From positions 1 through 39,107 of the forward strand of contig CAIRHD010000447.1 of assembly GCA_903878265.1 (NCBI GenBank): 39,107 nucleotides of DNA. The letters are read 5' to 3'. A program made the translations under genes and the position numbers. Positions 1-39,107 of this stretch are shown here, piece by piece (position 1 is the first letter of the stretch; each line of letters starts with the position of its first letter). Below the pieces are notes generated by a model. That model was given only the letters and a program-made list of their open reading frames with translations. It did no database searches and had not been told where the DNA came from. This DNA comes from an uncultured Bacteroidales bacterium (GTDB lineage Bacteria > Bacteroidota > Bacteroidia > Bacteroidales > UBA4417).

Positions 1-1088
1 CAAAAGATTTCAGGATTGAGGATACCATTGCAGATGAAGCGGTTGTAATCACCATTTCGCACATGGGATATATGAAACGCACGCCACTTTCGGAATACCG
101 CCGCCAGAGTAGGGGAGGACGTGGTTCGCGAGGTTCGGATATTCGGGATGAGGATTTCCTCGAACATTTGTACATTGCCACAGCACATAATTACATGCTT
201 TTCTTTACCGAAAAAGGTAAGTGCTTCTGGCTAAGGGTATATGAAATTCCTGAAGGTGGAAAAACTTCAAAAGGCAGGGCAATTCAGAATATGCTCAATA
301 TTGAACCCGATGACAAGGTTAGGGCGATCATCAATTTGAAAGACCTGAAAGATGAGGATTATATAAAGAACAATTATATAATTCTTTGTACCAAAAAAGG
401 CACCATCAAAAAAACATCTGTCGAGGCATATTCACGTCCACGGTTAAATGGAATAAACGCAATCAACATCAACGAAGGCGACCAATTACTCGAAGCGCGC
501 CTAACCAACGGAACCAGCGAAGTGCTGATGGCATTGCGCAGTGGCAGGGCAATCCGGTTCAACGAATCTACTGTTCGGCCAATGGGACGCACCACAACAG
601 GGGTAAGGGGGATTACATTAGGCGGTAAAACCGATGAGGTAATTGGCATGATTTGTGTAAACAGCTCCGAAGAATCAATTTTGGTAGTTTCGGAAAAAGG
701 GTATGGCAAACGCTCGGATCTGGACGATTACAGGGTAACCAATAGGGGAGGAAAAGGTGTAAAAACCTTAAATATCACTGAAAAAACCGGCAGCTTGATA
801 GCAATAAAAAATGTAACCGATACCGATGATTTAATGATCATCAACCTATCCGGAATCCTTATACGTATGGGAGTGAGCGATTTGCGGGTGATGGGACGTG
901 CTACGCAAGGGGTGAGGCTGATTAATTTGAAAGATGATGATGGAATAGCTGCCGTAGCAAAAGTTGAATGTGAGATAGAAGAAATTGATGATGCCGAGAT
1001 CGAAGAAAATATGGATATGGATGATACTGGCGATGACAATATCCCAGAGTCGGAAAGCGATTTGCCAAATCAAACAATTGAAGAATAA
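1..1088 (+). CDS. gyrA: DNA gyrase subunit A, C-terminal part (5' end outside window)
   Basis: The reading frame is open from base 3, so this is the 3' part of a longer gene, and the ATG at 63 is internal. GyrA binds and wraps DNA in the A2B2 gyrase that adds negative supercoils. The visible part starts just before the C-terminal beta-pinwheel with ITISHMGYMKR and a GyrA-box-like QSRGGRG. Pinwheel blade repeats follow, such as SGRAIRFNE, GYGKRSDLDDYRVTNRGGKG and GILIRMGVSDLRVMGR. It ends in an acidic tail rich in E and D, common in GyrA. The TPR gene follows after 66 bp. ParC (topoisomerase IV) has a shorter C-terminal domain and lacks this box, so gyrA is favoured. Confidence 0.95.
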   Translation, partial: KDFRIEDTIADEAVVITISHMGYMKRTPLSEYRRQSRGGRGSRGSDIRDEDFLEHLYIATAHNYMLFFTEKGKCFWLRVYEIPEGGKTSKGRAIQNMLNIEPDDKVRAIINLKDLKDEDYIKNNYIILCTKKGTIKKTSVEAYSRPRLNGINAININEGDQLLEARLTNGTSEVLMALRSGRAIRFNESTVRPMGRTTTGVRGITLGGKTDEVIGMICVNSSEESILVVSEKGYGKRSDLDDYRVTNRGGKGVKTLNITEKTGSLIAIKNVTDTDDLMIINLSGILIRMGVSDLRVMGRATQGVRLINLKDDDGIAAVAKVECEIEEIDDAEIEENMDMDDTGDDNIPESESDLPNQTIEE

Positions 1089-1154
1089 ATAATTGATAAA
1101 CAAATAAATAACTCAAACAAAAAAAGTAAATTCAAACTTAAAAAAGTTAAGGAA

Positions 1155-2345
1155 ATGAAAAGAACCCTTGTTTTATTTGCCCTAATTATGCTGGTAAGCG
1201 CAGCTTTCGCACAAATGAAGAAAGATCGCACCTCGGCATACAACTATTGGATGAAAAAAGATTTAGTGAAAGCTAAAGAATTTATTGACAAAGCAGTAGC
1301 CTATCCTGAAGCTGCGACAGATGCTAAAGTTTGGTACTACAAAGGTGGGATTTATCTGGATATTCAGCTTTCCCCTGTAAAAGCAGTACTTGCACCCGAT
1401 GCCATCAATGTTGCCTATGAAGCTTACCAAAAAGCAAAAGTTTTAGATACTAAGGAAGAGTATAAAGGCGATATTGCTGCCCGTTTGGCTGCCATTGGAG
1501 GAGAATTTTTTAACGAAGGCATCTCGTTTTTTCAACAAAACAACTTTGATGGGGCTATGCCGCTCTTCGAAAAAGCGATCAATATCGGCAAAGAAAATCA
1601 AATTATTGATACCTTGGCCAATTATGGATCCGCTTTGTGTTTAGAGAAAAAAGCTGCTGCAGATAAAGCTTTTCTTGATAAAGCGATAGCACAATACCAG
1701 TTTTTGGTTGATATTAAAATGAAAGAAGTGAGCATATATACCTCATTGGCAAATCTTTATAAAGATAAAGGTGATCTTGATAAAGCCTCATCGATAATTA
1801 ACCTCGGCAAAGTTCAATTTCCTGGTAATACAGACCTAATTATAACGGAAGCCAATATGTATATCTCAACCAATAACCATGCAAAAGCAGTTGCTAGCTT
1901 GATGGTTGCAAAAGAGAAAGAACCAAACAATGTTTCGGTTTTATATGCGATTGGCGTAACTTATGATTTGTTGAAAAACGACACTAAGCTTCCAGAGGCT
2001 GAGAGGACAGATTATTTCAACAAGGCAATTTCTTCATACAAAGAGACTATTGCTCTGGATGCTAATTATTTCGATGCATTGTTCAATCTTGGTGCAATTT
2101 ACTTTAATAAAGGTGGCGATGTAATAAACGAGGCGTCAAAACTGCCTTTCAGTGAAGAGGCTAAATTTAATAAGATGACTGAGGAGGGGAATAATTACCT
2201 GAATTTGGCTTTACCTTATTTGGAAAATTGCGAAAAGCTTCAACCAAAAGACAAACCTACGCTTACATCGTTAAAAGAAATTTATATGCGGTTAAAAATG
2301 ACCGAAAAATTTACTGCAATAAGTAGTAAGATAAACGAACTTTAG
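1155..2345 (+). CDS. TPR-repeat protein with signal peptide
   Basis: A 396-aa protein with an N-terminal signal peptide (MKRTLVLFALIMLVSAAFAQ, likely cleaved after AFA), so periplasmic or outer-membrane facing. The rest is helical tetratricopeptide repeats, for example around residues 120-145 (FNEGISFFQQNNFDGAMPLF), 190-215 and 285-310. TPRs mediate protein-protein contacts; the partner cannot be read from sequence. It lies 66 bp after gyrA on the same strand and may be co-transcribed. A strong hairpin just after its stop closes the unit before the dif site. Confidence 0.85.
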   Translation: MKRTLVLFALIMLVSAAFAQMKKDRTSAYNYWMKKDLVKAKEFIDKAVAYPEAATDAKVWYYKGGIYLDIQLSPVKAVLAPDAINVAYEAYQKAKVLDTKEEYKGDIAARLAAIGGEFFNEGISFFQQNNFDGAMPLFEKAINIGKENQIIDTLANYGSALCLEKKAAADKAFLDKAIAQYQFLVDIKMKEVSIYTSLANLYKDKGDLDKASSIINLGKVQFPGNTDLIITEANMYISTNNHAKAVASLMVAKEKEPNNVSVLYAIGVTYDLLKNDTKLPEAERTDYFNKAISSYKETIALDANYFDALFNLGAIYFNKGGDVINEASKLPFSEEAKFNKMTEEGNNYLNLALPYLENCEKLQPKDKPTLTSLKEIYMRLKMTEKFTAISSKINEL

Positions 2346-2365
2346 CAGAGAACAATTTAACAAAC

Positions 2366-2396
2366 TAAGAGAGCCGGAATATAGCGGCTCTCTTAA
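2366..2396 (+). terminator. Hairpin terminator after the TPR gene
   Basis: An 11-bp perfect stem pairs 2366-2376 (TAAGAGAGCCG) with 2385-2395 around an 8-base loop. The following T-run is short and broken (TTAATTTG), so termination may be only moderate. It lies 20 bp after the TPR stop codon and 14 bp before the dif site. Confidence 0.7.
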
Positions 2397-2409
2397 TTTG
2401 CTATTTTCT

Positions 2410-2437
2410 ATTTAACATAATATTAATTATGGGACTT
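2410..2437. other. Chromosomal dif site / attL (XerCD recombination site)
   Basis: The 28-bp layout is a left arm ATTTAACATAA, a 6-bp centre TATTAA and a right arm TTATGGGACTT. The left arm is the exact reverse complement of the XerD arm of E. coli dif (TTATGTTAAAT). The right arm keeps the ATAA next to the centre expected of a XerC arm. Read in E. coli orientation, 21 of 28 bases match by hand count. The centre and right arm recur at 23582-23598, at the other end of the element. After integration this end would carry the chromosomal XerD arm joined to the element-derived XerC arm, giving a complete dif. Confidence 0.85.
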
Positions 2438-2558
2438 TTTGAAAAAGTATATATGTTGAATATCAGATAGTTGCAAATATCAAAGACAACAACAATATAG
2501 GCCGGGCGCAAACAGTTGGACTGACAAATAAAAACCAAAAAATCATAACATACTGATT

Positions 2559-3098
2559 ATGAAAAAAATACATTTGGAAATAATTGTGGAAAAGGATAAA
2601 TCTTCATGTTATATAAATCTGAACAGTTACCGCACTTTTCTAAATTGGGGCATAACCAACTGTTTTTCAGACCGTAAAAAAGCGCGAATCTTCCAAACCC
2701 GCGTAAACACATGGATCAACGATATTTTGCACGAAACCAACCTTATATATGCCGATGTGCTGTATTATTACCGGAAGGCTTGGATGGTGATTGACCGTGA
2801 TACGGAAGTAAAAATATCCCGTTGCTTTTCGCTCTTGGACACTAATTTCAACAAACTTTTGAAAAGCGACTACCGGGGCGCCGATGCTTCTTTTTATGCC
2901 TTAGAGGCTATTGGAAAAATATGCAAGGACTTGATTTACTCTATAGACTTGCTGATAAAATACCGGAAAAGCCGGGGCGAATATGAAACCATGAAGGATT
3001 ATAATTTGATGGTTAGGCAACTTGAAAGGATCATTTCAGAAACAACAGAAAAAACCGATCCAGGTGAACTGGGTCGGCAAATCAAGCGGGTAGATTGA
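2559..3098 (+). CDS. Hypothetical helical protein at the left edge of the element
   Basis: I do not recognise the family. It is a 179-aa soluble protein, mostly helical, without a signal peptide or membrane segment. It has many aromatic and basic residues (VLYYYRKAWMVIDRD around residues 67-81, DLLIKYRKSRGEYE around 132-145). It is one of only a few genes on the plus strand in the element, lies 118 bp inside the left repeat and converges on the long minus-strand operon. That position is typical of cargo genes with their own promoter expressed in the integrated state, but this is inference only. Confidence 0.7.
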   Translation: MKKIHLEIIVEKDKSSCYINLNSYRTFLNWGITNCFSDRKKARIFQTRVNTWINDILHETNLIYADVLYYYRKAWMVIDRDTEVKISRCFSLLDTNFNKLLKSDYRGADASFYALEAIGKICKDLIYSIDLLIKYRKSRGEYETMKDYNLMVRQLERIISETTEKTDPGELGRQIKRVD

Positions 3099-3115
3099 AA
3101 CTAAATGGAACCAGG

Positions 3116-3244
3116 CTATTTTCTTTTAGCCTTTACAATTTGGTAGCCGTGGGGCAATATCATGTTTTGGCCGTGTACCAAAACCTTTAATGCTCTTTTG
3201 TTGAATTTTGGCTTTGCCTTTGCTTTTTTGGCTTTCTTTTTCAT
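3116..3244 (-). CDS. Small very basic protein (42 aa), last gene of the late operon
   Basis: The frame starts with ATG at 3244 and stops with TAG at 3116. The N-terminus is a lysine/alanine tract (MKKKAKKAKAKPKFNKR) followed by HGQNMILPHGYQIVKAKRK. About one third of residues are Lys or Arg, and there are almost no acidic residues. The gene follows the previous one after 21 bp on the same strand, so it is the likely end of the operon. Basic proteins of this size can bind nucleic acid, for example inside virions, but no family match is claimed. It could also be a chance frame. Confidence 0.5.
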   Translation of the reverse strand: MKKKAKKAKAKPKFNKRALKVLVHGQNMILPHGYQIVKAKRK

Positions 3245-3265
3245 GGTAAAAGATTTGATGGTTAG

Positions 3266-3871
3266 TTATTTGATTATTTTGATGTACCTACTATAAACTA
3301 TGTGGTTCGATGGGTTTCGGCATTGTATGGTCTGTATCAATTGCCTTTTGGAGAAAAACCACAACCAAGGATTTAGCCTCTCCCCTTTCGATATTACTTG
3401 TACAAGTGTATCAACACTCGATATTGATAGCCGGGCGGTGTCGTTGGCAAAAGTGCCGGTTACATTATACCAATCATCGCTATACATTATCAGCTTTGTA
3501 GGGTCTGCAATGTTATTTTTTGTAAATATTGTGTCATACAATCGAGTAATAATATCTTTATGCTGTGTGGTTGCTATTTCGGCTACCGATTCCGTTTGTT
3601 TAGGCTTTATTTTGAGTGTTTTCAGCAATGTATTTACATCCGGCAACACATTATCGAGTTCTTTTTTAGTGTACTGCAATACCGGGGTTTTGGCGGTTTC
3701 GTGGCCTTGTTTGTCCTTATAATAAACAAGCTGCTTGGTTAGGTTTTGTTGGCTTGCCAAAATGCGTTTGTAATCCTTTTGTCCTTGTATGTACATGTAA
3801 AGGCTTTTGCCCGTTACCAGCAAAAGGAAAACGGCAATGGTAGAAAATAGGGCAATTTGTTTTAGTTTCAT
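3266..3871 (-). CDS. Inner-membrane-anchored protein with coiled coil, DUF6549-like
   Basis: The start chosen is the ATG at 3871, which overlaps the stop of the upstream gene as ATGA and puts a membrane anchor at the very N-terminus (MKLKQIALFSTIAVFLLLVTG). A frame upstream to 3892 is open but less likely. The 201-aa product then has a short coiled-coil stretch (QQNLTKQLVYYKDKQG) and a beta-rich C-terminal half. The layout resembles proteins annotated as DUF6549 in Bacteroidota phages, recalled from memory and not verified. Paired with the next small membrane coiled-coil gene, it might be a spanin or lysis accessory protein. Confidence 0.65.
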   Translation of the reverse strand: MKLKQIALFSTIAVFLLLVTGKSLYMYIQGQKDYKRILASQQNLTKQLVYYKDKQGHETAKTPVLQYTKKELDNVLPDVNTLLKTLKIKPKQTESVAEIATTQHKDIITRLYDTIFTKNNIADPTKLIMYSDDWYNVTGTFANDTARLSISSVDTLVQVISKGERLNPWLWFFSKRQLIQTIQCRNPSNHIVYSRYIKIIK

Positions 3872-4116
3872 GCTTTCAGTCGGTTTTTGCATTCAATTCG
3901 CTTGCATTCTTTGGTTTCTAAGTCGCTAATACGGCGTTCAAGCTCCACAATCTGCAACTTAAATTCTATCCTGATTTTTTCGTTCGACTCCTGCCAAAAG
4001 TTCTCCATCTTGCTATACGCATCAACTTTGGCGGTCATGCTGGTATAACGTATGCTGATAATAGCGAACAATCCGCCACCGGTAATAAATGCAATTGCGG
4101 TTTGTATATACTCCAT
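3868..4116 (-). CDS. Small membrane protein with coiled coil
   Basis: An 82-aa protein with an N-terminal membrane segment (residues 4-23, containing IAFITGGGLFAIISI). A heptad-like coiled coil follows (residues 40-75, with RIEFKLQIVELERRISDLE). The C-terminus is short, basic and cysteine-containing (KECKRIECKNR). It overlaps the next gene by an ATGA junction. An anchored coiled coil near a predicted peptidoglycan hydrolase would fit a lysis or spanin-like role, but no family is recognised. Confidence 0.7.
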   Translation of the reverse strand: MEYIQTAIAFITGGGLFAIISIRYTSMTAKVDAYSKMENFWQESNEKIRIEFKLQIVELERRISDLETKECKRIECKNRLKA

Positions 4117-4120
4117 GTGT

Positions 4121-4543
4121 TTATGATATTGGTATATTACCGGTTAAGCAATCGGCTTCTATTGCAAGCCTCAAATCTTTTCTTTGTTGCAAAAAATCGA
4201 GGTATTTTTGTTTCTTGCCGATTACTTCTAAACCTATGTTTGCAGCATTGTAATCGTTTTGTAGTTTTTGCTCGTAGGCATTATCGTACAATTCGGCCAA
4301 CAGAGTGGCGAAAATCGTGTTGGCGGTAACAGGATAGGGAACGCACAAACTATCGAATAAAAAACCTTGCTTTGTAATTGTACTGGTGATAGTTTGTTTT
4401 GTTACAACATCAAATGTTTTGACAATAAAATCTTTTGATGAAGCAAGGATGTTAAAATTGTAAACTGTTTGCTTCATTGTAGGTTCGTCAACGAACGTGA
4501 TAGGTTGAACTACATTGAATATGTTTTTGAACAGGTTTTTCAT
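4121..4543 (-). CDS. Hypothetical protein downstream of the repeat protein
   Basis: A 140-aa soluble protein without a signal peptide. The first half is beta-prone (QTVYNFNILASSKDFIVKTF, around residues 25-44) and the second is helical (KKQKYLDFLQQRKDLRLAIEA). I recognise no family. It follows the BspA-like repeat gene after 7 bp, so it belongs to the receptor-binding block and may be an assembly helper or a small virion protein. Confidence 0.7.
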   Translation of the reverse strand: MKNLFKNIFNVVQPITFVDEPTMKQTVYNFNILASSKDFIVKTFDVVTKQTITSTITKQGFLFDSLCVPYPVTANTIFATLLAELYDNAYEQKLQNDYNAANIGLEVIGKKQKYLDFLQQRKDLRLAIEADCLTGNIPIS

Positions 4544-4550
4544 ATTTATT

Positions 4551-5777
4551 TTATGTGTTAATTACGGTTACATCATTATCTGTTATTAATACTGCAATAT
4601 CGTCATCGCTCATTGATGCAAGAGGGATTGTTAAAGTAAATGTTTGTGAATCAATGCCTGAAAAGACACCATTACTGCCGGCTGTAGTACCTACTGTTAT
4701 GAGTGCTGGCAATGAAATAGCACCGCTGAATGTTGCACTACTAAAACATGCATCACCTGCTGCTGTGAGTGCTGGCAATGAAATAGCACCTCTGAATATG
4801 GAACCCCAAAAACATTGATAACCTAATGATAAGGCGACTGGTAAAGAAACATCTCCGTCAAATAAGCAATAATTAAAACAGCCTTCACCTACAGTTAAGA
4901 CATTTGGAAATGATGCAGCACCTTGAAATAATGACTCCGCAAAAACGTAGTCATCGATTGCTTCTAATGCTGAAAATGAAACATCTCTGTCAAAATATGT
5001 TAGATAGAAACATCTATCACCTGCTGATACGAGGGATGGAAAAGAAACATCTCCGACAAAATGGGAATTGTTGAAACACCATTCACTTGCTGATACGAGG
5101 GATGGGAAAGAAACATCTCCGTTAAATTGGGAATTGTTGAAACACAATTCACTTGCAGTTAATAGACTTAGGAATGAAGTAGATTTATTAAATATGCAAT
5201 TTGAAAAAGCCATATAACCGACATCTGTCACTCCAGATAACGAGACATTTTCAAATGTGATATAATAGAACACTCCAAGGCCAATCGATGTAATACACAT
5301 GATGTTATCAATTATGGATTTAAGTATAGTGCAATTATTAAATATACTATCTGCCAAGTGTATATTAGAGCCACCGAATAGACTAACTGTAAAAGTGGTT
5401 ACTTGATAAGTAATTTCATTAAATACAGTACCATTTGTAGGCAAATCAAAAAACGTGTTCCAACTCGACAGCGAATTAGCGGCACCACCTATAAAGGTAG
5501 ATGGGTCTTCGGTGAATACTAAAGACAAATAGCCATAATTGGATTGACGGCTAATGGCTTGAGGTAATGATTCGTTCAAAAAAAGACAATCAGATATAGG
5601 AACCATGATATATTTTGATTCCTTTATTTGGTATCTTACGGACAAATCTAATTGTAAAGCTGCAACCAAAGCTTTAAATTCATCAATTGTTACAACTATA
5701 TAATTTGGAAGAATTGTTTTTAAAGCACTAATTGTTTGTGGACTAAATTCTGATGGTTTTTTACCTGTTATGCTCAT
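4551..5777 (-). CDS. BspA-like (LRR_5-type) repeat protein, candidate receptor-binding protein
   Basis: A 408-aa protein. The first 170 residues are non-repetitive; the rest has about eight tandem 22-residue repeats. Typical units are ASEWCFNNSHF and AGDACFSSATF, each followed by a G-x-x-S-x-P-x-L pattern. This is the style of BspA/LRR_5 leucine-rich-like repeats known from bacterial surface adhesins. No signal peptide is seen, which fits a virion protein rather than a host surface protein. It sits at the end of the virion operon, where host-recognition genes are often found. The N-terminal region may attach it to the particle. The role as spike or fibre is inference. Confidence 0.75.
   Translation of the reverse strand: MSITGKKPSEFSPQTISALKTILPNYIVVTIDEFKALVAALQLDLSVRYQIKESKYIMVPISDCLFLNESLPQAISRQSNYGYLSLVFTEDPSTFIGGAANSLSSWNTFFDLPTNGTVFNEITYQVTTFTVSLFGGSNIHLADSIFNNCTILKSIIDNIMCITSIGLGVFYYITFENVSLSGVTDVGYMAFSNCIFNKSTSFLSLLTASELCFNNSQFNGDVSFPSLVSASEWCFNNSHFVGDVSFPSLVSAGDRCFYLTYFDRDVSFSALEAIDDYVFAESLFQGAASFPNVLTVGEGCFNYCLFDGDVSLPVALSLGYQCFWGSIFRGAISLPALTAAGDACFSSATFSGAISLPALITVGTTAGSNGVFSGIDSQTFTLTIPLASMSDDDIAVLITDNDVTVINT
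4698..5160. repeat. 66-bp tandem repeats inside the BspA-like gene
   Basis: The DNA repeats with a 66-bp period. The copies around 5027-5092 and 5093-5158 are nearly identical; both contain GATACGAGGGATGG and GGGAATTGTTGAAACAC. A second close pair is at about 4698-4730 and 4764-4796 (GAGTGCTGGCAATGAAATAG in both). Such identity suggests recent duplication and would allow unit number to change by recombination or slippage. Confidence 0.8.
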
Positions 5778-5778
5778 T

Positions 5779-5994
5779 TTAACCTCCTATTGTTTCAAGT
5801 TGTAAGTAATTGTTTGCATTATCCTCTTCTACCATGTAAAATAGGCCATCCTCGGTAAGCATTGCATCAATAATCACGATGTTATTTCGCTTCCTATACT
5901 TCCCCAACAAAAAATCAACCATACCAAAACCGGCTGTTGCATTATCCGTTTTTCTGTATGAGCAAAATATTTTATCAACGTAAGCCTGTGCCAT
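5779..5994 (-). CDS. Small protein sharing a module with the FISUMP protein C-terminus
   Basis: A 71-aa soluble protein. Its first half (AQAYVDKIFCSYRKTDN and GFGMVDFLLGKYRKRN) resembles the end of the upstream protein (SQAYIPYKVDKILGQLRTV and GRNDVLLGAYRVGE), so it looks like a duplicated module. The second half is beta-prone (VIIDAMLTEDGLFYMVEEDN). It lies 14 bp after the FISUMP gene and 1 bp before the BspA-like gene, in a candidate host-recognition cassette. Its function is unknown; a connector or adaptor is possible. Confidence 0.7.
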   Translation of the reverse strand: MAQAYVDKIFCSYRKTDNATAGFGMVDFLLGKYRKRNNIVIIDAMLTEDGLFYMVEEDNANNYLQLETIGG

Positions 5995-6008
5995 GTTTAA
6001 CTTTTTTT

Positions 6009-6905
6009 TTACTCACCAACCCTATACGCACCCAGTAACACATCGTTTCGGCCAAAAGTGCCAACACCGCCCACTGTCCTGAGCTGGCCTAAAATCTTAT
6101 CAACTTTATATGGTATATACGCTTGTGAAAATGCGTTGTTTATATCATTGTTGTAGTAACACATTGCACCGGTAGTGAGTGCGGCCCAAGCTGTGTTGTC
6201 GGTTACTATTGGTATTAGGCTGCCATCGCGGTATTTAGTTTCACAAAGGTTCTCAGCCAGCCATACTTGTATGCCAATTTTAACGGTTGCATATTGTTTT
6301 CCATCGTTGCCGGTGTAGCTCCCCCCATAATAGCCATCTGGCAATAACAAATCATCTGCTGTTGGGGCGTTTTTCAATACTCTTGCAGTTCCGCCGTTAT
6401 TGTAATTAAATGCCCATCCAATATTAAACCAAGTTCTGCCAGAAACAAGCTGTACATAATGGTAATTTCCATAACCGGCATCGCTACATGTTATCAAATT
6501 ACAGTTTTTATTCATGTCGGCAAAATCGCCACCCGTGTACGTCCTGGTTCCTGATCCTGTCGCATTAAAATTAAATTGGTTAACTGCCCCATCATTGGGC
6601 GGAACCCAATAATCGAATCCGGTTTGTTTTAATTTGCCACCACCCAGGAAACCGCCAATATATAGGCTTAAATATTGGTAGTCTGTTATAGCTGGCACCC
6701 TCCAGCCTGTTGCAGCTATCCCCCTCGCATCCGTTACGGAATAAAAATTGTATAAAGCCCCATACTTTGCTAATAAAGATGTTGTATCAACCTCCCGGAA
6801 CTTACAAAGCAAAATATCGGTTTTACCAGGCACATCAAAACACTTTGAAACTGTAAGTGTAGGAGGTGCGGTTATTCCATACCAAATTATACGCGCAAGT
6901 ACCAT
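6009..6905 (-). CDS. FISUMP-domain protein, candidate virion spike or fibre
   Basis: A 298-aa protein whose centre and C-terminal half look like the Fibrobacter succinogenes major paralogous (FISUMP) domain: GALYNFYSVTDARGIAATGWRVP near residue 48 onward and VWLAENLCETKYRDGS near residues 217-232. The fold is common in extracellular Bacteroidota proteins and in phage receptor-binding proteins. The N-terminus carries a short DILLCKF motif echoed at the C-terminus (DVLLGAYR). The ATG at 6905 lies 70 bp inside the previous gene in another frame, so the true start may be later. There is no signal peptide. Spike function is inferred from context. Confidence 0.75.
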   Translation of the reverse strand: MVLARIIWYGITAPPTLTVSKCFDVPGKTDILLCKFREVDTTSLLAKYGALYNFYSVTDARGIAATGWRVPAITDYQYLSLYIGGFLGGGKLKQTGFDYWVPPNDGAVNQFNFNATGSGTRTYTGGDFADMNKNCNLITCSDAGYGNYHYVQLVSGRTWFNIGWAFNYNNGGTARVLKNAPTADDLLLPDGYYGGSYTGNDGKQYATVKIGIQVWLAENLCETKYRDGSLIPIVTDNTAWAALTTGAMCYYNNDINNAFSQAYIPYKVDKILGQLRTVGGVGTFGRNDVLLGAYRVGE

Positions 6906-7140
6906 AAGCCCATTTAAAAGTAGTAACGGTGCCGGTTGTGGTGTTTACGGTTATCTTCATAATACTCCAATTGTCAGAAGCTTCGGTGGTAATAAACTCG
7001 CTTGCCCGCCCTGAAGGCTTGGGATCGCAAAAGCCGAAATATATCTCAGTTGCCGAAGCTTCGTCAATTATATCGGCAGCGGCCTTTAACTGGTCTATCA
7101 TGCCAGTAGCGGCAAATGGTGGCAAAATTGTATTGGCCAT
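6835..7140 (-). CDS. Hypothetical beta-rich virion-block protein
   Basis: A 101-aa soluble protein with a short helical start (IDQLKAAADIIDEASATEIY) and a beta-rich remainder (TVNTTTGTVTTFKWAYGTCA). No family is recognised. It overlaps the FISUMP gene by 71 bp in another frame and follows a 26-residue membrane peptide gene by 2 bp. Its position just upstream of the FISUMP gene suggests a particle-proximal adaptor or trimerisation piece for that protein. Confidence 0.65.
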   Translation of the reverse strand: MANTILPPFAATGMIDQLKAAADIIDEASATEIYFGFCDPKPSGRASEFITTEASDNWSIMKITVNTTTGTVTTFKWAYGTCAYNLVWNNRTSYTYSFKVF

Positions 7141-7142
7141 AA

Positions 7143-7223
7143 TCAGTATTTTATTGCTGTGTACAAATACCAGGCACCAATAACAAGTATCAGCGCGGCG
7201 GCGGTTATTTTAAGTGTTTTCAT
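7143..7223 (-). CDS. 26-aa single-pass membrane peptide
   Basis: The frame starts with ATG at 7223, overlapping the end of the glucosaminidase gene by 4 bp, and stops with TGA at 7143. The product is almost entirely one membrane helix (ITAAALILVIGAWYLYTAI). The tight spacing on both sides (4-bp overlap, 2-bp gap) supports a real gene despite its size. It could be a virion membrane peptide or a holin-like factor next to the peptidoglycan hydrolase. Confidence 0.6.
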   Translation of the reverse strand: MKTLKITAAALILVIGAWYLYTAIKY

Positions 7224-7696
7224 GGTTTTTTTTTTACGTCCAAGCGTTTCAGGTTGTGGCTTTTAATAATGCTTACAAGGCTTTGCGCATAATTGGGATC
7301 GGTGGCATAACCGGCGGCTTGCAAGGCGGCGGCTTGCGCTTCGGGCGTGGTGGCCGAAAAAACCCCTGCTTTTGAGTATCGGCTGTTTTGTTGCAAAAAA
7401 TAAGAATGATCGCGGATGCTGTCCGCCAAGGTTGTGTAAAACCTAAATTTTAAATCGTATTGCCCCGATATGCCGTCAACAACTTCCCGTGTATTACTGC
7501 TAACCGCGCTACCCTTCCAATATGGCGAGTGTGCGCCGCTGGCCTTTATGCCAAACATATTGTTGCCTACAACGCTTTTGCCCCACCCGGTTTCGAGTGC
7601 CGCTTGTGCCATCTTTACACTGGGGAAAATGGACGATCCGGCACAGGCTTCTATAACGGCGTTTTCGTAAGTGGATATAAATTGGGATGGTGTCAT
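7220..7696 (-). CDS. Mannosyl-glycoprotein endo-beta-N-acetylglucosaminidase (GH73, FlgJ-like), phage lysin
   Basis: A 158-aa single-domain GH73 glucosaminidase that cleaves the glycan chain of peptidoglycan. The family signature is clear: KMAQAALETGWGKS, with Glu35 as likely catalytic residue, then NNMFGIKA and a C-terminal ATDPNYAQSLVSIIK typical of FlgJ-like lysozymes. It has no signal peptide or anchor, so it would need a holin, or act from the virion. It overlaps its neighbours by 4 bp on each side within the small-membrane-protein operon. It could be an endolysin or a virion-associated entry enzyme; both use the same fold. Confidence 0.9.
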   Translation of the reverse strand: MTPSQFISTYENAVIEACAGSSIFPSVKMAQAALETGWGKSVVGNNMFGIKASGAHSPYWKGSAVSSNTREVVDGISGQYDLKFRFYTTLADSIRDHSYFLQQNSRYSKAGVFSATTPEAQAAALQAAGYATDPNYAQSLVSIIKSHNLKRLDVKKKP

Positions 7697-7872
7697 GTCA
7701 ATCGTTTTTTGATTGCGAAATAACTAACCGTTGCCAGCACGATAAGCACAAATATTACCGTGGATGCTGCAAATAGGCTTTGTTGGTCGAAACCTACATT
7801 TGTATTTACATCAACACTGGGGAACTTGCCGGAAGCTAACCGGCTCCAGAATGTTTCTTTCTTTTCTGCCAT
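7693..7872 (-). CDS. Small single-pass membrane protein (59 aa)
   Basis: The start chosen is the ATG at 7872 (MAEKKETFWSRL); an upstream ATG at 7920 is in frame but lies inside the previous gene. Residues 33-52 form a membrane helix (FAASTVIFVLIVLATVSYF) followed by a basic tail (AIKKRLT). The stop overlaps the start of the glucosaminidase gene (ATGA). Candidate virion membrane protein or holin. Confidence 0.65.
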   Translation of the reverse strand: MAEKKETFWSRLASGKFPSVDVNTNVGFDQQSLFAASTVIFVLIVLATVSYFAIKKRLT

Positions 7873-7882
7873 TTCGGTATTT

Positions 7883-8311
7883 TTAAAAAGGCCACCACGA
7901 CCACGAATTAGAATCGTCAACCACAGTGCCGCCCACCGACAACTGTTTCCCGGTAATTGCCGAATATTGTTTCCAGAATATTACACCGGGATAATTATTT
8001 GCCAGCAACGCCTTCAATGTTTTGGGTCCAAACTTGCCATCGGCTACCAAACCGGCATTATGCTTTGTGTTTAGCGCGTCCTGTATATCTTTTACAAGCG
8101 TATTTTGCATAGAACCAGCCACCCACCCACTTCCGATTTTTAGCGGCATAGGGTTTTTTTCGGTTGGTTTTGTTGGCTTGTTTCCGGTATCGGAGCCACC
8201 ACCACCCGTTGCTGGGTCTGTAATTGGCGGTTCGGAGGGTTTACGGAAAAGGAAGTAAGCGGCCAAAGCCAGTACCAATACAACCGAAACTACTATTATC
8301 GTTTTTTTCAT
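7883..8311 (-). CDS. Membrane-anchored protein with peptidoglycan-binding-like domain
   Basis: A 142-aa protein with an N-terminal membrane helix (residues 3-21, IIVVSVVLVLALAAYFLF). A Gly/Pro/Thr-rich linker (about 25-55) follows. The C-terminal domain around residues 70-110 resembles PG_binding_1 (DIQDALNTKHNAG then DGKFGPKTLKALLA). Proteins of this design tether complexes to peptidoglycan. In a membrane-containing phage it could guide the particle to the cell wall during entry, alongside the glucosaminidase two genes downstream. It overlaps the upstream stop by one base. Confidence 0.7.
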   Translation of the reverse strand: MKKTIIVVSVVLVLALAAYFLFRKPSEPPITDPATGGGGSDTGNKPTKPTEKNPMPLKIGSGWVAGSMQNTLVKDIQDALNTKHNAGLVADGKFGPKTLKALLANNYPGVIFWKQYSAITGKQLSVGGTVVDDSNSWSWWPF

Positions 8312-8745
8312 CAGAATGAGAAATTAATGTTTTTGTTTTTCAAAACCTCGTTTATATCGGCGGTTTCTTTTGCCGATAGCTCTAATTGAAACCATTGTTG
8401 GAGTGTTTTATCGCCCCACCAGCCATAATAAGGCCGTGCGCCAAAAGCCTTTATAAGCTGCAACAGATCGGATAAGTTTTGCATCTTGCTTATAATGCCT
8501 GTAACCGCACTGTTATCGGTGCCCAAGTATGCCATTGCATCGTGTATTTTGTCGGCCAAGGCTACATACTGGTTAAGCGGATAACTCAACTCGTTTGGCT
8601 GAATCTCGTTGCCCAATGCGTTGCCATATAGATCCGTTTTTGCCGTGCGGATAGCTTTGCGGATAAGGAAGTAAAGCGATACCACAACCAACAGCACAAA
8701 AGCCGCTTTGATGAGTGTGGCCTGATTCATTTTGTCGAATTTCAT
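8311..8745 (-). CDS. Single-pass membrane protein of the virion block
   Basis: A 144-aa protein with an N-terminal membrane helix (residues 8-26, AAFVLLVVVSLYFLIRK). The C-terminal region is helical (AVTGIISKMQNLSDLLQLIK and FGARPYYGWWGDKTLQQWF), with a loose resemblance to annexin-like or peptidoglycan-binding helices (GDKTLQQW compares with GPKTLKAL of the next gene). It overlaps neighbours on both sides. It may be a paralogue of the downstream anchored protein, both being N-in membrane proteins with a globular end. Confidence 0.65.
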   Translation of the reverse strand: MKFDKMNQATLIKAAFVLLVVVSLYFLIRKAIRTAKTDLYGNALGNEIQPNELSYPLNQYVALADKIHDAMAYLGTDNSAVTGIISKMQNLSDLLQLIKAFGARPYYGWWGDKTLQQWFQLELSAKETADINEVLKNKNINFSF

Positions 8746-8870
8746 TTTTTACGGAATTTAAAGCAAACAATAATTACCACCAAAGCCAAAACAAACACGA
8801 TAGCGGTTTTCTTTTTAACTTCCAAGCCAAAATAAGCAAGGATACAGCAATTGTCGTTTTCGGCTTCCAT
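8742..8870 (-). CDS. 42-aa single-pass membrane protein
   Basis: The frame starts with ATG at 8870, sharing one base with the upstream stop (TAATG), and ends with TGA at 8742, overlapping the next start as ATGA. The sequence starts MEAENDNCCILAYFGLEV and ends in a hydrophobic helix (TAIVFVLALVVIIVCFKF) with a basic tail. Junctions on both sides support a real gene. Candidate minor virion membrane protein. Confidence 0.65.
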   Translation of the reverse strand: MEAENDNCCILAYFGLEVKKKTAIVFVLALVVIIVCFKFRKK

Positions 8871-9100
8871 TACTTTTTACGGGTTCTGTAATATATCACG
8901 CCGCCAATCAAAAGTACCATTGCCACGACAACAATAATAATTGTGGGATCTGAATTGCCACTTGTAGCATCTTTTACTTCTGCGGCTTTCAATTCGTTGT
9001 TCAATTTGTCGTTCAATGAATCTTCGTACCGTTTTTGTTCGCATTTTTTCCCGCGAAGGAAACTACACCTATTCACCCCATCGGGTCCTGTATTTGCCAT
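8870..9100 (-). CDS. C-terminally anchored small membrane protein (76 aa)
   Basis: The N-terminal 50 residues are soluble and charged (RCSFLRGKKCEQKRYEDSL), with a CxxxxxxxC pair. Residues 52-70 form a membrane helix (IIIVVVAMVLLIGGVIYY) followed by RTRKK. It abuts the metallopeptidase-like gene (shared base at 9100) and the 42-aa gene. Tail-anchored small proteins in a row are the hallmark of this block. Confidence 0.7.
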   Translation of the reverse strand: MANTGPDGVNRCSFLRGKKCEQKRYEDSLNDKLNNELKAAEVKDATSGNSDPTIIIVVVAMVLLIGGVIYYRTRKK

Positions 9101-9633
9101 TATTTAGGTTTTTTTAAAATCAGTATTATTGTTACTATGGCAACCAAGAACACACCTCCCAAGATAATAAGTGTTTTGTTGTTTTTAGCCGAAAGCCTTT
9201 GGTTTATCCATGAATTTGCGGCTGCGTTGTCGGCTTCTGATTTTCGGTTTTTTGCACCAATGCCAAAAATCTTGAATGTTTCGTTGCTTACGGTGCCTAT
9301 CGTGCCAACAGCGTTTCCGATTCCCTCAAAAAAATTGCCAGAAATATATTTTCCCGGGTCGGTTATTTCCGTGAGTACCTGTATCCTTTTGCCCAATTCG
9401 GCATCGGTGAGGGTTTGCACTGTAATAAACCTATCTACCGCGTACTTGTTGGCCTGGTACTCGCTGGCGGTCATCAGCTCCAAATGCCCGGCTTCGTGCA
9501 ACAAAACAAACTCACGTTCCAAGCCGGTAAGCCTCCCCCATATTGCAGGGTTAAGGAATAGAGTGCGATCGGCACGGTTTACCCTTGCTATGTCGGTACT
9601 TATTGTATTGTCGAAAATTACCCTGTTGAACAT
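9100..9633 (-). CDS. Membrane-anchored HExxH metallopeptidase-like protein
   Basis: A 177-aa protein. Around residue 45 it has LLHEAGHLE, an HExxH zinc-binding motif, followed by SEYQANKYAVDRF. That spacing and the Glu-x-x-x-x-x-Ala pattern match minimal zincins where the third ligand is a Glu in an ExxA(D) helix. The C-terminus is a membrane helix (residues 155-173, LIILGGVFLVAIVTIILIL) with a KKPK tail. It is probably a virion or membrane protease acting in maturation, entry or release. The fold is short, so activity is unproven. Confidence 0.65.
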   Translation of the reverse strand: MFNRVIFDNTISTDIARVNRADRTLFLNPAIWGRLTGLEREFVLLHEAGHLELMTASEYQANKYAVDRFITVQTLTDAELGKRIQVLTEITDPGKYISGNFFEGIGNAVGTIGTVSNETFKIFGIGAKNRKSEADNAAANSWINQRLSAKNNKTLIILGGVFLVAIVTIILILKKPK

Positions 9634-9642
9634 AGCTGCTAT

Positions 9643-9843
9643 TTATGACATGTTGGCCGGTGCGGTGGGCACATTTGCTTTTTGAAAAACACCTTTTCGC
9701 GGTTGCGCATACTTATTCATGTAATCCAATGGTTGTTCGTCCTTCGGTTCGTCCTTTTTGGCAACTTCCGGTTTGCGGATAAAAAACCAATACACGGCAA
9801 ATGCCAAAATGCCGATAAAAATCAAGTTCGTTACGTTTTTCAT
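9643..9843 (-). CDS. N-terminally anchored small membrane protein (66 aa)
   Basis: The start chosen is the ATG at 9843 (MKNVTNLIFIG); the frame is open to 9879 but that part overlaps the upstream gene. A membrane helix spans residues 5-22 (TNLIFIGILAFAVYWFFI), followed by a charged, proline-containing tail with DEPKDEQPLDYMNKYAQPR. It lies 1 bp after the upstream stop. Candidate virion membrane protein. Confidence 0.65.
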   Translation of the reverse strand: MKNVTNLIFIGILAFAVYWFFIRKPEVAKKDEPKDEQPLDYMNKYAQPRKGVFQKANVPTAPANMS

Positions 9844-9844
9844 G

Positions 9845-10306
9845 TTACTTTTTTTTGTAAAACAACAATATGCCAACAACCACGATAATTACAGCCGCTA
9901 CCACATAAATAATGGTATTGGTCTTTTTTTGTGTTTGTTGATCCTGTATGTCGGCAGGCTGAACTCCACCACCCAAAACATTATCTTTAAAACCCTTCAC
10001 GGTTACGCCTGTTTGGCCTATTAGGGTCAAGGTTTTAGCCCAAAAGTCCCAGCCTTTGCCAGTGCCTGTGCTTGCTTGCTCCGTGATCCATTGGTCGTAA
10101 GTAGGCGAGCCCATTTCGTCCGCGCCTCCATAATTGCCGTTAAGCACGGAACCGGGCGAAACCGCTTTTACCAGTTCCATCATAAAATGTGAACCACGCA
10201 TCTCGAAACCTTGCCTCACACCTTTCATGCCGCGAAGCGGTATGCGGTGTATCCTGAAAATATTTTCTGCCTGTGGTGTTGAGAGCAAACTCTCTATATT
10301 TTTCAT
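9845..10306 (-). CDS. C-terminally anchored virion-block protein (153 aa)
   Basis: First gene after the attenuator hairpin that follows the capsid candidate. The N-terminal part is soluble (IFRIHRIPLRGMKGVRQGF), then comes a Gly-rich region (GSVLNGNYGGADEMGSP). The C-terminus is a membrane helix (residues 131-149, IIYVVAAVIIVVVGILLF) followed by YKKK. It is the longest tail-anchored protein next to the capsid gene, so a minor capsid or vertex-to-membrane linker is a reasonable guess. No family is recognised. Confidence 0.7.
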   Translation of the reverse strand: MKNIESLLSTPQAENIFRIHRIPLRGMKGVRQGFEMRGSHFMMELVKAVSPGSVLNGNYGGADEMGSPTYDQWITEQASTGTGKGWDFWAKTLTLIGQTGVTVKGFKDNVLGGGVQPADIQDQQTQKKTNTIIYVVAAVIIVVVGILLFYKKK

Positions 10307-10328
10307 AAAATCAATGTTTTAGGATTAA

Positions 10329-10362
10329 AAAAGCCCACCTACCAGTAAGGCGGTGGGCTTTT
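10329..10362 (-). terminator. Intrinsic terminator/attenuator after the capsid candidate
   Basis: An 11-bp perfect stem (AAAAGCCCACC at 10329-10339 with GGTGGGCTTTT at 10352-10362). On the minus strand it is followed by a T-run (TTTTTAATCC). It lies between two same-strand genes (10383 end and 10306 start), so it probably reduces, rather than ends, expression of the downstream virion genes relative to the capsid gene. Confidence 0.85.
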
Positions 10363-10382
10363 GGCAAAAAGTGGAAGAGGAG

Positions 10383-10943
10383 TTAAAACAAGAATGTGAT
10401 GTTGACGGATGCACCGGCAACCAAAGGGAGCAATATCAATGTGTTGAACCCAAGGGTCAATCCTTCGCTGTCAATTTCGAGCAATGTGGAAATATTGCTG
10501 TATTTGTCGCGAAGCATGTTGAGCGGTATGTACTGGGGGCGCGAACCGGTGAGCGGGGAAACCGTAACAACCTCCATCGTTTGATCGTACGATGCTGTAC
10601 TGGTGGAAACAACGCGGATGGCGCGAACCGGGCGCGAAAAATGTTTCAGATAGCTCAAAAACGACCGGATGGTCATTTTGCTATTGCTCGCGGTGCAGGT
10701 GATCGTGGTTGTGGAAGATCCGGCAACAATACCATCATCAAGAACCGCATCGCAAGCCCAACCAGCGGAAACGATCGCGGCAGGATTGGTAAAAGAAGGC
10801 GTGTCGGCTGTGCCTGATGCGGTAAATATGCTTTTCAGCGTGTCGAAATAAGCGGGACACAAGGCAATAACCTTGTCGGTGCTGTAAGTGTTTGCAACGG
10901 TGAAACTGAATTTTTCACCACCTGCGATTTTTAAATCTGCCAT
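10383..10943 (-). CDS. Candidate major capsid protein (beta-rich, 186 aa)
   Basis: A 186-aa protein, mostly beta-prone, rich in Ser/Thr and small residues (MADLKIAGGEKFSFTVANTY; later SSTTTITCTASNSKMTIRSF), without signal peptide, anchor or catalytic motif. It has a long A-rich leader (a 10-A run directly before ATG) like highly expressed Bacteroidota genes and a strong terminator after it. It is flanked by the packaging and membrane-protein genes. The length would suit a single jelly-roll capsid protein like the small capsid protein of P23-77-type phages, but the fold cannot be confirmed here. It could also be a spike or minor structural protein. Confidence 0.55.
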   Translation of the reverse strand: MADLKIAGGEKFSFTVANTYSTDKVIALCPAYFDTLKSIFTASGTADTPSFTNPAAIVSAGWACDAVLDDGIVAGSSTTTITCTASNSKMTIRSFLSYLKHFSRPVRAIRVVSTSTASYDQTMEVVTVSPLTGSRPQYIPLNMLRDKYSNISTLLEIDSEGLTLGFNTLILLPLVAGASVNITFLF

Positions 10944-10981
10944 TTTTTTTTTTGATTAAAAAGTTTTTAAATTATTTGCTT

Positions 10982-11269
10982 TTAAGCTGTTGGGCGCGTG
11001 AACCCGTTTTCTTCGGCATACCATCCAGCTTCGTTTTTGAGCTGTACGGCATACGACACATTGTTTTTTACCGCCTTTTCCTGTACCAGTTTAACGGTTG
11101 CAGGGTCGTTTTTCATCCATGACAGGTTACGGCTCACTTCGCCATCCCAAGCGGATGTGTTGAGTCCTGAAAGGGTATCGGTTTTGCTTTTGGCGTAAAA
11201 ATACCAACCTGCGGCCACCGCCAGCAAGACAATTACAACCAATACCATATTTTTTTTAATCCAGTCCAT
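10982..11269 (-). CDS. N-terminally anchored small membrane protein (95 aa)
   Basis: A membrane helix at residues 8-26 (MVLVVIVLLAVAAGWYFYA) is followed by about 70 soluble residues (SAWDGEVSRNLSWMKNDPAT, then AVQLKNEAGWYAEENGF). It lies just upstream of the capsid candidate and downstream of the 58-aa membrane protein gene. No family is recognised. Likely virion membrane protein. Confidence 0.7.
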   Translation of the reverse strand: MDWIKKNMVLVVIVLLAVAAGWYFYAKSKTDTLSGLNTSAWDGEVSRNLSWMKNDPATVKLVQEKAVKNNVSYAVQLKNEAGWYAEENGFTRPTA

Positions 11270-11282
11270 GTTTCCTCCTGTG

Positions 11283-11459
11283 TTAAACGGTTGTGGTTTC
11301 GGGTGCGGTTACGGTTTTCTTTTTGGCCAAGCCAAACAAGTTACCAGTCCCCCAATAGGTATCAACCACAAGGCCAATAACAAGGACTGTTGAAATGAAA
11401 GCCAGCCAACCGGCAATATTGCCTTTTGGGGCTGTGGGGAGTTTAGTGTCGAGGCTCAT
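11283..11459 (-). CDS. 58-aa single-pass membrane protein, first gene of the capsid block
   Basis: ATG at 11459, TAA at 11283. The sequence begins MSLDTKLPTAPKG; residues 15-34 form a membrane helix (IAGWLAFISTVLVIGLVVD), followed by a short loop and KKK tail. It lies 13 bp before the next same-strand gene and after an A-rich leader and candidate promoter. Probably a virion membrane protein. Confidence 0.6.
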   Translation of the reverse strand: MSLDTKLPTAPKGNIAGWLAFISTVLVIGLVVDTYWGTGNLFGLAKKKTVTAPETTTV

Positions 11460-11490
11460 TTTTTTAGGTGTTGTTTTATTGGATAGGGCG

Positions 11491-11524
11491 CAAAGTTGAT
11501 ATTGAATAAAATATGCTTTTCAAA
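11491..11524 (-). promoter_or_regulatory. Candidate promoter of the capsid block
   Basis: On the minus strand a TTTG (complement of 11521-11524) precedes CAACTTTG (complement of 11491-11498) by 22 bp. This is close to the Bacteroidota pattern TTTG then TAnnTTTG, with one deviation (CA for TA). It lies in the 190-bp gap between the terminator of the packaging block and the first capsid-block gene, where a new promoter is expected. Confidence 0.35.
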
Positions 11525-11592
11525 CTCCTTTTAAATACTTTCAAATATTTTCATATAATGTTGATAATTAGTATTTAATGTTATTTAATTGC

Positions 11593-11622
11593 AAAAAAAA
11601 AGCAACCGATCAGTGGGTTGCT
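11593..11622 (-). terminator. Intrinsic terminator of the packaging block
   Basis: The 7-bp stem AGCAACC (11601-11607) pairs with GGTTGCT (11616-11622). On the minus strand it is followed by a nine-T run (complement of 11593-11601). It lies 29 bp after the stop codon of the HTH gene. Confidence 0.8.
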
Positions 11623-11650
11623 ACAAAATAGTTAACTTATAGGTTTATTT

Positions 11651-11845
11651 TCAGGCTGGGAACTCTCCACAAGCTTCAATAATTTGCTTAACCTGAATAG
11701 GTGTATATATATGCGCTCCCCCGGGAAATTGCAAGGTTGGCAAAAAATGTGATAACCATTTACGAAGTATATACACTGACACTTTATATTTATCTGCTAT
11801 TTGGCACAGGCTCATGGCTTCAAAATTTTGGGTTTCGGTTATCAT
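11651..11845 (-). CDS. Small MerR/excisionase-like HTH protein
   Basis: A 64-aa protein with a helix-turn-helix start (MSLCQIADKYKVSVYILRKW, residues 11-30) followed by HIYTPIQVKQIIEACG. The pattern is that of MerR-like or DNA-binding excisionase folds, in which a wing (FPGGAHIYT) follows the HTH. It overlaps the ATPase stop as ATGA and is the last gene before the terminator. It could regulate the late promoter just downstream, or act as a recombination directionality factor for Xer excision; neither is shown. Confidence 0.65.
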   Translation of the reverse strand: MITETQNFEAMSLCQIADKYKVSVYILRKWLSHFLPTLQFPGGAHIYTPIQVKQIIEACGEFPA

Positions 11846-12447
11846 ATTTTGTGTATTTCGTGATAATGTGGGTTTGTGGCCGCTTCGGTATTAATACGCC
11901 GCTGGATGACTTCCCACCGCTTAATGTCGTCAAACCTATCCTTACGGGTAGTAACTGGATCGGTTGTTTTGAATAAAGCAATATGGGAAGTGTAGGCAAA
12001 AAAAGCGGGCGGTATTTTTGAAAAACCGTGGCCCACCGCACAAATATCGAGCATCATTTGCCTACGGCGGACAAATATAGTTTCCAGTATTGCCGATGTG
12101 CTGGGCTTGAAGTATGCCCGGCAATCGTCGAAAACAAGCAATCCTCGTGTAAAATGTTGCCGTATGTTAGTAAGCACGGTTTCGGCTTCGCTGGCTGCAA
12201 CTATTATTTTACGCGCCCCTACATACGCCTGCATACGCTCCGGGAACTGTGGATGCACTTCTGGTATATTAAGCCATTCGGCATCATCGGGCGTGATTAT
12301 CAAAACATGGCTATCCGTTTTTTTGAGCTCGTTCAATACTATTTGCTTCAACAGAGTAGTTTTGCCGGTGCCATTGGTGCCAACTATTACGGTAAACTGT
12401 GGGAAACGGGTTGCGGCTTTAGTTTCCTGTTTGGGTTTCGGTTCCAT
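11842..12447 (-). CDS. Packaging-type P-loop ATPase (PRD1 P9 / A32 / HerA-FtsK-like)
   Basis: A 201-aa single-domain ATPase. Walker A is GTNGTGKT (residues 23-30), Walker B is LLVFDD (103-108), and an Arg-rich helix (FVRRRQMMLDI) precedes a sensor-like GHGFSKIP. Size and motif order match genome-packaging ATPases of PRD1-type internal-membrane phages rather than large terminases, which have a nuclease domain. It overlaps the membrane protein gene upstream by 29 bp and the HTH gene by 4 bp. An inovirus Zot/pI protein is less likely because there is no membrane segment after the ATPase domain. Confidence 0.75.
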   Translation of the reverse strand: MEPKPKQETKAATRFPQFTVIVGTNGTGKTTLLKQIVLNELKKTDSHVLIITPDDAEWLNIPEVHPQFPERMQAYVGARKIIVAASEAETVLTNIRQHFTRGLLVFDDCRAYFKPSTSAILETIFVRRRQMMLDICAVGHGFSKIPPAFFAYTSHIALFKTTDPVTTRKDRFDDIKRWEVIQRRINTEAATNPHYHEIHKI

Positions 12448-13027
12448 CTTTGGCGGCTTTGTCTTTTATTTCGGCCTTAGCCTTCAACATGTTCAATTCA
12501 GCTTCTATATTGGTTTGCCTGTTGGCAATTCTAACTTGCTCATCGGCTTGTCGTTGTTGCTCCTCTTCCATTTTCTTTATTTTGCGGTCGGCAAAAGCCT
12601 CTTTGAATTTAGGTGCAAGTATTATAAGCGTGAGCAAAACAGCTTCCAGTAATGGGTTTGCGCCCGAAAAACCGTAATGCTGCGCCAATCGCCCGTAACT
12701 GTCGGTAAGGTCGCGCCGCTGCCCAGCGCTCATGCGGTACTTATCCTCTTTGTTGCTGCCTATTATGCCGCAAAGGGCACGGCTGCCATTATCAACCAAA
12801 GCGGCCAATTGCTCGCCAGCGGCGGCGGCGGTATCGGCTGAAAACTTTGCCTCCTCTTCGGGCGACAATACTTTTGCAACGCCAGGCATGGGCACAGGTG
12901 GGCGTGGATCGGCACCGGGCAACGGCCCAATGTTATCCTTTTCGATGTTCATATTACTTATATAATCATCGAGGCTCATACGGCTTTCGGGTACTCCGGG
13001 GGCTTTTATGGTTGCTGTTGGGAACAT
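12419..13027 (-). CDS. Membrane protein partner of the ATPase
   Basis: A 202-aa protein. The N-terminal half is soluble and proline-rich (PLPGADPRPPVPMPG). A central helix bundle precedes one hydrophobic segment (residues 128-143, LEAVLLTLIILAPKF). The C-terminal third is a charged coiled coil (EEEQQRQADEQVRIANRQ). Its 3' end overlaps the ATPase gene by 29 bp, suggesting linked expression. It may anchor the ATPase to the virion membrane or vertex. No family is recognised. Confidence 0.7.
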   Translation of the reverse strand: MFPTATIKAPGVPESRMSLDDYISNMNIEKDNIGPLPGADPRPPVPMPGVAKVLSPEEEAKFSADTAAAAGEQLAALVDNGSRALCGIIGSNKEDKYRMSAGQRRDLTDSYGRLAQHYGFSGANPLLEAVLLTLIILAPKFKEAFADRKIKKMEEEQQRQADEQVRIANRQTNIEAELNMLKAKAEIKDKAAKDGTETQTGN

Positions 13028-13028
13028 G

Positions 13029-13319
13029 TTACACTAATTTAAGGATCGTATCAATTAATTGGGAAGCCGGTTCTATTTGTATAAACCGGGTAATGAAAAT
13101 TTTCTGGTCATCGGTTTCGGCACATGCCACGGTTGAGAAATAAATTTCGCCTTTAACCTCATAAAGCAATGCCGAAATTTCGGTTTCGCCTTCAAGTAAT
13201 GGTATAGATTTTTTCTTTTCCAAAACGGCTGAAATCATCAGGTTTACCATTTCGGTAATATTATCCTTTCCCAGCATGGATATTGCCCCAGCTACAAGGT
13301 TGCGTTTTATGGCGTTCAT
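13029..13319 (-). CDS. Hypothetical small soluble protein
   Basis: A 96-aa protein, N-terminal helical (LVAGAISMLGKDNITEMVNL) and C-terminal beta-prone (ISALLYEVKGEIYFSTVACA). There is no membrane segment. The start overlaps the previous stop (ATGA) and the next gene begins 1 bp after its stop, so it is a firm member of the packaging block. Function unknown. Confidence 0.7.
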   Translation of the reverse strand: MNAIKRNLVAGAISMLGKDNITEMVNLMISAVLEKKKSIPLLEGETEISALLYEVKGEIYFSTVACAETDDQKIFITRFIQIEPASQLIDTILKLV

Positions 13320-13762
13320 TTGCGTTTTATGTAATTGTTCTTAATAAGCACATACAAAGCGTTTTCGTTGCTTGGCTCTGATCCTTGCTCTTTTATCCAT
13401 GGCTTTATATTTTCCATCAATTGTAATTCGGCTTCGGAAACCGAAAACAACACCTGACCTGGTGCCAACACACCGGATTGTGCCAAAGCGGTTTTGAGCG
13501 TTTGCACTTCCTGTGAAGCTTCGCCCAGTTCGTCCACTTTAGCCTGTAAGGATTCGGTAAGGGTTTCGAGTTCGTGTATCCGGTTTAAATCCGATTGTTG
13601 GGAAACTTCAATTTTGCGAGGGTTTTGAAAAGCCTCTAATAAGGTGTTTATAAATTGGTCGGCGGTGGCTGGCCTGCCGTTGGTGCCCGAATCGCACTCA
13701 TCAAGCAAACGCTTGTATAGTTTTTCGGTTTCGGGGTAAAGCCTTAATGAAATTGTATTCAT
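13316..13762 (-). CDS. Ribbon-helix-helix-like N-terminus with coiled coil
   Basis: The start chosen is the ATG at 13762. The frame is open to 13930 but the extra part has no promoter-side support and carries the antisense RNA and its terminator. The 148-aa product begins NTISLRLYPETEKLYKRLLD, a beta strand plus helix as in ribbon-helix-helix DNA-binding proteins. A helical linker and coiled coil follow (ETLTESLQAKVDELGEASQE), then a short C-terminal domain. It opens the packaging block and may regulate it; a scaffold-like role is the alternative. Confidence 0.6.
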   Translation of the reverse strand: MNTISLRLYPETEKLYKRLLDECDSGTNGRPATADQFINTLLEAFQNPRKIEVSQQSDLNRIHELETLTESLQAKVDELGEASQEVQTLKTALAQSGVLAPGQVLFSVSEAELQLMENIKPWIKEQGSEPSNENALYVLIKNNYIKRK

Positions 13763-13766
13763 ATTG

Positions 13767-13796
13767 TTGGGATTAGGGGTTTTTGTTGTATCTTTG
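13767..13796 (+). promoter_or_regulatory. Plus-strand promoter of the candidate small RNA
   Basis: TTG at 13767-13769 is followed after 19 bp by TATCTTTG at 13789-13796, a perfect TAnnTTTG box of Bacteroidota. No plus-strand gene follows, but a perfect terminator does 80 bp downstream. Confidence 0.6.
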
Positions 13797-13801
13797 TGGG
13801 G

Positions 13802-13903
13802 TCGTTTTGCTATACAGCGTAAGCAAATAAAATTATCGGCGTCGATGTTTTCGGTAGTTTCGGCAAAGTATAACCCTATCGGCTTATCTGATAGGGTTTT
13901 TTT
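13802..13903 (+). ncRNA. Candidate antisense small RNA, about 100 nt
   Basis: It is bounded by the TAnnTTTG promoter (13789-13796) and a strong plus-strand terminator (13874-13903). No convincing frame is present on this strand. The RNA would be antisense to the leader upstream of the RHH-like gene and to the 3' end of the nuclease gene, so it could control either by pairing. The 5' end is an estimate from promoter spacing. Confidence 0.5.
13874..13903 (+). terminator. Intrinsic terminator of the candidate small RNA
   Basis: A perfect 7-bp stem CCCTATC (13874-13880) with GATAGGG (13890-13896) around a 9-base loop, followed on the plus strand by seven T. On the minus strand no T-run follows, so it works in the plus direction. 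The stop codon of the minus-strand nuclease gene lies inside its left arm. Confidence 0.75.
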
Positions 13904-14337
13904 CGTAAATCGAAAGCGGTCAATAACCATTTTTTACTTTTATTTTTATCAATAGCTACTACAAACCTAAATAAGTCGCTTTGATAAACTTTTTTATGGG
14001 GTTCTGATTTTTTGGCGTTAAAATCCCCAAATTGAACAACAATAGGTATAAAACTTTCTATCTCAAAACCCAACTGCTCAATTTCTTTTCCATGCTTTTC
14101 AATAATATGTTTTAACCCAAAACCTATATTTGTTAATGGGTCGTTTTCACCCCAAACAATATCAATAAAACCTATATCATCACGATAAAGGGCGTTAACT
14201 GCTTCGCCTTCCTTTACCTTTATCAAGTGCTTGATTGCCTTTACAGGTTGATTTTCAAACTGAGTGTAAATTGTTCCGAATACTCCCTTTTTCATTAGGT
14301 ATTGATTATCATTATTATAAACCTGAACTCTTACCAC
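13876..14337 (-). CDS. Putative barnase/EndoU/colicin E5-like (PBECR-type) nuclease
   Basis: A 153-aa soluble protein. The central region DIVWGENDPLTNIGFGLKHI and IIEKHGKEIEQLGFE resembles the PBECR (phage barnase-EndoU-colicin E5/D-RelE-like) nucleases found in phage proteins, where a conserved His of the HIxxKH motif is catalytic. A Lys/Arg-rich C-terminus follows (IDKNKSKKWLLTAFDLRKK). The assignment is by motif memory and moderate. It stands alone between the iteron region and the packaging block, which suits an RNase used in host takeover, exclusion or copy control. It has no visible antitoxin. Confidence 0.55.
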   Translation of the reverse strand: MVRVQVYNNDNQYLMKKGVFGTIYTQFENQPVKAIKHLIKVKEGEAVNALYRDDIGFIDIVWGENDPLTNIGFGLKHIIEKHGKEIEQLGFEIESFIPIVVQFGDFNAKKSEPHKKVYQSDLFRFVVAIDKNKSKKWLLTAFDLRKKPYQISR

Positions 14338-14578
14338 TTGTAAACATAGTTATCTGCCAACTGTAACCATACACACCTACAATAAGCAAACTTGATTGGA
14401 CTTTGAATGCAAACCACAAAAATACATCACTACCAAACTGTTTGTTAACGGAGTTATTAAACTTCGTACATTGTAAAAAAGTTGGCTAAAAACTTGACAG
14501 GCATCAAATTTTAAATTTCAATCCTCGTAAACTTACCGATAACGACATACAGAGCAGAGTTAAAAAGTGAAGAAAAAG

Positions 14579-14948
14579 CTGTAACCTTGTAACCTTGTAA
14601 CTATTGCTCAAAATCAATACTTTAAGTGAAAAAAAATCGGTTACAACTTTTTTATGGAGTTGTAACAGGCTTTTTTTGCCGTTTTTATATGCTGTTAAAT
14701 TGTATATATTAGGCTCGGTTACAAATATCAAAAAAGTTGTAACCTTTGTAACCAAAAAGTTGTAACCAAATTTTTAAATACAACTTACTTATTATCAATT
14801 ATTTACATCTCTTCCCTTTTTTGGTTACAAGGTTACAAATATTTAGTAAGTTTTAAGGGGTTAACAAGGGTAGAAAATTTGGCGGAAAGTCAAACATACG
14901 AAGACAAAACCGCTTTCGCGGTGCTATTTGTGCCGGAAGTTTGTAACC
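14579..14948. repeat. Iteron cluster, candidate replication origin
   Basis: About twelve copies of TTGTAAC(C) or its reverse complement GGTTACAA occur in 370 bp, at 14579, 14587, 14595, 14639, 14660, 14717, 14737, 14746, 14760, 14823, 14831 and 14941, in both orientations (two as tandem pairs, one pair as a hairpin at 14640-14666). The surrounding gap from 14338 to 14993 has no convincing gene; the one open frame across it is made of the repeats. Iterons in an AT-rich gap beside replication genes typically bind an initiator. Regulatory operator use is the alternative. Confidence 0.7.
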
Positions 14949-14960
14949 AATGTGGGTAAA

Positions 14961-14995
14961 AAGAAAAAAGCCAGCGCGGAGGGGTCCGGCTGGCT
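14961..14995 (-). terminator. Intrinsic terminator of the toxin-antitoxin operon
   Basis: The 7-bp stem AGCCAGC (14969-14975) pairs with GCTGGCT (14989-14995); on the minus strand a T-run (TTTTTTCTTTTT) follows. The toxin stop codon (14994-14996) overlaps the stem. Confidence 0.8.
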
Positions 14996-15284
14996 ATGTA
15001 GCAGTTATGGGCTGGCTGTAAAGCTGCCGATAATGAAACCTTAGTGATATTACTTCAATTCTATCATCAAGTATTTTGTAAACAAGCCGGTGTTCGTCGT
15101 TTATATGCCTCGACCAACAACCCGACAACTCATGTTTAAGGCATTCGGGTTTTGCTATGCCTGTGGTTGGCGTTTCTGCTATAACTGTCAAGATTTGGGA
15201 AATCTTCTTTTGTACGGCTTTGTTTCCGCTCTTTTTCCAGAACAATAAATCCTCTTCGGCTACTGGCGTATAAGTTATTTCCAT
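14994..15284 (-). CDS. yoeB: YoeB-type toxin (Txe/YoeB family ribosome-dependent mRNA interferase)
   Basis: A 96-aa protein of the RelE/ParE superfamily. Family motifs are clear: CWSRHINDEHRLVYKI near residues 52-67 and a C-terminal RFHY with the catalytic-type His and Tyr. YoeB cleaves mRNA in the ribosomal A site when its antitoxin is lost. It overlaps the antitoxin gene by 10 bp and is followed by its own terminator. In this element it probably stabilises the prophage or acts against competing phages. Confidence 0.85.
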   Translation of the reverse strand: MEITYTPVAEEDLLFWKKSGNKAVQKKISQILTVIAETPTTGIAKPECLKHELSGCWSRHINDEHRLVYKILDDRIEVISLRFHYRQLYSQPITAT

Positions 15285-15487
15285 ATATCAGCCGTTTTTA
15301 TTGCCCTCGACTTACCTTCTTTCGACTGCTCTAATGATCGGGCAAGGCTATCGCTGTTTGCTTTGGTTGAAAGCAAATATTCGGTTTCGTCAGGATTGCC
15401 CGAAAAAGAAATTTTTAAGCGTGTTACAACGTCCATTATTGCAACCAACTGCGCTTTATCTTTTACTTTTAGTACCAGTGTTGTCAT
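15275..15487 (-). CDS. Antitoxin of the YoeB-type pair
   Basis: A 70-aa protein. The N-terminal part (TTLVLKVKDKAQLVAIMDVV) is a strand-helix unit typical of short antitoxins that bind DNA as dimers; the rest (EQSKEGKSRAIKTADIW) is the flexible toxin-binding tail with the common C-terminal hydrophobic anchor. It is not a classical YefM by sequence; it resembles DUF2683-type antitoxins from Bacteroidota. It lies upstream of the toxin and overlaps it, the usual order. Confidence 0.75.
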   Translation of the reverse strand: MTTLVLKVKDKAQLVAIMDVVTRLKISFSGNPDETEYLLSTKANSDSLARSLEQSKEGKSRAIKTADIWK

Positions 15488-15503
15488 TTTGTTGATTTTT
15501 ATG

Positions 15504-15511
15504 CAAAGTTA
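15504..15511 (-). promoter_or_regulatory. Promoter -7 box of the toxin-antitoxin operon
   Basis: On the minus strand the complement of 15504-15511 reads TAACTTTG, a perfect TAnnTTTG box, 16 bp upstream of the antitoxin ATG. The leader would be only about 10 nt. No clear TTG occurs at the expected -33 position. Confidence 0.5.
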
Positions 15512-15579
15512 GATAATTTGCGACCATGTAGGGGCGATATTTGTGGGTAATTGTCAATTCTTTACAAAATATTGGATTG

Positions 15580-15888
15580 TCAGGCGGTTGAGAAATCCGA
15601 TTTTTCAGGCCATTTGGCATACCGTTGCACCCTTGTAAAATTGTCGTGAAACTGAAACTCACGGGTAAGGTTACAAGTAACAAGTATGAAGCTTAGGCAT
15701 TTCAGGAACTTGGGCAATTCGGCCACGGCCATTATGTTTGGCAGTTTTATCTGTGTTTCGTTTTCAAAACCTGCAACAAACTTATCAACGGTGTACAAAT
15801 ACTTTAGTTGTTCGGCGTTAAGCTTTGGCAGCCAGGTTTCGCACTGCGCTACCGTGGTGAACATGTAGGGAGGTGTTTGCTGTTCCAT
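15580..15888 (-). CDS. Hypothetical protein downstream of the PP-loop protein
   Basis: A 102-aa soluble protein (TVAQCETWLPKLNAEQLKYL, then FVAGFENETQIKLPN). It starts in contact with the PP-loop stop (no gap), so the two are co-transcribed. No family is recognised. A single GGTTACAA iteron-like copy (15669-15676) is inside it, probably by chance. Confidence 0.65.
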   Translation of the reverse strand: MEQQTPPYMFTTVAQCETWLPKLNAEQLKYLYTVDKFVAGFENETQIKLPNIMAVAELPKFLKCLSFILVTCNLTREFQFHDNFTRVQRYAKWPEKSDFSTA

Positions 15889-16776
15889 TTATTCACAAAG
15901 ATTATATACACTTAGGCAACCAGGAGTTTCAGTATCAAACAAATCAATAGTATTATTTTTACCTTTAATATATCGCTCTATATCCTCAGCAGTTGAATAC
16001 CTTTTGCCTGCCGATGTAATTCCAGTCCTGAAACGGAAAGGAATATAATCGGGCTTAAAGAATGACGAGTTAAGACCAATTTCAGCGGCTTTTACTGCGT
16101 TCCATTGTTCGGGGTGGTTCTCTATTATTAATTTTAAACCTGAATGATTATTCATAATACACGGAAAACAACCAACCCGACTAAAACCCATATAATAAAG
16201 AGGGTTAACATCCTGCTTTTTTTTTTTGATAAAATTAATTGTATCTATGGCCGACCAGTTAAATATGGGTCTGAGTTTATCAGCGTTATATTTTTCACAC
16301 CATTTAATTATATCCTTTTTTCTATATGTATAAAATTTAGGTTTCCCTTTTTTATCAAAATCGTAAGGCTCGAAATAATATTTAAAGTATGTACATTCGG
16401 CATTCATTTTAGACCTGGCATTGCTTTCGTTTCTGCGGATCCCTTCTATAATTAATAAATTATCATTCTGATTTAAAATAAAATCAATAGCAGGTATGAT
16501 TTTTAATTCTTGAGTACAAAATCGGGCTTTTGTAGATGGAAATCTTTTTCTTTTAAAAGCCAAATCAATCATTCCGTTATATTTTTTAGATTTTATTATT
16601 TCAAGTTTAACGGATAAATCTTTGCATGTTTCTGTAATGTGATTATATGTTATTGGGTTTTCCCATCCAGTATCACAAAAAACAGCGGTGCAATTGTTTA
16701 GGCCATATCTTTCTATTGATAGGATCAAAGCGGCTTGACTGTCTTTCCCGCCACTGTAAAAAACTAATACTTTCAT
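15889..16776 (-). CDS. PP-loop ATPase, PAPS reductase family (DndC-like)
   Basis: A 295-aa protein. The PP-loop motif is YSGGKDSQAA (residues 8-17), followed by FCDTGWENPITYNHI as in phosphoadenosine-phosphosulfate reductases. A later GCFPCIMNNHSGL (near residue 203) gives two cysteines that may bind an Fe-S cluster, as in DndC-type proteins. The family activates a substrate with ATP for sulfur transfer or reduction; phage members are common but mostly uncharacterised. No other dnd genes are seen, so phosphorothioation cannot be claimed. It lies just downstream of the primase-helicase gene. Confidence 0.85.
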   Translation of the reverse strand: MKVLVFYSGGKDSQAALILSIERYGLNNCTAVFCDTGWENPITYNHITETCKDLSVKLEIIKSKKYNGMIDLAFKRKRFPSTKARFCTQELKIIPAIDFILNQNDNLLIIEGIRRNESNARSKMNAECTYFKYYFEPYDFDKKGKPKFYTYRKKDIIKWCEKYNADKLRPIFNWSAIDTINFIKKKKQDVNPLYYMGFSRVGCFPCIMNNHSGLKLIIENHPEQWNAVKAAEIGLNSSFFKPDYIPFRFRTGITSAGKRYSTAEDIERYIKGKNNTIDLFDTETPGCLSVYNLCE

Positions 16777-16799
16777 AATTTTAGTGTTTTGTTATTAGG

Positions 16800-19658
16800 T
16801 TAAATCGCTGGCAAATCGTTATCGTTTCCGGGATATTTTATTGTTTGCTCGTCTTCGGGCAGTGGATCGGTAAGCTGGGCAAAATCGTACTTTAAATCGT
16901 TATCAATGGTTTGTATGTAAATCATTTCCTGTGGGCGGTTGTTATTGTCCTTTTTGATAATGCGGCCATCTTTGGTATTGTGCTTTTGCTTGGGGTTTAA
17001 CTCCTTAATCCAAGGATGGTATTTGCACCACATAAGCAAGCGGCGGCCAAACATTATTGAACTATCCTTGCGGTTGGTTTTTAAATAATCTTCCATCACA
17101 TCGGCGCGGATCAGCTCGGTATTAACCTTATCGCCATCGGGAGCAAAATAACGGTCTGCCCAATCTTTGAAAGCATCGCCTATGCCTTCGCGAAGGTTGC
17201 GGCGGCGTACATTCTCCATAGGTGGGTCAATCTTCCGGTTTGGGGCTATGGTACTCATGTAAAAGCTAACACATTCGGCTATGGCATTGAAATCGTTGTT
17301 GAAATCTTCCTTTGAATAGCTGCCGCGCAAAATCTCCTGGTTAAAGTCGTCCCAAATTTTACGGGTTTCGCGGAAATCGTTGTTTTCGGTGCGCTCGTGG
17401 TAATAATCGCTAAACACGCAATACAATAACCGGGCTTGTGTGCTATCGTCCAAGTTGCGGCTGGCGTAATTGGTGGTAACTACAATTTTGGGCGCAAGCT
17501 CGAAGGGCAAAGTAAATTGTTTGCCAAATTTTGGGTTAACCGGCATTACTTCCGTTACCATCCCGAAGAAGGTTTGAAAAGGAAAATATTTATGTGCATC
17601 GTTTATCACCAGTAAGCGGGTTAGCTCGGTTACTTCCTCCAAAAAGTGTTTGTTATCGGTAAGTTTCTCGTTGCGGCCTTCAACATAAGCCGATATACGG
17701 AACATTTGCAAGGCCATATACACAAAGCTTTTGCCCGATCGTCCGTTGCTGCTTCCTTCCTCACTAATGCGGTTATCCATGCCAAACACACACCATGCCC
17801 GGTGTTTTGCTTTCCAACTGTGCAAAAGGTAGCCGATTGTAAATATTTTGTTTAACAGGTGTTGGCGTTGCTCTTCCTGTTCCAGTGCGGTAAGGTTAGG
17901 GCCCGCAATATCAAACTTATGATCCATGCGGTACTTTTCGGCTTCGTCTTTTGGCAGTTTATCCAATTCGGTTTCCAGTTCCTTGCGCCAATGCACACGG
18001 CTTGTGTTTATAAGCACTTTAAAAAACTTGCTTGCGTTGTTTGTTACCTGAATATCGTAACGCTTTGTGGCTTCGTTCCATGCGGTAGTAAAAGCCGGGG
18101 CGGTGCGCTTAAAGTCCTTTTTTATCACAAGCGGCTCCCACACGTTTTTTAACAGTCCTTTGTATGGTTCGGCCTTTATTTCGCTTGCGGTAATTTTAAT
18201 GGCGGTGTTGGCGAAAAACAGGTATTGGTAATCCATTTCAAAATCGTTGAAATCCAGGTCGCAAAAGTCGAGGCGTTTCAAGGCTTCAACAATCTTTTTA
18301 CTGTTGATCACAAGGTTTTGAACGTTGATGGGGTGGTAATTATCCTCCAACCATTTTTTAATGAAATCCTTTATAAAGCTTTCGGTAACTTGCTGTACAA
18401 CATTGTTTTTTATGTAAATAAGTATTTCGTTATCCTTGCTGGCGGCAAATGGCATTTTATAAAAACCGTGGAGCTTCAAAAAATGGATCAGGTAAATGCT
18501 GTTAAGTTCGAGGCGTTGGCCAAACTGGCTTTCTTTGGTTTCCCAAAATTGCGCTGGCTTGGCGGCTGTGAGCAAGTTTTTAAAATCGTGGATGCTGGGG
18601 CTTAGTTCCACATAGTCGCGCAAATCCTTGCGGGGCTTGCGGCGGCTGTCGTTGTAGTTTTTAATCCATTCGGGCAACCACATGGTTTGTATATCAATGT
18701 AGTTTAGTGCAAGTTCGGCGGCTTTATTTTTGCCTGTATTATCAATATCGGGGATATTGTAAAGCGTTTTCACATACTTTTTAATCTCCTTGTATTCGGT
18801 GGCGGTTAGGCTGTACGTTTCGCTGTTGAACCATAAAGGCGGATAGCCAAAGCTGGCACAATTGAGCGCATCGCGCTCGCCGCTGCAAATAATAGCTTCG
18901 TCAAGTTTAACATCGGGGCAAGGTATGTTTTCGTTTGCAGGGTCGGCATAATGGGCTTTTTGCTCCTGTGCGTTGTATGCCTGATAAGCTGCTATAAGTT
19001 CGGCCATACCGTTAATATAGTTTGGGGCTTTGCTGCCGATATAAAAAAAACGGTATTCCTTTTTGGGGTTAAGGGGTTGGTAAACTTTTTGAAAATCGCC
19101 ACACTGGCGCAAAAATATGGGGTAATTCTCGTTGCTGCTGGTAATGGTAACGCGGCGGGGATGCTTTACACCGTCCTTGGTGTGTTCGGGCTTTACCTTG
19201 CTGGTCCATTTAACTGAATAGTAGCCTAATTTTTTGCAATGTTCGTTGGTTACGTTAGGACCCAACAACTTCAACTCTTCGGCTGTAAACTCGGGGTTTA
19301 GTTCGTAATCATATTTGCCGTCCACTTCATCGGGTAGCGGGTCGCGCTGCTTAATGGTGGGTATGTTTTTGGTACTGCTTATTTCGGCTTGTAGGTTGTA
19401 TTTTCCGGCAAGGTAATACAGGGCTTTCGGGAAGTTCATTTTTTCTTCCTTCATCACTATATCAATGGGGCTTAACGCGCGGGCTTCGTCGCCAAAATCG
19501 GTGGCTTTCCACACATCGCCATACAGTTTAACGGTTGCACTGGCTGTGTTTTCGCTGTGCATCTTAAAATGTTTGCCCGGTTCGGCATCAGGAAAATAGG
19601 CTTTTATAATATCCAAACCGCCATTGGTGAGTGCGTAAATATCGGCTGGCTTAACCAT
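16800..19658 (-). CDS. Primase-helicase (CHC2-like/TOPRIM primase fused to SF3-type helicase)
   Basis: The start chosen is the ATG at 19658; a GTG at 19664 is the alternative. The 952-aa protein has a CHC2-like N-terminal domain (VWKATDFGDEARALSPIDIV), a TOPRIM core near residue 260 (DEAIICSGERDALNCASFG, then PDIDNTGKN) and a helicase domain near residues 610-800. That domain has Walker A GSSNGRSGKS, Walker B LLVINDAHK and sensor IVVTTNYASRN. It is the only replication enzyme seen; host polymerase must be used. The start overlaps the upstream DnaA-like gene. It supports double-stranded DNA replication of the element rather than rolling-circle replication. Confidence 0.9.
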   Translation of the reverse strand: MVKPADIYALTNGGLDIIKAYFPDAEPGKHFKMHSENTASATVKLYGDVWKATDFGDEARALSPIDIVMKEEKMNFPKALYYLAGKYNLQAEISSTKNIPTIKQRDPLPDEVDGKYDYELNPEFTAEELKLLGPNVTNEHCKKLGYYSVKWTSKVKPEHTKDGVKHPRRVTITSSNENYPIFLRQCGDFQKVYQPLNPKKEYRFFYIGSKAPNYINGMAELIAAYQAYNAQEQKAHYADPANENIPCPDVKLDEAIICSGERDALNCASFGYPPLWFNSETYSLTATEYKEIKKYVKTLYNIPDIDNTGKNKAAELALNYIDIQTMWLPEWIKNYNDSRRKPRKDLRDYVELSPSIHDFKNLLTAAKPAQFWETKESQFGQRLELNSIYLIHFLKLHGFYKMPFAASKDNEILIYIKNNVVQQVTESFIKDFIKKWLEDNYHPINVQNLVINSKKIVEALKRLDFCDLDFNDFEMDYQYLFFANTAIKITASEIKAEPYKGLLKNVWEPLVIKKDFKRTAPAFTTAWNEATKRYDIQVTNNASKFFKVLINTSRVHWRKELETELDKLPKDEAEKYRMDHKFDIAGPNLTALEQEEQRQHLLNKIFTIGYLLHSWKAKHRAWCVFGMDNRISEEGSSNGRSGKSFVYMALQMFRISAYVEGRNEKLTDNKHFLEEVTELTRLLVINDAHKYFPFQTFFGMVTEVMPVNPKFGKQFTLPFELAPKIVVTTNYASRNLDDSTQARLLYCVFSDYYHERTENNDFRETRKIWDDFNQEILRGSYSKEDFNNDFNAIAECVSFYMSTIAPNRKIDPPMENVRRRNLREGIGDAFKDWADRYFAPDGDKVNTELIRADVMEDYLKTNRKDSSIMFGRRLLMWCKYHPWIKELNPKQKHNTKDGRIIKKDNNNRPQEMIYIQTIDNDLKYDFAQLTDPLPEDEQTIKYPGNDNDLPAI

Positions 19659-19932
19659 TGGCACATGCTTGTATTAGGCTGTAAGTAGCTCTGAAATCGC
19701 GGTTGTTTTTTAGCATTTCGGCGGCACGTTTGCGGCTGTTTGAAATTGTGCCTATATTCTTCCGTTTCAATGCAACTGCTATTTCACTGTATTTGTAGCC
19801 ATTATCGTAAGCAATATTGGCTATGGCGTGGCGCACAATGGTAATATCGTCCTTTCGGGTGTCGCTGGTGAGGGTTTCGGGTGTTATGCCCAATATTTTA
19901 GCCCCTTGCAAAATAAGTTCGTTGATTTTCAT
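19651..19932 (-). CDS. DnaA domain IV-like DNA-binding protein
   Basis: A 93-aa protein. The middle (IVRHAIANIAYDNGYKYSEI then AVALKRKNIGTISNSRKRAA) follows the pattern of DnaA domain IV, where R-x-x-A-I-x-x-A-x-x-x-x-G-x-x-x-x-x-I precedes a helix-turn-helix and a signature loop. The DHTT signature is replaced here by KNIGTI. It overlaps the primase-helicase gene by 8 bp and the upstream gene by 4 bp. It could be the iteron or origin binding factor that loads the helicase, or a transcription factor. Confidence 0.65.
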   Translation of the reverse strand: MKINELILQGAKILGITPETLTSDTRKDDITIVRHAIANIAYDNGYKYSEIAVALKRKNIGTISNSRKRAAEMLKNNRDFRATYSLIQACANG

Positions 19933-20300
19933 AACCCTGTATTTTCAAATTCAAGTTTCAGTTTTTCAAATTCGGCGCGGCGTTTTGCAATTTCTTCGGG
20001 GTTTTTGGTATTGTCAATATAATATTCCCTCATTTTTGGGTACAATATTTCTTTTTCATGCTGGTATAAATCCAAATTCATAAAATTGGTTTCCTCACTA
20101 AGATTGTAACCCCTGAAATTTTCAGCATTACTTGCAATCCAAAAACTAAACATATACTTGTCGAAAATTAGTACGCTAATAGTGTACTGACTTACTCTTG
20201 TTACTTTAAATTCATCGGTTAGGAGTTTTTGTATAAATATACCTTGTAGAATTTTTCTGCTAATTTCTATTTGCTCTATTTCTGAAATTGCTTTTTTCAT
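19929..20300 (-). CDS. Hypothetical early protein
   Basis: A 123-aa soluble protein with helical ends (KKAISEIEQIEISRKILQGI; EEIAKRRAEFEKLKLEFEN) and a beta-prone middle (YTISVLIFDKYMFSFWIASN). It overlaps the DnaA-like gene by ATGA, so it belongs to the replication operon. No family is recognised. An operator-like sequence (20171-20183) is inside the gene. Confidence 0.65.
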   Translation of the reverse strand: MKKAISEIEQIEISRKILQGIFIQKLLTDEFKVTRVSQYTISVLIFDKYMFSFWIASNAENFRGYNLSEETNFMNLDLYQHEKEILYPKMREYYIDNTKNPEEIAKRRAEFEKLKLEFENTGL

Positions 20301-20322
20301 GGCTGTAAGGTTTTAATTGTTA

Positions 20323-20571
20323 TTAATTTAAAGGATAAATTTCTTCTATCGAAATGTACTCGAAAGCTCCGTTGTCGAAATGCGCCCAAAACGTGCCTCC
20401 GGTGTAAATTGCCTTTATGGTGGCGGTGTGCCTGGTTCCGTTGCGCTTTACCGTAATGGGGTCGCCCGGGTGCAAGTTGTTGCGGAAACGGCTTAGCTCG
20501 GTGCGTTTTACATAAAATGCCAGGGCGGTAATTATTGCCAAAACTGCGGCTGCTATTAATATTGTTGTCAT
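20323..20571 (-). CDS. Small membrane protein with SH3-like tail
   Basis: An 82-aa protein: N-terminal membrane helix (residues 3-22, ILIAAAVLAIITALAFYV), then a beta-rich domain (LHPGDPITVKRNGTRHTATI, then GTFWAHFDNGAFEYI), with spacing like a small SH3 or KOW-type barrel. A tandem 8-bp repeat is directly before its start codon. Function unknown; it is the only clear membrane protein among the central early genes apart from the 48-aa one. Confidence 0.65.
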   Translation of the reverse strand: MTTILIAAAVLAIITALAFYVKRTELSRFRNNLHPGDPITVKRNGTRHTATIKAIYTGGTFWAHFDNGAFEYISIEEIYPLN

Positions 20572-20595
20572 AGGTTTATAGGTTTATAGGTTTAT
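20572..20595. repeat. Tandem 8-bp repeat (3 copies) before the membrane protein start
   Basis: The unit AGGTTTAT occurs three times in a row (20572-20579, 20580-20587, 20588-20595). On the minus strand it fills the whole interval between the stop of the upstream gene and the ATG of the 82-aa membrane protein gene, so copy number would set the spacing of the translation start. Confidence 0.8.
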
Positions 20596-20897
20596 GGCTT
20601 TGTTTGTTCAATGCAGCTTTCTAATACATTTATCCTTGTGGTTCGGTCTTCTTGCTTCCACCAAAACTCTAATACGGTTGTTTCTTTTGGCTTATATTTA
20701 AGGAGTTCGGGAAATTGCATGGCAATAAAAAAAGAAAGCTGCTTGGCAAATATTTTTTTAAATTTTCTTTTGCTTTCGATGCTTTTTTCTATTGCACGGC
20801 AAATACAAAATATGCGATGCTTTTCACCATTTTGATAATTATCAAGTGCATCTTTATAAATCAAGTGCCTTTGCTCTTTTGTGAATACGCTTTCCAT
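20592..20897 (-). CDS. Hypothetical basic early protein
   Basis: The start chosen is the ATG at 20897, 1 bp after the upstream stop; a GTG at 20906 is the alternative. A 101-aa Lys-rich helical protein (EQRHLIYKDALDNYQNGEKH, later KSIESKRKFKKIFAKQLSFF). No family is recognised. It ends inside the tandem 8-bp repeat. Confidence 0.65.
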   Translation of the reverse strand: MESVFTKEQRHLIYKDALDNYQNGEKHRIFCICRAIEKSIESKRKFKKIFAKQLSFFIAMQFPELLKYKPKETTVLEFWWKQEDRTTRINVLESCIEQTKP

Positions 20898-20898
20898 A

Positions 20899-21207
20899 TC
20901 ATGCACCTGTTAAAATTTCTAATTTCAATTTTTCTTGTATGCACCGGAAGCGGTGCGGCGATATGTGGAAAACAAAGTAGTTATCCACAAAACAAATTAC
21001 CCGTATATCTAAGCCTTTAAGGCTAACAGGATCGGCAAGCGGCTGGCATTTTACAATTATCTCGGTGTCGCTGTCGGGGAAATATATATCGTTATTTAGT
21101 TTCAAATTCATCAACATAAATCCCGGGTGCATTTTCCTGAACTCGTTTATCAGTTCTTGGTGGTCAACCTGAAATGAGTAGCCTTGTAAATTGATTGTCC
21201 TTAGCAT
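20899..21207 (-). CDS. Hypothetical early protein
   Basis: A 102-aa soluble protein of mixed fold (LQGYSFQVDHQELINEFRKM; later SLKGLDIRVICFVDNYFVFH). It is flanked by genes at 1-bp gap and 7-bp overlap. No motif or family is recognised. Confidence 0.65.
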   Translation of the reverse strand: MLRTINLQGYSFQVDHQELINEFRKMHPGFMLMNLKLNNDIYFPDSDTEIIVKCQPLADPVSLKGLDIRVICFVDNYFVFHISPHRFRCIQEKLKLEILTGA

Positions 21208-21347
21208 GGGGTTTCGGTGTTTTGGGTTGGGTCGTTGTCGTCGTTGCCAAATATTGCTGCCAAAGCTGCGGCTAATAATATGCAGGTGGCTGCCGTGGCG
21301 GCGGCTCCTAAGCCGATAAGCATCCCGTGTAAAAAGTTGTGCGTCAT
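21201..21347 (-). CDS. 48-aa membrane peptide of the early operon
   Basis: ATG at 21347 and TAA at 21201, overlapping the next start by 7 bp. The sequence begins MTHNFLHGMLIGLGAAATAA and has one hydrophobic stretch (residues 8-33) rich in Ala, then an acidic tail (GNDDNDPTQNTETPC). It follows the upstream gene after 4 bp. Tight placement supports a real gene, but the Ala-rich composition makes this less certain. Confidence 0.5.
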   Translation of the reverse strand: MTHNFLHGMLIGLGAAATAATCILLAAALAAIFGNDDNDPTQNTETPC

Positions 21348-21351
21348 AAGT

Positions 21352-21594
21352 TTAACTGTTATTTTCGGTTTCCTTTGTTTTCTTTAGGGTTACATTTATC
21401 AATAATTTTTCCGTCTGATAATAAAATGAGAACATAGTAATACCCAAACGAAAACACGCTATTTCAGCATCTGTTAATTTGCGATCCAATTGGCGAAGAT
21501 CATTCAACATTCCCTCGAAAAAATCTTCAAAACCTTTTCTTATATGTTGATCTAATTCTTCTTTCATTTTCTCGGTTGCAGAATCTATATTCAT
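21352..21594 (-). CDS. Small helical early protein with shared KKTKETE tail
   Basis: An 80-aa helical protein (TEKMKEELDQHIRKGFEDFF, then LNDLRQLDRKLTDAEIACF). Its end, LKKTKETENNS, is the same tail as in two other small genes of this block. No family is recognised. Part of the early operon. Confidence 0.65.
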   Translation of the reverse strand: MNIDSATEKMKEELDQHIRKGFEDFFEGMLNDLRQLDRKLTDAEIACFRLGITMFSFYYQTEKLLINVTLKKTKETENNS

Positions 21595-21621
21595 AATTTT
21601 TAGTTTTTAGGTTGTTTGGTT

Positions 21622-21891
21622 TTAATTGTTAGTTTCGGTTTCCTTTGTTTTCTTTAGTTGTAAATAGGCTTTATCAAGGGTCAAAACACTTTCATTTTGC
21701 AAGAATGTCATAACCTTTGTATAATTATTAGTTAAGTCTAAATTATCTAAAACTAATATTTTTATAAATTCAGAATTATTTGACAATACCAATTCGAGGG
21801 CTGTAACCCTATGCTTAAGTTTTTTAAATTTTTTGTATTCCTTTCTAATCTTAAGGTATTTTTCATATTGAATTTTTTCTTTTGTGTCCAT
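21622..21891 (-). CDS. Small basic helical early protein with shared KKTKETE tail
   Basis: An 89-aa protein, strongly basic at the start (KYLKIRKEYKKFKKLKHRVT) and helical after that. It ends LQLKKTKETETNN, matching the tails of the proteins at 21352 and 22339. No family is recognised. Confidence 0.65.
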   Translation of the reverse strand: MDTKEKIQYEKYLKIRKEYKKFKKLKHRVTALELVLSNNSEFIKILVLDNLDLTNNYTKVMTFLQNESVLTLDKAYLQLKKTKETETNN

Positions 21892-21929
21892 TTTGTGTGT
21901 GTTTTTTACAATTTGACATAAAATCAGGA

Positions 21930-22091
21930 TTAATATTCATTGATATTATTGCTAATATCAGCACTTAAAAGCAATATCAATTCTTGTTTTTCAACTGGTA
22001 ATTTGTCAAACCCTTTTAAAAAAGATGGGGGTATTTTTTCAATCTCCTTTATCAGTTTGATATATGCTTTTATTGTTGTTATCTCTTTCAT
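21930..22091 (-). CDS. 53-aa helical early protein
   Basis: ATG at 22091 overlapping the upstream stop as ATGA; TAA at 21930. The product (MKEITTIKAYIKLIKEIEKI, then LPVEKQELILLLSADI) is helical and charged. The overlap with the upstream gene is the main support. Function unknown. Confidence 0.55.
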   Translation of the reverse strand: MKEITTIKAYIKLIKEIEKIPPSFLKGFDKLPVEKQELILLLSADISNNINEY

Positions 22092-22273
22092 AACTTCTTC
22101 TTTAACCTATCAAACTCTTTATATTCTAAATCGCTCATGGTTAAAATATAATTATTGGAATTACCAATATAACCTCCTCCATCTTCATAATTTTGTTCTA
22201 TCGTGTTATCGACGGAATCTATTATTTTATTCAAAATTATTGACTGAAAATTTGTTAGTTTAATTGTTCTCAT
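22088..22273 (-). CDS. 61-aa hypothetical early protein
   Basis: A soluble protein (MRTIKLTNFQSIILNKIIDS, then DLEYKEFDRLKKKL) with a Gly-rich centre (EDGGGYIGNSNN). It overlaps the 53-aa gene by 4 bp. No family is recognised. Confidence 0.6.
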   Translation of the reverse strand: MRTIKLTNFQSIILNKIIDSVDNTIEQNYEDGGGYIGNSNNYILTMSDLEYKEFDRLKKKL

Positions 22274-22338
22274 AGTGTTGGGTTTTTAAATGTTGTTAGG
22301 TTTTAATTTTACAATGCAGGTTTTACATTAGAATTAGT

Positions 22339-22554
22339 CTATAATTTGTTAGTTTCGGTTTCGGTTTCCTTTGTTTTCTTCAACTGCAAATCGGCATACA
22401 CTGTTTTATCGCTCACGCAAAAGGTATCGGCCAATGCCAATATTATTTCGCGCTTATCGAGTTTGCTCTCCTTCAACTTTTTGTACATGGTTTTAATACG
22501 CTCCCGCCTTGTGGCAATGCGGGGGTTTTCGGGTTTTTTTGTTTCTTTTTTCAT
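22339..22554 (-). CDS. Small HTH-like DNA-binding protein, first gene of the early operon
   Basis: A 71-aa basic protein. The region RERIKTMYKKLKESKLDKRE then ALADTFCVSDKTVYADLQL has the look of a helix-turn-helix (ADTFCVSDKTVYADL as the HTH). It ends LKKTKETETETNKL, the shared tail. It is divergent from the HTH regulator at 22645 and transcribed from the operator region, so it is the lytic-side counterpart of that regulator by position. Confidence 0.7.
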   Translation of the reverse strand: MKKETKKPENPRIATRRERIKTMYKKLKESKLDKREIILALADTFCVSDKTVYADLQLKKTKETETETNKL

Positions 22555-22586
22555 TATTTCGGGTTTTTAGTCGTATATTTAGACTG

Positions 22587-22626
22587 CAAATGTACACTAA
22601 TAGTATAATATTTGTACACTAATAGT
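22587..22626. promoter_or_regulatory. Divergent promoter-operator region with direct repeats
   Basis: The 14-bp sequence TGTACACTAATAGT occurs twice, at 22591-22604 and 22613-22626, spaced 22 bp. On the minus strand the complement of 22587-22594 is TACATTTG, a perfect TAnnTTTG box 33 bp before the 22554 start. On the plus strand TATAATATTTG (22604-22614) lies before the 22645 start. Each operator copy overlaps a promoter or its start point, as in phage repressor switches. Confidence 0.7.
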
Positions 22627-22644
22627 GAAATAAATTTTATAATC

Positions 22645-22980
22645 ATGGCAAACTTGCAGTTAATTAGCGATTTAGCAGAAAAGAAAAATATCACTATTGA
22701 TCAAATAGCATCTGCTGTTGGATTAAAAAGAGGAGCTATTTATAAGTTAATTAGTGAAAATTCTACTAAAATTGAAACACTGGAGAAGATTGCGGCATTT
22801 CTTCAAGTGCCAACAGGTATTTTCTTCGACGATTGGCAAAATAATACTGAAAGTGAACAATCTGCTAAAAAAGTGAAACGGCCAAAAGTGTTCTTGGCAG
22901 TTGAACTTGATGAAACTTTAGAAGAAAAAGTGCTAAAAATGTCTATTGGTAAAGAATTTTTAAAAATGATGAGTGTATGA
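22645..22980 (+). CDS. Xre-type HTH regulator, candidate prophage repressor
   Basis: The start chosen is the ATG at 22645; the longer frame from 22612 runs through the operator. The 111-aa protein has an N-terminal Cro/C1-type HTH (LISDLAEKKNITIDQIASAV then GLKRGAIYKLISENSTKIET) and a C-terminal tail with KKVKRPKVFLAVELDETL. It is transcribed away from the early operon, with operator repeats directly upstream, so it is the likely repressor that keeps the element integrated. The next gene overlaps its stop by ATGA. Confidence 0.85.
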   Translation: MANLQLISDLAEKKNITIDQIASAVGLKRGAIYKLISENSTKIETLEKIAAFLQVPTGIFFDDWQNNTESEQSAKKVKRPKVFLAVELDETLEEKVLKMSIGKEFLKMMSV

Positions 22981-23369
22981 TTTTATGTATTGATTTCTCA
23001 ACAGGCTTGGCGATAATGGCGGTACTAGTTGGAATTGCAACAATGGCTGTAACAGCTTATGCTTTTATGGCGATTTTCAATTACGTTACAATTGACAAAA
23101 AAATGAGCAAACTCACATCCGATGCTTTATCTTCGGAACAAAGGATAAAGCTACTTGAAAATCAATCATTGGAAATTCAATATTTAAAAAAAGCTATTGA
23201 TATAAATTCAGATGCAGTAAACAAACATTTAAAAGGTCAATTTGTATGCAACTCAATGGATTCTATTATTGCAATGGTCAAACACTCAGAAAAATCAGAT
23301 AATATCCTAACGCCACTAAACTTGGATATTGATAATGATACTTGTAAGCAAAAGGATGGGGCGGGTTAA
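22977..23369 (+). CDS. Membrane-anchored coiled-coil protein co-expressed with the repressor
   Basis: A 130-aa protein with an N-terminal membrane segment (residues 10-35, LAIMAVLVGIATMAVTAYAF) followed by a charged helical region (KLTSDALSSEQRIKLLENQ). The start overlaps the regulator stop (ATGA), so the two are translated together in the integrated state. A membrane protein expressed from the lysogen could be a superinfection-exclusion factor; this is inference from position only. Confidence 0.7.
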   Translation: MILCIDFSTGLAIMAVLVGIATMAVTAYAFMAIFNYVTIDKKMSKLTSDALSSEQRIKLLENQSLEIQYLKKAIDINSDAVNKHLKGQFVCNSMDSIIAMVKHSEKSDNILTPLNLDIDNDTCKQKDGAG

Positions 23370-23389
23370 CTAAATATAAGCAATAAACA

Positions 23390-23440
23390 ATGAAAAATAC
23401 AGTAAAAACAGTACAAAATAATTGGCATAAAGCACGTTAA
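23390..23440 (+). CDS. Possible 16-aa leader-like peptide
   Basis: ATG at 23390, stop at 23438-23440, product MKNTVKTVQNNWHKAR. It lies 20 bp after the coiled-coil gene and ends 3 bp before the terminator stem. It may be chance; the only support is position in the operon. Confidence 0.2.
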   Translation: MKNTVKTVQNNWHKAR

Positions 23441-23443
23441 AGC

Positions 23444-23482
23444 AAAAAAAGGCAAAACACTCCCAGTGCCTTGCCTTTTTTG
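23444..23482 (+). terminator. Intrinsic terminator of the repressor operon
   Basis: AAAAAGGCAA (23445-23454) pairs with TTGCCTTTTTT (23471-23481) around a 16-base loop that can pair further. The T-run follows on the plus strand. It ends the 22645-23440 unit. Confidence 0.8.
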
Positions 23483-23570
23483 GCATAACCGTAAAACAAC
23501 CGCCTCAAATAATGGCTAAAGGCTTGTATTTATTAGGGTTTAAAGGTGTTGTTGTTTAGAATGAGTTAAC

Positions 23571-23598
23571 TTTTCGCATACTATTAATTATGGGACTT
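23571..23598. other. attR, degenerate dif-like site at the right end
   Basis: Layout: left arm TTTTCGCATAC, centre TATTAA, right arm TTATGGGACTT. The centre and right arm are identical to attL (2421-2437), but the left (XerD-type) arm matches the dif arm at only 7 of 11 positions. This is what is expected if the element's attP supplied a weak XerD arm and the chromosome supplied the XerC arm here. Confidence 0.8.
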
Positions 23599-23726
23599 TT
23601 TGCGATACGGCCCATATTGATAATCAAGCAGTTACAAAAGCAAAAGCAAATGAATTTAGTCGATTTCCATTAGTGAATATGGCCAAAATGGCCCAAACCT
23701 CTATAAAACGCTGATATTCATTACGT

Positions 23727-23764
23727 AAAAAAAAGGAAGAGAAATATTTTTGTTCCTTTTTTTT
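23727..23764. terminator. Terminator between the element and the DUF2130 gene
   Basis: AAAAAAAAGGAA (23727-23738) pairs with TTCCTTTTTTTT (23753-23764). With A-runs and T-runs on both sides it can act both ways; it lies 136 bp downstream of the minus-strand DUF2130 gene. The rest of the gap 23603-23899 holds nothing I can name. Confidence 0.65.
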
Positions 23765-23899
23765 GGGTTAACAAGCAGAAAATCAATAAGTAACAAAAAT
23801 AAAAAAGGAAATTGAAATTGCAATTTTGTTGTAAAAACAAATGAGTTTTTCGCAATTTATTGTTTGTCTCGTTCTGTTAGCGGGAATAGGCTAGCAATT

Positions 23900-25171
23900 T
23901 TAAATAACATTATTTTCCGACAGCAAATCACTGTAAGGCAGATCAAGCAGTTTGATTTCCTGGATGGCATTTCCAGCAATTCCTTTTATGGAACCATGCA
24001 TATCAATAGTGTTAGTGATGACTTTTTCGAGCTGTTTTTCACGCACTTTCCATATCCGCTGCATAGCTCGCTTTTCACTGTCTAGGTCGGCTTGCATTTG
24101 TGTAAAACCTTCAACAATGGCTTCAATCTGCAAGCGGAATGTATTGCCTGTGAGGAAATTGTACAACAAACTCATTTTGTCGCCTTTGTTTTCCTGCGAT
24201 ACTATTGCATTGCTAATTTGGATAATTGATTCGCGAAGCACTTTGCAAAGTCCTTTAAACTCATCGTAGGTACATATCCAAATACCGTCTTTCAGTCCAA
24301 TGCGATCCATATCCGATGGCAAGACCTCGGTTACCAGAACCCCCAAATTTGCTCCTTTATCTCTAATATCGCTTTTGAATTTCTCAATCCAGCTTGGCTG
24401 AAAATCCTTGGTGCGCTTGCTTTCGTAATAAATTGTACCACAATTTTGCCTGTTTCGGGTGTTCACCGTTTGTATGCAATCTCCTCCCCTTGCTCCTTTT
24501 TTAATTTCTTCAATCGAATCGAGTGGAAAATTGACGGCCAGCCATTCCTCAATTGCCAGTTCCTGCACTTCGCCTTGCAACTGCATGGAACCTTGCTCCT
24601 GCTTGCGCTTCATTTCTTCGGTAAGGCGTTTCTGATCGTCTAACTGTTTGTGCAATTCTTTAAATGCCAGCTCATTGCGATCCTGTTCAACCTTCCTGAT
24701 TTTCTCCTTTTCTTCAATAAGTTTTTGGTTTAAAATGCGCTCTGCATCAGCTAAAACACTTTCTTTTAGCTCCTCCTTTTCTCGCTTCAGCCGTTCAATT
24801 TCAGCCTTGCTCCTACTTAAATCTTTCAGCTTTTCCGATTGCTCAAGCATTTCTTTCTGCATAATGGCAAATTGTTCTGCTTGTTCGCCTACAATTTTTG
24901 CTTTTAGCTGTTTTTCAATAATTTGCCTTTCTTCTCTAAGCTTCATTTGTAATTTTTCCTGAAAAAGCTCATTCTCTTTTTGTTTTTTCTTCTCAAATTC
25001 TTCTTTTTGTTGGTTCAATAGCTCAAGTTCCGAACTATATTTTTTCTTTTCTTCAGCCAATTGGGCCGAAAACCGTTTCTTAAAATCATCTTCAAGCTGG
25101 TGATATAGTATTTCGTTTACATTGATTTCGTTGCCGCAATTAGGGCATAAAATTTTAGCTTCTTTCTCCAT
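23900..25171 (-). CDS. DUF2130 protein: zinc ribbon, coiled coil, nuclease-like core
   Basis: The start chosen is the ATG at 25171 (MEKEAKILCPNCGNEI); a TTG at 25195 is in frame. The 423-aa protein opens with a CPNCG half zinc ribbon, has a long coiled coil from about 25 to 200, then the DUF2130 domain. Visible motifs include ELAIEEWLAVNFPLDSIEEI, GARGGDCIQTV and IYYESKRTKDF, where the D and E-x-K pattern is like a restriction-endonuclease fold. Function unknown; a role in DNA handling is inferred from the fold. It is a chromosomal gene outside the element. Confidence 0.85.
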   Translation of the reverse strand: MEKEAKILCPNCGNEINVNEILYHQLEDDFKKRFSAQLAEEKKKYSSELELLNQQKEEFEKKKQKENELFQEKLQMKLREERQIIEKQLKAKIVGEQAEQFAIMQKEMLEQSEKLKDLSRSKAEIERLKREKEELKESVLADAERILNQKLIEEKEKIRKVEQDRNELAFKELHKQLDDQKRLTEEMKRKQEQGSMQLQGEVQELAIEEWLAVNFPLDSIEEIKKGARGGDCIQTVNTRNRQNCGTIYYESKRTKDFQPSWIEKFKSDIRDKGANLGVLVTEVLPSDMDRIGLKDGIWICTYDEFKGLCKVLRESIIQISNAIVSQENKGDKMSLLYNFLTGNTFRLQIEAIVEGFTQMQADLDSEKRAMQRIWKVREKQLEKVITNTIDMHGSIKGIAGNAIQEIKLLDLPYSDLLSENNVI

Positions 25172-25236
25172 ATTATAGTTAATCAAATGATTCAAATTTT
25201 AGATTATAACGACACTCGAATTTCAACCTACACATT

Positions 25237-25263
25237 AAAAAAAAGCCCCGGATTGCGAGGCTT
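25237..25263 (-). terminator. Intrinsic terminator of the lipoprotein gene
   Basis: AAGCCCCG (25243-25250) pairs with CGAGGCTT (25256-25263) with one mismatch; on the minus strand a T-run (complement of 25237-25244) follows. It is 21 bp after the lipoprotein stop. Confidence 0.65.
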
Positions 25264-25284
25264 AAAATTATTTTCTGGATAAAA

Positions 25285-25692
25285 TCAATAAGGTTGCACA
25301 ATTACCAAGCGGAAAATTTGTGATTCGGGCTTGACAGTTTGTTGATCGCTTTCGTAATATTCTATTGAGAACACCCCCCGTTTCATGGTATAAAAATAGC
25401 CTCCTTGAAATCCAGTATTGTAGAAATAAACCGGAACCGGTATCCATGATTCGCCGTACTTCATATACAAGCTTACCATACCGTTATGTATAACATTATC
25501 AGTTATTTCTGGCATAGACAAATCAACGGCAAAACCGTATCCGGCTTCTCCTACCGTACCGTATTCAACCCAATCCGAGTTATAAACAGTAAATTCGATG
25601 GTTGACATATCCGCATTCCCTCCAATTTTTTCGGTACATGAAGAGAAAGTTAAGGAAACAGCCAACAATGTAAATAAAATGAGTTTTTTCAT
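25285..25692 (-). CDS. Small lipoprotein of unknown function
   Basis: A 135-aa protein with a lipoprotein signal (MKKLILFTLLAVSLTFSSC, lipobox FSSC at residues 16-19). The mature part is beta-rich (MSTIEFTVYNSDWVEYGTVG, later VPVYFYNTGFQGGYFYTMKR). It is likely tethered to the periplasmic side of a membrane. No family is recognised. It is a single-gene unit with its own terminator. Confidence 0.8.
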   Translation of the reverse strand: MKKLILFTLLAVSLTFSSCTEKIGGNADMSTIEFTVYNSDWVEYGTVGEAGYGFAVDLSMPEITDNVIHNGMVSLYMKYGESWIPVPVYFYNTGFQGGYFYTMKRGVFSIEYYESDQQTVKPESQIFRLVIVQPY

Positions 25693-25849
25693 AGCAGCGC
25701 TAATTAATTAGTTATTTTTTGCAAATTTATCAATAATCAAGCCACCAAGGGATTTTTGAAACATTTTTTCAAACAAAATCATTTATAGCCAAATAAATGC
25801 AATTTCAATACTTTTTAGTATTTTTACAAAACAAAAGGTTCAGGTTACA

Positions 25850-26851
25850 ATGAAAACACTTCAGCACATATTATTGATAATTATTTGTATTTCTGGAGTT
25901 TTTGTTTCGGTAAGTTATCTCTTACCCCGAAAAATCCGCGTTGAGCGAAGCCTCGTGATAGATGCTTCCGCAAAAAGCGTTTTTGATAAGCTTAACACTT
26001 TGAAAAGTTGGGATAAATGGTCGCCTTGGTTAACATTGGACAAAAATGCACAAATAGGGTTTTCGGGGCCTGAATCTGGAATTGGTGCTAAAATTGAGTG
26101 GATTAGCAAGAACAAAAATATTGGAAATGGAACTGCTTTTATTATTGGCTGCTTGCCGAATGATTCAATTTCGTTTATTTTGGATTTCGGTAAAAAAGGC
26201 AAATCAACAGGATGCTTTCGGTTTGTCAAAGAAAACCAGGGTACTAAAGTGCTTTGGAGCATTGAAACTGATCTTGGATTGAATCCTATTTCGCGCTGGG
26301 TTGGATTGCTTTCCGATCGGTTGGTTGGCCCGGATTTAGAGAAAGGTTTATTGAATATCGACACGCTGATGCATAGCATTCAAAGCTTGAACAAATACGA
26401 AGTTCTTGAAATTGAAGTAGCTACACATGTGTTGCTTTCCATGCGCGATACAGCTTCCCCAACAACTATGAATCAAAAAATGACTATGATGTTCGAGAAA
26501 ATATCTAAATTTTTAAAATTGCACCACCTCTCCCCTACTGCTGCACCAACGACAATTTTTCACACTTTTGCAGCTACAAAATTCGATATAGAAACCTGTA
26601 TTCCAATAAGTTCGGTTGTTTCTGCCCCACATTGGCTAAATTGCTATGAAGTAGCTGCCCAAAAAGCAATAATGGTAAAGCATTTTGGATCCTATAAACG
26701 GATTACAGAGGCTTACGATGCAATTCAAACGTATTTGAAAGATGAAAATATGGAGGTAAATGGCTCAGGTTGGGAAGAATATATAACCAACCCTTATCTG
26801 GAAGCCGATTCGAGTAAGTGGCAGACTAATATTTATTTTCCGGTGAAATAG
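25850..26851 (+). CDS. SRPBCC (START-like) domain fused to a GyrI-like effector-binding domain
   Basis: A 333-aa protein. After an N-terminal membrane helix (residues 5-25, HILLIIICISGVFVSVSYLL), residues 35-160 form an SRPBCC-type lipid or ligand-binding fold (VFDKLNTLKSWDKWSPWLTL). Residues 185-333 resemble the GyrI-like/AraC effector-binding domain (VSAPHWLNCYEVAAQKAIMV, then HFGSYKRITEAYDAI). Both halves bind small ligands in known members. No DNA-binding part is present, so it is not a regulator by itself. Confidence 0.8.
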   Translation: MKTLQHILLIIICISGVFVSVSYLLPRKIRVERSLVIDASAKSVFDKLNTLKSWDKWSPWLTLDKNAQIGFSGPESGIGAKIEWISKNKNIGNGTAFIIGCLPNDSISFILDFGKKGKSTGCFRFVKENQGTKVLWSIETDLGLNPISRWVGLLSDRLVGPDLEKGLLNIDTLMHSIQSLNKYEVLEIEVATHVLLSMRDTASPTTMNQKMTMMFEKISKFLKLHHLSPTAAPTTIFHTFAATKFDIETCIPISSVVSAPHWLNCYEVAAQKAIMVKHFGSYKRITEAYDAIQTYLKDENMEVNGSGWEEYITNPYLEADSSKWQTNIYFPVK

Positions 26852-27148
26852 AAATTTTCTTCCTCAATTCTAAAATGAGATTACAAACAGGAAAAATTTG
26901 AGACTACGATTAATTATTCTGCAATATATTGGTAATCTGTGCTATAAAGTATATTCTGAATCGGCTATTGACCTTATTTTAAATTATTGGCAATACTTTT
27001 CAAATAACAAACCCGTATTATTTCTTTTTTATTCAAAAATTACAAAATTCATGTTCATTTGATAAAATTCCACATAAAGTATCGTATTTTCGCAGTTTAA
27101 AAGTAAGCTTGTTAAAACACTAATGTTTGCAATCCGTAATATTTAAAG

Positions 27149-28276
27149 ATGGTGGGAGATAGCAATTTCTATTTTCATTTTTTAACACCCCAAATACGCA
27201 TTGCTCTCGCTTTTGCAATTGCTATTGTTCTTAATTCGTTTGCCATCCCAGTTATTGTTTACATTGCAAAGTTTAAAAAATTGTTCGAAGTTGAGAGCGA
27301 AAATGGGGTAATGCTGCAATCTATACCTACAATTGGCGGACTTGGCATTTTTGCATCTTTCGTAATAGTTAGCCTCACACTTATCAACACATGTGGATTA
27401 AATGGAAATTCCAGTTGCCTTCAGTCTCTCTCCCCTATCATTGCAGGCACCGCACTTGTTTTCTTTATAGGGATGAAAGACGATTTATTGGATGTTTCGT
27501 ATTGGAAAAAAATGCTTGTCGAATTGCTCGCATTGTTTATAATAGTTGTGGTTGGCGAAGTGCGTATCAATAGTTTGCAAGGGATGTTCTCGTTCTTTGA
27601 GCTACGTTATTCGGCCAGTGTTTTGCTTTCAATGCTTGTTGGTTTTATAATAATAAATGCTTTAAACTTCATGGATGGTATTGATGGGCTGGCTGCATCT
27701 CTGGCCTTGCTTGGAAGTGTGGTATTCGGCGTTTTTTTTATTACGTCTGCCGATTGGGAGTATGCTATATTATCTTTTACGCTATTTGGCTCGTTAATCC
27801 CTTTTTTATATTTTAACATCTTCGGTAAAACAAATAAATTATATCTCGGCGATACTGGCTCCCTAATTATTGGTTTTATACTTGCGGTGCTCGTTTTCAG
27901 GTACAATCAATTGAATTCTTCGATACTTTACAAACATTATTTTGCAGCGGCACCCGCATTTTCTTTCGCGGTTGTAATAGTCCCCATGTTCGACATAGTG
28001 CGTGTATTCGCGCTCAGGATTTTTCACAGGGAAAATAAATTTAAAGCCGATCGCCGTCATTTGCATTATATTTTGGTCGATATTGGGCTAACACATTTAC
28101 AATCAACAATTTTGCTTCTTTCAGTTAATTTGGTTTTTATTGCGTTTGCTTATTTTTTCAACTCATTGGGAAATTCAAGATTGATGTATATCATGGTTAC
28201 TGCCATTATAGCCTTTACATTCATTGCGATTTGGATCAGGCGAAGAAAAAATATGTTGCGTGAAGCAGGGTTCTAA
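27149..28276 (+). CDS. WecA/TagO-type polyprenyl-phosphate GlcNAc-1-phosphate transferase (GT4 family membrane enzyme)
   Basis: A 375-aa polytopic membrane protein (about ten helices). It transfers GlcNAc-1-phosphate (or a similar sugar-phosphate) from UDP to undecaprenyl phosphate, the first step of O-antigen, capsule or cell wall polymer synthesis. Family motifs are clear: ALNFMDGIDGLAASLAL (Mg-binding Asp), LYLGDTGSLIIGF and the cytoplasmic ADRRHLHYILVDIGLTH. MraY is excluded by the HIP-like loop sequence and genome context. The 297-bp gap before it holds no gene I can see. Confidence 0.85.
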   Translation: MVGDSNFYFHFLTPQIRIALAFAIAIVLNSFAIPVIVYIAKFKKLFEVESENGVMLQSIPTIGGLGIFASFVIVSLTLINTCGLNGNSSCLQSLSPIIAGTALVFFIGMKDDLLDVSYWKKMLVELLALFIIVVVGEVRINSLQGMFSFFELRYSASVLLSMLVGFIIINALNFMDGIDGLAASLALLGSVVFGVFFITSADWEYAILSFTLFGSLIPFLYFNIFGKTNKLYLGDTGSLIIGFILAVLVFRYNQLNSSILYKHYFAAAPAFSFAVVIVPMFDIVRVFALRIFHRENKFKADRRHLHYILVDIGLTHLQSTILLLSVNLVFIAFAYFFNSLGNSRLMYIMVTAIIAFTFIAIWIRRRKNMLREAGF

Positions 28277-28512
28277 GCCTGTTTTTGATTGACAATTAAT
28301 ATAGAACAATACTGTCTGAACATATTTTATATAATACTGATAATGTGAATTTTAATCAATAAATAATTGGAACAGGGAGCAGAAAATCAATATTTGTTTT
28401 GGTGATTCAAAAATTATTTCACTTTTATGGAAATAAATTTTCAAAACCATTGAAAAAAACCTTAATTTGCCGCAATAAAAGTATCTCAAGAATTTACATT
28501 AAATCAACAGAA

Positions 28513-30540
28513 ATGATAGAAAATTCGTCCAAATCCCCACGATTAATAGAATTGGATCCATGGCTCCAACAGGCAGAAGGAGAAATACTGGCCAGGCACG
28601 ACAGGTTTGTTTCAAAGCTTCACTATATTGAACAGATTTCCGGAAACATTGAGCAATTTGCAAATGCTTATGAGTACATGGGGTTTCACTTTATCCCTTC
28701 CGAAAATTGTTGGGTATATCGCGAATGGGCTCCGGGAGCGCATGGGCTATTCCTGACCGGTGATTTCAACAGTTGGAACCAATATGCGCATCCATTGCAA
28801 AGGAAGGACTATGGGATTTGGGAAATAAAACTCAATGCCGAATTTTACGGACCGGTATTTACACACGGAAGCAAAGTTAAAGTGCTGGTTAAAAGTGCTA
28901 TTGGCGACCAAATCCGAATTCCTGCCTATATAAATCGGGTGGTGCAGGATGAAGATACAAAAAATTACAGCGGTCAGCTTTGGTTTTCCCCTGCTTTCAA
29001 TTGGGGAAATGAAAGTTTTGATATACCAAAATTGGGCGATCTTTTCATTTATGAGGCTCATGTTGGAATGGCCCAGGAAAAAGAAGGCTTAGGGACTTAC
29101 AACGAATTTACCGAAAAAATTCTTCCGCGGATCAAGAAAGCTGGTTACAATGCTGTGCAACTCATGGCTATTCAGGAACATCCGTATTACGGTTCGTTTG
29201 GGTATCATGTTTCGAGTTTCTTTGCACCTTCGTCAAGGTTTGGAACTCCCGAAGAACTTAAAAACCTGGTTAGCACAGCACATAGCATGGGAATTGCCGT
29301 AATCATGGATTTGGTACATTCGCATACTGTAAAAAATTTAAACGAAGGCTTGAACCTTTTCGATGGCACCGAAACACAATATTTCCATGCCGGTGCAAGG
29401 GGCGAACACCCAGATTGGGATTCAAAATTATTCGATTATGGGAAAACAGAAGTGTTGCAATTCCTGCTGTCGAATATCAAATATTGGTTAAAAGAATTTC
29501 ATTTTGATGGGTTCAGGTTCGATGGAGTAGGTTCGATGCTTTATTTTCACCATGGGAACGAGGCTATTGACAATATTGATAAATATTTCACGCAAGGTGT
29601 TGAATTTGATGCCATTACTTATCTTCAACTCGCAAATTACCTTGCGCACAGTCTAAATCCTCAAGCAATAACCATTGCCGAAGATGTTTCGGGAATGCCT
29701 GGGCTTACTTCACTGATCGAAGATGGCGGTATTGGGTTTGATTTCAGGCTTGGCATGGGAATTCCCGATTTCTGGATCAAATACCTTAAAGACGTGCCCG
29801 ATGAAGATTGGAGCATGGCCGAAATGTGGCAAGTGCTTAACGATAGGTTGCCGTATGTAAAAACCGTTACTTATTGCGAATCGCACGATCAGGCTTTGGT
29901 TGGCGATAAAACCATAGCTTTCAGGCTAATGGACAAGGAAATGTACTATAATATGCAATCCTCTGACGAAAATATTGTTGTCGATCGTGGAATTGCCTTG
30001 CATAAAATGATTAGGCTGATGACTATTTCGCTTGGTGGCCAGGCGTATTTGAATTTCATGGGAAATGAATTCGGGCATCCAGAATGGATCGATTTTCCTC
30101 GCGAAGGCAATAATTGGAGCTATCTACATGCGCGGCGGCAGTGGTCGCTTATGGATAATCCTTTGCTCCGTTACCATTATTTGTCGGATTTTGACCGCGC
30201 GATGATAAAAGCCATGAAGGATGCCAAATTGTTGGGCACACTTTATGCAAACCAGCTAAATTGCGACGAAGCCAATAAATGTATAATTTATGAAAGGGCC
30301 GGATTGATTTTCCTGTTTAATTTTCATGCGAATGGATCCATTCCAGGTTATCAATTTAATGTACCAGAAGCAGGTGAGTATAAAATTATTCTTAACTCCG
30401 ATAATGCTTCTTTTGGTGGACAAGGTAGGATAAACGAAGAAATGTTGTATTCCACAAGTGAAGACGAAGCCACTTCGGCCCATAAGCTCAGCATTTATTT
30501 TACTTGCCGCACAGCCATTGTGCTCAAAAAAATAAAATAG
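28513..30540 (+). CDS. glgB: 1,4-alpha-glucan branching enzyme (GH13, eukaryote-like type)
   Basis: The start chosen is the ATG at 28513 (MIENSSKSPRLIELDPWLQ); a TTG at 28399 is in frame but gives an atypical lysine-rich extension. The 675-aa enzyme makes alpha-1,6 branches in glycogen. An N-terminal CBM48 (VYREWAPGAHGLFLTGDFNS) leads to the GH13 barrel with the nucleophile in GFRFDGVGSMLY, the acid/base in TIAEDVSGMPG and the third acid in VTYCESHDQALVGDK. Length and motifs match the eukaryote-like GH13_8 form common in Bacteroidota. It is a single-gene unit with a terminator after it. Confidence 0.93.
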   Translation: MIENSSKSPRLIELDPWLQQAEGEILARHDRFVSKLHYIEQISGNIEQFANAYEYMGFHFIPSENCWVYREWAPGAHGLFLTGDFNSWNQYAHPLQRKDYGIWEIKLNAEFYGPVFTHGSKVKVLVKSAIGDQIRIPAYINRVVQDEDTKNYSGQLWFSPAFNWGNESFDIPKLGDLFIYEAHVGMAQEKEGLGTYNEFTEKILPRIKKAGYNAVQLMAIQEHPYYGSFGYHVSSFFAPSSRFGTPEELKNLVSTAHSMGIAVIMDLVHSHTVKNLNEGLNLFDGTETQYFHAGARGEHPDWDSKLFDYGKTEVLQFLLSNIKYWLKEFHFDGFRFDGVGSMLYFHHGNEAIDNIDKYFTQGVEFDAITYLQLANYLAHSLNPQAITIAEDVSGMPGLTSLIEDGGIGFDFRLGMGIPDFWIKYLKDVPDEDWSMAEMWQVLNDRLPYVKTVTYCESHDQALVGDKTIAFRLMDKEMYYNMQSSDENIVVDRGIALHKMIRLMTISLGGQAYLNFMGNEFGHPEWIDFPREGNNWSYLHARRQWSLMDNPLLRYHYLSDFDRAMIKAMKDAKLLGTLYANQLNCDEANKCIIYERAGLIFLFNFHANGSIPGYQFNVPEAGEYKIILNSDNASFGGQGRINEEMLYSTSEDEATSAHKLSIYFTCRTAIVLKKIK

Positions 30541-30547
30541 ATACAAT

Positions 30548-30593
30548 AAGGACACAAAATTTTTGTTAATTTATCAAAATAATTTGTGCCCTT
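30548..30593 (+). terminator. Terminator after glgB
   Basis: AAGGACACAAAATT (30548-30561) pairs with AATTTGTGCCCTTT (30581-30594) with one mismatch and a bulge. The T-run after it is short (CTTTC then TTT). It lies 7 bp after the glgB stop. Confidence 0.55.
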
Positions 30594-30648
30594 TCAATTT
30601 CTTCCGTAAAATTGTACCGTCATTTAGAATAAAAAAACTAGTAAGGCA

Positions 30649-30975
30649 ATGCAAACTAATCGTAAAAAACTGATAATCAATTATGCAAATGTTTCTCCTG
30701 AATTAATGGAGGCAATACGCAAAAAATATCCGTTAGGATGGATTAATCACACCATAAAAATCCCACAAGCAGGTGGTACTTTCTTTTTTGCAATAACCCT
30801 CGACACAGAGGAGGTAAGCTACCTAATAAAAGTTCCTGTAAAAATAGATACCAAATCGGATAAAGATGAAGATTTCTTCGATTCGGCTCTCGACCTTAAA
30901 GAAACTGATGATAAGGACGATGATGACGAAGACAAAGAAAAAGAGAAAAATGTTGATAAAGATACCGAATACTGA
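30649..30975 (+). CDS. Hypothetical protein with acidic tail
   Basis: A 108-aa soluble protein. The N-terminal 70 residues form a small mixed fold (KLIINYANVSPELMEAIRKK, later AGGTFFFAITLDTEEVSYLI). The last 40 are almost all Asp, Glu and Lys (LKETDDKDDDDEDKEKEKN). No family is recognised, though similar small proteins with an acidic tail are common in Bacteroidota. Confidence 0.8.
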   Translation: MQTNRKKLIINYANVSPELMEAIRKKYPLGWINHTIKIPQAGGTFFFAITLDTEEVSYLIKVPVKIDTKSDKDEDFFDSALDLKETDDKDDDDEDKEKEKNVDKDTEY

Positions 30976-31099
30976 TAAGCGTATTTGGAGTTAACATTAT
31001 TTAACAATATTTTTTGCCTGTAATCCGAGGGTTAATTTTACTTTAGCCATTGTAAATAATCAAATAATTTTTTTGTGCAAAAAGTTAAAAAACACTGAA

Positions 31100-31127
31100 A
31101 GAGAGGATGCGATCCTCTCTTTTTTTT
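31100..31127 (+). terminator. Strong intrinsic terminator
   Basis: A perfect 9-bp stem AGAGAGGAT (31100-31108) with ATCCTCTCT (31112-31120), loop of three bases, then seven T. It lies 125 bp after the acidic-tail gene; the gap between holds no gene. Confidence 0.85.
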
Positions 31128-31251
31128 ATCAAAATTTTGTTTTATTATTGCATTATCCTAATAATGAATTATTTATAAATTAATAGCCATCACACATCAC
31201 TCCAATATATTCCTTCGTGTTACATTTCTGTCGAAGTGAGCTTTTTAGTTA

Positions 31252-33066
31252 TTACCCTACCAGCACATTGATTTCCGAATAACGGTATTTTGTATAAACA
31301 ATCCGTTTGGTAATGGCGAAAGCCAACGTAAGTGTGCCAATCCGGCCAATGTACATGGTAAGTATGATAATCGATTTACCAGCAAGGCTCAATGAAGAAG
31401 TGATGCCAGTTGACAAACCAACAGTGCCGAATGCCGATATTTCTTCAAACAACAAACTGAGGAAACTTTTATCAGGCTCGGTTATAGAAAGAATAAATGT
31501 TGAGATAAAAATTAGCGAGATAGAAAACAATGCTATCGAATATGCCTTGCTGATCGTATCGCTCGAAATGGTGTGTTTTACGATTTCTACATTTTTCCGT
31601 CCTTTAATTGTGCTGATTGCTGAACGAAGGATAACTGAAAAAGTTGTTGTTTTTATACCACCGCCTGTTGAGCCAGGCGAAGCGCCAACAAACATTAGGA
31701 ACATCATAAGAATGAGTACCGGTTGGCCCAAATGCGTGAAATCCACAGTATTGAAACCCGCAGTGCGACATGTTACCGATTGAAAAATTGAAGAAACAAT
31801 GCTCCCGTAAATGCCGTATCCCGAAATTGAATTATTGCACTCAACTATATAAAAAACCAAGGCTCCTACAACAATAAGTATAGCGGAAGTATGAAGAGCA
31901 ATCCTTGAATGCGTTTGGAGTTTTTTCCATTTTATTTTATGGCGTTCCTTTATGTTCTCAATTTTAAAAACATCTTCGAGAACAATAAATCCTATACCGC
32001 CAAGAAAAATGAGGGCAGCAATAACCAACTGCAAATTATAAGCATGACGAACTGTTATATCATAAAGGTTATCTGTGAACAAGCCAAAGCCGGCATTATT
32101 AAAAGCGGAAACAGAATGAAAAATAGAAAAATACACCTTCTCCCCTATTCCCTTGAATATCATTTCGTTTGGCCAGGTTATAAAAAGTAAAAATGCACCT
32201 GATAATTCTATGAAAATGCTGTATAGAAATATTTTCCGTAACATACTTCTGGTATTGCTTAACTTGTCGGTTGAAACCATATCCTTGATTAAGGATTGCA
32301 GTTTGATGCCTGATGAATTACGGTAAAACGATGCGAACAAGGTGGCAAACGAAATAATATTGAGGCCTCCAATCTGAATCAACATCATAATTATAGTTTT
32401 GCCTTTGAGCGTAAAGCACACAGATGTATCCACAACCACCAATCCTGTTACACAACAAGCACTTGTCGAAGTAAATAGGGCATCAATAAAACTAATCCCC
32501 GAAACTGTCATTTCTGGAAGCAATAACAAGCCTGCCCCTGCGAAAATTATAAAAATAAACGAAAGTACAAGCAAACCCGATGGCCCAATGTGTAAATAAT
32601 CAATAAAGCGGCCAGCCTTACCGAGTTCAACAGCTATAATAATGAAGAAATAGAATTGAATGAAAAGGTTATAGTATGTGTGGATTCCAGGAAAGCCTAT
32701 CGCTTTCATTGTCTGTTGAACCAAATGCTCCCCTGTAACCAAACTTACTAATTGATCGACTGCAATAAACATCAATAAAATTGCCTCAACGCGGTTAGCT
32801 TTAATGAAATCGACAGGATGAAACTCGTAAAATATCCTCGTCAAAAACTTTAGTACATAAAATATTAAACTGAATTCGATGATAGATTCAGTAATGTGCA
32901 GGTAGAAAGGTGTTTGTTTAAATCCATGCTGATATATTATAGCAGTCATGGCAATCAACGAAACTATTATGCTTGCGATATGCAAAGCCCTTACCACATA
33001 AGCCTTATGTGCATAGAGCCTTATATTTATGAATTCCCTTACCCGAAAAACCTTTTCTTTGAGCAT
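31252..33066 (-). CDS. trkH: TrkH/KtrB-type potassium transporter subunit
   Basis: The start chosen is the ATG at 33066 (MLKEKVFRVREFIN); the TTG at 33087 adds seven residues. A 604-aa polytopic inner-membrane protein with an N-terminal extension of about three to four helices, then four pore loops: STSACCVTGLVV, SVSAFNNAGFGLF, SVTCRTAGFN and ISAFGTVGLSTG. These match the selectivity-filter loops (with conserved Gly) of SKT transporters. It imports K+ together with TrkA, which is encoded upstream on the same strand. Confidence 0.92.
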   Translation of the reverse strand: MLKEKVFRVREFINIRLYAHKAYVVRALHIASIIVSLIAMTAIIYQHGFKQTPFYLHITESIIEFSLIFYVLKFLTRIFYEFHPVDFIKANRVEAILLMFIAVDQLVSLVTGEHLVQQTMKAIGFPGIHTYYNLFIQFYFFIIIAVELGKAGRFIDYLHIGPSGLLVLSFIFIIFAGAGLLLLPEMTVSGISFIDALFTSTSACCVTGLVVVDTSVCFTLKGKTIIMMLIQIGGLNIISFATLFASFYRNSSGIKLQSLIKDMVSTDKLSNTRSMLRKIFLYSIFIELSGAFLLFITWPNEMIFKGIGEKVYFSIFHSVSAFNNAGFGLFTDNLYDITVRHAYNLQLVIAALIFLGGIGFIVLEDVFKIENIKERHKIKWKKLQTHSRIALHTSAILIVVGALVFYIVECNNSISGYGIYGSIVSSIFQSVTCRTAGFNTVDFTHLGQPVLILMMFLMFVGASPGSTGGGIKTTTFSVILRSAISTIKGRKNVEIVKHTISSDTISKAYSIALFSISLIFISTFILSITEPDKSFLSLLFEEISAFGTVGLSTGITSSLSLAGKSIIILTMYIGRIGTLTLAFAITKRIVYTKYRYSEINVLVG

Positions 33067-33267
33067 ATTTTTGCCTTTATACTGCAACCTTAAACCCTAA
33101 AATACCAATTCTGCAAACCATCTGAAATCATTTTTCTACTACCAAATTTTCCATTTTATTGTGTACCTTTCAAGCAGTCTTTTATAAAAATATGCAAGAA
33201 AAATATGCATAACCAAAATCCAGACAAGTGTGTTTAAACCCAATGTATCTGGAAACAGACCCTTGCT

Positions 33268-33963
33268 TTATGTATTTATTTCGAGGAAACGGTCAATATC
33301 GTGGACATGGCCAAAAATCACGAGCCTGTCAGTAGCTTGCAAGGATTGTTTTGAGTCGGGAACCCCAATTATATGGTGTTCAATAACTTCTTTCCCATCC
33401 TTTGTAACCCGCAATTCCTCTTTCACCGTAATAAGGCTGAGTTTGTACTTGTCGCGGAGGTCAATTTCGCCAAATGTTTTGTTCACACAGTTTTTGGGGC
33501 TTAACAACTCAACAACACGGTGGTTATCCGGAAGCTGTAAATAACTCATAATGTTGGGGTTGAGCATCCGTTCGGCAACAATAATACCGACTTCCTCTTC
33601 AGGTGATAATATTTCGGTAATCCCCATTTTTTCGAGAATGATGCGTTGCGCTTCGCCATTGGCACGGGTGATGATGCGCTTCACTTTCAAATCGAGAAGA
33701 ATTGAAGCACAAAGCAAGCGTTTCTCAAAATCGGAACCAATAGCCACAACCACAGCATCAAAATCCTCGATCCCCTGGCCTTGTAGGGCACGTTTATCAG
33801 TTGCATCGAGAGAAACAGCATAAGCCACATCATCGCCGATACTATCTATTATATCAGGATTGCTGTCGATAGCCATTACCTCATAGCCTTTTGCTGAAAT
33901 TGCTTTTGCAATAGCCTTTCCAAACTGACCAATTCCAATTACTGCGTATTTGTTGCTTGTCAT
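33268..33963 (-). CDS. trkA: TrkA/KtrA-type regulatory subunit (RCK domains)
   Basis: A 231-aa cytoplasmic protein with one RCK_N Rossmann fold (VIGIGQFGKAIAKAI, GxGxxG nucleotide loop, then MAIDSNPDIIDSI) and a C-terminal TrkA_C domain (residues 140-225). It binds NAD(H) or ATP/ADP and gates TrkH. It lies upstream of trkH on the same strand with a 180-bp gap, so the two may have separate promoters. A single RCK makes it the KtrA-like form rather than the double TrkA of enterics. Confidence 0.92.
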   Translation of the reverse strand: MTSNKYAVIGIGQFGKAIAKAISAKGYEVMAIDSNPDIIDSIGDDVAYAVSLDATDKRALQGQGIEDFDAVVVAIGSDFEKRLLCASILLDLKVKRIITRANGEAQRIILEKMGITEILSPEEEVGIIVAERMLNPNIMSYLQLPDNHRVVELLSPKNCVNKTFGEIDLRDKYKLSLITVKEELRVTKDGKEVIEHHIIGVPDSKQSLQATDRLVIFGHVHDIDRFLEINT

Positions 33964-34061
33964 ATCAATAGTATAGTTTGTTTTCGGAAAAGCAAAATTA
34001 CATCTAAAACAGTATTAATTTCCATAACTTATAAAATATCGTAAAAAATCATTGTACCGAA

Positions 34062-34208
34062 ATGTTCCACAAATCTATGGAAGACGGAAAGGGCATTGGA
34101 ATTGAAAAAAACGAAGTGTTATTTCAAAGAGATGGGAAGCGATTTCAAAGGTTGATGCTACTACGACAAGCACTTGATTCGGCTCATGCCGAAGTATCAT
34201 TGTATTAA
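34062..34208 (+). CDS. Possible small protein or gene remnant (48 aa)
   Basis: ATG at 34062, TAA at 34206-34208; product begins MFHKSMEDGKGIGIEKNEVL and continues with FQRDGKRFQRLMLLRQALDS. It lies in the 417-bp gap (33964-34380) that otherwise has no gene. There is no promoter that I can point to. It may be a short real gene or a decayed one. Confidence 0.25.
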   Translation: MFHKSMEDGKGIGIEKNEVLFQRDGKRFQRLMLLRQALDSAHAEVSLY

Positions 34209-34380
34209 TTTGCGGTAGAAAAAACTTTTCGGGTCGGACTTAATATTGGTCTCATAAAAAGAAATTATTGTTATAATATTGACGCTAATTTATAAAGCTT
34301 TTTACATGCTGCTGTTGGCCATTCGCTTGGTTCCATCCGTGAAAGACTTTTTCCTGAAAGATAAAATATAGAACATTTTG

Positions 34381-34412
34381 TTGCAATTTGCTTTTTTATT
34401 GTTTTACCTTTG
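34381..34412 (+). promoter_or_regulatory. Promoter of the cobalamin riboswitch-btuB unit
   Basis: TTG at 34381-34383, 21-bp spacer, then TACCTTTG at 34405-34412, a perfect TAnnTTTG -7 box. Transcription would start about 34418, just before the riboswitch. Confidence 0.65.
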
Positions 34413-34419
34413 CCGCATC

Positions 34420-34600
34420 AACGGTGTGCAGCCCATTTGCTATGGGCATGCCTTAAAAGGGAATCGGGTGTAAATCCCGGACAGTCCCGCTGCTGTAAAC
34501 TCCAAATTTGCCCACCGGCAATCTTCATGCCACTTTGATGTTTGCGCATCATGGGAAGGCGCCGAAAAGGGGGAGTAAGTCAGAAGACCTGCCATTGTGT
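34420..34600 (+). promoter_or_regulatory. Cobalamin (adenosylcobalamin-type) riboswitch
   Basis: Typical conserved parts are present in order: AAAAGGGAATCGGGTGTAAA, then GACAGTCCCGCTGCTGTAA, GGGAAGGCG and the B12-box AGTCAGAAGACCTGCC (34578-34593). The core is complete by eye. It precedes btuB, the usual gene it controls, with repression at high B12. Confidence 0.9.
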
Positions 34601-34616
34601 TATTGTTCAATGCTTT

Positions 34617-34684
34617 CGGGTTAAAAGCTGCGACAGTTTCTGCAAAAGCAGGAAGTGATCTCTTTTTACCCGTTTTGTTTTTTC
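34617..34684 (+). terminator. Riboswitch expression-platform terminator
   Basis: CGGGTTAAAAG (34617-34627) pairs with CTTTTTACCCG (34662-34672), enclosing a second small hairpin, and is followed by a T-rich run (TTTTGTTTTTT). It ends 4 bp before the btuB start codon. This implies transcription attenuation by the upstream riboswitch. Confidence 0.65.
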
Positions 34685-34688
34685 CCTT

Positions 34689-36572
34689 ATGCTCACACGG
34701 GTAGCTGCTTGTATGTTTTTAACCTTCTTTATGCTGAACATTTCGGCACAAAGAGTTGATTCTGTGCAAATTATTTCGGGGATCGAGATAAAAGCAGATC
34801 GGATTTCCGTTTTTTCTGTTGGGCTTAAAGTCGAAAAAATAGACAGTATAACTTTAGGGATCCGTCAGGGAACAAGCCTTGCCGCTCTACTTGCCGAGCA
34901 GTCAACAGTTTCCTTACGTTCGTACGGCCCCGGCGGTATCGCCATGCTAAGCATGCGCGGAACAAATTCCTCCCAATCAGGCATTTTCTGGAATGGCATC
35001 AATTTGGGCCAACCTAATATGGGGCAAACGGATTTGTCGCGAATTACAACTTTCGATTTCGGCGATATTTCATTGCAATCCGGTGGGGCAAGTGCGCTAC
35101 TTGGATCTGGTGTTATTGGTGGGAGTTTACACCTATCGAATAGCATGGATTTTTCTTCCCCACTCAAATCTTCAGTAATACTAAATGGCTCAACTTCAGG
35201 TAAACTATCTGGAGGTTTCAAATTAGGTGCTGGCAGCAATAGGTTGGCTTATGTAGGTTCATTATCAGGAAGCTGGAGTGAAAATAATTATTGGTATTCT
35301 GCTTTTAACGGTGAACGCAAACAGCTGGAACACGCATTAACCAAATCAATTTCATCGGTACATCAGTCCGAATACATTTTAAATGCAAGGCAACGCTTAA
35401 TCGCAGGTTTTTGGTATCAATCCACCAATAGGCTTATCCCGCCTACTATGACCATGAGCAAGAGCGATCAACAGCTTTGGGATCAAGCAATCAGGAGTAG
35501 CCTACAATGGTCTTACATTGTTGCCAAGCAATCATTTATAATTCGGACTGGGTTTATTGACGAAAAGGAGAAATTTGAAAGCCCGGTTGCCTTAATAGAG
35601 GATTCGTACCATCTGAACACTTTGCTTACCGAATTTGAATATAAGCGTTTGTTTGGGAAACAATTTACTTTGGGTAGTGGGGCCACGAGCCATTTAATCA
35701 GAGCTGATATACCGTTTTATAACGGAATCGAATACCAACCTGAAGGCTCCGTTTGGTTGGCTTTAGCTGTTAATCGATCAAAAACCGGTATTAAAGGCGT
35801 TTTGAATTTGCGACAGGATTTTTCGAAAGGCTATACTATACCATTTTGTCCTTCGTTAAGTGCTGAAGTACCTATTATAAAAGATGTTATGATCAGTTTT
35901 GGCATTTCGCGCAATTTCCGTGTACCAACCTTGAACGATAAGTATGGGAATACGGATTTGAATCCTGAAAACAGCTATAATATGGAAATGGGCGCAAGTC
36001 TTCATATACCAAAAGGAAAATTTTTTGAATCAAATATTTCGATAAGTATATATAATTTATTGATAGACAATTTAATACAATGGGTTCCGGTAAACGCATC
36101 AATATGGAAACCACAGAATGTGCAAAAAGTGTGGAGCCGAGGTGTGGAAGTTTCATCAAAAACAGATTGGGAAATGTTTGGCCTCAAAGGAAATTTCAAA
36201 TTTGCATATGCTTATAGTCCTTCAACCTACAGCGAAACTTCTGAAAAGGAGCAAAACCTTTTAAACAATCAATTGATATACATACCAATACATAAAGTTA
36301 TCGAAGTGTTTTATGTTACTAAAGGTTCATATTATGCCATGTTTTCGTATTCTATGACAGGGAAGCGTTATGTGCAGGTTGATAATACAAAGGAATTGCC
36401 TGTTTATGCTTTGTTGGATATATCGGCAGGCACAACCGTAAAAGCAAAAAAAATGAAGTTCAAGGTTCAGGCCGAAGTAGCCAATGTACTTGGTACAGTC
36501 TACCAATCGATATTGTATTATCCGGAACCAGGAACATCTTTTTCAGTAAATTTAATAATCTCCAAATTGTAA
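34689..36572 (+). CDS. btuB: TonB-dependent vitamin B12 outer-membrane receptor (BtuB-like)
   Basis: A 627-aa protein with a signal peptide (MLTRVAACMFLTFFMLNISA), a TonB plug domain (LLAEQSTVSLRSYGPGG, then MLSMRGTNSSQSGIFWNGIN) and a 22-strand barrel to the C-terminal aromatic end (SFSVNLIISKL). Specificity for cobalamin is given by the riboswitch and by the BtuG-like gene after it. The gap to the next gene is 5 bp, so they are co-transcribed. The receptor needs TonB-ExbBD energy, encoded elsewhere. Confidence 0.9.
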   Translation: MLTRVAACMFLTFFMLNISAQRVDSVQIISGIEIKADRISVFSVGLKVEKIDSITLGIRQGTSLAALLAEQSTVSLRSYGPGGIAMLSMRGTNSSQSGIFWNGINLGQPNMGQTDLSRITTFDFGDISLQSGGASALLGSGVIGGSLHLSNSMDFSSPLKSSVILNGSTSGKLSGGFKLGAGSNRLAYVGSLSGSWSENNYWYSAFNGERKQLEHALTKSISSVHQSEYILNARQRLIAGFWYQSTNRLIPPTMTMSKSDQQLWDQAIRSSLQWSYIVAKQSFIIRTGFIDEKEKFESPVALIEDSYHLNTLLTEFEYKRLFGKQFTLGSGATSHLIRADIPFYNGIEYQPEGSVWLALAVNRSKTGIKGVLNLRQDFSKGYTIPFCPSLSAEVPIIKDVMISFGISRNFRVPTLNDKYGNTDLNPENSYNMEMGASLHIPKGKFFESNISISIYNLLIDNLIQWVPVNASIWKPQNVQKVWSRGVEVSSKTDWEMFGLKGNFKFAYAYSPSTYSETSEKEQNLLNNQLIYIPIHKVIEVFYVTKGSYYAMFSYSMTGKRYVQVDNTKELPVYALLDISAGTTVKAKKMKFKVQAEVANVLGTVYQSILYYPEPGTSFSVNLIISKL

Positions 36573-36577
36573 ACAAC

Positions 36578-37642
36578 ATGGTTTTTAGAAACTTAAAATG
36601 TGCTATTAGTATCGCGGCTGTGGTACTAACAACATTTTCATCATGTAAAAAAGAGGAAGACGCATCGGTAAAAGGTGCTTTCAGCAATGGGATTTTTATT
36701 GTTAACGAAGGCCTTTTTCCTTCCGGCACAGGAACCATAACTTATTTTCAACCTGATAGCAACATTGTGAAACAAGATATTTTTGAACAGGTCAACCATA
36801 GGCCATTGGGAAATATTGCACAAAACATGTGCATTTACAACGGCATGGGCTATATTGTTGTTAATAATGCTGGAACCGTGGAAGTGGTAGATATTGCAAC
36901 ATTCAAATCTAAAGCTTCCATTATAAACCTAAGCAATCCAAGCCAGTTTCAGGTTATCGACGAATCCAAAGCGTACATTACCGATTTTGTCGGAAATGTT
37001 GCAGTTGTTGACCTAAAATCCAATAGTATTGTTAAAAGCATCGCTACTGGTGTTGGCCCTGATGCAATGGTGAAATTAGGGAATTATGTATATGTGGCAA
37101 ATTATGGTGGGTTTTCGATCGATAGCACAGTAACTGTTATTGATTTTGCTTCAGATAAAGTTGTTAAAACAATACATGTTGGCGATGCACCTGCAGGTAT
37201 GGTGGCAGATAACCAAGGCCGGGTTTGGGTGCTATGCAAAGGAAAAGGATTTGCTGGATTTCCACAGCCCGGAGATACTGAAGGGCGGATTGTACGTATT
37301 AACCCAAACACGCTTGAAGTAGATCAAACTTTTATATTTCCTTCAACTAATGACCATCCTGAAAGACCAGTCATCAACACGCAGAAAACCAGGATGTATT
37401 TTTTGCACAACAATGGTATTTACAGTTTTAACCTAACCTTAAAATACCCTATTCCGGAATTGTTTGTTGCAAACCGTTCATTTTATTCATTGGGATTTGA
37501 GGACAAAACTGGTTATCTGTATGCTTCCGATGCACGTAATTATGTCAGCAATGGAATGGTATTCAGGTTTAAAGCTGATGTTGGAACTGTTGTTGATTCC
37601 ATCCCCGCCGGGATTGTTCCGCATGGTTTTGCTTTTCAGTAA
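36578..37642 (+). CDS. btuG: Surface lipoprotein with YncE-like beta-propeller, BtuG-like B12-binding protein
   Basis: A 354-aa lipoprotein (signal VVLTTFSSC, lipobox FSSC) with seven repeated blades of YncE type (YIVVNNAGTVEVVDIATFKS; later VTVIDFASDKVVKTIHVGDA). In Bacteroides, BtuG is a surface-exposed propeller that caps BtuB and captures B12 with very high affinity. Here the position right after btuB under the same riboswitch supports the same role. Whether it binds B12 is not shown by sequence alone. Confidence 0.75.
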   Translation: MVFRNLKCAISIAAVVLTTFSSCKKEEDASVKGAFSNGIFIVNEGLFPSGTGTITYFQPDSNIVKQDIFEQVNHRPLGNIAQNMCIYNGMGYIVVNNAGTVEVVDIATFKSKASIINLSNPSQFQVIDESKAYITDFVGNVAVVDLKSNSIVKSIATGVGPDAMVKLGNYVYVANYGGFSIDSTVTVIDFASDKVVKTIHVGDAPAGMVADNQGRVWVLCKGKGFAGFPQPGDTEGRIVRINPNTLEVDQTFIFPSTNDHPERPVINTQKTRMYFLHNNGIYSFNLTLKYPIPELFVANRSFYSLGFEDKTGYLYASDARNYVSNGMVFRFKADVGTVVDSIPAGIVPHGFAFQ

Positions 37643-37767
37643 TAGTGTATGTTGCCAATTCATGATTCAGGCCAGTTTTTTGATATGAAATAACAATATT
37701 CCCTGACCTTTGCGCTATTGATACCAAAGCCGAAAAAAGCTAAAATATTAAATTTAGGTTGTTAAAT

Positions 37768-38196
37768 ATGGCTAAAATACCTGACATAGAATCACTTATT
37801 AACGAATGTCGTTTTGAGGCAACCCGAAGCAGCGGCAAAGGTGGACAGAACGTAAACAAGGTGTCAACTAAAGTGATACTGTTGTTTGAAATATCGATAT
37901 CTGATGTTTTGGACGAAGAACAAAAAGTGGTTTTTGCATCAGAACTTCATACCCGTGTATCAAAAGCAGGGATTTTTCGAATAAGTTCTGGCTGCGAACG
38001 CATACAACTTGCTAATAGGAAGTTAGTTGTTCAGAAATTCATTAAATTGGTTGAAAACGCTTTTAAAACAGAAGAAGAGCGGATTGCCACAAAACCAACA
38101 AAAGGCTCAAAACTTAGGCGTATAGAGAACAAGAAAGAACAGTCAATCAAAAAAGCCAGTCGTGGCGAGCGTTGGGACGAAAGTGAAGAAAATTGA
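37768..38196 (+). CDS. arfB: Alternative ribosome-rescue factor ArfB (YaeJ)
   Basis: The start chosen is the ATG at 37768 (MAKIPDIESLINECRF). The 142-aa protein carries the GGQ release motif in ATRSSGKGGQNVNKVSTKV (GGQ near residues 26-28) and a C-terminal basic tail (KGSKLRRIENKKEQSIKKAS) that enters the empty mRNA channel of stalled ribosomes. It hydrolyses peptidyl-tRNA on non-stop ribosomes. Class-I release factors are much longer and have the codon-recognition domain, missing here. Confidence 0.92.
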   Translation: MAKIPDIESLINECRFEATRSSGKGGQNVNKVSTKVILLFEISISDVLDEEQKVVFASELHTRVSKAGIFRISSGCERIQLANRKLVVQKFIKLVENAFKTEEERIATKPTKGSKLRRIENKKEQSIKKASRGERWDESEEN

Positions 38197-38585
38197 TTCC
38201 TTATTCTATACTAAAAATTTCTCGGATTGCTCCTATTTGGAAAATAGAAAAATAGTAAGTGGAAAATAGTAAGTGGAAGTTAGGAGCAGCAAAAAAGAAG
38301 TTCGAGAATGCAAATAGTTGAATCTTGGTTATTAAGAAATAATTGAAAGTAACAATAGATTAATTACCAATAGATTAATTACCAATAGATTATTAATGAA
38401 AGCTATATTTTAATTGACTTCAACTTGTATTTTATTTTCAAAAGGCAAAATTAAAGGAACATGAATTTGGGGTTTTGATTGATCATTTTCTATTGTTGTT
38501 TTGGATGACAAATAGGCATTATTTGAGTTAGCTATGCACTAAAAAAGCCTACCGTCTAACAGCCTACCGTCTAACCTGATTTCAA
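38197..38585. repeat. Gene-free gap with three short tandem repeats
   Basis: Tandem units are AAAATAGTAAGTGG twice (38249-38276), CAATAGATTAATTAC 2.6 times (38353-38392) and AGCCTACCGTCTAAC twice (38546-38575). No gene or terminator that I can support lies here. The repeats differ from each other in sequence. Confidence 0.75.
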
Positions 38586-38948
38586 CTATTCCCTTATAAA
38601 ATGGGCTATTTCCATCGGAATTTCCAGGGATAACTCTATTAATCCGGCAAACGCCCCCTTTTTGTACCACGGAGATTGGTAAATGATTTTTTTAATTCCG
38701 TTTTTCTCGATAGTATAAGCATTTTTGGTGCTTGTATCCAACAGTTCACGGAGTTTGGTTGCGGCCGGTCCATGATGGTAGAGGAATAAACTCGTTCCAA
38801 TAATGCTGGCACCTCCATATTTTTGAAAAGTGCTTATTGATTGGTCGTTCATGTATAAAATGATGCCTTCGGTATCACAAACAGTAACGGCAAAAGGCAA
38901 TTCCATGACCATGTTGGACAGTTCATTCAAGAATTCAGTGGAGTTCAT
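38586..38948 (-). CDS. PAS-domain protein
   Basis: The start chosen is the ATG at 38948 (MNSTEFLNELSNMVMELPFA); a GTG at 38972 is in frame. The 120-aa product is a single PAS fold (PFAVTVCDTEGIILYMNDQS, later GTSLFLYHHGPAATKLRELL). PAS domains sense ligands or redox state. With no output domain it may act with a separate partner or be a fragment; there is no visible second gene on this strand. Confidence 0.8.
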   Translation of the reverse strand: MNSTEFLNELSNMVMELPFAVTVCDTEGIILYMNDQSISTFQKYGGASIIGTSLFLYHHGPAATKLRELLDTSTKNAYTIEKNGIKKIIYQSPWYKKGAFAGLIELSLEIPMEIAHFIRE

Positions 38949-38991
38949 AAGCTTAATTATATAATTTGCCACAAAAATAGAAGTAAAAGCA

Positions 38992-39020
38992 TTGCAAAAT
39001 TAAATAAAGTTATATCTTTG
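38992..39020 (+). promoter_or_regulatory. Promoter of tRNA-Arg
   Basis: TTG at 38992-38994, 18-bp spacer, TATCTTTG at 39013-39020 (perfect TAnnTTTG). The tRNA begins 12 bp later. Confidence 0.65.
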
Positions 39021-39032
39021 CAGCCTCAAAAC

Positions 39033-39106
39033 GGCCCCGTAGCTCAACTGAATAGAGTACCACACTACGGATGTGGGGGTTCCAGGTTTGAATCCTGGCG
39101 GGGTCA
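39033..39106 (+). tRNA. tRNA-Arg (anticodon ACG)
   Basis: Acceptor GGCCCCG pairs with CGGGGTC (39099-39105) with one G-T. D-arm, anticodon arm CCACA-CTACGGA-TGTGG with anticodon ACG, and T-arm CCAGG-TTTGAAT-CCTGG are all complete. The discriminator is A; whether CCA is encoded cannot be judged because the window ends one base later. Confidence 0.95.
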
Positions 39107-39107
39107 C

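Follow-up and report, generated by a model that had tools for sequence, protein, structure and literature searches.

The noncoding gap at positions 14338-14993 of the window (the whole 39,107-nucleotide stretch of DNA that was analysed) is probably the replication origin of a 21.2-kb dif-site element, used by the element's own primase-helicase (rough probability 0.75). The gap holds an array of TTGTAAC iterons, for which an ordinary function, that of an origin, is proposed in an unusual element; the broad kind proposed for it is the iteron origin of a primase-helicase. If this reading is true, a dif-integrated prophage of a little-known type, whose host is probably a member of the Bacteroidota, would gain an origin and an initiator that can be tested, and origins in many uncultured phages would be predictable from sequence. 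The features discussed are collected in Table 1.

Table 1. Positions of the iterons, neighbouring genes and element ends in the window.
Feature	Position	Strand	Basis
Left dif-like repeat, intact XerD-type arm	2411-2441		repeat search and pattern search
PBECR1-domain gene, first on the gap's other side	13876-14337	-	family match
Iteron array, proposed replication origin	14579-14947	both	word counts and simulations
TTGTAAC starts, + strand	14587, 14595, 14660, 14737, 14746, 14760, 14941	+	
TTGTAAC starts, - strand	14640, 14718, 14824, 14832	-	
Set I: tandem of three copies, the first a mismatch copy, 8-bp period	about 14580-14601	+	word positions
Set II: inverted pair, potential 11-bp hairpin	14640-14666	both	word positions
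Set III: four copies, one of them inverted	14718-14766	both	word positions
Spacer between sets III and IV, 79% AT, candidate unwinding region	14767-14823		role inferred
Set IV: tandem of two copies, 8-bp period	14824-14838	-	word positions
YoeB-family toxin gene	14994-15284	-	family match
Likely antitoxin gene, DUF2683 match	15275-15487	-	role inferred from position
954-aa primase-helicase, proposed initiator	16800-19664	-	profile, fold, motifs
93-aa protein, DnaA domain IV match below threshold, possibly an accessory binder	19651-19932	-	
Right dif-like repeat, altered XerD-type arm	23572-23602		repeat search and pattern search

Exact TTGTAAC occurred 11 times at 14587-14947, with seven copies on the + strand and four on the - strand, and a further copy at 14579 (CTGTAAC) differed in its first letter only. 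Together these copies account for the "about twelve" iterons, in both orientations within 370 bp, that the earlier note had reported. The tandem and hairpin pairs it described were also present: the copies form four sets and one outlier (the copy at 14941), with tandems in sets I and IV and a hairpin-capable inverted pair in set II. Across the whole window TTGTAAC was observed 21 times against 7.55 expected. In 300 first-order Markov simulations there were at most three copies per 370 bp, against the 11 observed, and in 60 simulated windows any 7-mer reached five copies at most. The TTGTAAC array is not a product of chance. In the host assembly (5.78 Mb) the tandem form TTGTAACN{0,3}TTGTAAC had three hits, all of them within the array. 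Folding of the array as single-stranded DNA was stronger than that of shuffled sequences (z -3.1), a value that the inverted iterons by themselves would produce.

The gap is gene-free as described, in that ORFs of at least 50 aa numbered just two, both short (53 and 83 aa) and both with TTG starts. The spacers of the array ranged from 60 to 79% AT (69-79% between sets I-IV) compared with 60% for the whole element. The description of the gap as AT-rich is therefore true of parts only. Among 60-bp segments of the gap, the one beginning at 14745 is the least stable, and it ranks as the tenth least stable in the element. An Rfam search of 13800-15600 gave no match, a blastn comparison of the gap with named phages returned short chance matches alone (7 records, E 0.7), and the GC skew of the element showed no switch at the array, with its minimum at 10231.

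On one side the gap is flanked by the YoeB-family toxin gene, followed by the likely antitoxin gene, so that the array does sit beside toxin-antitoxin genes. On the other side the gap lies upstream of the leftward late block, which starts with the PBECR1-domain gene. From this position, a regulator with many sites could control the late genes, and the array would then be an operator or enhancer of the late operon beginning at 14337. The probability of this is low: promoter-like matches in the gap were at the level of chance (3 against a mean of 2.3, in a scan without Bacteroidota promoters), and the arrays compared below follow primase-helicase genes and are untied to any one downstream gene.

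The 3' end of the primase-helicase gene faces the array at a distance of 1853 bp, with four genes between. A PAPS-reductase-like gene (15889-16776) lies between the primase-helicase gene and the toxin-antitoxin pair. DNA matches were found to a same-genus genome (L172, 9471-10435), at 90.7% over 225 bp in the YoeB gene and 75% over 122 bp in a 102-aa gene, and in that genome the homologues of both genes sit 5' of the primase-helicase gene. The YoeB toxin gene and the 102-aa gene (14994-15888) are probably mobile cargo. Insertion of cargo may account for the 1.85 kb between gene and array, a reading that is suggestive only.

A Pfam scan of the 954-aa protein gave no match. A seven-member profile of its family matched 1d0q, the zinc domain of DnaG, at E 2.7e-13, and motifs read by eye included the TOPRIM-like GERDAL and DID and the SF3-like GRSGKS and TTN. 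A first structure model, made with seven sequences, was poor (pLDDT 49) and was set aside. The model used covered residues 345-954, was made with 42 sequences and had a mean pLDDT of 84. Its best structural match was the SaPI5 primase-helicase (7om0; Z 19.8, rmsd 4.8, 383 aligned), followed by pox D5/E5 and, further down, by the NrS-1 CTR (6lrb, Z 14.3), in comparisons made with Foldseek and VIA-align. The SaPI5 alignment extended to model residue 560, which is about residue 904 of 954. The protein is predicted to be a primase-helicase with a DnaG-type zinc domain and an SF3 helicase of the SaPI5/D5 fold.

When IMG/VR was searched with the 954-aa sequence alone, no relative could be confirmed. 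An alignment search returned 52 relatives in IMG/VR and 28 in titled genomes; the titles of the latter name taxa that we take to belong to the Bacteroidota, save one "uncultured bacterium". No truly close relative was among those found, the best identity being about 32%. Near relatives were the 19 matched at 220 bits or more, of which 15 had enough downstream DNA. The four entries L168, L336, L169 and L333, which end at most 187 bp behind the gene, were left out of the 15; L169 and L333, apparently one and the same 6665-base contig, represent the best-scoring relative.

In 13 of the 15 near relatives a noncoding 7-mer cluster was found on the 3' side of the gene, with scores of 13.3-23.1; the pass threshold was 9.0 and the top score in 56 simulations was 8.2. 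All 11 near relatives from IMG/VR had such a cluster. When equal flanks were compared in nine of these 11 (L286 and L290, with too little upstream DNA, were left out), the cluster was downstream in eight and upstream in none. Among 28 wider relatives, listed by hand and, like the nine, from IMG/VR only, ten had clusters downstream and one upstream. In the wider family, 58 loci had 3 kb or more of downstream DNA, and 19 of them passed 9.0. Upstream noncoding clusters were seen in L331 and, among the titled genomes, in L335 (GAGTATA, seven copies), L342 and L343. The Tenacibaculum loci L334 and L335 had no noncoding cluster on the 3' side and had clusters within coding DNA instead. In L334, 24 copies of GAACAGA and ten of AACAGGT were clustered in a coding stretch (7713-8482) behind the primase-helicase gene.

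In ten of the 13 near relatives the first copy of the cluster lay anywhere from 56 bp within the end of the gene to 110 bp beyond it, and the cluster started 743 bp behind the gene in L282, 1934 bp in L337 and 5158 bp in L281. The cluster words varied by lineage: GCGTCAA (seven loci), TGACAAA (three loci), CCGTCAA, AATTACA and, in L282, GGTTACA/TTGTAAC, which is also the word of the window. With GCGTCAA common to seven loci and TGACAAA to three, the near relatives are not independent, and the 13 loci correspond to about five or six lineages. In L282 (31% identity) nine copies of GGTTACA were found together with seven of TTGTAAC in 500 bp, 3' of the gene. A word that varies with lineage, at a place mostly kept behind the gene, is the pattern that matched initiator-iteron pairs would give. 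A second motif, TCARYRARTTA, was present beside the iterons in the gaps of L281, L284, L287, L288 and L359, and was absent from the window gap, L282 and L337.

TTGTAAC arrays were also found in other phage contigs. The pattern TTGTAACCTTGTAACC occurred in 108 IMG/VR stretches. At least 99 loci (the window and L282 included) carried arrays of six or more copies per 600 bp in both orientations, and these collapsed to 52 DNA groups; because TTGTAAC itself was the pattern used to retrieve the IMG/VR loci, the counts are no census. Among the matches listed, 26 of the 52 groups had an ORF of 300 aa or longer no more than 300 bp from the array, and in 24 of these 26 the 3' end of the large ORF faced the array. 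Many of the ORFs were primase-helicases: DUF5906 was matched in 12, VapE-like in six, DUF927 in five, D5_N in three, HTH_56 (Cch) in three and NrS-1 HBD in two, in counts that may overlap where one protein had several matches. Among the matches listed, the other 26 groups had no large ORF within 300 bp, and many of the contigs are short. Some arrays stood beside non-replication genes, with PGI in L033 and a collagen-like gene in L200.

Control ORFs from the same loci numbered 85 of 96, with 11 left out by hand (seven from other viral loci and four from L282). None of the above families was among the 25 listed for these controls, so that each can occur at most twice in the 85 ORFs. Clusters of at least six copies in two orientations were found for TTGTAAC in 52 of the 114 stretches listed, against two of 50 for the reversed word and four of 45 for a permuted word, and in each of these control-word clusters one of the two orientations was represented by one copy only. 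The 114 loci were listed by hand from at least 120 stretches, and the 52 stretches counted here are a different set from the 52 DNA groups above.

Ten named phages with VapE/primase homologues were picked by hand. A noncoding gap of 268-366 bp followed the primase-helicase gene in eight annotated phages, the gap was absent from NatCom_991, and EFP1 is unannotated. A clear cluster was found behind the gene in six of the ten (EFP1, 2638A, FutureBee, phi105, Dina and SW6) and a weak one in P9. No cluster was found behind the gene in BV741P4, SJC20 or NatCom_991.

The most interesting question raised by these arrays is how so many different phages come to have one iteron word, at loci spanning 23 to 58% GC. 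Tentatively, TTGTAAC may be a shared iteron word at the origins of phages with quite different primase-helicases, possibly of the VapE, D5/DUF5906, DUF927/Cch-like, PrimPol, NrS-1-like and DnaG-zinc plus SF3 types. The cause might be an exchanged recognition domain or small factor, or a strand-opening or priming property of the sequence. The C-terminal domains of TTGTAAC-linked initiators matched one another only where the proteins belong to a related set, and a shared recognition domain is therefore without support; that of the window protein likewise had no match among these initiators beyond its own family. A literature search for the TTGTAAC word at phage origins found nothing, and among the matches listed for GTTACAA none of the ten titles concerned an origin iteron.

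The origin reading leaves room for a different binder. The earlier note had put forward the DnaA-like 93-aa protein, and in this alternative the array would be an origin bound by that protein, which would in turn recruit the primase-helicase. The gene of the 93-aa protein overlaps the start of the primase-helicase gene, and, out of five near relatives tested, L281 and L282 likewise have a DnaA-like gene; in L282, which has TTGTAAC too, a DnaA_C-like gene (E 1.3e-6) lies between the primase-helicase gene and the array. However, the Bac_DnaA_C match of the window protein (E 1e-4) is under the Pfam cut-off, L284, L287 and L288 have strong arrays and no DnaA-like match, and such a match was present in two of the 46 TTGTAAC-array records tested (L282 and L130), many of these records being fragments. 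DnaA boxes (TTATNCACA) numbered no exact and two one-mismatch copies in the gap, with a window total of 69 against 54.65 expected, and clustering of the boxes was looked for in the gap and not found. The case for the 93-aa protein as binder is weak on these grounds, and this alternative is unlikely. The primase-helicase is the better candidate because it is the commoner companion of the arrays.

The ends of the element were defined by 31-bp direct repeats that are dif-like and 90% identical, and a third copy, at 71%, was found at 28325. A 27-base pattern made from the left repeat (up to three mismatches) occurred twice in the host, at the element's two ends. It occurred once each in G006, G011, G012 and G019 and was absent from the other 20 of the 24 relatives searched. 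The arm ATTATGTTAAA was kept in the left copy and in these four relatives, while the right copy reads AGTATGCGAAA. One account of phage dif-like sites describes their XerD arm as considerably degenerate (PMC3025954). Flanking dif-like sites with one altered XerD arm, as in XerCD-dependent integrative elements (IMEX), are thus present here. The scan of window proteins, which did not extend to several small ORFs, listed no integrase family. The dif-like ends and the lack of a recognised integrase suggest an element of 21.2 kb (about 2411-23602) that sits in the host dif site, would have been integrated by host XerCD and would have a circular stage. Once excised, such a circle would require its own origin.

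No terminase, portal or tail family was listed among the element proteins scanned, and the element is possibly a tail-less virus. The region 7220-13319 holds small genes, some with hydrophobic starts as judged by eye, and a glucosaminidase. A 201-aa P-loop protein (11842-12447) gave weak Zot/A32-like matches; a relative of it (35%) is found in L337, in a locus that also has a primase-helicase and the CCGTCAA array. Repeats of 66 bp lie at 4689-5168 within a gene (4551-5777) with a BspA-type leucine-rich-repeat match, and a 37-bp repeat occurs three times, at 21351, 21621 and 22347, at the ends of small early genes.

The array could instead be a packaging site (pac) bound by a terminase small subunit or another packaging protein. 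The window array adjoins the late block, and in 24 related loci the array and the gene of a terminase small subunit are some 80-95 bp apart. These terminase-adjacent arrays are one lineage, however, and the prevailing placement of arrays at the 3' ends of large ORFs, many for primase-helicases, argues against packaging. In the window the neighbours of the array are the YoeB toxin gene and the PBECR1 gene, and with no terminase family listed among the element proteins scanned, the sole packaging-type gene seen in the element is that of the P-loop protein. A pac site is accordingly improbable.

The earlier note had offered either an origin or a partition site for an episomal stage. The comparison with other loci, and the dif-like ends without a recognised integrase, favour the origin half of this proposal. 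Plasmid iteron arrays also act as centromeres, and here a toxin-antitoxin pair adjoins the array; the partition half nevertheless fared badly, as the scan of window proteins (several small ORFs being outside it) listed no family of ParA or ParB type, and linkage to the 3' side of primase-helicase genes would be unexpected for a partition site. That the array is the centromere of an episome is very improbable.

In the preferred reading, that of an origin used by the primase-helicase, the element would be excised from dif, presumably by host XerCD, and the resulting circle would be copied from the gap. Given the SaPI/PICI-like layout described below, we propose that the TTGTAAC copies are bound by the primase-helicase, via its C-terminal domain, and that the enzyme forms hexamers on the iteron sets. 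Opening of the AT-rich spacers would follow, after which the enzyme would load itself and make the primers from which replication would proceed. The array, the predicted helicase fold, the dif-like ends and the linkage of iteron clusters to the 3' side of this gene family and of other primase-helicases are what the analysis showed; we infer the binding, the unwinding, the origin activity and the XerCD-driven excision.

Four known systems were compared with the array. The origin of plasmid pRN1 is also described as lying 3' of a primase-helicase gene, but as a large stem-loop without iterons (PMC4234260). The NrS-1 primase-polymerase shares the helicase fold noted above. Its recognition sequence, TTTGGTTA (PMC8718748), lies within set IV, which reads TTTGGTTACAA on the + strand; unlike the window element, NrS-1 has a PrimPol, its genome is described as having just two copies of the site (PMC7102993), and the site serves as a single-strand template for priming. 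For these reasons the match of set IV to the NrS-1 8-mer may be due to chance.

The P4 iteron differs from TTGTAAC. Compared by description, with the TOPRIM motifs of the window protein read by eye, the likeness to P4 alpha would lie in a TOPRIM-type primase, an SF3 helicase and origin repeats: P4 alpha is described as a TOPRIM-type primase fused to an SF3 helicase, with origin repeats bound by a winged-helix domain (PMC4234260).

In SaPIs, Rep is reported to bind iterons directly downstream of rep via its C-terminal domain (PMC7581432), and PICI origins are described as lying 3' of rep, with an AT-rich stretch flanked by two sets of iterons (PMC6092414). The window differs in several respects: gene and array are separated by 1853 bp instead of the array following directly downstream, there are four sets and one outlier rather than two sets, the window protein has a DnaG-type zinc domain at its N-terminus, and the element, with its dif-like ends and no recognised integrase, is no recognised PICI. 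Because the "directly downstream" feature fails, the array was not filed as a SaPI-type origin. The SaPI/PICI layout of short iteron sets around AT-rich DNA, 3' of a self-loading primase-helicase, is nevertheless the one that the window resembles, with multiple short iterons present and a predicted helicase fold that is nearest to the SaPI5 primase-helicase.
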